The notes under the pieces were generated by a model that made no database searches, was not told the origin of the DNA, and saw only the letters and a program-made list of their open reading frames with translations. Of a stretch of 47,703 nt of DNA, positions 1 to 47,703 are shown in pieces (positions within the stretch are counted from its first letter, which is position 1; every line of letters begins with the position of its first letter). The position numbers and the translations under genes are program-made. The stretch covers positions 3,186,864 through 3,234,566 of the forward strand of contig CP070648.1 of assembly GCA_020354555.1 (NCBI GenBank), read 5' to 3'. This DNA is from Armatimonadota bacterium. Its GTDB lineage: Bacteria; Armatimonadota; Hebobacteria; GCA-020354555; CP070648.

Positions 1-1
1 C

Positions 2-634
2 GACCGGGAGAACATCACGGTCACGCGCGAGGGCGTGGACGAACGTTTTCTTGCCCCGGGCCCCACCGACCCGCCGCCGGGCTGGCCAGACAGCTATGTG
101 CTCTACGTCGGCAGCCTCGCTCCCCGCAAGAACCTCGCCTCGTTGCTCGAGGCTTACGCGGGGGCGCGGGCACAGGGCGTCCAGGAGCCGCTCGTGCTGG
201 CCGGCGCCGGGGCGCCCGACTACGTGGCTGCGCTGCGCAGCGAGGCTGTGGCGTTGGGCATTATCGAGGATGTGATCTTCTCCGGCTACCTTGCGGACGA
301 TCTTCTTCCCGCTGCGTACGCGAACGCGCGCGCTTTCGTTTACCTCTCGCTGGACGAGGGCTTCGGGCTGCCGATTCTCGAAGCGATGGCGTGCGGTACT
401 CCGGTGATTGCCTCGGCTTCATCATGCTTCCCGGAAATAGTCGGCGATGCCGGCGTGCTCGTCGAGCCGCGCGACGTTCAGGCGCAAGCGCGCGCGCTGG
501 TCGAATTGCTGACCGATGAGAGCAAGCGACAGGAGCTGGCGGCGAAATCGCGCGAGCGCGCTCGCCAGTTCTCGTGGCGCGACGCGGCAGCACAGACGCT
601 CGACGTGTACCTCAGGGCCAGCGGCGAGAGGTAG
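2..634 (+). CDS. Glycosyltransferase family 4 (GT-B), C-terminal part, truncated by window start
   Basis: The reading frame is open from base 2, so the N-terminal acceptor domain lies outside the window; a GTG at 35 is internal. What remains is the nucleotide-sugar-binding Rossmann half of a GT-B glycosyltransferase. It begins with the typical second-domain strand and loop (YVLYVGSLAPRKNLASLLEA) and contains the E-x7-E motif region EGFGLPILEAMACGTPVIAS, followed by PEIVGDAGVLVEP, which in this family contacts the nucleotide diphosphate and the donor sugar. Family GT4 enzymes transfer mannosyl, glucosyl or related residues in glycan, glycolipid or exopolysaccharide synthesis. Donor and acceptor cannot be told from this fragment. 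The downstream cdsA has its own promoter, so this gene is probably the end of a separate transcription unit. Confidence 0.88.
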   Translation, partial: DRENITVTREGVDERFLAPGPTDPPPGWPDSYVLYVGSLAPRKNLASLLEAYAGARAQGVQEPLVLAGAGAPDYVAALRSEAVALGIIEDVIFSGYLADDLLPAAYANARAFVYLSLDEGFGLPILEAMACGTPVIASASSCFPEIVGDAGVLVEPRDVQAQARALVELLTDESKRQELAAKSRERARQFSWRDAAAQTLDVYLRASGER

Positions 635-740
635 CCGTTCAGACCGGGACGCGCTTTCGGCGCGATGAACGACCGCGCGGTGCTGGCTACTGACCCCGCC
701 CAACTCACAGGCCCGGAACGCTTCGGACACGCGGCGATTC

Positions 741-769
741 TTGCCTGCCGCCGCGAGCGCTGGTATAAT
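741..769 (+). promoter_or_regulatory. Predicted sigma-70 promoter for cdsA
   Basis: TTGCCT (741-746) and TATAAT (764-769) are separated by 17 bases, and the -10 is extended (TGG directly upstream). Transcription would start near 776, about 60 bases before the cdsA ATG. This placement argues against the longer in-frame cdsA start at 665. Confidence 0.68.
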
Positions 770-835
770 ATCGGGCAGATCTCACCCGCTGGCGGCGAGG
801 CAACGCCTCGTCCGTGCGCCTGGATCGAATCATCC

Positions 836-1804
836 ATGTTCCGTCAACGCGCCCTTACCGCAGCCATAGGGCTGCCTCTGCTTTATGGCCTTCTGTTGCT
901 CGACGGCTTCGAGTGGGCCTTCGGCCTGCCACTACTCGCGGTCGCCGTAGCGGTGTCTGTGTTCGGCGCGGATGAGTTCCGGCGCATGCTGCGCAATCGC
1001 GGTCTGCATCCGCCCGACGACATGGGCAAGATGATGGGCGCGCTGCCGCCTCTCTTCCTGTACTTCTATCACTACGACTACAATGACACGGTGCTGCTCA
1101 TCCTCACGTTGATCATCGTAGTCGATGTGCTCATGCTCGCCCTCGCCCTCATCAGCGATATCAGCCGCCGCATGTCCGCGCGCTCCAAGCAAACAGCCCG
1201 GCAGCAACCCGCGCAGCAAGATCGCAGGGGCCCAAAGGAACAAGGACCACCACCGCCAGGCGGGACCCTCGGAGCCTTGCGTGACTTCTGCGCTATCGCG
1301 CTCGGGTCGCTGTACGTCGGCGGCCTGATGTCATATCTGTTGTTCCTCCGTCGCGTGGATGACGCCATCGCGCCGCCGTGGGCAGTCTGGCCGGTCGCCC
1401 TGCTCATTGCCGCCGTGTGGCTCGCCGATACCGCAGCGTTCGCCGCCGGCAAGCTTCTCGACGGCCCGAAGCTGTGGCCGCGGGTCAGCCCTGGCAAGAC
1501 CATCGCGGGCACGATCGGCGGCATCGCCGCGTGCGCCGTCGTTTTCCTTGGTGCCGCCGCTGCCGGCGTTTTCGGCGGTCAGTTCTCGATCGGTCTCGGC
1601 CGGGCTGTGTGCCTGGGCGGGCTGATAGGCGCCGCCGGCCTGGGCGGCGACCTCGCCGAGTCCGCCATCAAGCGGTGGGCTGGGGTCAAGGATTCCGGCA
1701 CCATCGTGCCCGGCCACGGCGGAGTCCTCGACCGGTTCGACAGCCTGCTGTGGGCCGCACCCGTGTTCTTCTACGTCCTCGCAGCGCTTCGTGGAGCACT
1801 GTAG
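836..1804 (+). CDS. cdsA: Phosphatidate cytidylyltransferase
   Basis: CdsA makes CDP-diacylglycerol from phosphatidic acid and CTP at the cytoplasmic membrane, the branch point for bacterial phospholipid synthesis. The 322-residue product is polytopic, and its C-terminus carries the full CdsA signature at residues 276-302 (S-x2-KR-x4-KDSG-x4-PGHGG-x2-DRFD). A hydrophilic, Gln/Pro-rich insert sits near residues 115-140 between the N-terminal helices and the conserved core. I chose the ATG at 836 because the in-frame extension back to 665 would run through the predicted promoter and does not resemble the family. There is no strong ribosome binding site. It heads the order cdsA-dxr-rseP-ispG, familiar from Firmicutes and relatives, where undecaprenyl-diphosphate synthase often precedes it; here a glycosyltransferase does. 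Confidence 0.95.
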   Translation: MFRQRALTAAIGLPLLYGLLLLDGFEWAFGLPLLAVAVAVSVFGADEFRRMLRNRGLHPPDDMGKMMGALPPLFLYFYHYDYNDTVLLILTLIIVVDVLMLALALISDISRRMSARSKQTARQQPAQQDRRGPKEQGPPPPGGTLGALRDFCAIALGSLYVGGLMSYLLFLRRVDDAIAPPWAVWPVALLIAAVWLADTAAFAAGKLLDGPKLWPRVSPGKTIAGTIGGIAACAVVFLGAAAAGVFGGQFSIGLGRAVCLGGLIGAAGLGGDLAESAIKRWAGVKDSGTIVPGHGGVLDRFDSLLWAAPVFFYVLAALRGAL

Positions 1805-1921
1805 CCGCGATTATCCAAGATGAGGTCGAAGTCGCCGCATGCTGCGCGGCCGCTCTCATGAACAGCCGTGCGCAGTCGGCCCCGCGCCACGAGAAGCCAG
1901 AGGAGCGGACCGGTTGCGCAT

Positions 1922-3112
1922 ATGGATGATGCAAGCCAGGCAATGACCGCCACCGCAATCTCGATTCTTGGTTCGACCGGCTCGATCGGGCGGCAGACAC
2001 TGGAGGTCGTCGCGGCGTCTTCCGACCGCTTCCGCGTCGTCGCACTGGCAGCCGCGCGTAATGTGGAGGCACTGGCGGAACAAGCGCGCCGGTTCAAACC
2101 CGCTCTCGCGGCGGTGCTTGACGAGTCGCGCGCCGAGGAACTGGCTGACCGGCTGCACGGCACCGGCGTCCGCGTTGCGGCAGGCGAAGAGGGCCTGCGT
2201 GAGGTAGCGACGCTCCCTGATGCCGCTGTGGTCGTCGGCGCCGTTTCGGGCATCGCCGGCCTCGGCCCGGTGCTGGCGGCGATTGACGCGGGGAAACGTC
2301 TCGCCCTCGCCAATAAGGAACCCCTCGTCGCCGCCGGCAGCATCGTCATGTCACAGGTGCGGCGCTCCGGCGCCGAGATCATCCCGGTTGACAGCGAGCA
2401 CAGCGCGCTCTTTCAGTGCCTGCTGGGCCACCGTCGCGAAGACATCAGGCGGCTCTTTCTCACTGCCTCCGGCGGCGCGCTCCGCGACCTGTCGCTGCAG
2501 GAACTCGAGGCCGTGACGCCCGGGCAAGCCCTGGCCCACCCGACGTGGCAGATGGGTCCTAAAGTGACGGTGGATTCCGCGACCCTGATGAACAAGGGGC
2601 TTGAGGTCATTGAGGCCCATTGGCTGTTCGAGGTCGCGGTGGAGCGCATCGAGGTCGTGCTGCATCACCAGAGCATCATCCACTCGCTCGTCGAGTTCGC
2701 GGACGGCGACACTCTCGCCCAACTCAGCCGGCCCGATATGCGCCTGCCGATTCAGTACGCGCTCGGCTACCCGGAGCGCGTTCCCGCACGGTGGGGCGCG
2801 TTGGAGATCGCCGAACTCGACGGCCTGACTTTCGGCCGAGTGGACATGGAACGCTATCCGTGCCTGCGGCTCGCCTATGAGGCCGCGCGACGCGGCGGCA
2901 CGGCCCCTGCTGCCATGAACGCCGCCGACGAGGTAGCGGTCGAAGCGTTCCTCGCGGGGAGGATCGGCTACCTCGACATCGCACGGTTGATCGAACGGGT
3001 CCTTGATCGCCATGCGCCCGGGCCGGCTGATGTCCTGCAACAGGTCGTCGCAGCCGACAGTGAGGCGCGGAAGCTGGCCCAGGCCATTCGCGACGAGTTG
3101 GCGAGCCGCTGA
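1922..3112 (+). CDS. dxr: 1-deoxy-D-xylulose 5-phosphate reductoisomerase
   Basis: Dxr converts 1-deoxy-D-xylulose 5-phosphate to 2-C-methyl-D-erythritol 4-phosphate with NADPH and a divalent metal, the committed step of the MEP isoprenoid pathway. The 396-residue protein has the NADPH-binding loop GSTGSIG at residues 17-23, the conserved ANKEPLVAAG segment and the metal-binding VDSEHSA motif with Asp157 and Glu159, then the GPKVTVDSATLMNKGLEVIEAHWLF block typical of the family (quoted in part: VTVDSATLMNKG). Length is normal. Start choice: ATG at 1922, with AGGAG at 1901-1905, rather far away; ATG at 1943 is an alternative that would still keep the whole fold. It lies 117 bases after cdsA. 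ispG, a later enzyme of the same pathway, is two genes downstream. Confidence 0.96.
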   Translation: MDDASQAMTATAISILGSTGSIGRQTLEVVAASSDRFRVVALAAARNVEALAEQARRFKPALAAVLDESRAEELADRLHGTGVRVAAGEEGLREVATLPDAAVVVGAVSGIAGLGPVLAAIDAGKRLALANKEPLVAAGSIVMSQVRRSGAEIIPVDSEHSALFQCLLGHRREDIRRLFLTASGGALRDLSLQELEAVTPGQALAHPTWQMGPKVTVDSATLMNKGLEVIEAHWLFEVAVERIEVVLHHQSIIHSLVEFADGDTLAQLSRPDMRLPIQYALGYPERVPARWGALEIAELDGLTFGRVDMERYPCLRLAYEAARRGGTAPAAMNAADEVAVEAFLAGRIGYLDIARLIERVLDRHAPGPADVLQQVVAADSEARKLAQAIRDELASR

Positions 3113-3171
3113 CCATGCGAGTGGCGCGTGCGCCCAAATGACGTGCTCGGGCACACAAAGGCGCCGGTTAA

Positions 3172-3180
3172 TGGTATAGT
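3172..3180 (+). promoter_or_regulatory. Possible extended -10 promoter upstream of rseP
   Basis: TGGTATAGT lies in the 208-base gap between dxr and rseP. There is no convincing -35 hexamer at the right distance (CACACA at 3152-3157), which would fit an extended -10 promoter. It would give rseP-ispG a transcript of their own with a leader of about 130 bases. Confidence 0.42.
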
Positions 3181-3320
3181 CATATGTGTGACCCCCCGGG
3201 GTGGGGTGCGCTGTGCGCGGCGCCGGACTGCGTCGCCCGGCAGCGTGTGATGAGTCATCCAGGCCAGGGGCGCACTGATTTTGCGTGCCTCCATGTGACC
3301 CCTGGGGGCGAGACGAACAC

Positions 3321-4463
3321 ATGATGTTTTCCGGTCCTATGTCGATCGTACTCACCGTCGCTCTCTTTGCCCTTATCATCGTGTTTCACGAGTTCGGGCA
3401 CTTCGTCGCGGCGAAGCTCGCCCGCATCCCGGTGTACGAGTTCGCTCTCGGCTGGGGGCGGCCGGTCCTGCTTTCATTCAAGTGGCGCGGGACACAGTAC
3501 TCCTTGCGGCCCATTCCCGTCGGCGGCTACGTCCGCATCGCGGGCATGGAACCCGAGGAGGATGTCCCCGACGGGTTCGACAAGAAGCCCGTGTTCTCGC
3601 GGCTGGCGGTTATCGCCTCCGGATCGGGCATGAATTTCGTCCTCGCCATTATCCTGTTCTGGGTCATGGGAGTCGTCTTCGGTACGGTCGTCGGGCATAC
3701 GACCGAGATCCGCCGCGTCATGCCTGGCACCCCAGCGGCCGCCATTGGGCTTCAGCCCCGCGACGTGCTGATTCACGCCGAGCCGGTCGCCCTTGTCGAG
3801 AAGATGCCGGAGGTCATGCCGGTTGCGACGCCGCCGAAGAAGATGAAGCTCGATGATCTGCGCGAGGTCATCAGCGAGCGCCCCGACATGCCCATCAGGC
3901 TCGTCACGCAGCGCGGCGACACGTACCTCGCATACCGCATCGTACCGCGTCCCGAGGAGGAAGAGGGCCTCGAAGAGCTGCCCAACGGCAAGACCCGCAT
4001 CGTGACCCGCACGGTCGGACTGATTGGCGTCGTCTTCGTGCCGATCACGGAGCCGAAAGGCTTCATCGAATCGGTCGCCGACGGCTTCACCGAGGTGTAT
4101 TTCACCACGAAGACGATGGTCATGGCTCTCGCGTGGATGATTATCGGCAAACTCCCGGCGGCTGTCGGAGGGCCCGTGCGCATCGCCGACATCATGGCGG
4201 ACGCGCTCGCGGTGGGGTGGGGGCCGTTTCTGCTGTGGTCAGCGCTCATCAGCGTCAACATTGGAGTCATCAACCTGCTGCCGATACCCGCGCTCGACGG
4301 TGCCAGGATCGTCTTCATCCTCATCGGTGGCGTTCGGCGGCGGCCTATTGACAAGCGCAAGGAAGCGATCGTGCATTTCGTCGGCTTCGCGCTGCTCCTG
4401 CTCTTTCTGGCCTTGGTGACCTTCAAAGACGTCATCGTCCTCATCGAGAAGCGGTTCGGGTGA
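3321..4463 (+). CDS. rseP: Site-2 protease family zinc metalloprotease RseP
   Basis: RseP cleaves transmembrane segments inside the cytoplasmic membrane, releasing anti-sigma factors in envelope stress and clearing signal-peptide remnants. The 380-residue protein starts with a hydrophobic helix holding the zinc motif HEFGH (His23, Glu24, His27). A single PDZ-like domain follows at about residues 115-215 (VMPGTPAAAIGLQPRDVLI). The second membrane motif NLLPIPALDG supplies the third zinc ligand, Asp326. One PDZ domain, rather than the two of Escherichia coli RseP, resembles the RasP type of Gram-positive bacteria. Start is the ATG at 3321, with a purine-rich GGGGGCGAG before it; ATG 3324 is equivalent. 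It overlaps ispG by four bases, so translation is probably coupled. Confidence 0.94.
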   Translation: MMFSGPMSIVLTVALFALIIVFHEFGHFVAAKLARIPVYEFALGWGRPVLLSFKWRGTQYSLRPIPVGGYVRIAGMEPEEDVPDGFDKKPVFSRLAVIASGSGMNFVLAIILFWVMGVVFGTVVGHTTEIRRVMPGTPAAAIGLQPRDVLIHAEPVALVEKMPEVMPVATPPKKMKLDDLREVISERPDMPIRLVTQRGDTYLAYRIVPRPEEEEGLEELPNGKTRIVTRTVGLIGVVFVPITEPKGFIESVADGFTEVYFTTKTMVMALAWMIIGKLPAAVGGPVRIADIMADALAVGWGPFLLWSALISVNIGVINLLPIPALDGARIVFILIGGVRRRPIDKRKEAIVHFVGFALLLLFLALVTFKDVIVLIEKRFG

Positions 4464-5572
4464 CGGCAATGCGTTCGGCGCGCCGGGTAGAGGTGGGCAG
4501 CGTTCCTATGGGCGGCGGCGCCCCCGTGTCGCTCCAGTCCATGACGAAGACCGACACCCGCGACGTCGAAGCGACGCTGGCGCAGATCCGCGAACTGGAG
4601 CAGGCGGGCTGCGACCTCGTGCGCGTAGCCATACCGGACGAGGAAGCCGCGCGCGCCTTCGCACGCATCAGGCACGGGACGCAAGTCCCGCTCATCGCCG
4701 ACATCCACTTCGACCACCGCCTGGCGCTCATCGCCCTCGAAAGCGGAGTGGACAAGCTGCGGCTGAACCCCGGCAATATCCGCAAGCCGGAGCAGGTCCG
4801 CGCCGTCGTTCGGGTCGCGCACGAGCGGCGCGTCCCGATCCGCGTCGGCGCCAATCTCGGCTCGCTGCCGCCTGACGTGCGCGCCAAGCACCGGAACGCG
4901 CTCCACGAACCACAGGGAGCTGCGCAGGCGCTGTTCGAAGCCGCGATGCAGCACGTACGCATCCTCGAGGATCTGGGCTTCGGCCACATTGTCCTCTCGC
5001 TGAAAGCGTTCGACGTGCCGACTGCCATCGGGGCCTACCGTCTGGCAGCGCGGGAAACAGATTACCCGCTCCACCTCGGCGTCACCGAAGCGGGGCCGCC
5101 CCCGGCAGGCACGGTGCGCTCGGCGGTGGGCATTGGCGCGCTGCTCGCTGAGGGAATCGGGGACACGATTCGCGTTTCACTGTCGGCGCCTCCGTTGGAG
5201 GAGGTCCGAGTCGGCCGCGAGATTCTGCGCGTGCTGGCGCTGCGGCCGGGCGGCGTGACGATTGTGAGCTGTCCGACATGCTCGCGCTGTGGCATGGATG
5301 TACAGGCGGCCGCGCATGAAGTGGAGCGGAGTCTGCGCTCCCTGGACGACCGTCTGCGCCGAGAAGCCCGAGAGCTGCGCGTGGCGGTCATGGGATGCGC
5401 CGTCAATGGCCCCGGCGAAGCGCGCGATGCCGATGTGGGGATTGCCGCGGATTCCCGCGGGGCCGTGCTGTTCAGCCGCGGTGAAGTCGTCGGCCGTCTT
5501 GATCCGGATCAGGCCGTGGCCACGCTCGTCGCGGAGGCTGAGCGTCTAGCTGGCGAACCCGTCCAGCCCTGA
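4460..5572 (+). CDS. ispG: 4-hydroxy-3-methylbut-2-en-1-yl diphosphate synthase
   Basis: IspG (GcpE) reduces methylerythritol 2,4-cyclodiphosphate to hydroxymethylbutenyl diphosphate with a [4Fe-4S] cluster, the penultimate step of the MEP pathway. The 370-residue protein is the short bacterial form. It has an N-terminal TIM barrel (LQSMTKTDTRDVEATLAQI, then DIHFDHRLAL and KLRLNPGNI) and a C-terminal cluster domain with Cys271, Cys274 and Cys313 and the ligand Glu320 in GCAVNGPGEA. The GTG at 4460 overlaps the rseP stop (GTGA); an ATG three codons later (4469) is the alternative start. Neither has a strong ribosome binding site, consistent with coupling to rseP. It ends the + strand operon and faces a - strand transporter gene with only 25 bases between the stops. 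Confidence 0.96.
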   Translation: MTAMRSARRVEVGSVPMGGGAPVSLQSMTKTDTRDVEATLAQIRELEQAGCDLVRVAIPDEEAARAFARIRHGTQVPLIADIHFDHRLALIALESGVDKLRLNPGNIRKPEQVRAVVRVAHERRVPIRVGANLGSLPPDVRAKHRNALHEPQGAAQALFEAAMQHVRILEDLGFGHIVLSLKAFDVPTAIGAYRLAARETDYPLHLGVTEAGPPPAGTVRSAVGIGALLAEGIGDTIRVSLSAPPLEEVRVGREILRVLALRPGGVTIVSCPTCSRCGMDVQAAAHEVERSLRSLDDRLRREARELRVAVMGCAVNGPGEARDADVGIAADSRGAVLFSRGEVVGRLDPDQAVATLVAEAERLAGEPVQP

Positions 5573-5589
5573 CCCGCACGCTCCACGGC

Positions 5590-5614
5590 TCGCCCTCCTA
5601 CAGAGCGAGGGCGA
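5590..5614. terminator. Inverted repeat between convergent ispG and permease genes
   Basis: TCGCCCTC (5590-5597) and GAGGGCGA (5607-5614) form a perfect 8-base-pair stem with a 9-base loop between the two stop codons. The right arm is inside the last codons of the permease gene. No T tract follows on either strand, so it may be a weak bidirectional terminator or only an RNA end stabiliser. Confidence 0.35.
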
Positions 5615-6905
5615 CCAGAAGCGCGACCCCCAGCGCGGCGAGCGGCACCAGCACCGTCACCACGAAGATCTCCTTGTACGCATCCCGGTGTGTCATGCCC
5701 ATGACGGCGAGCGTCGTGATGACGGCGCCGGAGTGTGGCAGCGAGTCGAGGCCGCCCGAGGCGATGGATGAGATTCGATGGAGCAGTGCCGGATCGACTC
5801 CGAGCCGTACGTAATCCGGTCCGAGCGTCTCCATGAAGATCCGCAGGCCCCCTGAAGCCGAGCCGACGAGCCCTGCGATGACGTTGACCGAGAACGCGGC
5901 GGAAACGAGCGGAGGAAGCTTAACCCCCATCACGAAATCGCCGAACATAGTGAACGCAGGCACTGCGGCGACTACCGCTCCGAACCCGATCACCGCGCTG
6001 GTATTGATGAGCGGCACGGCGGAATTCGCCGCCCCCTGGGCGAGCGTCGCGTTGGGCGCTTTGAGGCGGCGCCAGAATACCACTACCCCGACGACGCAAC
6101 CCGCCGCAAGGCCGACGTTCACCCATGCCAGCGGCGGCTTGAGGGGCAGCAGCGAGGCGGTCACGATAATGCCGACAACCACCGCGAGCGGCACGAGTGA
6201 CACGAGCCAATGCGGCATGTCCCGCGGATCCAGGTCGAGGCTGGCGACCTCGTCAGCCGGTCCCGGAACGAAGCCGTCCCCCGTCCGCGCGGCCTTGCGC
6301 CCTTGCCACCTGAGGTACGAGTATCCCAGAAAGAACATGACGATTGCCGCCACAATGCCGACTGCGGGAGCAGCGGTAGCGGGGGTTCCGAGGGCTTGCG
6401 ATGGGATGATGTTCTGGATCGCGGGAGTTCCCGGCAGAGCCGTCATGGTAAACGTACCCGCGCCCAAGGCGAAGGCCCCCGCGAGCAGACGCTTGGGAAG
6501 GTTCGCGTGCTTGATCAATGCCAGCCCGAGCGGATACACCGTGAACACGAGGATGAAGACGTTCACCCCACCGTAGCTCAGGATGGCGCACGCGAGAACG
6601 CTGATAAGGAGCGCGTTGCCTGCCCCGAGCTTGCGCGACAGCACGTACGCCACTGACGTCGCCGCGCCGCTGTCGCCCATGATCTTACCGAAGATCGCTC
6701 CAAACAGGAACAGCAGGAAGAACGCTTGCACGAAGCCGGCCAGGCCCTGCGCGTACGAACCCATGAGCGCGTCGTCAAGCGACAGGCCGTTGGCCAGCGC
6801 TACCACGGCCGCACACGCCACGGAGATGATGAGAATGCTCACGCCGCGTAGAGCAAGGTAGATGAGAATCGCCAGAGCCGCTAGCACACCTATCATGCCG
6901 AGCAT
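5598..6905 (-). CDS. GntP-family permease (organic acid/sugar acid transporter)
   Basis: This 435-residue protein is almost entirely hydrophobic, with about twelve predicted membrane helices. It shows GntP/ion-transporter family features such as FGKIMGDSGAA, the serine/glycine-rich ALPGTPAIQNIIPSQALG segment and a C-terminal SGGLDSLPHSGAV region. Known members are proton symporters for gluconate, D-glycerate, L-idonate or citrate-like anions. The substrate here is not predictable. The start is the ATG at 6905 (reading leftwards) because AAGGAGG lies six bases before it; the frame extends upstream to 7277 but that part is unlike protein. It is a single gene converging on ispG. Two direct repeats about 42-72 bases upstream of the start are a candidate operator. 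Confidence 0.88.
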   Translation of the reverse strand: MLGMIGVLAALAILIYLALRGVSILIISVACAAVVALANGLSLDDALMGSYAQGLAGFVQAFFLLFLFGAIFGKIMGDSGAATSVAYVLSRKLGAGNALLISVLACAILSYGGVNVFILVFTVYPLGLALIKHANLPKRLLAGAFALGAGTFTMTALPGTPAIQNIIPSQALGTPATAAPAVGIVAAIVMFFLGYSYLRWQGRKAARTGDGFVPGPADEVASLDLDPRDMPHWLVSLVPLAVVVGIIVTASLLPLKPPLAWVNVGLAAGCVVGVVVFWRRLKAPNATLAQGAANSAVPLINTSAVIGFGAVVAAVPAFTMFGDFVMGVKLPPLVSAAFSVNVIAGLVGSASGGLRIFMETLGPDYVRLGVDPALLHRISSIASGGLDSLPHSGAVITTLAVMGMTHRDAYKEIFVVTVLVPLAALGVALLVALAL

Positions 6906-6946
6906 CGCCGCCTCCTTGTCGGATTCGGATAGCCTGGATTGGGGGT

Positions 6947-6977
6947 GGACACGAAACGCGGTCCGCGGGGACACGAA
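6947..6977 (-). repeat. Pair of 9-base direct repeats upstream of the GntP-type gene
   Basis: GGACACGAA occurs at 6947-6955 and again at 6969-6977, a 22-base period (two turns of B-DNA), flanked by G and C runs. On the gene's strand it reads TTCGTGTCC. The spacing and the place just upstream of the permease start suggest sites for a dimeric or tandem regulator. No regulator gene is adjacent. Confidence 0.35.
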
Positions 6978-7155
6978 CCCCCAGAAAACGCCACGCACCG
7001 TCGCGGGTGTCGGTTCGGCCGCCTCGTGGGCGCGCACCTGCGATGCCAATCGAGGATTGGTGAAGCTTCGCCGTTTCCATGCGATGCCCTGCCGCCTGCC
7101 CGACTTTGATTTCGTCAACATGCCGAGAGCAGCGCCCCGCGGGCAGGTCGCCGCG

Positions 7156-7185
7156 TTGACAGCATCACGTGTGCCCGGATATACT
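7156..7185 (+). promoter_or_regulatory. Predicted sigma-70 promoter for tRNA-Ser(CGA)
   Basis: A consensus -35 TTGACA (7156-7161) and -10 TATACT (7180-7185) are 18 bases apart. The start would be near 7192, about 95 bases before the mature tRNA. There is no other gene on this strand for it to serve. Confidence 0.62.
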
Positions 7186-7286
7186 GATTGACAGGGTCCT
7201 GGTGGTGCTAGCGATACCCCGAACCGGGAAATCGTGCTCAACGACCTCATCCCACGGGAGTCTCGCGTGCCCCTCACAGCTTCACA

Positions 7287-7379
7287 GGAGAGGTGGCCGA
7301 GTGGACGAAGGCGCTCGACTCGAAATCGAGTATCCCGCTAACCCCGGGATCGTGGGTTCGAATCCCACCCTCTCCGCCA
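7287..7379 (+). tRNA. tRNA-Ser (anticodon CGA)
   Basis: This is a class II tRNA with a long variable arm. Acceptor GGAGAGG (7287-7293) pairs with CCTCTCC (7369-7375), followed by the G discriminator typical of serine tRNAs and an encoded CCA (7377-7379). The anticodon stem CTCGA/TCGAG encloses the loop CTCGAAA with anticodon CGA at 7321-7323, reading UCG codons. The T-arm loop GTTCGAAT is intact. Confidence 0.97.
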
Positions 7380-7582
7380 AGGAAGACCATCCGCGAATGC
7401 CGCAGGGCCCGTCGCCGAGCGCCTGAACCCCCACGAGCAATCTGTCCGAGCCGCTGCCGCTGCGAGTGGTTTCCGATGCGTGATCCGCCCCGCGCGCGCT
7501 GGGACAGGTCGTACGTATCCCATTTATGCCGCAGTTTGTGCAATCCACGACACAGTGTGAACTGCAGCGCACACATCCTGGA
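7380..7582. other. Intergenic stretch without a recognised feature
   Basis: No supported gene is seen between the tRNA end and the possible promoter at 7583. Open frames here, including those crossing the tRNA, lack ribosome binding sites and protein-like composition. Confidence 0.5.
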
Positions 7583-7611
7583 TTGACTCGGCGTATCCAG
7601 TGCGGTAACGT
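7583..7611 (+). promoter_or_regulatory. Possible promoter for a small non-coding transcript
   Basis: TTGACT (7583-7588) and TAACGT (7606-7611) are 17 bases apart. Alone it is a modest match. It gains weight because a strong + strand terminator ends about 165 bases downstream with no gene between. Confidence 0.35.
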
Positions 7612-7617
7612 TGGCGG

Positions 7618-7779
7618 TGGACAAGATACTGGAGGGCCTCCTCTGGACATCACTGTAGGCCACTCGCACGAATCGCAGCACTGAGTTAGCTCCCCAAAGC
7701 CGAGCGGAGTGACGCACCGCTCGGTGTCAGCACCCTCCACTGCGGCGCCCGGCCCGCGCACCGGGCGCCGCCCTCTTTT
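7618..7779 (+). ncRNA. Candidate structured small RNA
   Basis: The sequence between the possible promoter at 7583-7611 and the terminator ending at 7779 would give an RNA of about 160 bases. It contains a perfect 8-base-pair hairpin (CCGAGCGG at 7700-7707 with CCGCTCGG at 7717-7724) just before the terminator hairpin. No open frame with a ribosome binding site is present. I do not recognise it as 6S RNA, the SRP RNA or tmRNA. It could instead be only the 3' trailer of the tRNA-Ser transcript. Confidence 0.27.
7742..7779 (+). terminator. Rho-independent terminator
   Basis: GCGGCGCCCGG (7742-7752) and CCGGGCGCCGC (7761-7771) form a perfect 11-base-pair stem with an 8-base loop, followed by CCTCTTTT. 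The T run on the + strand fixes the direction. It ends either the tRNA-Ser(CGA) transcript or a small RNA, and insulates lexA. Confidence 0.75.
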
Positions 7780-7916
7780 CGGTCTCCAAGGCACCCATCC
7801 CGGCAGCGGTCGTCTTGCGCCATGCCGGACGGCCCAACGCGCCGACGCAGTAGTCACACCCGCAGCATGTCGCCCCCGCATGCCTCACCGCACGAGCCCC
7901 GTGTCCGAGCCAAGCG

Positions 7917-7928
7917 AAACAGGGGTTT
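7917..7928. promoter_or_regulatory. SOS-box-like palindrome overlapping the lexA -35
   Basis: AAAC-AGGG-GTTT is a perfect 4+4+4 palindrome within GCGAAACAGGGGTTTGCG. It resembles the Gram-positive type LexA site (CGAAC-N4-GTTCG) in arm order and 4-base spacing but departs at several positions. It overlaps the -35 hexamer, the place expected for autorepression by LexA. Confidence 0.35.
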
Positions 7929-7954
7929 GCGGAATCATCTGTTTGTGGTATAAT
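7927..7954 (+). promoter_or_regulatory. Predicted lexA promoter
   Basis: TTGCGG (7927-7932) and a perfect TATAAT (7949-7954) are 16 bases apart, and the -10 is extended by TGG. Transcription would begin near 7961, about 70 bases before the lexA start. Confidence 0.7.
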
Positions 7955-7995
7955 GCACGGCGACTCGGATGCGGCTGGCCTCTCGCTGGAGGTTT

Positions 7996-8017
7996 CTGTG
8001 GCCGTTTGCGGCCACAG
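7996..8017 (+). promoter_or_regulatory. Hairpin in the lexA leader
   Basis: CTGTGGCC (7996-8003) and GGCCACAG (8010-8017) are a perfect 8-base inverted repeat with a 6-base spacer, ending three bases before the purine-rich ribosome binding site. It could be a protein-binding site or an RNA hairpin affecting translation. It does not match the known LexA box. Confidence 0.45.
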
Positions 8018-8031
8018 CAGAGGAGGGAGCG

Positions 8032-8649
8032 ATGGAGAAGCTGACAGAACGCCAGAAAGGCATACTGCGCGCGATCCACGAGATATACCAGGAAACCGGG
8101 GCCCCGCCGACGGTACGCGAGCTGGGCCAACGCGTCGGCCTCAGCTCGAGCTGCACCGTCCAGCGGCACCTGGACGCCCTGGAGCGGAAAGGCTACATCC
8201 GCCGCAACCGCACCAAGGCGCGATCCGCCGAGATCATCCGCAGCCCGGATCCTACGATGCTCCGGCGACCCAGCGTCAACGTCCCGCTCGTGGGCCAGGT
8301 GGCAGCCGGCCGGCCCATCCTCGCGGAGGAGAATATCGAGGAGGTCTATGCCTTCCCGGCTGACCTGGTCAGCGGGCAGGATACGTTCATGCTTCGCGTC
8401 AAAGGCGACAGCATGAAGGAGGACGGGCTATTCGACGGCGACCTGGCGGTCGTGGAGAAGCAGTCATCGGCGGACAACGGCGATGTCGTGGTTGCTCTGC
8501 TCGACGACGAGGCGACCGTCAAGCGGTTCTATCGGGAAAATGGACGCATCCGCCTGCAGCCCTCCAACTCGACGATGGAGCCGCTTTTCGTCGAACCCGA
8601 CCGCGTCGCCGTCATCGGCAAGGTGATCCTCGGCCTGCGCCGGTTCTGA
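8032..8649 (+). CDS. lexA: LexA repressor
   Basis: LexA represses SOS genes and cleaves itself when RecA filaments form on damaged DNA. The 205-residue protein has an N-terminal winged helix (about 1-65; PPTVRELGQRVGLSSSCTVQRHL as the helix-turn-helix region) close to the Bacillus/Actinobacteria type. The C-terminal S24 peptidase domain has the cleavage site Ala92-Gly93 in VAAGRP, nucleophile Ser127 in GDSM and general base Lys164 in ATVKRF. All catalytic features are intact. The ATG at 8032 follows AGGAGGG with good spacing. Its promoter, an SOS-box-like palindrome and a leader hairpin lie upstream. It is monocistronic between two serine tRNAs. Confidence 0.97.
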   Translation: MEKLTERQKGILRAIHEIYQETGAPPTVRELGQRVGLSSSCTVQRHLDALERKGYIRRNRTKARSAEIIRSPDPTMLRRPSVNVPLVGQVAAGRPILAEENIEEVYAFPADLVSGQDTFMLRVKGDSMKEDGLFDGDLAVVEKQSSADNGDVVVALLDDEATVKRFYRENGRIRLQPSNSTMEPLFVEPDRVAVIGKVILGLRRF

Positions 8650-8829
8650 GCCCGCTCAGGTCTGGGGTCCAGGCTGGCGATGTGTCGCCGCACCGGGATG
8701 CTGGGGCAGGTTCTGGATCGCCCACGCCGAAGACATCTGTGTTGAGGCGAACTAAATGGGGGAGGACCGCGCCGCATTCCGTCTCTTCCGTCCTCTATCA
8801 ATTGGCTTCTCTGATCCGCCATCCCGTCC

Positions 8830-8919
8830 GGAGGGGTGTCCGAGTGGTTGAAGGAGGCGGTCTTGAAAACCGCTGACCGAGCAATCGGTCCGGGGGTTCG
8901 AATCCCTCCCCCTCCGCCA
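8830..8919 (+). tRNA. tRNA-Ser (anticodon UGA)
   Basis: Acceptor GGAGGGG (8830-8836) pairs with CCCCTCC (8909-8915), followed by discriminator G and encoded CCA (8917-8919). The anticodon stem GCGGT/ACCGC encloses CTTGAAA, giving anticodon TGA at 8864-8866. A long variable arm (CTGACCGAGCAATCGGTC) marks it as a class II serine tRNA. No clear promoter was seen directly upstream; read-through from lexA is possible. Confidence 0.97.
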
Positions 8920-8930
8920 TCCTGACATGA

Positions 8931-9137
8931 ATGTGTCGGAATGGCGGCAATGTCGGAGGCTCTGGCCTGGCCGAGTTCCGTCTTTGGCCGCGGCAGGCGC
9001 TGAGTGACTTGGCCGCGATCGCGGGGAATGCGTTTCCCGCGGCCCTTGTTGCGCTCGGACTCTCCTTGCCCTTGGCGGCGCGGCTCGACGAAGTCTACGG
9101 CGAGACCGTTTCCGAACCGCTGGAGCTCATATCGTGA
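8931..9137 (+). CDS. Doubtful small hypothetical ORF or gene remnant
   Basis: This 68-codon frame follows the tRNA directly. Codons from about residue 15 have G or C in third position almost throughout, as real genes here do, and the product has a hydrophobic stretch (LAAIAGNAFPAALVALGLSLPLAARL). However there is no ribosome binding site, the first dozen residues look random, and I recognise no family. It may be a small membrane protein or the decayed end of a gene lost next to the tRNA. It lies tail to tail with the propeller gene. Confidence 0.2.
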   Translation: MCRNGGNVGGSGLAEFRLWPRQALSDLAAIAGNAFPAALVALGLSLPLAARLDEVYGETVSEPLELIS

Positions 9138-9196
9138 GCCCTGTTAGGAACGCGGCGCCGACACCGTGACATCGAAATGACTCGGTGGCTGACGTG

Positions 9197-10408
9197 TCAC
9201 TCCGGCCGCGGGACGCGCGCGACGCGCCGGGCATCGCCGCTGTCAGGCTGGAACGCCCAGGTCTCCCACGCCCGAGGCGTGAGCACGGTGATCGCGATCG
9301 CGCTGCCGGTCGGGTACCACGCCGGCATGCCCAGAATCCGACCCTCCGGGAGCTTGCCGTACAGCGGCACTTCCTGAGGCGCAGTCCCCTCCGCAATCGC
9401 TGCCTCGACATCCGCGGCGTAGAAATGACCGTTCATCATGTAAGCGAGCCGCTTGCCGTCGGGCGAGAACGCCGGGGCAGTGTATTCGAACGCCTTGGCG
9501 AATTCGAGCGGCATATGGTGGACGGTCTTACGAACTGCACCGTCCGGGCTCACGAGGATCACGTTCAACCCGACCGCCGCGTCCACGGGCCGCGAGTGCC
9601 CAGGCACTTCGCGTACAGCGCGCTGCATTTCCAGGACCGCGATCCAGCGGCCTGTGGAATCCCAGGCGGGCGCCATGAGCAATGAGTACTTGGCATCGTC
9701 CTCGACGTCGCGCATTATGGTCTTGGCCTCGCCGCCAGCAACAGGAACCACGACCAGAGCGTGCACTTCGCGCGACTGCTCGTCCTTCTGCCAGCCGGCG
9801 AGGGCAAGCTGCTTGCCGTCCGGACTCCATGCGCCCCCTTGGAATGAGAGCACTCCGAGACCAATCGGGCTCACGGATGCATTCCCCACAGCCACGACCG
9901 ACGCGCGATAGCCCTGGTACGTGCCTGCCACGCCGGGGAAGGTCACATCCCCTGACATGGCGGCGAGGATGCGCGAGCCGTCGGGCGACCAGCTGGACAA
10001 CCAGGCGACGTCAGACTCAAACTCCACTCGTCGGACATCGCCGTTCCCCCGGGCATCGGCGAGCCACAGCTCTTTCCCCTGTTGTCCATCCTGCTCCGAG
10101 CTGCGGAGGAAGGCAATGACCTCTCCGTTCGGCGACCACAATGGCGCTCGGCCGTCCGCCACGCGCACCGGCTCGCTTTCCTCTTCGCCCAACCGCGCCA
10201 CGTAAACGGCATCATCGTAGATGTATCGCAACTGACCGAGCGTCCCATCGAGTTCCTCAACCTCGGCGCTGCGGCTCGTGGCGAACGCGATGCGACTGCC
10301 GTCCGGCGACCACGACGGCGTGTCCCAGGCGCAGCCGGCGTGGTGCGCGGCCGCCGCGAGCAAGAGCATAGTCCCAAACACATACGGCATGCGACAACAT
10401 CGAATCAT
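9197..10408 (-). CDS. Exported TolB-like beta-propeller protein
   Basis: The 403-residue product begins with a short export signal (MPYVFGTMLLLAAAAHHAGC) whose final cysteine may be a lipidation site, although His at -3 makes the lipobox poor. The rest is made of PD40/TolB-type blades: WSPDGSRIAF, WSPNGEVIAF, WSPDGSRILA, WSPDGKQLAL, WDSTGRWIAV, FSPDGKRLAY and YPTGSAIAI, about six or seven in all. Such propellers act as protein-interaction platforms in the envelope, or as the non-catalytic part of prolyl oligopeptidases; no peptidase domain is present here. The start at 10408 has AAAGGAG upstream; ATG 10390 is an alternative. It is transcribed away from the gamma-glutamyltransferase gene, with 165 bases between the starts. 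Confidence 0.85.
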   Translation of the reverse strand: MIRCCRMPYVFGTMLLLAAAAHHAGCAWDTPSWSPDGSRIAFATSRSAEVEELDGTLGQLRYIYDDAVYVARLGEEESEPVRVADGRAPLWSPNGEVIAFLRSSEQDGQQGKELWLADARGNGDVRRVEFESDVAWLSSWSPDGSRILAAMSGDVTFPGVAGTYQGYRASVVAVGNASVSPIGLGVLSFQGGAWSPDGKQLALAGWQKDEQSREVHALVVVPVAGGEAKTIMRDVEDDAKYSLLMAPAWDSTGRWIAVLEMQRAVREVPGHSRPVDAAVGLNVILVSPDGAVRKTVHHMPLEFAKAFEYTAPAFSPDGKRLAYMMNGHFYAADVEAAIAEGTAPQEVPLYGKLPEGRILGMPAWYPTGSAIAITVLTPRAWETWAFQPDSGDARRVARVPRPE

Positions 10409-10573
10409 AAGCCTCACGCTGCTCCTTTCACTGAAGGGCCCTTGATTCGGCGACCGCGCGCCCTGTCCCTCTCGGAATGCCCGGTGCTTCCGGTCAACTC
10501 CGCGCAGGAAGCGCAAGGGAATGCCGGCCACGGCGTGAAAATAGCTGTCGGGGGGCGCGGGGAGGTGGGAGCG

Positions 10574-12295
10574 ATGTTCCAAGCGATGAGAACCGCCGCA
10601 ATGATCTGTGCAGTCGCGATCGGAGGAAGCGTGATGACGACGCAAGGGTACGGCTATGACCGGCCGGCAGGCAGCGTGCACGGCAGCCGGTCGCCGGTGG
10701 TGGCGCTCAACGGCATTGTCGCCACAAGCCAGCCATTGGCGGCACAGGTCGGGCTGGACATCCTGAAGGCCGGTGGCAACGCAATTGATGCCGCCGTCGC
10801 CGTTGACGCGACGCTGGGCGTCGTGGAGCCATCCAACTGCGGCATCGGCGGCGATCTGTTCGCAATCATTTGGGACGCAAAGACACAGAAGCTCTACGGG
10901 CTGAATGCCTCTGGTCGGTCGCCCTACGCGATGAACGCCGATGTGCTCAAGGAGCGCGGCCTGGATGCCATCCCCGCGCATGGGGCGCTCGGCTGGTCGG
11001 TGCCCGGATGCGTGGACGGGTGGGATCAACTGCTTAGACGCTTCGGCACGAAGAGCCTGGGCGAGCTACTCGCGCCGGCGATCCGTTACGCCGAGGCAGG
11101 ATTCCCCGTCAGCGAGATCATCTCCGGCGACTGGGTGGAGGACGAGGCGATGATCCGCGAGCGGGCGAGCATGGCTGCGACATATCTGGTGGACGGACAT
11201 GCGCCGCGAATGGGGGAGGTGTTCAGCAATCCGGCGCTTGCCGCGACCTATCGGTTGCTCGCCGACGGCGGCCGCGACGCGTTCTATCGCGGCGAGATCG
11301 CGCGGCGCATCGTCGCATACTCCGAGAAGATGGGCGGGCTCTTCACCATGCGCGATTTCGAGGATCACGCCTCGACGTGGGTTGACCCGGCAAGCACGAC
11401 GTATCGCGGGTACACCGTCTGGGAGATCCCGCCAAACGGCCAGGGGATTGCGGTGCTGGAAATGCTCAATATCCTCGAGGGCTTTGACGTCGCGTCTCTG
11501 GGGCACAACTCCGCGGAGTACCTGCACTTGCTCATCGAGGCGAAGAAACTGGCGTTTGCGGACCGGGCGCGATACTACGCCGATCCCGAGATGGCGGAGG
11601 TCCCGATCGCCCAGCTCGTCGGCAAGGAATATGGCGAGCGGCAAAGAGCGCGCATTGATCCGAATCGCGCCGCGCTCGTCGTGCCGCCGGGGGACCCGTA
11701 TGTCGTGGCTTCGGGGGACACCGTGTACCTGACGGTGGTGGACAAGGATCGCAACTGCGTGTCCCTGATCCAGAGCATCTTCTGGGGCTGGGGCTCGGCG
11801 GAGGTGCCGGACAACATGGGCTTCGCGCTCCAGAATCGCGGCATGTCCTTCTCCATGGATCCCGAGCACCCGAATTTCGTGCAGCCGCATAAGCGGCCGT
11901 TCCACACCATCATCCCCGCCTTCGTGACCAAGGACGGCAAACCGTTCTTCTCCTTCGGCGTCATGGGCGGCGATATGCAGCCGCAGGGGCACATGCAGGT
12001 CTTGTGCAACCTCATAGACCACGGCATGAACGTACAGGAGGCGGGCGACGCCGCGCGCTTTCGCCATTCGGGTTCGGCACAGCCCACCGGAGGCGACATG
12101 ACCACGGGTGGCCAGGTCACCGTCGAATCCGGAGTGCCGGCCGCGGTGTGCGAGGCGCTGAAGGAAAAGGGGCACAACGTCAGTGTCAAAGCGGGCGGCT
12201 ACGGGGGCTATCAGGGGATACTGGTTGATCCCGAGACGGGCGTATTGCACGGCGCCACCGAGGCGCGCAAGGACGGCTGCGCCGTCGGGTACTGA
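10574..12295 (+). CDS. Gamma-glutamyltransferase family protein
   Basis: Members of this Ntn-hydrolase family cleave or transfer gamma-glutamyl groups of glutathione and related amides after autoprocessing into two subunits. The 573-residue precursor has the N-terminal block VVALNGIVATSQPLAAQVGLDIL, AGGNAIDAAVA and EPSNCGIGGDLFA, and the small-subunit end GGDMQPQGHMQVLCNLIDHG. The nucleophile that would be exposed is Thr383 in GDTVYLTVVD. In classical enzymes this site reads TTHxSVVD, so the second Thr and the His are replaced, as in the broad YwrD-like branch; the natural substrate may therefore not be glutathione. The N-terminus (residues 1-25) is moderately hydrophobic and may be a signal peptide. 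ATG 10574 follows GGAGGTGGGAG. A glycerol kinase gene follows after 36 bases. Confidence 0.9.
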   Translation: MFQAMRTAAMICAVAIGGSVMTTQGYGYDRPAGSVHGSRSPVVALNGIVATSQPLAAQVGLDILKAGGNAIDAAVAVDATLGVVEPSNCGIGGDLFAIIWDAKTQKLYGLNASGRSPYAMNADVLKERGLDAIPAHGALGWSVPGCVDGWDQLLRRFGTKSLGELLAPAIRYAEAGFPVSEIISGDWVEDEAMIRERASMAATYLVDGHAPRMGEVFSNPALAATYRLLADGGRDAFYRGEIARRIVAYSEKMGGLFTMRDFEDHASTWVDPASTTYRGYTVWEIPPNGQGIAVLEMLNILEGFDVASLGHNSAEYLHLLIEAKKLAFADRARYYADPEMAEVPIAQLVGKEYGERQRARIDPNRAALVVPPGDPYVVASGDTVYLTVVDKDRNCVSLIQSIFWGWGSAEVPDNMGFALQNRGMSFSMDPEHPNFVQPHKRPFHTIIPAFVTKDGKPFFSFGVMGGDMQPQGHMQVLCNLIDHGMNVQEAGDAARFRHSGSAQPTGGDMTTGGQVTVESGVPAAVCEALKEKGHNVSVKAGGYGGYQGILVDPETGVLHGATEARKDGCAVGY

Positions 12296-12331
12296 TGAGG
12301 ACGTTTTGACGCCCCTGACGCGGCATTGCGT

Positions 12332-13861
<1,530 letters not shown>

Positions 13862-13974
13862 TTCGACGCTCGTCCGCCAGGCTTCGGGGAGGAAGCGCTC
13901 GAAGCCTGCTCGCGGAGCCCTGGCAGCATAGTCGAAACGCGCCCAGCCGGCCGCCCAAGCAAGCGCCTGGGGTA

Positions 13975-14003
13975 TTTACAAACGAGCGGAAATTTGCTAT
14001 AGT
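13975..14003 (+). promoter_or_regulatory. Predicted promoter of the cold-shock gene
   Basis: TTTACA (13975-13980) and TATAGT (13998-14003) are exactly 17 bases apart, and the -10 is extended by TGC. The leader would be about 110 bases, long for this window and usual for cold-shock genes. I see no clear strong hairpin in it. Confidence 0.75.
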
Positions 14004-14118
14004 TCGCGCCGGTGGCAAGCAAGCCGCCAGGCAGAAGGCAGTTGAATGCAGGCGCAGTTGGTCAGCCCCGCTGGCCTCCGGCTTGTGGTTCACGCCCTCG
14101 GAAAGGAGGCCAGTAGAC

Positions 14119-14316
14119 ATGGCCACGGGTAAGGTCAAGTGGTTCAATGATGCCAAGGGCTTTGGCTTCATTGAGACCGCGGACGGCGACGTGTTCGTCC
14201 ACCACAGCGTGATCGAATCCGACGGCTTCCGCTCTCTTCAGGAGGGCCAGGAGGTAGAGGTCGAGATCGGTCAAGGCCCCAAGGGACTCAAGGCCCTGAA
14301 AGTGCGTCCGCTCTAA
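14119..14316 (+). CDS. Cold-shock domain protein (CspA family)
   Basis: Cold-shock proteins bind single-stranded RNA and DNA as chaperones and antiterminators. The 65-residue product is a single OB-fold domain with RNP1 KGFGFIE (residues 13-19) and RNP2 VFVHH (residues 25-29), and the aromatic residues Trp8, Phe15, Phe17 and Phe26 needed for stacking. The ATG at 14119 is fixed by an excellent ribosome binding site AAAGGAGG (14102-14109, nine bases away). It is a stand-alone unit with its own promoter, a leader of about 110 bases and a terminator. The strong signals suggest high expression. Paralogues cannot be judged from one window, so I give no gene symbol. Confidence 0.97.
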
Positions 14317-14342
14317 TCCTCGACTAGGCAAGCTGTGGGACC

Positions 14343-14382
14343 AGGCCCCGGAGAGCAAGCGTACTCCGGGGCCTACTTGTTT
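14343..14382 (+). terminator. Rho-independent terminator of the cold-shock gene
   Basis: AGGCCCCGGAG (14343-14353) and CTCCGGGGCCT (14364-14374) form a perfect 11-base-pair stem with a 10-base loop, followed by ACTTGTTT. It lies 27 bases after the stop codon. Confidence 0.78.
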
Positions 14383-14500
14383 CCAGGGCGCGCCGACCCA
14401 GGGCGCGCCGCGGATTCTCCGGTCCGGTGCGGAGCGACGCGATGGGCGAAAGCCGCACGTCCAGCCCGGCGATATGGTCGGGTCAGAGAAAGGAGCCGCT

Positions 14501-15919
14501 ATGAAGACCGTTTTCGAGTCCGCTCGTGAGACTCCCGTGCGCCACGAGTCGCAGGCCCTCGTCGCAGGAGGCGGTCTCACGGGTGTCTGTGCGGCAATCG
14601 CCGCGGCTCGCGCCGGGGCGCGCACTTTGCTGGTGGAACACAGCCATATGCTCGGCGGCGTCGCGACGGCGGGCCTCATGGCCTCCTTCAACAATCGTTT
14701 CATCGCCGCCGATGGAACGCAGGTCGTGTGCGGGATCCCGGGCGAGATCGTTGACCGGTTGGTCGAGCTGCGCGGCGCGCGTCCCGATTGGCGTCGTCCC
14801 GATCTGCCCCATCTCCCGTTCGACCCTGAGCTGCTTCAGGTCGTACTCATCAGGCTGCTGCGCGATGCCAGCGTGCACGTCCTGCTCGGCACGACTGTCG
14901 CCGCCGCTCGCGACGAGAACGGCGTCGTCGCTGTCATACTGGAAGGCAAGGCGGGGCGGGAAGCGGCCCTGGCGGACGTTGTCGTGGACGCCACCGGCGA
15001 GGCCGTGATTGCGGCGCACCTCGGCGCGGACTGCGGGGAAACGCCTCCGGCGAGCGCCAGTCTTGAGTTTCGGATGGCGGGCGTTGATCTGCCTGCCTTC
15101 TTCGAGCACTTCCGCCAGCATCCCGAGGACTTCGCCGAGGACTACGACCTCGCCACGGAGTTCGAGGAGTTCGCGCGCAACTGGTCGGAGTTGGGGGTCT
15201 TCCACCTGCCCCACGGCGGCGGCGTCCGCATGCGTCCCATCCAGGACGCTATTGCTCGCCGCGAATACTGGAAGGAGCGCGGGCTGGCACACGGACTGGA
15301 CGCATTCGGGTTTTACGCCACCGCGGACACGGATACTGTTATCGTCAACAGCAACTTCTACACTCTCGACAGCCTGGATCCGAGCGACCTGTCGAACGCG
15401 ATCCAAGACGCGCGCGAGCGCTGCATTGAGACTGCGGACCTGTTGAAGCGCGTGATGCCGGGGTTCGAGCAGGCCTATGTGGTTGCCACCGCGCCCGAGC
15501 TGGGGGTACGTATCAGCCGCCGTATCCGGGGCCGCGCGACTCTGACACGCGAGCAACTGCAAAGGGGCGACACGTTCGAAGATGTGGTCGCTGTGCAGCC
15601 CCGGCTGCACAGCATCGCACACGGCGAGCGCCGCGTGGACGGCACCTCCGAGCTGCCTTACGGCATCATGCTGCCGCGCGACGTGGCGAGAATCCTGGTT
15701 GCAAGCGGGAAGACGGTGTCCACAGAGCCGCGGGGGGTGGTGCGGGCAATGGTCAGTTGCATGGCTCTCGGGCAAGCGGCGGGCGCCGCGGCGGCGCTGG
15801 CCGGTGCGGCCGGTGCTTCGCCGTCAAACGTGCCTATCCGGCGCATTCAGCAAGAGCTTCTCGACCAGGGCGCGTATCTGGGGCCCGAGGATCGCCTGGC
15901 GGAGTTGGGCTTGAAGTAG
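14501..15919 (+). CDS. FAD-dependent oxidoreductase (FAD_oxidored type)
   Basis: The 472-residue protein opens with a Rossmann FAD site: GGGLTG at residues 23-28, then a helix and the ribose-binding Glu46 at the end of TLLVE. The following LGGVATAGLMASFN, the internal DVVVDATGEAVIAAHLG segment and the C-terminal VVRAMVSCMALGQAAGAAAALA block are typical of a family of flavoproteins common in Planctomycetes, Armatimonadota and similar bacteria, often next to carbohydrate genes. Substrates are unknown; dehydrogenation of a sugar or an organic acid is a guess. GAAAGGAG lies six bases before the ATG at 14501; an upstream in-frame GTG at 14474 is less likely. It is monocistronic and converges with a Gfo/Idh/MocA gene. 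Confidence 0.88.
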   Translation: MKTVFESARETPVRHESQALVAGGGLTGVCAAIAAARAGARTLLVEHSHMLGGVATAGLMASFNNRFIAADGTQVVCGIPGEIVDRLVELRGARPDWRRPDLPHLPFDPELLQVVLIRLLRDASVHVLLGTTVAAARDENGVVAVILEGKAGREAALADVVVDATGEAVIAAHLGADCGETPPASASLEFRMAGVDLPAFFEHFRQHPEDFAEDYDLATEFEEFARNWSELGVFHLPHGGGVRMRPIQDAIARREYWKERGLAHGLDAFGFYATADTDTVIVNSNFYTLDSLDPSDLSNAIQDARERCIETADLLKRVMPGFEQAYVVATAPELGVRISRRIRGRATLTREQLQRGDTFEDVVAVQPRLHSIAHGERRVDGTSELPYGIMLPRDVARILVASGKTVSTEPRGVVRAMVSCMALGQAAGAAAALAGAAGASPSNVPIRRIQQELLDQGAYLGPEDRLAELGLK

Positions 15920-15929
15920 CCGCGGACCG

Positions 15930-15968
15930 GTTCGCATAACTGCGTGCCGAGGGGCGCCGGCTGCGAAC
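15930..15968. terminator. Inverted repeat between convergent oxidoreductase genes
   Basis: GTTCGCA (15930-15936) and TGCGAAC (15962-15968) pair across a 25-base loop that is itself GC-rich, in the 60-base gap between two convergent stop codons. It might end transcription in both directions, but there is no T tract. Confidence 0.3.
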
Positions 15969-15979
15969 AGGCTCCTGAA

Positions 15980-17005
15980 TCACAGATAGTCCGCGACGCG
16001 CTTGACCTGCCGATCCCGGCTTGCGTCAATGGCGGCGAATAGCATCGCCGCGCTCCTAATGTTGTCGCGCAGCGACGTCTCGGGCTCCGGCCCGCCATCC
16101 AGCCAATCGAGGAAGTCGCGGATGATCGTATGGTGGCCCGACGGGTCGGCGGGAACCGACGGCACCTCCTCGACCTGTTCTCCGTCGCGAATAACGCGCA
16201 CCACGCTGTCGGCATCCAGTACGACCGCACCGTTCTCGCATTCCGCGCGGTAGTACTCCTGGTGCCACGAGTTACTGACGCCTGCCTCTGAGCAGTTACC
16301 CTCATAGCATGCCCTGGCGCCATTGCTCATGTCCATGACGTAGAGCCCGGTCGAATTGCCCTTGAAGCTGCTCCACTCCGGGTTCCAGCCGATGCCGGCG
16401 ATTGTCTCGCAGTCGGCGCCGCTCAGGTTGCGCATCATGTCGAGGTGGTGCACGCCGCCCTCGACGAGCAGCGCGTCGGCTATCTCGTGTCGGAAAGCCG
16501 CGCCCCAGGAGCCGTACTCCCGGTAGTCGGCGGCGAAGCGCGCCATGAGGTAGTTGAGCCGGCCCAGGCCGCGGTCGCGCAGTGCATGGCGAAAAGTGAG
16601 CATGCGCTGTGTGAACCGGTAGTTCTGCGTCACCGCCATCTTCAGGCCGCTCTCCGCGACGGCCTGGTATATCTCGCGCGTTACCTCGAGCGTGTCTGAG
16701 ATCGGCTTCTCCGACAGAATGTGGATGCCGTGCTCGACTGCCAGCATCACCGCGTCGCGGTGCACCGCCGGGGGTATGACGACGGCGCAGAAATCGGCAT
16801 CCACCCGGCCGAATGCATGCCGCATGTCCGTGAATCGCTGATCGGCCGCGAGGCCAAGCGCGTCACCCGACTCGCGCAGCGCCCGTTCGTTGATATCCAC
16901 CAACGCCGCGACTTCCACGCGGTCCTCGAGGAACGGTTGAATGAAGTTGTTGATCCACGAGCGGGCGAAGCCGCCCGCACCCACCATCAGCAATCGCCTT
17001 TTCAT
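15980..17005 (-). CDS. Gfo/Idh/MocA family oxidoreductase
   Basis: These NAD(P)-dependent enzymes oxidise or epimerise sugars, inositols and amino sugars. The 341-residue protein has an N-terminal Rossmann domain with VGAGGFA (8-14), the family motif SEKP with Glu99-Lys100-Pro101 (Lys is the catalytic residue in characterised members), and EGGVHHLDMMR, where the His186/His187 and Asp189 lie in the usual active-site position. Length is normal. The ATG reading left from 17005 follows AGAGGAGAG. It lies 106 bases downstream of cstA on the same strand, so it may be co-transcribed with it. The substrate is unknown; context (FAD oxidoreductase, TIM-barrel isomerases, GH38) suggests carbohydrate breakdown. 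Confidence 0.93.
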   Translation of the reverse strand: MKRRLLMVGAGGFARSWINNFIQPFLEDRVEVAALVDINERALRESGDALGLAADQRFTDMRHAFGRVDADFCAVVIPPAVHRDAVMLAVEHGIHILSEKPISDTLEVTREIYQAVAESGLKMAVTQNYRFTQRMLTFRHALRDRGLGRLNYLMARFAADYREYGSWGAAFRHEIADALLVEGGVHHLDMMRNLSGADCETIAGIGWNPEWSSFKGNSTGLYVMDMSNGARACYEGNCSEAGVSNSWHQEYYRAECENGAVVLDADSVVRVIRDGEQVEEVPSVPADPSGHHTIIRDFLDWLDGGPEPETSLRDNIRSAAMLFAAIDASRDRQVKRVADYL

Positions 17006-17111
17006 CCCGGGTTCTCTCCTCTACTCACTGCGGGCTTGCGCGGGAGTGCGGCGCACGCGATGGTCGCCTGATGTCCCGGAGGAAGTATCGCACGCCGATG
17101 GCGGACTGGGC

Positions 17112-18791
17112 TCAGGCCACCGCGCCTTCCGCTGCCGACACCCGCAGCCTGCGGTACGCGCCTGCGGCTTCGAAGATCACCACGCCGGCGAGAACGAGCA
17201 GGACGACGCACGCGATTGCGAGGGTCCACTGTACTCCGCTCGGGCCGAAGAAGAACCCATAGGCCTGATACGCAAGCGCCGAGACCGTAATGCAAGTCAT
17301 AACCATCGCCGGCACGAGCGTGTAGCCCGCAGGCTTGCGAATCCCTACGAGGTACGCCGAAATCACGAGCAGCGCGAGCGCCGCGATGAGCTGGTTCGCC
17401 GCGCCGAAGACTGGCCAGATCACCTGCCACTTGTTGCTGTAGCCCAGCCAAAGGGCCGGCCCCACCGTGACCAGAGTCGCACCGACGCGGCCGCCCACCT
17501 GTGGCACGTACTCGCCGATGGATTCTCTAATGATGAAGCGCGCGAGCCGCGTCGCCGTGTCGAGTGTAGTCAGGATGAACGTCTTGAGCATAATCATGCC
17601 GAACAACGTCGCCGCCGTCGCGGTAATGATGGGCAGGGACGCCACCAACGTGCCGTAGCCCTGTCCGAAGGCCACCATCCAGCCCTTGTCGCGCACGACG
17701 TCCTGCAGCACCGGCTGTCCCGGCAGCGCCGTTCCCTGCCACGCGAGACCTGCGCTGACGGATATGAGCGCCACGATGGCAAGCACCCCTTCGACGATCA
17801 TCGCCCCATAGCCGATGCGTTTGCCATCGCGCTCGCGGTTGAGCTGTTTCGACGTCGTGCCGCCGGCGACGAGCGAATGAAAACCGGAGATCGCGCCGCA
17901 GGCGACGATGACGAAGAGCATCGGGAACAGCGCGTCGCCTCCGGCGCTGAACTGAGTGTAAGCCGGAGCGCTGATTGTGCGTCCGCCCACCATGATGCCG
18001 CCGATGCCGAGCGCGAGGCCAATGTAGAGCTTGTAGACGCAGATGTAGTCGCGCGGCTGAAGCAGAAGCCACACCGGGAGCACGGAAGCGAGCGCGCCGT
18101 AGGCTATGAGAATGCCGAACCACACCATGAGCGCGGTTTGCTCCGACAGCGAGGCGGGCAGCGAGATCGGGTGGAGGTAGCCGATGTAGATGGCGATGAA
18201 GTTGGCGCCAACCGCGAACAGCGTCGCCACCGCCAGGTTGACGCCGAACCTGCGGCTGACCCACCCGAAGAGCATGGCGATGAATATCAGCGAGAAGCTC
18301 GGTATAACCATCTGCGGCGCGGCGATGAGAGTGCGTGCGCCCGAGATGCCGAACACGGCGATGATGAGCACCAGCGCGGCCCACAGGAAGGCGGAGAAGA
18401 TGAGGCTGGCGCGAGTGCCCATCGTGCGCTCCGCGACCTCCGCAACCGACGCCCCGCGGTTGCGCACCGACATCATCAGGCTCAGGTAGTCGTGCACCGC
18501 GCCCATGAAAACACAGCCGACGACGATCCAACCGGCTACCGCCATCCAACCGAATTGCACCACCGCCAGCACGGGACCGATGATAGGCCCGGCACCCGCG
18601 ATCGAGGCGAAGTGATGCCCGAATAGCATGGCCGGCCTGCATGGAACGAAATCAACGCCGTCATTGACGTCGTGCGCCGGTGTCGCCGTATCACTGGGTT
18701 CAACGATGCGCCGTTCTAGGAAGCTTCCGTAGAAGCGGTAGCCGAGGTACAGGAAGACAATGGACAGGCCACACAAAAGGGGCGCGCTCAT
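17112..18791 (-). CDS. cstA: Carbon starvation protein CstA-family transporter
   Basis: CstA proteins import peptides or pyruvate when preferred carbon is scarce. The 559-residue product has about fifteen hydrophobic segments and hallmark motifs: DVNDGVDFVPCRPAMLFGHH, ASIAGAGPIIGPVLAVV and MGAVHDYLSLMMSVRNRG, then ACGAISGFHSLVAGGTTSKQ. It is shorter than Escherichia coli CstA (about 700 residues) and belongs to the compact form found in many phyla. The start at 18791 has GGAGAG seven bases upstream. I found no small YbdD-like partner ORF beside it, though such a gene often accompanies cstA. A long open frame exists on the opposite strand but is a composition artefact. Confidence 0.94.
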   Translation of the reverse strand: MSAPLLCGLSIVFLYLGYRFYGSFLERRIVEPSDTATPAHDVNDGVDFVPCRPAMLFGHHFASIAGAGPIIGPVLAVVQFGWMAVAGWIVVGCVFMGAVHDYLSLMMSVRNRGASVAEVAERTMGTRASLIFSAFLWAALVLIIAVFGISGARTLIAAPQMVIPSFSLIFIAMLFGWVSRRFGVNLAVATLFAVGANFIAIYIGYLHPISLPASLSEQTALMVWFGILIAYGALASVLPVWLLLQPRDYICVYKLYIGLALGIGGIMVGGRTISAPAYTQFSAGGDALFPMLFVIVACGAISGFHSLVAGGTTSKQLNRERDGKRIGYGAMIVEGVLAIVALISVSAGLAWQGTALPGQPVLQDVVRDKGWMVAFGQGYGTLVASLPIITATAATLFGMIMLKTFILTTLDTATRLARFIIRESIGEYVPQVGGRVGATLVTVGPALWLGYSNKWQVIWPVFGAANQLIAALALLVISAYLVGIRKPAGYTLVPAMVMTCITVSALAYQAYGFFFGPSGVQWTLAIACVVLLVLAGVVIFEAAGAYRRLRVSAAEGAVA

Positions 18792-18918
18792 GGCACTCTC
18801 CGGGTAAACGTGACGCGATAGGCCAAGGCCTGCGCCAGTTTAGCAAGCCGTCGCTCGATGGTCAAGCGCGGTGTGCACGGGGCGTGACCTCAGAACCCCA
18901 GGATTGCGGGGAGAGAAC

Positions 18919-18940
18919 TCCTCTCCTTTAAGGGAGAGGA
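18919..18940. repeat. Palindromic repeat unit upstream of mtnA
   Basis: TCCTCTCC (18919-18926) and GGAGAGGA (18933-18940) pair around TTTAAG. The surroundings (a G-rich left flank, then AATAAGGTGCGGGTGACAGG) resemble the common interspersed unit of the type CTCTCC-TTTAAG-GGAGAG followed by GGTGAGGGTG. It probably is one copy of a dispersed repeat, not a regulatory site of mtnA. Confidence 0.45.
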
Positions 18941-19021
18941 ATAAGGTGCGGGTGACAGGATATTGCCGCACACGAAAAGCGTCCGCAAGGTGCGCGCGAG
19001 CGCGCGCAGAACATAGGCGCC

Positions 19022-20056
19022 GTGAGCGAGTTGACCCCTATCGAGTGGCATGACGACCATGTGAGCATCCTGGATCAGACGCGCCTGCCTGGGCAAGTGG
19101 CCCACCTCGAGGCCCGTCAGCCGCAGGACGTCGCCGACGCCATATGCAGCATGAGCATTCGCGGCGCGCCCGCCCTGGGCGTGGCAGCATCCTTTGCCGC
19201 CGCGCTGGCCGCGGTTAACGCGCGCTCTCTTGACCTGGAACGGGCCCGCGCGAACGTGGATCAAGCGATCGCCTTGATCCGCTCGACCAGGCCCACGGCG
19301 CGCAACTTGTTCTGGGCGTTGGAACGAATGCAGGCGTGTGCCGCCTCGGCGCGCGATGCGAACGAACTGGCGGAGTCGCTTGTCCGCGAGGCACTTGCCG
19401 TTCAGCAGGAGGACCTGGAATCATGCCGGAGCATTGGCGACTTCGGGGCGCGGCTGGTGCCGGAGGGCGCGACGATCCTGACGCACTGCAATGCGGGCGC
19501 TCTCGCGACTGCCGGCTACGGGACCGCCCTCGGCGTTATCCGCTCGGCCCACCGCGCGGGGAAGAACATCCGCGTCCTGGTTGACGAGACCCGCCCGCTG
19601 CTCCAGGGCGCCCGGCTCACGGCGTGGGAACTCGTCGGCGAGGGCATTCCCGCGACCGTTATCGCTGACTCGGCGGCCGGCTGGTGCATGCAGCAGGGCA
19701 TGGTGAATCTCGTCGTCGTCGGCGCGGATCGCATCGCGGCCAACGGGGATGCCGCCAATAAGATAGGCACCTATGCCCTGGCCGTTTTGGCGTGCCAGCA
19801 CGGCATCCCGTTCTACATAGCCGCGCCGATGTCAACCGTTGACCTCACGCTTGCCGGCGGCCAGGACATACCGATCGAAGAACGGGCGGCCGAGGAGGTG
19901 AGCACAATCGCCGGCACGCGCGTCACGCCGGAGGGCGCGGCGATCTTCAACCCGGCATTCGATGTCACTCCTCACGGGCTGATTACCGCCATCATCACCG
20001 ACAGAGGGGTGTGCGATCACCCCTTGTCCGAATCGCTTGCGAAATTGGCGTCGTAG
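19022..20056 (+). CDS. mtnA: S-methyl-5-thioribose-1-phosphate isomerase
   Basis: MtnA turns 5-methylthioribose 1-phosphate into the ribulose form in the methionine salvage pathway. The 344-residue protein belongs to the aIF-2B-like family and has the SIRGAPALGV loop, the active-site THCNAGALAT with Cys156, and GADRIAANGDAANKIGTY with the catalytic Asp236. The C-terminal EERAAEEV and NPAFDVTPHGLITAIIT blocks are standard. The GTG at 19022 is the only sensible start; the ribosome binding site is weak. No other methionine-salvage gene is next to it. In some bacteria the same enzyme class also acts on 5-deoxyribose 1-phosphate, so that alternative cannot be excluded. Confidence 0.95.
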   Translation: MSELTPIEWHDDHVSILDQTRLPGQVAHLEARQPQDVADAICSMSIRGAPALGVAASFAAALAAVNARSLDLERARANVDQAIALIRSTRPTARNLFWALERMQACAASARDANELAESLVREALAVQQEDLESCRSIGDFGARLVPEGATILTHCNAGALATAGYGTALGVIRSAHRAGKNIRVLVDETRPLLQGARLTAWELVGEGIPATVIADSAAGWCMQQGMVNLVVVGADRIAANGDAANKIGTYALAVLACQHGIPFYIAAPMSTVDLTLAGGQDIPIEERAAEEVSTIAGTRVTPEGAAIFNPAFDVTPHGLITAIITDRGVCDHPLSESLAKLAS

Positions 20057-20106
20057 GCGATCCCGCCAAGCGGCGGGCAGTGACGCACAATGGTCCGGCC
20101 CGCCGC

Positions 20107-20135
20107 TTGACACCATCGCGACTGCTGCTTAACAT
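20107..20135 (+). promoter_or_regulatory. Predicted promoter of the secreted-protein/radical SAM unit
   Basis: A consensus TTGACA (20107-20112) and TAACAT (20130-20135) are 17 bases apart. The start would be near 20142, about 38 bases before the first ATG. Confidence 0.6.
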
Positions 20136-20179
20136 AGGCGCGAGCGGTTTCCAGCCATCGCCATACTCGGAGCGTAGAA

Positions 20180-22342
20180 ATGGCCAGACAAGCACTCGCA
20201 GCAATCGCCGCAGTCCTGATCGCGCTCACCGCCGCCCCCTCGCGATCGGGCATCCTCGACCCGATCTCGCGACCTCGACTCGTAGGCAGCGAGGCGCTGA
20301 ACCACCTCGTGGTTGATCTGCCGCGATTCCCGTACGGTCCCGGCGACGGCATCGTCGGTTGGGGCATCAGACGCACGTGCGGCACGACGTGGTCGCGCGT
20401 CCCGCGCTACGTCGCGTTCCTGGAACAGCGCGGAAAGCTCGATGGCGCGTGGCGCCCGCAGTGGGACCGCACGGCGCTGCTCACGGTCGGGGGACGGATG
20501 TATCCCAACTCATTCTCTGCTGCCGGTACCGGACGATACGGCGAGGCCACCAACCAGATCACCTTTGCCTACAGCGGTTGGACGACGATCGAGCAGCAGC
20601 AGCTCGCCGCGTACGTCAGCGCCGCCTATCCAACCATCAGATCCATCTACGGCCCTCCTGCCTCGAACATCACCGTCACTATCGTCCGCGACGGTCAGCT
20701 GCAGAACATCCTCGGCGGCGTGTACGTCCCTGCCACTAACGAAATCCGTCTGCCGCCGATGCAGGATCTCTCTCGCGACACCTACGTCCTTGCGTCGCTC
20801 ATCGTCCGCGCCTTTCACGACGACCTGTATGTCGCACATGACGTGTGGGAGACGGGCTTCGCGCGCGCGGTCGCCCTGGTTGCGCATCTCCAGGTGGATA
20901 CCAACTTCGATCTCTCCGGCGAGCCGTTCTACCTCATGCCGTTCTACGAGTTGCTCAATCAGCGTCCGCTGGCGAGTCCGACGGTTTTCCCACCCTCGGG
21001 CTATACCGGCATGACGTTCTGGCGCGTCGGCATGGCTCAAGCCGCCTGGCTCAAGGTGTACGCCGAGAATCCCAACTTTTTCCGCGACTTCAACGCCGCC
21101 TACTACGCGGAGTACAATCCCGGCGCGACGCCGCCGCTGTCGCAGAACGTCCAACGCTTACGCCAGATCGCGGCACAGGCAGCGCCTCAGGTCGAAGGGA
21201 TGTTATTCGAGTACTGGTTCGCCAGGCAATTCGTTCTCGACACCGACGGCTGGCAGGGCGAGAAACTCTACCTCGTCGCCCTGCCCCAGAATGACAACAT
21301 CACCGTCTTCCTCGAAGCCGACTACTACCGCACGACAAGCGCGGGAGACGAGCAGCCCCTGGCGGGCACCGGCAGCTTCCAGTACATCGGCTGGGACGGC
21401 AAGCTGTACGTCCCTGAAGCGGGCAACAACATTACGATACAGAACGGCCAGGGCTTCCTGGCGCCCAGCTTCTATAACATCGGCGGCGCGCAGCGTATCA
21501 CGGTCGAACTCGCGGCGGTCGCACAGGTCGTCGAGTCATGGTTTCCGTACGGCGTCGTCACCCCGAACGGCGGGCATAACGAGTACTTCGGTGTCATCGT
21601 TGACGCCAACGGCGGGACGGTGAGCGTGATGCCGCCCGGTATACCGACCCCGTCCGCCAATGTCATCCGGGGCGTGTTCTCCGTGAACCAGCCGGAGGCT
21701 CTAGACTTCCTCGCGCCAACCGCGGTGGAATACCAGCCGCCCGTCGGACCGGCGAATCTGCGCCTGGCCAACACTGGTTTTCTGTTCTACGTCTTTGTGC
21801 TGCGCGCACACCCCCCGCAGTTGGGCATTGCTCAGCGGACGTTCCCCGCGGGATTGTCCATGGCAGCGCTGCCCGCAAGCCCGGACGAGTCAGATGCGGC
21901 GGAGCTTCTCGGCCTCCCGGCCGGTCAGACGCTGCTCTCGCGGTGGTCGCCCACGCTGGCCGGCGGCTATCGCTATGTCTTCTATCCCGACACGCCGCCC
22001 ATCGAGCCAGGCCTCGGCTACTGGCTGAAGCTCAGCGCGCCGCGCACGGTGACCACACACGGCATGCTGCCGTCCGGCGAGTGCCGCTTGCATCTCCGCC
22101 AGGGCTGGCATCAGATCGCCAACCCGTTCAGCGCTGCAGCGCCCCTGACGGCGGTTAAGGTCAAGTTCGCAAACACCGCTCCGGTCACCCTTGCGCAGGC
22201 TCAGGGCAGCGGGATCGTCAGCAGCATCTTCCGCTATGCCGGCGGCTCGTACGTCGTGCCGCAAGAGCTTCCGCCCTACGAAGGCCTGTGGATTTACGTT
22301 TTCCCGAAGCAGGGATGCTATCTGATTATCTCGGAACCGTGA
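20180..22342 (+). CDS. Large secreted protein with a possible inactive gluzincin-like core
   Basis: The 720-residue product has a clear signal peptide (about residues 1-23, MARQALAAIAAVLIALTAAP). I cannot name a family for the whole. Residues 150-330 look like the core of a gluzincin metallopeptidase: YPTIRSIYGPPASNITVTIV, then LIVRAFHDDLYVAHDVWETGFARAVALVAHL. In active enzymes the corresponding helices read HExxH and then W-x-x-EG; here they are FHDD (212-215) and VWETG (222-226), so the zinc site appears lost. This is pattern inference. The C-terminus (about 560-720) holds a duplicated beta unit: LSMAALPASP ... LGYWLKLSAP and then CRLHLRQGWHQIANPF, a layout seen in many exported proteins of PVC and Armatimonadota-like bacteria. 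It is the first gene of a three-gene unit. Confidence 0.82.
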   Translation: MARQALAAIAAVLIALTAAPSRSGILDPISRPRLVGSEALNHLVVDLPRFPYGPGDGIVGWGIRRTCGTTWSRVPRYVAFLEQRGKLDGAWRPQWDRTALLTVGGRMYPNSFSAAGTGRYGEATNQITFAYSGWTTIEQQQLAAYVSAAYPTIRSIYGPPASNITVTIVRDGQLQNILGGVYVPATNEIRLPPMQDLSRDTYVLASLIVRAFHDDLYVAHDVWETGFARAVALVAHLQVDTNFDLSGEPFYLMPFYELLNQRPLASPTVFPPSGYTGMTFWRVGMAQAAWLKVYAENPNFFRDFNAAYYAEYNPGATPPLSQNVQRLRQIAAQAAPQVEGMLFEYWFARQFVLDTDGWQGEKLYLVALPQNDNITVFLEADYYRTTSAGDEQPLAGTGSFQYIGWDGKLYVPEAGNNITIQNGQGFLAPSFYNIGGAQRITVELAAVAQVVESWFPYGVVTPNGGHNEYFGVIVDANGGTVSVMPPGIPTPSANVIRGVFSVNQPEALDFLAPTAVEYQPPVGPANLRLANTGFLFYVFVLRAHPPQLGIAQRTFPAGLSMAALPASPDESDAAELLGLPAGQTLLSRWSPTLAGGYRYVFYPDTPPIEPGLGYWLKLSAPRTVTTHGMLPSGECRLHLRQGWHQIANPFSAAAPLTAVKVKFANTAPVTLAQAQGSGIVSSIFRYAGGSYVVPQELPPYEGLWIYVFPKQGCYLIISEP

Positions 22343-22350
22343 GGACGACA

Positions 22351-22989
22351 ATGAGACGACGCTTCTCAGTGCAATATGCAGGGCTTGCCGCGTGCCTGTG
22401 CGCCGCCGTCGTCGTGGCGGGATGCGGCGGAGGAGGGGGGCAGGCCGAGCCGTTCACGTTGGCCGGCACGGTGACCAGCGAGTCCGGCCCCGCCATCGCG
22501 GGAGCCGTGGTGACCGCCACCGTGTCGGGACAGTCGCAGCCGGTGGGGGCAACGACCACCACCAGCACCGGGGTCTACGGTCTTGTACTTCCCCCGGCAA
22601 CCTACGTCGTGGAAGCGAGCGCCGCCGGGTTTGTCGCCCAACAGCAGATCGTAACGATCACCGCGAGTCAGCCCAGACTCTCGGTCGACTTCAGCCTGAG
22701 CCCAGTCAGCGAACCGCCACCGACGCCGGCGACTGTCGCAGGCCGAGTCACCAACGCGGTCACGTCGGCGCCTATCTCGGGCGCCACGGTGACGGCGACG
22801 CTTCAAGGCCAGACGACACCGCTTGAGACGACCACCACTAATGCCGACGGGGAATACGGCTTCATACTCGGCGATGGCAGTTACGTAATCCGCGTCACTG
22901 CGGCTGGTTTCGTGTCGGCGCAGCGGACCGTCACGGTGACCCTGCCGGTGGCGAACCTAGGCGTTGATTTCGCCCTCACTCCGTCGTAG
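22351..22989 (+). CDS. Lipoprotein with two carboxypeptidase-regulatory-like domains
   Basis: The 212-residue product has a lipoprotein signal ending in VVVAGC (cysteine at about residue 25), then a glycine run. Two copies of an about 85-residue Ig-like beta domain follow: FTLAGTVTSESGPAIAGAVVTAT ... YGLVLPPATYVVEASAAGF and VAGRVTNAVTSAPISGATVTAT ... YGFILGDGSYVIRVTAAGF. This is the carboxypeptidase regulatory-like/CnaB-type fold, a non-catalytic adhesion or spacer module. A proline-rich linker (SEPPPTPAT) joins them. GAGG lies six bases before the ATG at 22351, eight bases after the previous stop. The lipid anchor places it on the outer face of a membrane. Confidence 0.9.
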   Translation: MRRRFSVQYAGLAACLCAAVVVAGCGGGGGQAEPFTLAGTVTSESGPAIAGAVVTATVSGQSQPVGATTTTSTGVYGLVLPPATYVVEASAAGFVAQQQIVTITASQPRLSVDFSLSPVSEPPPTPATVAGRVTNAVTSAPISGATVTATLQGQTTPLETTTTNADGEYGFILGDGSYVIRVTAAGFVSAQRTVTVTLPVANLGVDFALTPS

Positions 22990-22994
22990 GCGAC

Positions 22995-24098
22995 ATGGCA
23001 CGGTGTTCGCGCTGTGGCAAAGACAGCCGACTCATCGCCGAAGCGCTTGGCTTCTGCTGCGCTTGCCTGCGTGATGATTTCGAGGACGCCCGCGCGCACG
23101 TAGAAGCCACTCGCAGCCGCATCCGCGCGGAGTTCGACCTTCCGACGCGCGCACCTGCAACTCCCGGCGGAGTCGCCTGTTCCCTCTGCGTCCACCAGTG
23201 CTCGATGGCACCGGGCGAGGTGTCTTTCTGCGGCCTGCGCCGAGCCGATGACGAGGGACACCTGCACGGCCCGTCAGCCGGCCAAGGGCATTTCGACTGG
23301 TATCACGACCCGCTGCCGACGAACTGTGTCGCCGATTGGGTCTGCCCGGGCGGCACGGGCACCGGCTATCCCGAGTTCGCGTACTCGCCGGGGCCGGAGC
23401 GCGGCTACAAGAACCTCGCGGTGTTCTATCGCGCCTGTGGTTTCGACTGCCTGTTCTGTCAGAACTGGCACTTCCGCCAGGACGCCGGGCGCGCGCGACC
23501 GGCGCAGGAGTTGGCCGATGCGGTTGACTCGCGGACCTCGTGCATCTGCTACTTCGGCGGCGATCCAGGGGCACAGCTTCCACATGCGCTGCGCGCATCG
23601 CGACTGGCGCGTGACAAGGCATCGGGCAGGATCCTGCGCATCTGCTGGGAGACAAATGGGTCCATGAATCCGGCGCTTGCGGATGAGATGATGTCGCTTG
23701 CGCTGGCATCCGGCGGCTGCGTCAAGTTCGATCTCAAGGCCTGGGACGAGGGCCTGCACGTCGCGCTGACCGGTGTCACGAATCGGCGGACCCTGGAGAA
23801 CTTCGAGCGCCTCGCAGCGCGGATCGCCGAGAGGCCGGAGCCGCCGCCGCTGGTGGCGAGCACGCTATTGGTGCCCGGCTATGTGGACGAGCGCGAGGTC
23901 GCGGGCATAGCCAGATTCATCTCCCGGCTCAATTCCGACATTCCGTACGCGCTCCTTGGCTTTCACCCCGACTTCTACATGCACGACCTGCCGCCGACAT
24001 CGCGCCGTCACGCTGAATCATGCGTACGCGCGGCGCAAGACGCGGGGCTCAAGCGGGTGCGGATCGGGAACGTGCACGTGCTCGGCGCGGATTACTAG
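22995..24098 (+). CDS. Radical SAM protein, AmmeMemoRadiSam-like
   Basis: Radical SAM enzymes use a [4Fe-4S] cluster to split S-adenosylmethionine into a 5'-deoxyadenosyl radical. The 367-residue protein has the cluster motif C-x3-C-x2-C at Cys148, Cys152 and Cys155 in YRACGFDCLFCQNW. Before it come an N-terminal zinc-ribbon-like CSRC/CCAC pair (residues 4-24) and a C-x2-C-x3-C-x9-C block (Cys62, 65, 69, 79), which resembles the N-terminal motif of AmmeMemoRadiSam and PflA-like proteins. Two more cysteines (111, 117) lie in an insert, PLPTNCVADWVCPGG. Barrel motifs CYFGGDPG and CWETNGS follow. The ATG at 22995 is five bases after the previous stop. No AMMECR1 or MEMO gene is nearby. Substrate unknown. 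Confidence 0.87.
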   Translation: MARCSRCGKDSRLIAEALGFCCACLRDDFEDARAHVEATRSRIRAEFDLPTRAPATPGGVACSLCVHQCSMAPGEVSFCGLRRADDEGHLHGPSAGQGHFDWYHDPLPTNCVADWVCPGGTGTGYPEFAYSPGPERGYKNLAVFYRACGFDCLFCQNWHFRQDAGRARPAQELADAVDSRTSCICYFGGDPGAQLPHALRASRLARDKASGRILRICWETNGSMNPALADEMMSLALASGGCVKFDLKAWDEGLHVALTGVTNRRTLENFERLAARIAERPEPPPLVASTLLVPGYVDEREVAGIARFISRLNSDIPYALLGFHPDFYMHDLPPTSRRHAESCVRAAQDAGLKRVRIGNVHVLGADY

Positions 24099-24129
24099 CG
24101 TCGGCATGCGCCTGAGGGGGGCGCCTGAT

Positions 24130-24180
24130 GTCATTCCCAGTGAAGCGGCGAGCAAAAGCGAGCTGCAAAGCGAAGAATCC
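24130..24180. repeat. Degenerate dispersed-repeat-like segment
   Basis: Between convergent genes, GTCATTCCCAGTGAAGCGG (from 24130) and AAAGCGAAGAATCC (to 24180) resemble the widespread unit GTCATTCTGAGCGAAGCGAAGAATC, here interrupted and mutated. The 177-base gap otherwise holds no gene. This is recognition by eye, not a database match. Confidence 0.3.
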
Positions 24181-24275
24181 CGGCACCGCCAGAGATCACC
24201 TTCGCTGCCACACCGAGTTGCGCGGCGACCTCAGCGCTTCGGCGCTGCGTTCCGCGGTTGGACGCTGCCCAGACG

Positions 24276-25424
24276 CTATTTCCCCCACTTCGGCATCGGC
24301 GACAGCGCGTCCGGCTTCGGCGCCCGGGCACGGATCAGCAGCGCCTCGAGCATGCCGCGCGCCTGGTCGGGATGCTCGGTCGCCCAGATGATCTTCTCGT
24401 GGTCGAGCGCGTTGACGCGGTCATTCATCGCGCGCAGGGCGTCCACGCAGTTGATCAGCGCGCGATCCACGGGCATGCGCTCGGGGTTGATGTCAATGCC
24501 GAAGTAGCCCCGGTAGCCGTGCATCTTGAGGACGTACAGCGCCGCCTCGGCCTGCTCCGGCGCGATCACGCCGACATTGAGGTCCTGGTCGTAGTTCCCC
24601 AGCGGCTGGCTGTTCCAGTGCGTGTGCATGAGCTTGCCGTACTCGCAGGCGAGGCTAAATGCGTACGGAAGATCCTCATACCCCATAAGCACATGCCCGA
24701 CCTCGGGGTTGAGGCCGACCATCGCGTGACCGTCGTCGAGCGGGCGGCGGTTGTCCTTGGTCTTGAGCATCCCCTCGACTTTTTGCGCCATGAGGACGCC
24801 TTCGGGCGTCGTGCCGTACAGTATCCGCCCGCGCGGCTCGTAAGGCTTCGGCTCCTCGGCGACGCGCACGCCCGGGACCGCATCCATCGCTTCCGCCAAG
24901 CCCTCGGCAAAGCGATCGCGCGCGGCGATAAGGTCCATGCCGAACGGATTCTCGTAGCCGTCAATCCCGGGCCACACGATGGCGAAGTCGGTGCCGAGTT
25001 CGCGGTTCAACTCGAAGGCTTCCTTGGCGCGGTTGATCGCGGCCTGGCGCGCCTTCGGTATCGGCGATGACAGCGCCCCAAACTCGAACTGCGACTCGAA
25101 GAACAGGTTGGGGACAACGGTGATGAGCCGGATGCCCATCGCGCGCTCGAAGTCGGCGAACAGGTGCAGGTTGTCGTGGTTGACCTCGTTGGGGTAGTGC
25201 GCTTCCAGTCCCGCGAGGCCGTACTTCTTCAGCTCTGCAGCCTTGTCCAGGATCTGCTCCATGGACATCGGCGGGACATAACGATCGTGGAATCGCCCGC
25301 CACCAGGGGCGAAGAACCAGACCCCCGCGCTGAACTTGAACTCCAGTTCGAACGACTTGAGGTGCTTAACCAACTCTTCGCCACTTCGCCGCTTCGCCTG
25401 CTCGCGCAAATCCATCAGGGCCAT
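24276..25424 (-). CDS. Xylose-isomerase-like TIM-barrel protein
   Basis: The 382-residue product has the composition and motifs of the xylose isomerase-like superfamily: ELEFKFSAGVWFFAPGGGRFHDRY near the start, GLAGLEAHYPNEVNHDNLHLF, DFAIVWPGIDGYE, VRVAEEPKPYEPRG with the metal-binding glutamate region, GLNPEVGHVLMG, LMHTHWNSQPLGNYDQDLNVG and FGIDINPERMP. The His-x-Asn and Asp-x-Asp patterns match metal-binding strands of L-rhamnose or xylose isomerases, so it is probably a metal-dependent aldose-ketose isomerase. The exact sugar is unknown. The start at 25424 (reading left) is set by AGGAGGAG. It stands alone, converging with the radical SAM gene and divergent from the FG-GAP lipoprotein gene. 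Confidence 0.87.
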   Translation of the reverse strand: MALMDLREQAKRRSGEELVKHLKSFELEFKFSAGVWFFAPGGGRFHDRYVPPMSMEQILDKAAELKKYGLAGLEAHYPNEVNHDNLHLFADFERAMGIRLITVVPNLFFESQFEFGALSSPIPKARQAAINRAKEAFELNRELGTDFAIVWPGIDGYENPFGMDLIAARDRFAEGLAEAMDAVPGVRVAEEPKPYEPRGRILYGTTPEGVLMAQKVEGMLKTKDNRRPLDDGHAMVGLNPEVGHVLMGYEDLPYAFSLACEYGKLMHTHWNSQPLGNYDQDLNVGVIAPEQAEAALYVLKMHGYRGYFGIDINPERMPVDRALINCVDALRAMNDRVNALDHEKIIWATEHPDQARGMLEALLIRARAPKPDALSPMPKWGK

Positions 25425-25650
25425 GGCACTCCTCCTGAGCCTTCCGGTCGTGCTTGCTGCTGCGCGGAATGCCTCAACCGATCGCGCCGACGTCCCCATG
25501 GCGCGACGCGGAATTCTTCAACGGAAATTGCCGCGTGTCCTGCACAAGTCATCGCGCAAGTGATGCGCCGGATGCCAGGTAAACCGACGCGCGCCGCGAA
25601 CCGTAGTCTTCGTGGGGCCGGCCAAGCCGTCGTTGCTGGGAACAGCCGAG
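25425..25650. other. Divergent intergenic region
   Basis: This 226-base gap separates the isomerase-like gene (-) from the FG-GAP lipoprotein gene (+). It should hold both promoters, but I could not identify convincing -35/-10 pairs in either direction. Confidence 0.4.
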
Positions 25651-26673
25651 ATGACATCCCGCTGGTACCTGCTGGTTGTCGTGCTCTTGCCGGCGGCCCT
25701 CGCCGGATGCGCGTCGCCGCGGCAGAATCTCGCTGCCGTGGGCGAATCGTGCATCGCTTGGTTCGCCAGCAAGGAATTGCGCTGGATGAAGGTCGCCGGC
25801 ACGACACCCCGCGAAGTCCGCTCCTGTCCGCTTCCCGAGCCGGTCCTGGACTGTGCGCCCGCGACGCTCGGAGACGCGTGCGGCGTGGTCGCGTCCGGCG
25901 CGAACAACCTGTACGTAACGCGCACGTGGGCAAATGCAACAACGGCACTCGTCTCGGTTGCGCCTGATGTGGTGCGGGACATGTGTGCGCATGACCTCGA
26001 CGGGGACGGGTGGGACGAAGTCCTCGTGCTCGCCGGCGAGCGTGCGACCGGGCGCGGCGAGCTTCGCATCTACTCTCTGCGCCATCGGCGTTGGATATGG
26101 CGCGGCCTCCGTCCCGAACTTCATCCCTGGAAGGTCCGCGCGGGCGATGTTGACGGGGACCAGTCGCCTGACGTCGTCGTCGGCGTGTGGAAGACAACTC
26201 GGTTCGATCCGGTCTGGGATAACCGGCCGTTCGTGTATCAGTGGTTGGACGGCGACTTGCACCCGAGCTGGCTGGGTTCTCGTCTGCCGAAGAGATTCAC
26301 GGATTTCGAGCTGGCGGACACAGACCAGGACGGACGTGACGAGATCGTGGCGGTCGGGCGGACGGAGGACGGCAACTGCCTCTTCTCCTGCGAGCGCTAC
26401 GGATTCGGCTTCTGGGGCGCATGGACGGGCCAGGTTGTGTCGAAGATCAGTCACGTGTCACCGGGCGGGAGCCCCGCGACTGTGTTTACGTCGGAAGGCG
26501 ATTCGCGCCCGACGGTCTGGGCCTATCGGACGAGCGAGGATGCAGTGCGCGTGGAGCGCGTCGCCGAGCTGCGGGCCGCTCCGCAGGCATTCTGTGCACT
26601 CGATGACGCTCGACTTGCGTACGTGGATAGGGACCGGTTACGCGTTCTGACAGTCCGCAAAGGAGGTACATGA
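25651..26673 (+). CDS. Lipoprotein with FG-GAP/VCBS-type repeats
   Basis: The 340-residue product begins with a textbook lipoprotein signal, LLPAALAGC (Leu-Ala-Gly-Cys, cysteine near residue 19). It carries calcium-loop motifs of FG-GAP/VCBS blades: DLDGDGWDEVLVL, DVDGDQSPDVVVG and DTDQDGRDEIVAVG, spaced 50-70 residues apart, so it is probably an exported beta-propeller anchored to a membrane. Such proteins bind ligands, glycans or partner proteins and are usually not enzymes. The ATG at 25651 follows GCCGAG, a weak ribosome binding site. The end overlaps the next gene by ATGA, a strong sign that the two lipoproteins are made together. Confidence 0.87.
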   Translation: MTSRWYLLVVVLLPAALAGCASPRQNLAAVGESCIAWFASKELRWMKVAGTTPREVRSCPLPEPVLDCAPATLGDACGVVASGANNLYVTRTWANATTALVSVAPDVVRDMCAHDLDGDGWDEVLVLAGERATGRGELRIYSLRHRRWIWRGLRPELHPWKVRAGDVDGDQSPDVVVGVWKTTRFDPVWDNRPFVYQWLDGDLHPSWLGSRLPKRFTDFELADTDQDGRDEIVAVGRTEDGNCLFSCERYGFGFWGAWTGQVVSKISHVSPGGSPATVFTSEGDSRPTVWAYRTSEDAVRVERVAELRAAPQAFCALDDARLAYVDRDRLRVLTVRKGGT

Positions 26674-28814
26674 TGCGACGCTGGCAGATCGTGGCTTTGG
26701 CGAGTCTGATAGTCATGACGGCCACCGGCTGCGGCGGGCGTTCTCGGCCGCAGGGGAGCGCTCCGACTACGACGGGCGGTGGCTCCGCACAGCGCGGCGA
26801 ACCGGCGCCCGTAGTCGCGCGGATCCCGGCCTACGAGGTCGCGCCGGACATCTCAAACATCGTCAATCGCGAGCAGTTTGGAGAGTTCGCAAAGCCGGCG
26901 CGAGAGTTGCTGGCGCGAAATGCCTTCGTCTGCCTGCCGACGGATGAGGTGCAGCTCTATGATATCTACGAGCAGAACGACTACCTGCAGATCCCAAGTT
27001 TCATCACCACCGATTCGGTGCTCCAGATCTACCACATCTTCTTCGACTACACGTTGCGCACGACAGAGACTGAGAAACTCTACCCGGTGCTCGAGAAACT
27101 GACTACAGCTATGCTGTCGGAGGCGCTGAAGACCCACGAGCAGGCGCGCGACGCGGCGGTGAAGGACGCCGCCCTGCGGAACGTCGCGTACTTCCTGGTG
27201 CCGGCGAGCATCCTCGAGTTGAAGACGCCAAGAGCCCCGGGGGATGCGGCGGCCCTTGCGGAAGTCGAGCTGAGACAAATCACGGCGCACGGCGCTCGCA
27301 GGGCCAGCCCGATCTTCGGCTATGATTTGGATTACACGCAGTTCAACCCGCGCGGACATTACACCCGCACCGAGCGCTTCAAGCGTTTCTTCAAGGCGAT
27401 GATGTGGTATGGGCTCGTGCCGTTCGCGTTCCCCGAGGTGGAAGCCGACGGCCGGGTCATCTGGAAGGAATCGTACAAGCGCTCGACGCTCCAGGCCGTG
27501 CTGGTTGTAAGAGACCTGCTTGCGGCGAAGGGCGGCGGCAAACCGGCCCGCGATCTGTGGGAGACAATCTACGAGCCGACGGCCTTCTATGTCGGAGCGG
27601 CGGATGATCTGTTCGCGGACGATGTCGAGCCGGTGATGCGCAAAGTGTACGGCAACGCGCCAAGCCTTTCGTCGTTTGCCGATCAGAGGAGACTCGATGA
27701 CTTCGCGCGGCGGATTGCGAAGACGCGACCGCCGAGGATTGACGTCCAGCTCATCGGCATACCGGGCGGCATGCAGTACCGCTTCATGGGCCAGCGCTAC
27801 ATCCCCGATTCGGAGATCATGCAGCGGCTCGTCAAGTGGCCTGAGCGGCCGTGGCCGTTGGGCCTCGACGTCGCGGCGGTCCTCGGCTCCGACCGCGCCG
27901 CAACCATACTCGATGACGTCTACAAGGAGCCAGAGAAATGGGACGAGTACCTGCCCAAGCGGAGCCAACTCCGTCGGGAGTTCGATGCGCTCGACGAGAG
28001 CAAGTGGCTGTCGAATCTCTACTTCGGCTGGCTGTGGTCGCTCAAGGCTCTCGTGGCGGAAGCGCCTGAGGGCTATCCCTCGTTCATGCGCTCGACGGCC
28101 TGGCTCGACAAGAGCCTTAACACATTCCTCGGGAGCTGGGCCGAGCTGCGCCATGACACAATCCTCTATGCCAAGCCGTCCGGCGCCGAGTGCGGCGACG
28201 GAGAGGAGCCGCCGCCGCCGCCGAAGGGATACGTCGAGCCGAACCCGGAGTTCTACGGACGTATGCTCGAACTGACCCGGCTGTCGCGCGAAGGCCTGAC
28301 AAAGCGCGATCTGTTATCGGAGAAGGTGCAGGACAAGTTCCGAGCGCTGGAGGACATGCTTGATTTCCTGCGCCGCGTGTCAATCAAGGAACTCGGGGGC
28401 GAGGAGCTGACGCGCGAGGAGTACGAGGAGATCGAGATCTACGGCGCGCGCCTCGAACACCTCACCCTGTCCGTGGCGGAGGGTGACATCCTCAGCGACA
28501 CAGACAAGGACATGGCGGTCATCGCCGACGTGCACACCGTGGTCAACGAAGCGCTGGAAGAGGGCGTCGGGCATGCAGCCGAGGTCTACGTCGTGGTACC
28601 GATAGCCGGGAAGCTGTATCTGACGCGCGGGGCGGTCTTCAGCTACTACGAGTTCACCTGGCCGGCGAGTGATCGGTTGACGGATGAGAAATGGCAGCAG
28701 ATGCTGCGCGACGGCAAGGCGCCCGACCGGCCGGTGTGGGCCAGGAGCTTCTACCTCGACAAGAGCCGCGACATCCCGAAGCCGAAGAAGGTCTTCTACT
28801 CCGGTGGCTGCTGA
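26670..28814 (+). CDS. DUF3160-family lipoprotein
   Basis: The 714-residue protein has a lipoprotein signal (MTATGC, cysteine near residue 21), a low-complexity Gly/Ser/Thr linker and a long, mainly alpha-helical domain. Features I associate with DUF3160 are FVCLPTDEVQLYDIYEQNDYLQIPSFIT, TTDSVLQIYHIFFDYTLR, GMQYRFMGQRYIPDS and the C-terminal GAVFSYYEFTWPASDRLTDEKW. The family has no established function. AGGAGG at 26661-26666 serves either the ATG at 26670 (overlapping the previous stop) or the better spaced ATG at 26673. The last codons overlap the next gene's GTG start. Coupling on both sides suggests that its partners are the FG-GAP lipoprotein and the CapA-like protein. Confidence 0.88.
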   Translation: MMRRWQIVALASLIVMTATGCGGRSRPQGSAPTTTGGGSAQRGEPAPVVARIPAYEVAPDISNIVNREQFGEFAKPARELLARNAFVCLPTDEVQLYDIYEQNDYLQIPSFITTDSVLQIYHIFFDYTLRTTETEKLYPVLEKLTTAMLSEALKTHEQARDAAVKDAALRNVAYFLVPASILELKTPRAPGDAAALAEVELRQITAHGARRASPIFGYDLDYTQFNPRGHYTRTERFKRFFKAMMWYGLVPFAFPEVEADGRVIWKESYKRSTLQAVLVVRDLLAAKGGGKPARDLWETIYEPTAFYVGAADDLFADDVEPVMRKVYGNAPSLSSFADQRRLDDFARRIAKTRPPRIDVQLIGIPGGMQYRFMGQRYIPDSEIMQRLVKWPERPWPLGLDVAAVLGSDRAATILDDVYKEPEKWDEYLPKRSQLRREFDALDESKWLSNLYFGWLWSLKALVAEAPEGYPSFMRSTAWLDKSLNTFLGSWAELRHDTILYAKPSGAECGDGEEPPPPPKGYVEPNPEFYGRMLELTRLSREGLTKRDLLSEKVQDKFRALEDMLDFLRRVSIKELGGEELTREEYEEIEIYGARLEHLTLSVAEGDILSDTDKDMAVIADVHTVVNEALEEGVGHAAEVYVVVPIAGKLYLTRGAVFSYYEFTWPASDRLTDEKWQQMLRDGKAPDRPVWARSFYLDKSRDIPKPKKVFYSGGC

Positions 28815-29886
28815 GCGATCACCGGCAATCGTGGCGGTAAGAACGCTGGCGTGGATCGTCGCCGCGGCGACGGCCATCGCGGGCGTCGTCATGTGGTTCG
28901 GCGCCGCGCGGCGGCCGGTCATGCTCGTCGCGGTCGGCGACGTTCTGCTCGACCGCGGCGTTGCCCGGCGCGTAGCTCGGGACGGGCATGAGTGTCTCAC
29001 CGAAGCAATCTGGCCCTTCCTACGCGACGCGGACATTGCGGTGTGCAACCTCGAATGCCCGCTGGCGTCCGGGCGCGCCGCGGCGGCCAAGCCGATCATC
29101 TTCGGCGGCCCTGCCGAAGGGGCGAGTTGGCTGCGGGAAGCGGGCTTCGACGCGGTATCGCTGGCCAACAACCACGCGCTCGACCAGGGCCGCGATGGCC
29201 TAATGCGGACGATGGCAGGCCTGGATCGCGCCGGCGTGGCGTGGTTCGGTGCGGGAACGAACCAGGCCGAAGCATCCCGGCCGCGGATCATCCGCTGTCG
29301 CTCCAAACGCGTTGCGCTGCTAGGCTTCACGGTGTTCCCGGACGAGGGTGTTTTCTTCAATCCGAGCGCGCCCGGGACTGCGCGTGCGGACCCCACTGCC
29401 ATTCGCCGTGCGGTACGCCTGGCGAGAGACCTCGGGGATCTGGTCATCGTCTCATTCCACTGGGGGAACGAGTTCCAGAATCTGACCTCAGATGCTCAGC
29501 GCCGCATCGGACGCCTGGCGGTTGACTCCGGCGCGGATATCGTCGTGGGTCACCACCCGCACGTCATCCAGGGCGCGGAGGTCTATCGCGGCGGACTGAT
29601 TGCCTACAGCGTTGGCAATGTCGTCTTCGATCAGCACCGCCGCGGCGCGAATCACGCACTGTTGCTCCGCGCGACGTTCCACCGCCGCACGACAGACGTG
29701 TCGTTCGAACCCGTGCTGATCGCGGACTGTCTTCCCGTTCGCCCGGACGAGCAGCACGCACAAGAGATCTTGCGACGGTTCCGTTCCCTGTGCGAAGGTC
29801 TCGACACTCATGTTTCCCTGACCGGCGGCTCGGCTTCCATTCGTCTTCCAGCAAGAGGACGCGCGGGCTCGGCGGACAATTATTGA
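28804..29886 (+). CDS. CapA-family metallophosphatase-like protein
   Basis: The product (360 residues from this start) has an N-terminal membrane helix (TLAWIVAAATAIAGVVMWFG) and a PGA_cap/CapA domain: MLVAVGDVLLDRGVA, DADIAVCNLECPL, FDAVSLANNHALDQG, VIVSFHWGNEF, ADIVVGHHPHVIQG and YSVGNVVFD. These are the metal-binding motifs of the calcineurin-like phosphoesterase fold. In Bacillus the relative CapA takes part in poly-gamma-glutamate capsule export; the other capsule genes are absent here, so the role may be different. The GTG at 28804 overlaps the DUF3160 stop; a GTG at 28831 is another candidate and would shorten the cytoplasmic end. The membrane anchor and lipoprotein neighbours point to the envelope. 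Confidence 0.9.
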   Translation: MAAERSPAIVAVRTLAWIVAAATAIAGVVMWFGAARRPVMLVAVGDVLLDRGVARRVARDGHECLTEAIWPFLRDADIAVCNLECPLASGRAAAAKPIIFGGPAEGASWLREAGFDAVSLANNHALDQGRDGLMRTMAGLDRAGVAWFGAGTNQAEASRPRIIRCRSKRVALLGFTVFPDEGVFFNPSAPGTARADPTAIRRAVRLARDLGDLVIVSFHWGNEFQNLTSDAQRRIGRLAVDSGADIVVGHHPHVIQGAEVYRGGLIAYSVGNVVFDQHRRGANHALLLRATFHRRTTDVSFEPVLIADCLPVRPDEQHAQEILRRFRSLCEGLDTHVSLTGGSASIRLPARGRAGSADNY

Positions 29887-29888
29887 GC

Positions 29889-29905
29889 CCGACCCCCTGG
29901 GTCGG
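29889..29905 (+). terminator. GC-rich hairpin after the CapA-like gene
   Basis: CCGACCC (29889-29895) and GGGTCGG (29899-29905) form a perfect 7-base-pair stem with a 3-base loop, two bases after the stop codon. No T tract follows, so partial termination or protection of the upstream mRNA is as likely as full termination. Confidence 0.35.
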
Positions 29906-29949
29906 ATCATCCATACTGCGATTGAGGTGGTGTATCCCGCACAGCGCGC

Positions 29950-31560
29950 ATGCAGGCACGAATCATGCGCGCCAGCACAACGAGCATGCAACCTACGTCT
30001 GTCTTCTATGTCCGCACCGACGACGTGGAGGAGGACGAGCGCATCGCGCTGGCGGCACTGCAAGGGCTGGCCAATCGAGGTGCGCCGCGGCTGTTCCTCA
30101 TTCACGGCGCCGCCGATGAGCACTGGCTGCACTGGTACGCCAGTTACGGCTTCGCGCCGGAGAAGCGCGCGTTCGACGAAGCCCTCCAAGCGTTGGGCGA
30201 CTGTCTTAAGGGCGCCGTCGTCTGGGACGAGAAGCTACGCGACACAATCCCGCTTTCGCTTTCCATCGCCGGCGCGCGCGATGTCCTGCCTCTCAGCGCG
30301 CGATTGGCTGAACGGCTCAATCTGCCGGTCGTCGAAGACTTGCGCGGCCGCTGGCAGGATCGCGTGGCTGCCTATCGCTGGGCGCATGAGCAGGTATGGC
30401 CGAATTGCTCCAGAGACATCCTCGGCAGCTTCGGTGTGCGCGACGAGCCCGGCTCGTTCAGCAACCTCGTCTGCGACCTGCTCGTGGCCCGGCGCGGATT
30501 CGCTTCGAGCCTCGCCGTCTCAACCGATCTGCCGGACGAGGCCGCTCTCTGCGAGCGCTTCATGTCCGAGACGAACGATCTCGCGTTGGCGGTCGGTTGG
30601 CACACGCATCGCGATATCGAGGCGACCTACGTTGACGCCTGCTCGCGCCACGGGATGATTCAGATCTGCTCCTCCGGCGGGTCGAACATGTCGTTTCACC
30701 AGCACGTCGCCGCCCAGCAACTACTGAAGCAAGATCACTTTGACGAGGCCGGCATCGAACTGCGCAAGGCCGTCTATGTGACCTTCAACCAGACCGACGG
30801 CGACGCGCTCCACTCCATGTGCAACCTGCAGCAAGGGCAGTGGGGGAGCCCGTTGCGCGGCTCGATACCGATGGGCTGGTGGATTGCGCCGAAGCTGGCG
30901 CACGACCTTGGCCCGGCGTTGCTTGAATATTACTACCGCACCCGCACCGCCAACGATTACCTGGTTGCCGGGCCATCAGGAGCGGGCTACAACTACCCAT
31001 CGGTGATGCCGAATCTCGACGAGTATCTGCGCACGACCGCCGAGTACATGAAACTGACGAACACGCGCGCCATCCACGTCATCAACCGCGTGGTCAAGCG
31101 CGTCCCGGGCGACAAGGTGCTCCATCGCACCGCCGCCGGCGATATCCCGCTGTCCATCGAGGACGGCGGGCTCAACGAGGAGTTGAAGAACACGTACGGC
31201 GCGGATTACCTCGATGATGACGTCGCGGAGAACTACGCTCGCGCACTACCGGGCTGCATCGGCTTCTTCCAGGGCTTCGAGACAGTAGTGGGGGAGGAGG
31301 ACCGTTTCCCGGCAGGCGCGCCGTGGATCCCTACGAAGGTTATGGTCGACAGCCCGGCGCAAGGGCTGCGCGACATCGAGCGTTTCCTCGAAGGCAGATC
31401 CCTCCCGGCGTTCGTCTCGGCGACCATCAACATGTGCGGCCCGATGAATCGCAGCATGTTCGAGAAGTTGACGGAACTCGCGCGGGAGCTGCGCGCGCGC
31501 GGCCATCTCATCGTGCGCCCCGACGAGTTCCTCATTGCCTGCCGAAAGGCGCACTCATGA
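29950..31560 (+). CDS. GxGYxYP-family protein (putative glycan-active)
   Basis: The 536-residue protein contains the name-giving motif of the GxGYxYP family, GAGYNYP at residues 344-350 within AGPSGAGYNYPSVMP. Other blocks are DDVEEDERIALAALQGLANRGAPRLF at the start, VYVTFNQTDGDALHSMCNLQQGQW, GSIPMGWWIAPKLAHDLGPALLEYYY and PAFVSATINMCGP. The family is described as putative glycoside hydrolases on fold grounds, without proven activity as far as I know. Unlike many members it has no signal peptide from this start, so it may be cytoplasmic. Possible starts are ATG 29950, 29965 and 29986, none with a good ribosome binding site. The end overlaps the next gene by ATGA. Confidence 0.87.
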   Translation: MQARIMRASTTSMQPTSVFYVRTDDVEEDERIALAALQGLANRGAPRLFLIHGAADEHWLHWYASYGFAPEKRAFDEALQALGDCLKGAVVWDEKLRDTIPLSLSIAGARDVLPLSARLAERLNLPVVEDLRGRWQDRVAAYRWAHEQVWPNCSRDILGSFGVRDEPGSFSNLVCDLLVARRGFASSLAVSTDLPDEAALCERFMSETNDLALAVGWHTHRDIEATYVDACSRHGMIQICSSGGSNMSFHQHVAAQQLLKQDHFDEAGIELRKAVYVTFNQTDGDALHSMCNLQQGQWGSPLRGSIPMGWWIAPKLAHDLGPALLEYYYRTRTANDYLVAGPSGAGYNYPSVMPNLDEYLRTTAEYMKLTNTRAIHVINRVVKRVPGDKVLHRTAAGDIPLSIEDGGLNEELKNTYGADYLDDDVAENYARALPGCIGFFQGFETVVGEEDRFPAGAPWIPTKVMVDSPAQGLRDIERFLEGRSLPAFVSATINMCGPMNRSMFEKLTELARELRARGHLIVRPDEFLIACRKAHS

Positions 31561-32627
31561 GAGTGCTCTACCGCGCGGACGGCAGCCCGGACATCGGGAC
31601 CGGGCATATCGTTCGCGGGCTGATACTTCGGCGCCGACTTGAAGCCGCTGGCCTGCAAGTAACCTTCCTCACGCGCGACTTCCCCTGGGGTGTCGAGCGC
31701 CTGCGCAAAGCGGGGTGTGACGTGATCGTCATCCCGCGTGACGCGAGCGAGATGCGGGAATGCGACGCGCTGCGCGAGGCCGGGGGAATTGGATCCGCTC
31801 GAGTATGCGTGATGGACGCCCTCGAAACATCCGAGGCGCAGACCCGCGCCGTCGTTGAGCATGGTTCTCGCCTCGTGTGTCTCGATGACGTCGGGCCGGG
31901 GCGGCTTCACGCCAACGCCATCATCAATGTGCTCGAAGTGGAGCCCGAGCCCGACGCCCTGGCCGAGCGTGGGATCGCCCTCTACGAAGGGCCGGACTAT
32001 GTCCCGTTGGTCGAGGAGTACGAGCAGCCGGGGATCGCCGAACGTGAGATACCGGAGAAGGTCCGGCGCATCCTCATTACTCTCGGCGGCGCCGATCCGG
32101 CGGGCCTTGCGCCCAAGGCTGCGCGCGCAGTGAAGCGGGCGTTTGAGAGCCGCAAGGCGGAGACGGCGTTCGAATCGCCCAGCGCTGTCTTGCTCATCGG
32201 CGCCGCTTCGCCCTCGCGCGATCGGGTTCTGGGCGCCATCAAGGGCGCCGAGGACCTGTTCACAATCGCCGACAGCCTGCCGTCGCTGCTGCCTGCGCTG
32301 AGGGAAGCGGATCTCGGCATCATCGCCGGCGGCCTGACCATGCACGAGGCGCTGGCGGTCGGCCTGCCGGCCATCGCGCTCTGCCAGCCCGTGCGCCATC
32401 AAGCGGAGCTGGCGCGGCGCTTCGCGGACCGCGGCGCGATGCTGACGCTGGGTGCGGCGTCGGATGTCCCCGAGGAGCGCATTGCCCAGGCGGTTCTCTC
32501 TCTCGCGCGCGATTTTGACCTGAGACGCCGGCTCGCCGCAGCGGGCCCGCGGCTCGTTGACGGCTGCGGTGCGGAACGCACGGCCGGCGTGATTTGCGAC
32601 GTCGGCCGCGGGCGTCCGAGAACATAA
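31557..32627 (+). CDS. PseG/SpsG-like GT-B fold protein
   Basis: The 356-residue protein starts MRVLYRADGSPDIGTGHIVRGLILRRRL, which matches the N-terminal nucleotide-sugar-binding signature (R-x-D-x5-G-x-GH-x-R) of PseG, the hydrolase that removes UDP in pseudaminic acid synthesis, and of SpsG of spore-coat polysaccharide synthesis. Further matches are VCLDDVG, ILITLGGADPAGL and DLGIIAGGLTMHEALAVGLPAIALC, with LGGxDP binding the diphosphate in PseG and MurG-like proteins. PseB, PseC, PseH and PseI are absent here, so true pseudaminate synthesis is not supported. Starts with ATG overlapping the GxGYxYP stop (ATGA). A role in nucleotide-sugar hydrolysis or transfer for a surface glycan is the best reading. 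Confidence 0.86.
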   Translation: MRVLYRADGSPDIGTGHIVRGLILRRRLEAAGLQVTFLTRDFPWGVERLRKAGCDVIVIPRDASEMRECDALREAGGIGSARVCVMDALETSEAQTRAVVEHGSRLVCLDDVGPGRLHANAIINVLEVEPEPDALAERGIALYEGPDYVPLVEEYEQPGIAEREIPEKVRRILITLGGADPAGLAPKAARAVKRAFESRKAETAFESPSAVLLIGAASPSRDRVLGAIKGAEDLFTIADSLPSLLPALREADLGIIAGGLTMHEALAVGLPAIALCQPVRHQAELARRFADRGAMLTLGAASDVPEERIAQAVLSLARDFDLRRRLAAAGPRLVDGCGAERTAGVICDVGRGRPRT

Positions 32628-32655
32628 CCCCTTGCGCGGCTGCCCCTTGCAGGCA

Positions 32656-32685
32656 TGGACGAAGTGACGCCCCCGGTGGTACAAT
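32656..32685 (+). promoter_or_regulatory. Possible promoter for the DUF2339-DUF3999 pair
   Basis: TGGTACAAT (32677-32685) is an extended -10; a poor -35 (TGGACG, 32656-32661) is 18 bases before it. The leader of about 120 bases ends with a small hairpin, GCGCTGC-GAT-GCAGCGC (32772-32788), just upstream of the ribosome binding site. Confidence 0.45.
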
Positions 32686-32812
32686 TGCGTCGGCTAGGCC
32701 GAGCGGTACCACAACGTGCCACGTGGGGTCGCTGGGCTGCACGCGCAGCATGGCGGCGTTTCCCTTGGGATGCGCTGCGATGCAGCGCCGGCGAGTGGCA
32801 GAGGGAGCACGC

Positions 32813-35800
32813 ATGTACGAGTACGGCGTCCTTCTGGCGTTGCTCGTGCTCGCGGCGATCGTTGCCTTCCCGATCTATGTACTCCACCGGCTGTCAGAGC
32901 TTGACCGGCAAATTCGGGAGCTAAAGCGTCAATCTGGTCAGCCGCCGCCACCCCCAGAGCCTGTGACGGAAGAGCGCGTCCCTCCGGCGCCCCCGATTCC
33001 GGCGGAACTGCCGCGGCCAAAGCCGCCTGTCCCCGAGCACATCACTCGCGTCCCCGCCGCCGCTCAACCGGCTGAATCAGTTGCGCCGTCGCCCCCTTGG
33101 CCATCGGTCCCGCAGGCGCCGGTGCCACAGCCGCCAACGCCGCCACCACCGCCGCCACCCGCAGCGCCATCGCGTCCGACGGTTCCGCGCCCGGACCTGG
33201 AATCGCTCCTCGGCGCGAACTGGCTGAGCAAGCTCGGCGTCATTGCCATCGCAATCGCAACCGCCTTCTTCCTCAAGTACGCGTTCGATTCCGGGTGGAT
33301 CGGGCCGACGGCGCGCATCGCCATCGGACTCGTAGCTTCGTTCGCCTTACTCGGCCTCGGGCAGTTCCTGTTGACCAAGCCGCGCTACCGCGCGTACGCG
33401 CAGGTCCTGATGTCAGGCGGGATCATCATCTTCTTCCTCTCCGTGTACGCCGCCTATGCCCTGTATCACCTCATGGGCTTTTCGATGGCGTTCGCGCTGC
33501 TGACTCTTGCAGCCGTTGCCGCATCCGCTGTGGCCGCGGCGAACAACACGGAGGGTGTGGCGCTGCTGTGCATCGCCGGCGCGTTCGCGACTCCGGTGCT
33601 CATCCGCCAGGATGCCGCTGCGTCGAGCGACCTCGTCCGACTCTATGCGTACCTGGCCGGGCTCAACGTGTGGAGCGTGATCCTGGCGAGGTATCGCCCG
33701 TGGCGGTCGCTCACGGCCCTGTCATTCGGCGCGACGTGGCTCCTCTTCTTCGGGGCGGGCAAATTGCACGGGCCAAACTACCTCACGGTCGAGGCGTTCG
33801 CCGTCGCCTTCCTGTTCTTTGCCTGCTACAGCGGAATTGGCACCATGAGGGCAGAGCGTGAGCCGGCGCCGGAGATGCAGCGCGTCGGCGTTGCGCTCAT
33901 TCTGGCGGCATGCGTCGCTTTCGCGGTGGCGAGCGCGCTGATCCTCGCCGACGAGCAAGCGCTTGGATTGCCGGCGCTCGTATGCGCCGGTGTGCTCGTC
34001 GCGGCGTTGCTGGCCGGCCTAGCCGCGGCGCTGCCCAGCCTCGGTGTTGAGGACAGCGCGGTGCGCCAAGCTTTCCGGTATCTGTCGGCGGCGGCGCTCG
34101 CACTGCTCATCGGGGTCAGCGTGTTGCAGGCGCCACCGGTGACACGCGCACAGGCGCCAAGCGCCTTCTTGTTCGGTGTTTTTGTCTATCTCATCTTTCT
34201 CGGTGTTTCCTTGCGTATGCGGCGCGCCGGTGAGCCGGAAGCGCCGGCGATCGTCATGCTCGCGGCAGATGTCGCGGTGCATATTGCAGTGGCCTTCCGC
34301 TGCCTCGCGCCGCTGAGAGTCTGGGGCGCTGAAGCGGCGCCGCTGTGGCTCCCCATCGCGGGCTGGGTGACGCTCGGCGCGTTGTGGATTGCGGCGCGGC
34401 AGGAGCACGAGAAACGCAAGTTCCCGGTCGCGGTGATGCTCTGCGCGCTGGCGCTGCCGCTGATGGCGCTCGTACGCGCGTTGGAGATAACCGCGCCGTG
34501 GCCGGCGGCGGCGGGACTCGCGTTGTTCTTCGGGGAGTTCCTGCTGGTATCCGGGACGTGGGTGGCGCTGCGCCGTTTCACGGCCGTGCCCGCTCTTCGC
34601 GGTGACCTCCTTGCTGCGTTCGTCAACGCGGCGGTGTTCTTTGGCCTGATCGCCGTGGCGACGAAGCTGCGCGCATTCGAGGGTCTCGTCCTGCTGTGCG
34701 GCGGCGCGCTCGCGTTCGCGGCGTATCACGCGTTCATCGGCGGCATGATCCTCCGCCGCGGGCAAGAGGGCCCGCTGCTTCGTTTCGTTTACCTCGGGCT
34801 TGCGCTGACCTTCGCGACTATCGCGATCCCGCTTCAGTTGCGCGCCGGCTATATCACGCTCGCGTGGGCCGTAGAGAGCGCGATCCTCGTGTGGACCGGC
34901 CTCAACGTCGGTGACACGCGGGTGCGCTGGTACGGTATCGCGCTGCTGGCGGTCACCGCAGGGAAGGCGCTGTTTCTGGACGCACCGATAGGCCCGGACC
35001 CGTTTCGCCTGCTCCTCAACAGCCGCATGCTGTCGGGCGCCTCCGCCGCGGCGGCGGCCTATGTTTCCGCGTGGCTCCTGTGGCGCGCGCGCGCCGACAT
35101 AACTGGCGATGAGCGCCCCGTGCCGGCGCTCCTGGCGTTGCTCGCCAACACGCTCACTCTCATCTTCATCAGCCTCGACCTATGGGATCACTTCGGACGC
35201 GCCTTGCCGGTTGCCGCCGCGCGCAGCGCCCAGCAGCTCGCGTTGACCTTCTTCTGGAGCGTTTACGCCGTGGCGTTGATCCGGATCGGCGTCGCCATCC
35301 GTGACCGGCGCGTGCGTTGGGGTGGGATCATCTTGCTCTCCATCGCGGCGACCAAGTCGTTGTTCTTCGACCTTGCCGGCCATCCGGCGCCGTTCCGATT
35401 GCTTCTGAATGACCGGCTGCTCTCCGGCGCCGCCGTGGTCGCTGCCGCATACGTTTCGACCTGGTTGCTGCAACGCGAACGGGAGAACCTCACGCCCGAT
35501 GAACGCGTGCTGCCCACCGCTCTTGCGTTCATCGCCAGCCTTTTCACGCTGATCTTCGTCAGCCTCGACCTGTGGGATTACTTCGGCCGCGCGGAGGCAT
35601 TCGCGGAACGGCGCAGCGCGCAGCAGCTTGCGCTCTCCATTTTCTGGAGCGTCTACGCCCTCGCCGTGATGTCCGTTGGCATTTGGCGCCGCGTGCGGCC
35701 AGTTCGCCTGTTCGCGATGGCACTGCTGTACGTTTCGATCTTCAAGGTCTTCGCGTTCGACCTCGGTTTCCTCGAACAACCCTATCGCATCGTGTCCTTC

Positions 35801-35869
35801 TTTGGGTTAGGTGTGATACTTCTCGTGGTGAGCCTGCTCTATACGCGCTTCGAGGAGCGACTGAAGTGA
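32813..35869 (+). CDS. DUF2339 polytopic membrane protein
   Basis: The 1018-residue protein has an N-terminal membrane helix with a short charged coiled segment (RLSELDRQIRELKRQ), a proline-rich linker (about residues 45-130) and then many membrane helices. LLGANWLSKLGVIAIAIATAFFLKYAFDSGWIGP and ARIAIGLVASFALLGLGQFL are the hallmark start of the DUF2339 domain. Function is unknown; its size and helix number suggest transport or an envelope assembly role. The C-terminal 300 residues show a 130-residue period (see the separate repeat entry). GAGGGAG lies six bases before the ATG at 32813; the frame extends upstream to 32594 but crosses the likely promoter. The following DUF3999 gene overlaps by GTGA, an association known in other bacteria. 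Confidence 0.9.
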   Translation: MYEYGVLLALLVLAAIVAFPIYVLHRLSELDRQIRELKRQSGQPPPPPEPVTEERVPPAPPIPAELPRPKPPVPEHITRVPAAAQPAESVAPSPPWPSVPQAPVPQPPTPPPPPPPAAPSRPTVPRPDLESLLGANWLSKLGVIAIAIATAFFLKYAFDSGWIGPTARIAIGLVASFALLGLGQFLLTKPRYRAYAQVLMSGGIIIFFLSVYAAYALYHLMGFSMAFALLTLAAVAASAVAAANNTEGVALLCIAGAFATPVLIRQDAAASSDLVRLYAYLAGLNVWSVILARYRPWRSLTALSFGATWLLFFGAGKLHGPNYLTVEAFAVAFLFFACYSGIGTMRAEREPAPEMQRVGVALILAACVAFAVASALILADEQALGLPALVCAGVLVAALLAGLAAALPSLGVEDSAVRQAFRYLSAAALALLIGVSVLQAPPVTRAQAPSAFLFGVFVYLIFLGVSLRMRRAGEPEAPAIVMLAADVAVHIAVAFRCLAPLRVWGAEAAPLWLPIAGWVTLGALWIAARQEHEKRKFPVAVMLCALALPLMALVRALEITAPWPAAAGLALFFGEFLLVSGTWVALRRFTAVPALRGDLLAAFVNAAVFFGLIAVATKLRAFEGLVLLCGGALAFAAYHAFIGGMILRRGQEGPLLRFVYLGLALTFATIAIPLQLRAGYITLAWAVESAILVWTGLNVGDTRVRWYGIALLAVTAGKALFLDAPIGPDPFRLLLNSRMLSGASAAAAAYVSAWLLWRARADITGDERPVPALLALLANTLTLIFISLDLWDHFGRALPVAAARSAQQLALTFFWSVYAVALIRIGVAIRDRRVRWGGIILLSIAATKSLFFDLAGHPAPFRLLLNDRLLSGAAVVAAAYVSTWLLQRERENLTPDERVLPTALAFIASLFTLIFVSLDLWDYFGRAEAFAERRSAQQLALSIFWSVYALAVMSVGIWRRVRPVRLFAMALLYVSIFKVFAFDLGFLEQPYRIVSFFGLGVILLVVSLLYTRFEERLK
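34919..35869 (+). repeat. 390-base tandem repeat inside the DUF2339 gene
   Basis: Units begin at 34919 (residue 703), 35309 (residue 833) and 35699 (residue 963, partial), so the period is exactly 130 codons. Corresponding blocks are RVRWYGIALL/RVRWGGIILL, DPFRLLLNSRMLSGA/APFRLLLNDRLLSGA, LIFISLDLWDHFGRA/LIFVSLDLWDYFGRA and SAQQLALTFFWSVYA/SAQQLALSIFWSVYA. DNA identity is high in places, which suggests a fairly recent duplication within the gene. Confidence 0.9.
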
Positions 35870-37095
35870 AGAGAATCCTGGCTGTGACGCTGCTGCTCGC
35901 GACCGCGCCGGGCTGGGCGGACTTGACGCGTGCGGATTGGCGCGTCTCACGACCGATCGTGCTGCCGGACATCGCCGCGCCCCAACTGGTATATCTCCCT
36001 TTGGGCGAGAAGGCTTTGGCGCTGCGGTCATTGTCGGAGTATCGGATCGTGCGCGACGGCGGCGTCGAGGTGCCGTACCGGATGTTTACCGAGAGCGGTC
36101 AGAGCGAGATCAAAGTTCTCCCGGTTCGGTTGATCTCACAGGGGATGCGCGCTGAGCGGTGGCTTCAGGCAACGGTGGATGTGGGCCCGCAGGCGGCCGC
36201 GATAAACCAGGTTGAACTGCGGCTAGACGGAGACAACTTCCGCGGCCGCGTGCGTGTGGAGGGCAGCCATGACCGCGACCGATGGTGGCTGGTGCAAGGC
36301 AAACGGCTCGTGTACCGCCATGAGGCCCGCTTCGAGCAGACGACGGTGCCGCTGCCGCCCCATGACTATCGCTACCTGCGCGTCACGTTCGACCTGCTGC
36401 AAGGACGCCTGCCCACACTGCAAGACGTGCGTGTCGGCAGCGTTCTCACCATCCCGCGCACATTGATCGCGGTGGATGCTAAGCTGTCGCGCCGGGAGGA
36501 TACGAAAAGGCGTCGCACCGTGATTGAGTTGCGCATGTTGCACCCGACTCGCGACCTCGCGCAAGCGCGGTTCACAGTCCAGGACCCGGCCTTCGACCGC
36601 CCAGTGACGATTGAATCCGCTGTGGACAAGGGGGCGTATCGCGGGGAGGGCTCGGGAGTTCTGCGTCGGCTCGAGGCGGGCGAACCGGTGGCGTTGGATC
36701 TTCAGATACCACGAGCGCGTCGGGTGCGTCTCGCCATCTCGAATGGCAACGATCGCCCGCTTGCGATTACGGCGGTGACGCTGCTGCGCGTTCGCCGCGG
36801 GCTCGTGTTGCAGGCCGAGCCCGCGGCGACGTATGAGCTGTGGTACGGGCGCCCGGGTGTGCCGGAGCCTGTGTACGACATCCAGCGGCTGCCGCTCACG
36901 ACGCCGCCGTCAAAGCTCCCGTTGGCCGCATTGGGCCCGGAGCACAGGCTGCCGCCGAAACCTCCGCCCCCGCCGCCGTGGAGTGAACGCCATCCCGCAT
37001 TGCTCTGGAGCGCTTTGTTGGCGGTCGTTACTCTCCTCGCGATCCTCGTCGTACGCGCGATGCGCGGCGCGAAGGGAGCGCCGCCTCAGCCATGA
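35866..37095 (+). CDS. DUF3999-family exported protein
   Basis: The 409-residue product has a signal peptide (MKRILAVTLLLATAPGWA), an all-beta middle part and a C-terminal membrane helix (HPALLWSALLAVVTLLAILVVRAM) after a proline-rich stretch. WRVSRPIVLPDIAAPQLVYLPL, VELRLDGDNFRGRVRVEGSHDRDRWWLV and LPPHDYRYLRVTF match what I know of DUF3999, including an F5/8-type beta-sandwich-like strand pattern. The family usually sits beside DUF2339, as here. The GTG at 35866 overlaps the previous stop (GTGA), with GAGGAG eight bases upstream. The topology (periplasmic or outer-face domain with one helix) fits an accessory subunit of the polytopic DUF2339 protein. Confidence 0.88.
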   Translation: MKRILAVTLLLATAPGWADLTRADWRVSRPIVLPDIAAPQLVYLPLGEKALALRSLSEYRIVRDGGVEVPYRMFTESGQSEIKVLPVRLISQGMRAERWLQATVDVGPQAAAINQVELRLDGDNFRGRVRVEGSHDRDRWWLVQGKRLVYRHEARFEQTTVPLPPHDYRYLRVTFDLLQGRLPTLQDVRVGSVLTIPRTLIAVDAKLSRREDTKRRRTVIELRMLHPTRDLAQARFTVQDPAFDRPVTIESAVDKGAYRGEGSGVLRRLEAGEPVALDLQIPRARRVRLAISNGNDRPLAITAVTLLRVRRGLVLQAEPAATYELWYGRPGVPEPVYDIQRLPLTTPPSKLPLAALGPEHRLPPKPPPPPPWSERHPALLWSALLAVVTLLAILVVRAMRGAKGAPPQP

Positions 37096-37123
37096 GGGTC
37101 TGTGCAGCAACAGCGCGGTGCTA

Positions 37124-37153
37124 TTGACACGCCGGCGGCGCAACCGGTAATAT
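37124..37153 (+). promoter_or_regulatory. Predicted promoter of the TIM-barrel epimerase gene
   Basis: A consensus TTGACA (37124-37129) and TAATAT (37148-37153) are 18 bases apart, 28 bases after the DUF3999 stop and about 47 bases before the next ATG. Confidence 0.6.
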
Positions 37154-37206
37154 ACGATATCCGTTCAACAGCTTTCTGGACGGCATCCCACACGCCGGGC
37201 GGGTCC

Positions 37207-38136
37207 ATGCTTCGTCCCTGTGTTTTCACCGACGAGATATCGCAAGATCTCGAGCATGCTCTTGACGTCGCCGAGGAGTTCGGCGTCCGCGCGGTCGAAC
37301 TCAGGGGCGTGTGGGACGAGAGTATCGTCGAGCAGCCTGATGAAGAGGTGGCGCGAATCCGCGACATCCTTGTCGCACGCGGCTTCACGGTCGCCTCAAT
37401 CGCAACCGGTTTCTACAAGTGCGACCTGCCGGGCTTCCCGGCGCGCGAGGGGGTGGACGAGCAGGCGGCGGCGGCGACGGTTGAGCAGCACGTAGCGATG
37501 CTCCGGCGGGCCGTGGAGTTGTGCCGGGTGCTCGATGCGCCGGTGATCCGCGGATTCGCTTTCTGGCGCCCGGCGCACGTGCCGGTGGGAATCGAGCGCG
37601 ACGCGTCGGGCCCGAGCAACAAGCACTTGCGCGAGGCCGACGTCCCGCGTGAGGCCTGGACGCGCATGGTGGCCGCATTCGAGGAACCGGTGCGCATCAT
37701 CGAATCGGCGGGTGTGGTGTTCGGACTCGAAAATGAACACGCGTGCGGCGTGGGCCGCGGCGATGAGACTGCCCGGTTCATCGAGGATCTCGGCTCGCCG
37801 AGCCTGCGCGTGGCATGGGATCCCGGGAATGCGTTTTTCTCTGGCGAGGTGCCGTATCCAGACGGCTACGACCACATCCGGCCGTATGTCGCGCATGTCC
37901 ATGTCAAGGACGCCGCTGTGGAGCCGGACACGGGCAAGGCGCGCTGGGTGGTAATGGGCACCGGCGAGATTGACTGGCCACGCCAGTTCCGCGCGCTTAT
38001 CGAAGGCGGATACGAGGGCGCGGTGTCGCTGGAAACGCACTACACGCCAGCGGGCGGGACGCGCGAAGACGGCAGTCGCCTATGCATGGCCGCGATGATG
38101 GACATGCTGCGCGACGCCGGGTGGCACCCGGATTAG
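37207..38136 (+). CDS. Sugar phosphate isomerase/epimerase (AP endonuclease 2-type TIM barrel)
   Basis: The 309-residue protein belongs to the xylose isomerase-like/AP endonuclease family 2 superfamily. Evidence: FTDEISQDLEHALDVAEEFGVRAVELRGVW at the start, VVFGLENEHACGVG with the metal-binding Glu, LRVAWDPGNAFFSG with the metal Asp, HVHVKDAAVEP with the His-x-His pair and VSLETHYTP with the final Glu. Together these build the usual divalent-metal site. Relatives interconvert keto-sugars, inosose or hydroxypyruvate; the substrate cannot be told. ATG 37207 has only a GGGCGGG before it. The gene has its own promoter and is the last accessory gene before the fatty-acid operon. Confidence 0.92.
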   Translation: MLRPCVFTDEISQDLEHALDVAEEFGVRAVELRGVWDESIVEQPDEEVARIRDILVARGFTVASIATGFYKCDLPGFPAREGVDEQAAAATVEQHVAMLRRAVELCRVLDAPVIRGFAFWRPAHVPVGIERDASGPSNKHLREADVPREAWTRMVAAFEEPVRIIESAGVVFGLENEHACGVGRGDETARFIEDLGSPSLRVAWDPGNAFFSGEVPYPDGYDHIRPYVAHVHVKDAAVEPDTGKARWVVMGTGEIDWPRQFRALIEGGYEGAVSLETHYTPAGGTREDGSRLCMAAMMDMLRDAGWHPD

Positions 38137-38218
38137 GCCGATTGCCCGCGATGAGCTCAGACGTCGCGTATGGCGCTCGCCCCAGGTGTCGTGCGCAATC
38201 CTGACTCCTCCGGAATGC

Positions 38219-38270
38219 GGTTCTTGAGCGCGGTTCGCCCGGCATGGAGCGCTGCGTCAATGCAAGAACC
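38219..38270 (+). promoter_or_regulatory. Inverted repeat in the leader of yceD-rpmF
   Basis: GGTTCTTG (38219-38226) and CAAGAACC (38263-38270) are perfect 8-base arms. Directly inside the left arm AGCGC (38227-38231) can pair with GCGCT (38249-38253), giving a two-step stem. It ends 21 bases before the yceD ATG. It could be an RNA control element or an operator. No clear promoter is seen in this 155-base gap. Confidence 0.4.
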
Positions 38271-38291
38271 ACGTTCGTGCAGGCTGGTGAT

Positions 38292-38813
38292 ATGAAAATC
38301 GATCTCACCGACATAGCGCGAACGCCGGGCGCGCACGCTACACATCATTTCGAGGAAGCGTTGGCTCGCGACCCCGATGTCGACCTGGTCGAGCCCGCGC
38401 GGGGCAGCTTCTCGGTCACCAATACGGGCCGACTGCTGGTCTTGCGCGGGGCGATGACCGCGGCGGTCCGTCTGGAATGCGCCCGGTGCTGCGGGCCGGC
38501 CGTGGTGGCGCTGGATATACCGCTGAGCGAGGAGTTCAGCGCGCGGCCCGCTGCGGAATCGATCGAAGAGCAAACCATAGATGTCGAGGAGCCCGACCGA
38601 GCAGCGTTCCACGAGAACATCTTGGATCTAACCGAACTCGTGCGACAGAACGTTGTCATCAACCTGCCGCTGCAGCCGCTGTGTCGCGAGGGGTGCGCAG
38701 GAGTGTGCTCGCGCTGCGGCAGCGATCTCAACACGGGCACGTGCACCTGCCCGCCAGAGGAGCCGCACGGGCCGCTCGCCGAACTGAAGACGCTCATCGA
38801 ACGTCCGGACTAA
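38292..38813 (+). CDS. yceD: YceD family protein (DUF177)
   Basis: YceD proteins precede rpmF in most bacteria and have been linked to rRNA/ribosome assembly. The 173-residue product has the family's two parts: a beta-rich N-terminus with LVLRGAMTAAVRLECARCC, where the two cysteines belong to a metal-binding set, and a C-terminus INLPLQPLCREGCAGVCSRCGSDLNTGTCTCP, the cysteine-rich end typical of the non-proteobacterial branch. ATG 38292 (MKIDLTDI) is chosen over an upstream in-frame ATG at 38244 that would include leader sequence. The ribosome binding site is weak. It starts the operon that couples a ribosomal protein to fatty acid synthesis. Confidence 0.9.
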   Translation: MKIDLTDIARTPGAHATHHFEEALARDPDVDLVEPARGSFSVTNTGRLLVLRGAMTAAVRLECARCCGPAVVALDIPLSEEFSARPAAESIEEQTIDVEEPDRAAFHENILDLTELVRQNVVINLPLQPLCREGCAGVCSRCGSDLNTGTCTCPPEEPHGPLAELKTLIERPD

Positions 38814-38826
38814 GGAGGGAACCAAC

Positions 38827-39021
38827 TTGGCTCTGCCCAAGCGAAAGATCTCGAAGAGCCGCCGTGACAACAGGCGCGCGAACTGGAAGCTGACGCCGCC
38901 GAACTTCAGCAGATGCCCCCAGTGCCACGAATACCGAATGCCGCACCAAGCATGTCCGTCCTGCGGCTACTACTCCGGCCGCGCCGCCGTGCAGGTGAAG
39001 GAACGCAAGTCGCAGAAGTAA
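38827..39021 (+). CDS. rpmF: 50S ribosomal protein L32
   Basis: The 64-residue product begins MALPKRKISKSRRDNRRANWKL, as L32 does, and has a four-cysteine zinc ribbon (Cys30, Cys33, Cys43, Cys46; CPQC and CPSC), the zinc-binding form of the protein. The start codon is TTG at 38827, fixed by AAGGAGG at 38812-38818 eight bases upstream and by the conserved N-terminal sequence. The binding site overlaps the yceD stop codon (TAAGGAGG), so the two genes are probably translated in step. Confidence 0.97.
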   Translation: MALPKRKISKSRRDNRRANWKLTPPNFSRCPQCHEYRMPHQACPSCGYYSGRAAVQVKERKSQK

Positions 39022-39159
39022 CGCGCGATACGCGACGCCGTTTAGTTGCGCCTCGTGGCGGGATGCGAGGGCTGGCGGGGGAGTGGACAGGCGTGTTTGT
39101 CTCGAGCGAGCTATCGGCGAACCGATTGCGGACGCGAACTCTGAAGGAAAGGTGGCGAG

Positions 39160-40212
39160 TTGGGGACGAGAATAGCCATTGATGCCATGGGAGGTGATCA
39201 CGCGCCGGCGGCGATCGTCGAGGCGGCAGTTCTCGCGACGCGCGATCTCGGTGTCTCTGTGGCGCTGGTGGGGGACGAACAGAGCGTGCGGGCAGAACTT
39301 GGCAAGTATGCCCCGCCACCCGGCAGTGTCGAAATTGTCCACGCGTCCCAGATTATCGAGATGCACGAATCGCCGAGCGCGGCCCTACGCGGTAAGCTCG
39401 ACGCCTCGATGACGGTAGCGGCCAGGATCGTCGCCGATGGCAAGGCCGACGCCGTCGTGTCCGCGGGCAATTCGGGAGCCTTTATGGGTGCTGCCCTCTT
39501 GAACCTGGGCACCATCGAAGGCGTCTCACGTCCCGCCATCGCCACCGTCCTGCCCAGCACAGACGGCAGCGTCGTGCTCCTCGACGCCGGGGCGAACTGC
39601 GATTGCCGGCCCAAGCACCTCGTGCAATTCGCCTGCATGGGCGATGTCTACGCTCGTCGGGTGCTCCACGTAGACAACCCACGCATCGCGCTGCTCAACA
39701 TCGGCGAGGAGCCGTCCAAGGGCAATGAGTTGACGAAGAGCGTGCACGAGGCGTTGAGCGCCACGGATCTGAACTTCATCGGCAACGTTGAGGGTACCGG
39801 GCTGATGAACGGCGGCGCGGACGTTGTGGTGTGCGATGGCTTCATCGGCAACATCGCGCTTAAACTGGGGGAGGGGTGGGCCGACCTTTTCGTCACCCTG
39901 CTCATGCAAGAACTGGCGCAGCTTCCGCCGACGATCCGAGACAGCGAGAGCTTCTCGTCGGCGCTCGAGGGCTTGCGACGCCGGCTCGACTACGCCGAGT
40001 ACGGCGGCGCTCTGCTCCTGGGTGTCAAGCACGTCGTTGTCATCAGCCACGGGCGCTCGACGGCAAAAGCCGTGGTGAGCGCCATCCGCGTGGCCAAAGA
40101 ATCAGTCGAGAACCGCGTCGTCGAGGGCGTCGCGTCCTGCCTGCGTGACCGCAACGTTGCAGCACGAGCCGAAGCAGCGAATACAGCCCGGGAGGATTCT
40201 CGCAGCAATTGA
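39160..40212 (+). CDS. plsX: Phosphate acyltransferase PlsX
   Basis: PlsX makes acyl-phosphate from acyl-ACP for PlsY, the first step of phospholipid synthesis in most bacteria. The 350-residue protein starts with RIAIDAMGGDHAP and continues with the conserved VSAGNSGAFMGAALL, LDAGANCDCRPKHLVQFA, LLNIGEEPSKGN, NFIGNVEG and DVVVCDGFIGNIALKLGEG blocks. It uses TTG at 39160, with AAAGGTGG just before it. The end overlaps fabH by four bases (TTGA). Its place between rpmF and fabH is the classical order. Together with cdsA in this window it supplies phospholipid precursors. Confidence 0.97.
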   Translation: MGTRIAIDAMGGDHAPAAIVEAAVLATRDLGVSVALVGDEQSVRAELGKYAPPPGSVEIVHASQIIEMHESPSAALRGKLDASMTVAARIVADGKADAVVSAGNSGAFMGAALLNLGTIEGVSRPAIATVLPSTDGSVVLLDAGANCDCRPKHLVQFACMGDVYARRVLHVDNPRIALLNIGEEPSKGNELTKSVHEALSATDLNFIGNVEGTGLMNGGADVVVCDGFIGNIALKLGEGWADLFVTLLMQELAQLPPTIRDSESFSSALEGLRRRLDYAEYGGALLLGVKHVVVISHGRSTAKAVVSAIRVAKESVENRVVEGVASCLRDRNVAARAEAANTAREDSRSN

Positions 40213-41201
40213 CCACTACCATCCGTTCCGTCGGGATCACCGGCGTGTCCCTCTGCGTTCCCCCGCGGATCCTCACCAACCTCGACCTCGAGCGCATGGT
40301 GGACACCTCGGACGAATGGATTCGCACGCGCACAGGCATCGCCGAAAGGCGCGTCGCGGATCCGGAGGTCGCGACCTCCGATCTCGCGCTCGGGGCGGCG
40401 CGCGGGGCACTGGAGCGCGCGCGCCTTCAGCCCGAGGAACTCGATCTCGTCATCGTTGCGACGGTTACGCCGGACATGCAGTTCCCGGCGACCGCTTGCA
40501 TCGTCCAGGACAAGCTCGGGGCCGCCCGCGCTGCCGCGTTTGACTTGGAGGCGGGCTGCACGGGCTTCGTGTACGGGGTCAGCCTTGCGAGCCAGGCGAT
40601 CGCCACAGGCGGGGTCGCCAACGCTCTCGTCATCGGCGCGGAAGTGCTCACGCGTCTTGTGGACTGGACCGACCGCAGCACGTGCGTCATCCCCGGCGAC
40701 GGGGCGGGAGCCGGCATCTTGCAGCCCGTGGAGGAGGGCCGAGGCGTCCTTTCCTTCGTGCTCCGCGCGGACGGGTCGGGCGGCGACGCGCTCAAGATGC
40801 CCGCTGGCGGGTCTCGCGTCCCTACCACTGCAGAGACGGTGGAGCAAGGGCTGCATTACGCCCGCATGGACGGCAACGAAATCTTCCGCTTCGCGGTGCA
40901 GGTGGTTGAAGAGGTGGCCGTCGAATGCCTGGCGAAAGCGGGGTTGACCCTGGCGGACGTGGATCTCATCATCCCGCACCAGGCCAACGTTCGGATCATC
41001 GAGGCGTGCGCCAAGCGGATGAACGTGCCGCAGGAGAAATGGGTCTGCAATGTTGATCGTTACGGCAACACGTCGGCGGCCTCGATCCCGATGGCGCTGG
41101 CGGAGACCGTCGAGGCGGGCAGGCTGACGCAGGGCCAGCTCGTGCTGCTGGTCGGCTTCGGCGCGGGACTGACGTACGGCGCTGTGGCGATGCGGTGGTA
41201 A
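40209..41201 (+). CDS. fabH: 3-oxoacyl-ACP synthase III
   Basis: FabH condenses acyl-CoA with malonyl-ACP to start fatty acid chains. The 330-residue protein has the catalytic triad Cys117 (EAGCTGF), His257 (IIPHQANVRI) and Asn287 (YGNTSAAS), with TSDEWIRTRTGI near the N-terminus that forms the CoA entry. The TTG at 40209 overlaps the plsX stop; GGGAGG at 40191-40196 is 12 bases away, rather far, so coupling to plsX is likely. No earlier or nearby ATG is available (the first Met is residue 30, inside the fold). The oxyanion loop reads CVIPGDGAGAGIL, a little different from the usual CVLFGDGAGA. Confidence 0.97.
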   Translation: MTTTIRSVGITGVSLCVPPRILTNLDLERMVDTSDEWIRTRTGIAERRVADPEVATSDLALGAARGALERARLQPEELDLVIVATVTPDMQFPATACIVQDKLGAARAAAFDLEAGCTGFVYGVSLASQAIATGGVANALVIGAEVLTRLVDWTDRSTCVIPGDGAGAGILQPVEEGRGVLSFVLRADGSGGDALKMPAGGSRVPTTAETVEQGLHYARMDGNEIFRFAVQVVEEVAVECLAKAGLTLADVDLIIPHQANVRIIEACAKRMNVPQEKWVCNVDRYGNTSAASIPMALAETVEAGRLTQGQLVLLVGFGAGLTYGAVAMRW

Positions 41202-41218
41202 GCGGGGACGGGGGAGTG

Positions 41219-42142
41219 ATGCGCGAGGGGCCGGCGTTTCTTTTCCCCGGTCAGGGCTCGCAGCGGCCCGGCATGGGGCGCGACGTTTACGAGAGGTGGG
41301 AGGCGGCGCGCGCGGTATTTGACGAGGTGTCGCAGGCGGCCGGTTTCGACGTCGCCGCGGCGTGCTTCGAGGAGTCCGGGCAGACTCTCGAATCCACTGC
41401 GGCGGTCCAGCCGGCGATGCTCGCGGTAGAGCTAGGCTGTGCAGCGGTGCTAGATGAGGCGGGGGTGGAGCCGGCGGCGGCTGCAGGGCACAGCCTGGGC
41501 GAATTCGCCGCGTGGACCGTGTGCGGCGCGATGACGCGAGCGGATGTCGCCAGTCTCGTCGCGCTGCGCGGCCGCGCAATGGAGGAAGCGGCGCAGCGCC
41601 GTCCCGGTGCGATGGCGGCGATCCTCGGGCTCGAGCACGCCGATGTCGAGGCCGTGTGCGCTGACGCATCCGGCGCGGGCGTCGTCGTACTCGCGAACTT
41701 CAACTGCCCGGGGCAGGTCGTAATCTCGGGCGACCGCGCGGCGGTGCAGGAGGCGATCCGCCTCGCCGCGCGGCGAGGCGGGAAGGCGCGCGCGCTCCCC
41801 GTCGCGGGGGCGTTCCACTCGCCGCTTATGGCGCCGGCAGCCGAGAGGTTTGCCGAGGCCCTTGGCGAAGTCAAGGTCTTCGATCCGGCGCCGCCTGCGG
41901 CGGCCAATGCAACCGGCGACTGGGTGCGAAGCGCGGCGGAAGTCAGGGCGGCTGCTGCCGCCCAGATGACCAGCCCGGTGCTGTGGGAGAATTGCGTCGG
42001 CAGGCTGCTGGATCAAGGCATCCGCAGGTTCTATGAGGTGGGGCCTGGTAACGTCCTGGCCGGGCTGATGCGCAGGATAGAGCCTGGGGCGGAAGTGATT
42101 CCGGCCGGGGACGACGAATCCCTGCGGCGCATCACGGGGTAG
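41219..42142 (+). CDS. fabD: Malonyl-CoA:ACP transacylase
   Basis: FabD moves malonyl from CoA to acyl carrier protein. The 307-residue protein has LFPGQGSQRPGMG near the start, the nucleophile Ser92 in AGHSLGEFAA and the catalytic His200 in VAGAFHSPLM; the C-terminal FYEVGPGNVLAGLM block is standard. The ATG at 41219 follows GGGGGAG closely; GTG 41216 or GTG 41195 (inside fabH) are less likely alternatives. The gap to fabH is 17 bases. Alanine-rich segments reflect the base composition and not a different domain. Confidence 0.96.
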   Translation: MREGPAFLFPGQGSQRPGMGRDVYERWEAARAVFDEVSQAAGFDVAAACFEESGQTLESTAAVQPAMLAVELGCAAVLDEAGVEPAAAAGHSLGEFAAWTVCGAMTRADVASLVALRGRAMEEAAQRRPGAMAAILGLEHADVEAVCADASGAGVVVLANFNCPGQVVISGDRAAVQEAIRLAARRGGKARALPVAGAFHSPLMAPAAERFAEALGEVKVFDPAPPAAANATGDWVRSAAEVRAAAAAQMTSPVLWENCVGRLLDQGIRRFYEVGPGNVLAGLMRRIEPGAEVIPAGDDESLRRITG

Positions 42143-42145
42143 TTG

Positions 42146-42910
42146 GTGAGCGAGTCTCGCATAACTGATCTTTCCGGCAAGATAGCACTGGTCACCGGCG
42201 CGCGGCGCGGCCTGGGCAGAGCCATTGCGCTGGCGATGGCGCGTGCCGGTGCTGACATCGTCGTCAACGATATCCCGGACGGCGCGGCCGAGGCGGAGGC
42301 GGTGGCGCAGGAAATCCAAGCTCTAGGGCGAAAAGCGCTGGTCGTCTCGGCCGATGTGTCGGACCCCGCGGCCGTGGACGGGATGGTGCAGCAGGCGGCG
42401 GACGGCCGCGAGGGGCTGGACATCCTGGTCAACAACGCGGGCATCATCCGCGATGCACTGCTGTTGCGCATCACCGACGAGGACTGGCAGCGCGTGATCG
42501 AGGTCAACTTAACCGGCGCGTTTCTGTGCACGCGCGCGGCGGTGAGGCATATGACGAAGGGGGACGGCGCGATCGTCAACATGAGTTCGGCGGTGGGGCT
42601 GACGGGCAACATCGGTCAGGCCAACTACGCCGCATCTAAGGCCGGCATCATCGGCCTCACCAAGAGCTGCGCGCGCGAACTCGCGCAGCGCGGAATTCGC
42701 GTCAACGCCATTGCGCCGGGCTTCATCGAGACCGACATGACGAGCCGCCTGCCGACACATCTGCGCGAGCGAGCGTTGTCGCACGTGCCACTCGCGCGAT
42801 TCGGCTTTCCCGAGGAAGTGGCGGCCGTAGCGACCTTTCTGGCATCGCCGGCTGCCTCCTATGTCACCGGTCAGGTCATCTCGGTGGATGGCGGACTAGT
42901 CACCGCGTAG
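42146..42910 (+). CDS. fabG: 3-oxoacyl-ACP reductase
   Basis: FabG reduces 3-oxoacyl-ACP with NADPH. The 254-residue short-chain dehydrogenase has the cofactor loop TGARRGLG, the NNAG motif (residues 96-99), the catalytic Ser148, Tyr161 and Lys165 ([10 protein letters not shown] ... YAASK) and the APGFIETDM loop. The start is either GTG at 42146 or TTG at 42143, which directly follows the fabD stop; both give essentially the same protein. The ribosome binding site is poor, in line with coupling to fabD. Its place between fabD and acpP supports fabG over other reductases of the same fold. Confidence 0.95.
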
Positions 42911-43122
42911 GGGGCGGTTCCCGATGCGGCGGATTGATGCTGTTGTGGTGTTGCCGCAGGGCTGCCCAACCGGGGAATTATGCTGCAGAACCCCGCCGCG
43001 GAGCAGTCTCGATGGCGCGGCTCTGGAGCGGCTCAAATGGCCGCATGGGTGATTCCCGAAACTGCGTAAGTGAAGAGAGCGCAGACGCGTCGGCATTAAC
43101 GGCGCCCCAGGAGGTGGGTTTC
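42911..43122. other. Gap between fabG and acpP
   Basis: This 212-base stretch has an open frame in phase with acpP, but nothing protein-like and no convincing promoter. Such gaps often hold an acpP promoter. I mark it as unexplained. Confidence 0.4.
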
Positions 43123-43383
43123 GTGCAAGAAGAAGTCTTCGCCAAGGTGAAGAAGCTGGTGGCCGAGGAATTGAACGTTGACGAAAGCGAGGTCACGCCC
43201 GAAGCAACGTTCCAGGATGACCTCGGCGCCGACTCTCTGGCCTTGGTCGAGCTGATCATGGCGTTCGAGGAGAAGTTCGAGATCGAGAACATCCCGGACG
43301 AGGACGCCGAACTGATCAGGACCGTGCAGGACGCGGTAAACTACATCGTGCGGCGCAAGCAGGCCGAAGCAAGCGCCGCCTGA
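43123..43383 (+). CDS. acpP: Acyl carrier protein
   Basis: ACP carries growing acyl chains on 4'-phosphopantetheine. The 86-residue acidic protein has the helix pattern of the family and the attachment site [13 protein letters not shown] with Ser38. It is slightly longer than usual (about 78 residues) because of a C-terminal [10 protein letters not shown] tail. The start is the GTG at 43123: AGGAGG (43109-43114) is eight bases upstream, the best ribosome binding site of the operon, as expected for a very abundant protein. The open frame runs on upstream without family similarity. fabF follows after 44 bases. Confidence 0.97.
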
Positions 43384-43427
43384 CAATCCGCCGTGCGCTC
43401 CCCACGAGCGCAGCGGGGCGGCGCAGC

Positions 43428-44657
43428 ATGCGCAGGCGAGTGGTCATAACGGGGCTGGGCGCGGTGACGCCGGTGGGGATCGGCGTCGAGCCCTTCTGGC
43501 AATCCTTGGTTGGTGGACGATCCGGCATTGCGCCCATCGAGGCGTTCGATGTCTCGGGTTACCCGACGAGGTTCGCGGGGGAGGTGCGCGACTTCGATGC
43601 GCTCCAGTTCATGGAGCGCAAGGTCGCGAAGCGCATGGATCGCTACTGTCAGTTCGCGGTGGCCGCTTCGCGCATCGCGCTCGAGGACTCGAAGCTGGAC
43701 GTCGGCGCGCGCTCGGAGCGGGTTGGCGTCATCCTCGGCACCGGTATCGGCGGCACCTGGACCTGGGAGCAGCAGCACAGCGTCCTGCGCGATAAAGGGC
43801 CCCATCGCGTCAGCCCATTCTTCATCCCCATGCTCATCAGCGACATGGCATCGGGGCAGGTGGCCATCATGTTCGGCGCCCGCGGGCCTAACCTTGCGGT
43901 GGTCGGCGCCTGCGCCACCAGCACTCATGCCATCGGCGACGCCTACGAGATCATCCGGCGTGGTGACGCCGACGCGATGATCGCCGGCGGTTCGGAGGCC
44001 GCGGTAACGCCGCTCGGCCTCGCCGGCTTCTGCGCCATGAGGGCCCTCTCGACGCGCAACGACGACCCCCAGCGCGCCAGTCGCCCCTTCGACAAGGAGC
44101 GCGACGGCTTCGTCATGGCTGAAGGAGCGGGAGCCGTCGTCCTCGAGGCGGAGGAGGGGGCGCGCGAGCGCGGCGCGCGCATCTACTGCGAGGTCATCGG
44201 TTACGGGTTGACCGCGGACGCCTACCACGTGACGGCTCCGGCTCCCGCGGGCGAAGGCGGCGCTCGCGCGATGGCCACTGCGATTCGCAAGGCGGGCATC
44301 CAGCCGCGCGAGGTGGATTACATTAACGCGCACGGCACGTCCACGCAGTTGAACGACAAGCTCGAAACCGACGGCATCAAGAGCTGTTTCGGCGACGCCG
44401 CCCGCGAGATTCCGATAAGCTCCACCAAGTCCATGACCGGTCACCTGCTGGGCGCCGCAGGCGCAGTCGAGGCCATTGTGTGCGCCCTCACGATAACGCG
44501 CGGCGTCGTCCACCCGACGATCAACTACCAGCATCCGGATCCGGAATGCGACCTCGACTATGTGCCCAACCAAGCGCGTGAGGCGGACGTCAAGATTGCT
44601 CTGTCCGCATCGTTCGGCTTCGGCGGACATAATGCAGCGCTGTTGTTTCGTGCGTAG
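43428..44657 (+). CDS. fabF: 3-oxoacyl-ACP synthase II
   Basis: FabF elongates acyl-ACP by condensation with malonyl-ACP. The 409-residue protein has the catalytic Cys162 (VGACATSTHAIGDA), His302 (NAHGTST) and His339 (KSMTGHLLGAAG), with RRVVITGLGAVTPVG at the start and the C-terminal SFGFGGHNAALLF. These are the Cys-His-His residues of the KAS I/II class. ATG 43428 has only a G-rich sequence before it. It ends the operon; a hairpin lies 15 bases after the stop. Ribonuclease III, which often follows in this operon, is not present here. Confidence 0.97.
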   Translation: MRRRVVITGLGAVTPVGIGVEPFWQSLVGGRSGIAPIEAFDVSGYPTRFAGEVRDFDALQFMERKVAKRMDRYCQFAVAASRIALEDSKLDVGARSERVGVILGTGIGGTWTWEQQHSVLRDKGPHRVSPFFIPMLISDMASGQVAIMFGARGPNLAVVGACATSTHAIGDAYEIIRRGDADAMIAGGSEAAVTPLGLAGFCAMRALSTRNDDPQRASRPFDKERDGFVMAEGAGAVVLEAEEGARERGARIYCEVIGYGLTADAYHVTAPAPAGEGGARAMATAIRKAGIQPREVDYINAHGTSTQLNDKLETDGIKSCFGDAAREIPISSTKSMTGHLLGAAGAVEAIVCALTITRGVVHPTINYQHPDPECDLDYVPNQAREADVKIALSASFGFGGHNAALLFRA

Positions 44658-44671
44658 GACGCCGACGCGCC

Positions 44672-44692
44672 GTGAAGCGGCGCCGGCTTCAC
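44672..44692 (+). terminator. Hairpin after fabF
   Basis: GTGAAGC (44672-44678) and GCTTCAC (44686-44692) form a perfect 7-base-pair stem with a 7-base loop. There is no T run, so it may only protect the mRNA end. The remaining gap to 44926 shows nothing definite. Confidence 0.38.
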
Positions 44693-44926
44693 TGCGTGAG
44701 GCCCGCCCTTGCGTCGCGTCAACTGGCGGTCGCGGCCCCATGACTTGACGGCGCCGGCTGCAAGCGTCGACGCCGGGGCTGAAAGTCGGCGCGCCAGGGC
44801 GCGAAGTCGGGCAGGGAAACCAGCGCGGGAAACCGAACTCCATAATCGGACGTCGAAGGAAGCCCGGGTTCGAAGACCGCCAGGCGGCTGAGCGCACAGG
44901 TAACTTGGCCGCGGGAGAGATCTCAG

Positions 44927-45754
44927 ATGAAAACGTGCCCTCGATGCGGCGTGGAAAACAAGCGCGAGAAAGCGGCGTGCTGGAACTGTTGGGCGCCGCT
45001 TGACGGGCCCGCCGGCGCAGCAGCGGCGCCCAAAGCCGCGACGCGCACGGTCTCGCTGGCCGTGCCATGGACCGCAGTGGCAGTGGTCGCGCTGGTGCTC
45101 GCGGCCGCGGCGGGGGCGTACTTCCTGCTCCTTAGGAGCGAACCGGCCGATGTGGCCGAACAGTATCTGCGAGCGGTCAGAAACGGCAACGAGGAGAAAC
45201 GTGATCGCCTGTCGAGCCGCGACACAAGCGGGCAGAGCGTCCTGCCGCAGCGGTTGATGATTGCGGAATACGAGGTACAACGCGACGGGGTGATCGTCTC
45301 GGGCAAGCAGGCGGAGGTGCCCGCGTCGGTGCAGTTGACGCTGGATCCGGCAGTCGGACTGACTCAGCCTATACTTGTGGATCTCGCCGTAAAGCACCTT
45401 AAGAAGCATCCGGTGCGCGCAAACATGGTGCTGGCCAAGGAAGGGTTCAGTTGGCGCGTTGACCAGCAGCAGACGCAAATGAGGTTCACGGCAGCCGTCA
45501 TGCGCGATGTCCCTCCTGCGCTTGCAGGACAGATCGCGGCCGTGTTGACCGGCAGGTTGACGCCCGTCCCGGCGCCGGAGCAGGGCGCGGGCAAGGCGCC
45601 ACCCCGCGCCAAGGCGGGCCAGGGGCTTGCCAAGCCCGGTGCCGGGGGCCAGCCAGGCATGGGCGAGACCGGGTTGCCCGGTCGCCCCAGCCCCGGCGGC
45701 GGAGCGCCGACGAAGCCCGGTGGTTCGGGCGCTGGTCCGGGCAGCGGAGCGTAA
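44927..45754 (+). CDS. Zinc-ribbon single-pass membrane protein with Gly/Pro-rich tail
   Basis: The 275-residue protein has an N-terminal zinc ribbon (Cys4, Cys7, Cys18, Cys21: CPRC and CWNC), an alanine-rich linker, one membrane helix at about residues 46-69, a soluble region of about 130 residues with alternating strands (VPASVQLTLDPAVGLTQPILVDLAV) and a low-complexity tail rich in Gly, Pro and Lys (about 215-275), a little like collagen. With the positive-inside rule the zinc ribbon should be in the cytoplasm and the tail outside. The middle part resembles DUF4878-type or lumazine-like stress domains only weakly, and I do not assign a family. ATG 44927 follows GGGAGAG. It is a single gene. 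Confidence 0.82.
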   Translation: MKTCPRCGVENKREKAACWNCWAPLDGPAGAAAAPKAATRTVSLAVPWTAVAVVALVLAAAAGAYFLLLRSEPADVAEQYLRAVRNGNEEKRDRLSSRDTSGQSVLPQRLMIAEYEVQRDGVIVSGKQAEVPASVQLTLDPAVGLTQPILVDLAVKHLKKHPVRANMVLAKEGFSWRVDQQQTQMRFTAAVMRDVPPALAGQIAAVLTGRLTPVPAPEQGAGKAPPRAKAGQGLAKPGAGGQPGMGETGLPGRPSPGGGAPTKPGGSGAGPGSGA

Positions 45755-45911
45755 GCTCAAGCCGGCGGCGATGACTGAGATGACGCGCCCAGGGGGCGGC
45801 GTGACGCGTAAGCCGTGGTCGAATATCGGCGCCCGACGCCGCGCGCTCTCAGGGTCCGGACGTTCGCGACCTGCCGCTTTACCTCCCCCCATAACGCCAC
45901 GAGGAGCCCAC

Positions 45912-47703
45912 ATGGAGAAGACGTACAGGGTTACTGTTGTCCCGGAAACCCACTGGGACCGGGAGTGGTATTCGACATTTCAGGACTTCCGCATTCGCCT
46001 CGTTCGCCTTACCGACAAGCTCCTCGACATACTGGATTCCAACCCGCGCTACGACAGCTTCACCTTCGACGGCCAGACGGTCGTCATCGAAGACTACCTC
46101 GCCATCCGCCCTGAGAACCGCAAGCGGATCGCCGATTACGTCAAGCAAGGCCGTATGCTGGTCGGCCCGTGGTATGTCCTGCCCGACGAATTCCTGGTCA
46201 GCGGCGAGGCGCTCATCCGCAACCTGATGGCGGGTCACATGATCGCCTCTGCGTTCGGGCGTGTGATGAAGGCCGGCTACATCCCCGATCCATTCGGCCA
46301 TATCGCACAGCTGCCACAGATACTCGCCGGGTTCGGCATCAACTCCGCGCTGTTCATGCGCGGCATGGGCGAGGAGGCGGAACGACTAACCAACGAGTTC
46401 TGGTGGGAGGCGCCCGACGGCACGCGGGTGCTTGCGGTTCATCTCCTCACCGGCTACTGCAACTTCTCCGGGTGGGGTTACGAGCGCCCCCCGGGCGGCG
46501 GGCGGGTCCTCAACCTCGAGCTCGCATTGTCTCGTGCCCGTCGTGAGGTGGACCGGCACGGGCCGAAAGCTGCAACCCAGCACATCCTGGCCAACAACGG
46601 CTGCGATCACGTTGAGCCCCAACCGGAGCTGCCCGATATCATCGAGCACGTCAACCGACACATGGATGACGCCGAGTTCGTGCACGGCACGTACGAGGAT
46701 TTCGTAAGTGGGGTTCTTGAACAGCAACCGGAGCTCGGCGTGGTGTCCGGCGAACTGCACCAGGGCAAGTACCACCCTCTGCTGTCCGGTACTTTCTCCG
46801 CGCGGATGTACCTGAAGCAGGCCAACGAGCGGACGCAGACGTTGCTGGAGCGCTGGGCGGAGCCGGCGTCGGCCCTTGCCTGGCTGTGGGCCAAGTCATA
46901 CGACGCAGCCTTCCTGTGGGAAGCGTGGAAGTTGTGCCTGCAGAATCACCCCCACGACTCGATCTGCGGATGCAGCATCGACCAGGTGCACCGCGAGATG
47001 CTGCCCCGCTTCGAGCAGGCACAGCAGATCGGCGAAGCACTGACCGCCGAAGGGCTGGATTTCGTCGCACAGCGTGCCGATACGCGCCTCGACCCCGAAC
47101 GCGAGAACGCCCGCGCGCTGGTCGCGTTCAATCCGTTGGGGTGGTCGTGGTCCGGCGTCGTGTGCGCGAAGATGGAGCTGCCCGTGGCGACGAACCGGCT
47201 CCCCGATCGCTTCGTCGTGCGCGATGCCTCCGGCGCTGAAGTGCCATGCCAGATCTGCGGCGACCGCGTCGCCGAGCACCGCAGCGGCTTCCCCGCCGGG
47301 ATGAACGTGCGGGAATTCGAGCTGTGCTTTGCCGCGGATCATCTGCCGGCTTTGGGATACAGGACATACTTCGCAGAGCCTGGGGAGCCCGCGGCTTCCG
47401 AGACCGATCTCATCGTCGCCGATGATCGGATGGAGAACGGCCGCGTTGGCGTTCACATCAATTCCAACGGCACGGTGGATATCGAAGACAAGGAAAGCGG
47501 GGCCTGGTTCTACGACTGCAACCTCTTCGAGAGCACCGAGGACGTCGGCGATGAATACGACTACTCGTACTCCCTGAACAGCGAAACCTTCACCACGGCC
47601 AGCGCTGCGGCCCGCATCGCGTTGATCGAGGCCGGGCCGGTGCGAGCCACCTTCCGCATCGAACTCGACTTTGCGCTTCCTGTCGGTGTAGAGACAGATC
47701 GCA
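45912..47703 (+). CDS. GH38 alpha-mannosidase, truncated by window end
   Basis: The frame is open from the ATG at 45912 to the window end (597 codons), so the C-terminal part is missing; bacterial GH38 enzymes are usually 800-1000 residues. The zinc site is complete: His14 and Asp16 in ETHWDREWY, the nucleophile and zinc ligand Asp126 in IPDPFGHIAQLPQIL, and His348 in NHPHDSICGCS. LANNGCDHVEPQPELP is a further family block, and the beta domains begin near residue 390. The enzyme removes alpha-mannosyl residues, taking part in glycan recycling or in breakdown of plant, fungal or host glycans. No signal peptide is seen, so it is likely cytoplasmic. GAGGAG lies five bases before the ATG. Confidence 0.94.
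   Translation, partial: MEKTYRVTVVPETHWDREWYSTFQDFRIRLVRLTDKLLDILDSNPRYDSFTFDGQTVVIEDYLAIRPENRKRIADYVKQGRMLVGPWYVLPDEFLVSGEALIRNLMAGHMIASAFGRVMKAGYIPDPFGHIAQLPQILAGFGINSALFMRGMGEEAERLTNEFWWEAPDGTRVLAVHLLTGYCNFSGWGYERPPGGGRVLNLELALSRARREVDRHGPKAATQHILANNGCDHVEPQPELPDIIEHVNRHMDDAEFVHGTYEDFVSGVLEQQPELGVVSGELHQGKYHPLLSGTFSARMYLKQANERTQTLLERWAEPASALAWLWAKSYDAAFLWEAWKLCLQNHPHDSICGCSIDQVHREMLPRFEQAQQIGEALTAEGLDFVAQRADTRLDPERENARALVAFNPLGWSWSGVVCAKMELPVATNRLPDRFVVRDASGAEVPCQICGDRVAEHRSGFPAGMNVREFELCFAADHLPALGYRTYFAEPGEPAASETDLIVADDRMENGRVGVHINSNGTVDIEDKESGAWFYDCNLFESTEDVGDEYDYSYSLNSETFTTASAAARIALIEAGPVRATFRIELDFALPVGVETDR

Follow-up and report, generated by a model that had tools for sequence, protein, structure and literature searches.

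CapA proteins are common and are usually annotated as capsule proteins. MslH, a member of this family (PDB 8gq9, 8itg), epimerises the C-terminal tryptophan of a lasso peptide with the aid of a metal and two His/Asp dyads, acting through the carboxylate (PMC10406935). Without pgsA, the gene for another CapA, the D content of poly-glutamate falls from 75% to 5% (PMC6029982). The DUF3160 family (PF11369; arCOG03316) is listed as a secreted enzyme (PMC4158269). Among the GxGYxYP proteins, which include the putative glycoside hydrolase BT2193 (PDB 3sgg), a DxD pair and a third residue, Glu272, are proposed to be catalytic (PMC4071793).

Members of all of these families, together with an FG-GAP protein and a protein resembling the UDP-sugar hydrolase PseG, are encoded by five open reading frames on the + strand of the window, by which we mean the whole stretch of 47,703 nucleotides that was analysed (Table 1). 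An earlier sequence-only reading had named the families and described the junctions, and both are borne out by the ORF coordinates and profile matches: genes 1 and 2, and likewise genes 4 and 5, overlap by ATGA, gene 3 most likely begins at a GTG lying 11 nt within gene 2, and 63 nt separate genes 3 and 4. The hairpin which that reading saw in this gap did not hold up, its stability being no better than that of shuffled sequence (z -1.08); a T-run is also absent, and a terminator hairpin between genes 3 and 4 is not supported. As read from the sequence, the lipobox is LAGC in gene 1 and TATGC in gene 2, and gene 3 begins with a membrane helix which would serve as an anchor. Gene 2 matches the DUF3160 profile over its full length (664.7 bits, positions 4-631 of 632) and gene 3 scores 242 bits against PF09587, where the curated cut-off is 27.

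Table 1. Features of the five-gene region, with positions counted from the first nucleotide of the window.
Feature	Position	Strand	Remarks
Gene 1, lipoprotein with FG-GAP repeats (beta-propeller type)	25651..26673	+	340 aa; FG-GAP_3 2.8e-10
Gene 2, DUF3160 lipoprotein	26670..28814	+	714 aa; PF11369 1.9e-199
Cys508 codon, flexible ECGDGE loop of DUF3160	28191..28193	+	Covaries with the C-terminal cysteine
DUF3160 C-terminal arm, residues 695-714, ...FYSGGC-COOH	28752..28811	+	Low pLDDT; (S/G/T)GC end kept across several phyla
Terminal Cys714 codon	28809..28811	+	TGA directly 3'
Gene 3, CapA/PGA_cap metalloenzyme	28804..29886	+	360 aa from GTG 28804 (most likely start); PF09587 9.4e-72
Gene 4, GxGYxYP putative glycoside hydrolase	29950..31560	+	PF14323 7.5e-37
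Gene 5, PseG-like GT-B protein	31557..32627	+	TIGR03590 113.2 bits, cut-off 153.55

Upstream of this region (window 20180-22989) lie two genes, one for a protein of 720 aa without a Pfam hit and the other for carboxypeptidase regulatory-like repeats. In the closest relative (G001, locus L032; same family, gene 2 70% identical) the same pair, with 65% and 59% identity, immediately precedes the cassette; the radical-SAM and xylose-isomerase-like genes which in the window separate the pair from gene 1 are missing from this position. Downstream of gene 5 (window 32594-42910) genes for a membrane protein with DUF2339 and for a DUF3999 protein stand in a row, followed by a xylose-isomerase-like TIM barrel and then by FA_synthesis (plsX-like), FabH, FabD-like and FabG-like genes.

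A search with DUF3160 found carriers in 45 of 151 related genomes, and those most like the query possess FG-GAP directly upstream and CapA directly downstream of DUF3160 on the same strand. When the scan was widened to one genome per species of bacteria and archaea, the order FG-GAP, DUF3160, CapA was also met in Bacillota and Myxococcota, and in Bacteroidota DUF3160 is followed by a CapA-FG-GAP fusion; the cassette recurs in these four phyla, Armatimonadota included, and in others. The co-occurrence of FG-GAP and CapA around DUF3160 (counts 42/17/3/45) gave p 2e-12 before phylogeny correction. In L066, L109, L143, L159, L174 and L177 the CapA and FG-GAP regions form a single ORF adjoining DUF3160; Pfam places both domains above cut-off in L109, and the FG-GAP part of the other fusions was recognised by the cassette's own profile or, in L177, by a sub-threshold Pfam match. 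No convincing fourth gene recurs among the cassette loci compared: ABC transporters occur near nine of them at scattered positions, and most of the remaining neighbour clusters consist of shadow ORFs from genes 1-3. On this comparative evidence genes 1-3 very probably constitute a conserved exported module, whose products most likely function together in one complex, either at the cell surface or in the periplasm.

Some loci depart from this arrangement. L110, L113, L114, L274, L275 and L277, mostly from Bacillota, have FG-GAP upstream of a DUF3160 gene that has neither an adjacent CapA nor the C-terminal SGC described below; several of them keep the linker, L113, L114 and L277 still have Cys508, and they are probably recent losses. 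In a Gemmatimonadota genome (L158, CP070758) three DUF3160 genes are consecutive on one strand.

The most unusual feature of the locus, which the sequence-only reading missed, is the cysteine at the C-terminus of DUF3160. In most intact cassettes this protein ends in ...(Y/F)xSGC-COOH or in the close variants GGC and TGC; every tailed homologue stops at this cysteine, with a glycine just before it. At the first loci, GC is the ending of 41 of the 1,023 ORFs of at least 300 aa, and nearly all of these 41 encode DUF3160. The arm lies beyond the Pfam model, and most members of the family possess neither the arm nor Cys508 (ECG loop), whereas cassette members have both.

The two cysteines occur together. 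Cys508 was present in 34/34 tailed and 7/79 untailed proteins of the first sample (p 3e-22) and, under the same scoring rule, in 7/8 tailed and 2/38 untailed proteins from new genomes, which, with tail calls resting on ORF ends, many from metagenome assemblies, amounts to 41 of 42 tailed as against 9 of 117 untailed. Records common to several collections had been removed by identical sequence. On trees made with FastTree only and built without the cysteine columns, 8.8 independent pairs agree with the association and none oppose it (sign test, median p 0.004). In a set of 12 tail-less rows that nest within tailed ones, chosen by tree position after the tail pattern had been seen, only columns 508 and 714 differ in every row; in L125, an untailed protein, the ending is SGY and position 508 is Gly. 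L324 is the only tailed DUF3160 without Cys508, and L113, L114 and L118 have lost the tail and kept Cys508, as if the latter decays later. From these data we surmise that the terminal cysteine and Cys508 are in all likelihood functionally coupled.

Neither CapA nor FG-GAP contains an invariant cysteine which might be an alternative partner. Cys309 of CapA, found in 67% of the tail-linked, 21% of the untailed-linked and 5% of the unlinked proteins, is suggestive only as a partner of the tail. The possibility that the tail is a by-product of the overlap with CapA or of its start codon was also considered and rejected, because in several Bacillota (L100 and L108 among them) the CapA frame opens only after the DUF3160 stop and because four tailed proteins (L036, L043, L296 and L307) have no adjacent CapA. 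Elsewhere in the phylum, no CapA paralogue stands beside an SGC-ending protein.

The AF2 model of DUF3160 (pLDDT 87.4, pTM 0.86) shows the Cys508 loop (503-516) and the C-terminal tail as disordered. In sequence this loop adjoins the protein's most conserved stretch (RHDT 494-497 and GYVEP 520-524), which includes the invariant residues R494, H495, D496 and E523. Foldseek found no fold relative in the PDB (best E 0.08); in BFVD the sole match at E<=0.001 was a DUF3160 protein of Fadolivirus (A0A7D3QV25, E 4.2e-17), and since the viral library returned a member of the family, the search method works. The match is also an observation in its own right: DUF3160 is encoded by a giant virus, and the protein is recognised by fold.

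The reading which we prefer, with a probability of roughly 55%, is that the two lipoproteins and the membrane-anchored CapA make up an exported three-component complex in which the C-terminal arm of DUF3160 is redox-latched. FG-GAP would hold CapA and DUF3160 together, and DUF3160 would itself be an enzyme. Cys714 and Cys508 would form a reversible disulfide or dithiol, the bond latching the arm over the conserved region (RHDT, GYVEP). That these two residues do pair in a disulfide appears fairly probable. The AF2 model does not place the two together, both being of low confidence, and it speaks against a latch that a purely structural disulfide needs no cysteine at the very last position. The module as such can evidently do without the arm, since CapA also adjoins untailed DUF3160 (26/107).

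A different use of the same residues would lie in DUF3160 itself, where the terminal cysteine and Cys508 would serve as a catalytic dithiol or as a metal site, in the manner of the redox-active C-terminal arms known from other enzymes, with CapA as an independent partner. The location of both cysteines in mobile elements, one of them close in sequence to R494, H495, D496 and E523, is in keeping with this. Most DUF3160 proteins, however, have neither cysteine and retain the other invariant residues, so that the family's core activity does not depend on the pair, and we regard this explanation as unlikely.

The comparison of gene 3 with MslH raises a further possibility. The model of gene 3 (pLDDT 92) has a calcineurin-like fold, with MslH as its best fold match (E 2.2e-23, TM 0.73), far ahead of the 5'-nucleotidases. 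Most of the metal and acid/base residues of MslH are kept: D11, E44, N87, H88, D91, H259 and H295 correspond to D46, E84, N123, H124, D127, H219 and H253 of gene 3, D11 being placed by position, and all seven are invariant among cassette CapA members. Gene 3 has only three of the four metal ligands (E44, N87, H259 and H261), His261 being replaced by Gly (HWGxE versus HSH); it scores 85.5 bits against the MslH-type epimerase model NF038314, well below the equivalog cut-off of 700 bits; it possesses a membrane anchor; and its neighbour is a lipoprotein of 714 aa, not a precursor peptide.

Conceivably this CapA, as an extracytoplasmic, metal-dependent enzyme of the MslH type, binds the free ...SGC carboxylate and inverts the terminal cysteine or modifies it in some other way. 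The cysteine is always last and preceded by Gly, MslH, the nearest solved structure, epimerises a C-terminal residue by way of the carboxylate (PMC10406935), the loss of pgsA affects the D-content of poly-glutamate (PMC6029982), and CapA is adjacent in 36 of the 40 tailed proteins with readable flanks as against 26 of 107 untailed ones. It is the strictly terminal cysteine together with the MslH chemistry that favours an action on the arm. On the other side, the association of tail and CapA on the tree (7.0 versus 0.5 pairs) has a median p of only about 0.04 (range 0.008-0.22) and is weaker than that with Cys508, and the four tailed exceptions named above have no adjacent CapA, with the proviso that in L036 one lies 5.7 kb away and that the downstream stretch of L307 contains masked bases. 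No CapA residue was found to be specific to partners of tailed DUF3160, and a ligand of the MslH metal is missing. Since CapA is kept beside untailed DUF3160 without matching changes in its own sequence, an action on the arm is disfavoured as its sole role, and the proposal as a whole is distinctly unlikely. Its fuller form, in which DUF3160 is the substrate on which CapA acts and the modified carboxylate (e.g. D-Cys) sets the redox latch with Cys508, is a shade more doubtful again.

The main proposal of the sequence-only reading was that the five genes may all belong to a single envelope or surface-glycan system, the tight same-strand packing and the two ATGA overlaps being in its favour. Comparison with other genomes groups only genes 1-3. 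As for the second suggestion, that of two adjacent units, the first unit is strongly recurrent and known from fusions, and the second is not a recurrent pair. GxGYxYP homologues are found in 88 of 151 relatives, and elsewhere just one stands beside the cassette, convergent to DUF3160 in L043. PseG-like homologues occur in 7 of 61 relatives, and one adjoins CapA again only in the closest relative. The three distant PseG-like genes examined are all in unrelated contexts (one next to genes for a MnmE GTPase and a glycosyltransferase of family 2, another next to those for a WD40 protein and for a flippase, the third near an apiosidase-like protein), and none adjoins GxGYxYP.

The closest relative is instructive here, for its locus lacks gene 4 and has gene 5 after gene 3. 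The CapA-PseG junction occurs there as a direct repeat of 164 bp (94%; L032:7893-8056 and 10581-10744; G001:C47), which flanks an inserted pair of NAD-epimerase and DHDPS-like genes, with a truncated PseG stub left after CapA. Given this repeat around the insert, the CapA and PseG genes were probably adjacent before the insertion, with no gene 4 between them. Genes 4 and 5 as a pair are ruled out by this locus and by their not being neighbours elsewhere among the genomes examined; as judged from gene neighbourhoods, they are unrelated neighbours of the cassette, and a five-gene system is very improbable.

Taken singly, gene 4 has the four Pfam domains of the GxGYxYP proteins, a GAGYNYP motif and the DxD pair; the equivalent of Glu272 falls outside the alignment, and gene 4 is not in a polysaccharide utilisation locus here. 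Gene 5 aligns with the PseG model over residues 1-277 but remains below the equivalog cut-off (Table 1) and has no further gene of a sugar pathway at its side; the genome carries a NeuB-family gene about 0.7 Mb away.

Gene 3 does share the PF09587 domain, the membrane anchor and predicted export with the CapA/PgsA proteins of CapBCA/PgsBCA, but a function in poly-gamma-glutamate or capsule synthesis like that of PgsA is hardly credible, as CapC/PgsC (PF14102) is absent from the whole genome, B. subtilis having been detected as a control, and no CapB/CapC-like gene recurs beside the cassette. The partners in the module are FG-GAP and DUF3160, and the other PgsBCA subunits do not recur at the locus. 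Nor was any glycan-synthesis family found to recur beside the cassette in the neighbour comparison, and for these two reasons the surface-glycan role which had been suggested is left unsupported.

The cassette gives one large group of CapA proteins a defined set of partners that is independent of capsules. DUF3160, an uncharacterised family of bacteria, archaea, eukaryotes and a giant virus, is now tied to specific partners, and within it a specific pair of cysteines is singled out, one of which is the last residue of the protein. If CapA does act on the tail, an explanation of its family's chemistry would reach further than lasso peptides and poly-glutamate, and an enzyme-substrate pair of this kind would represent editing of the C-terminal residue of a whole envelope protein, outside the peptide natural products.
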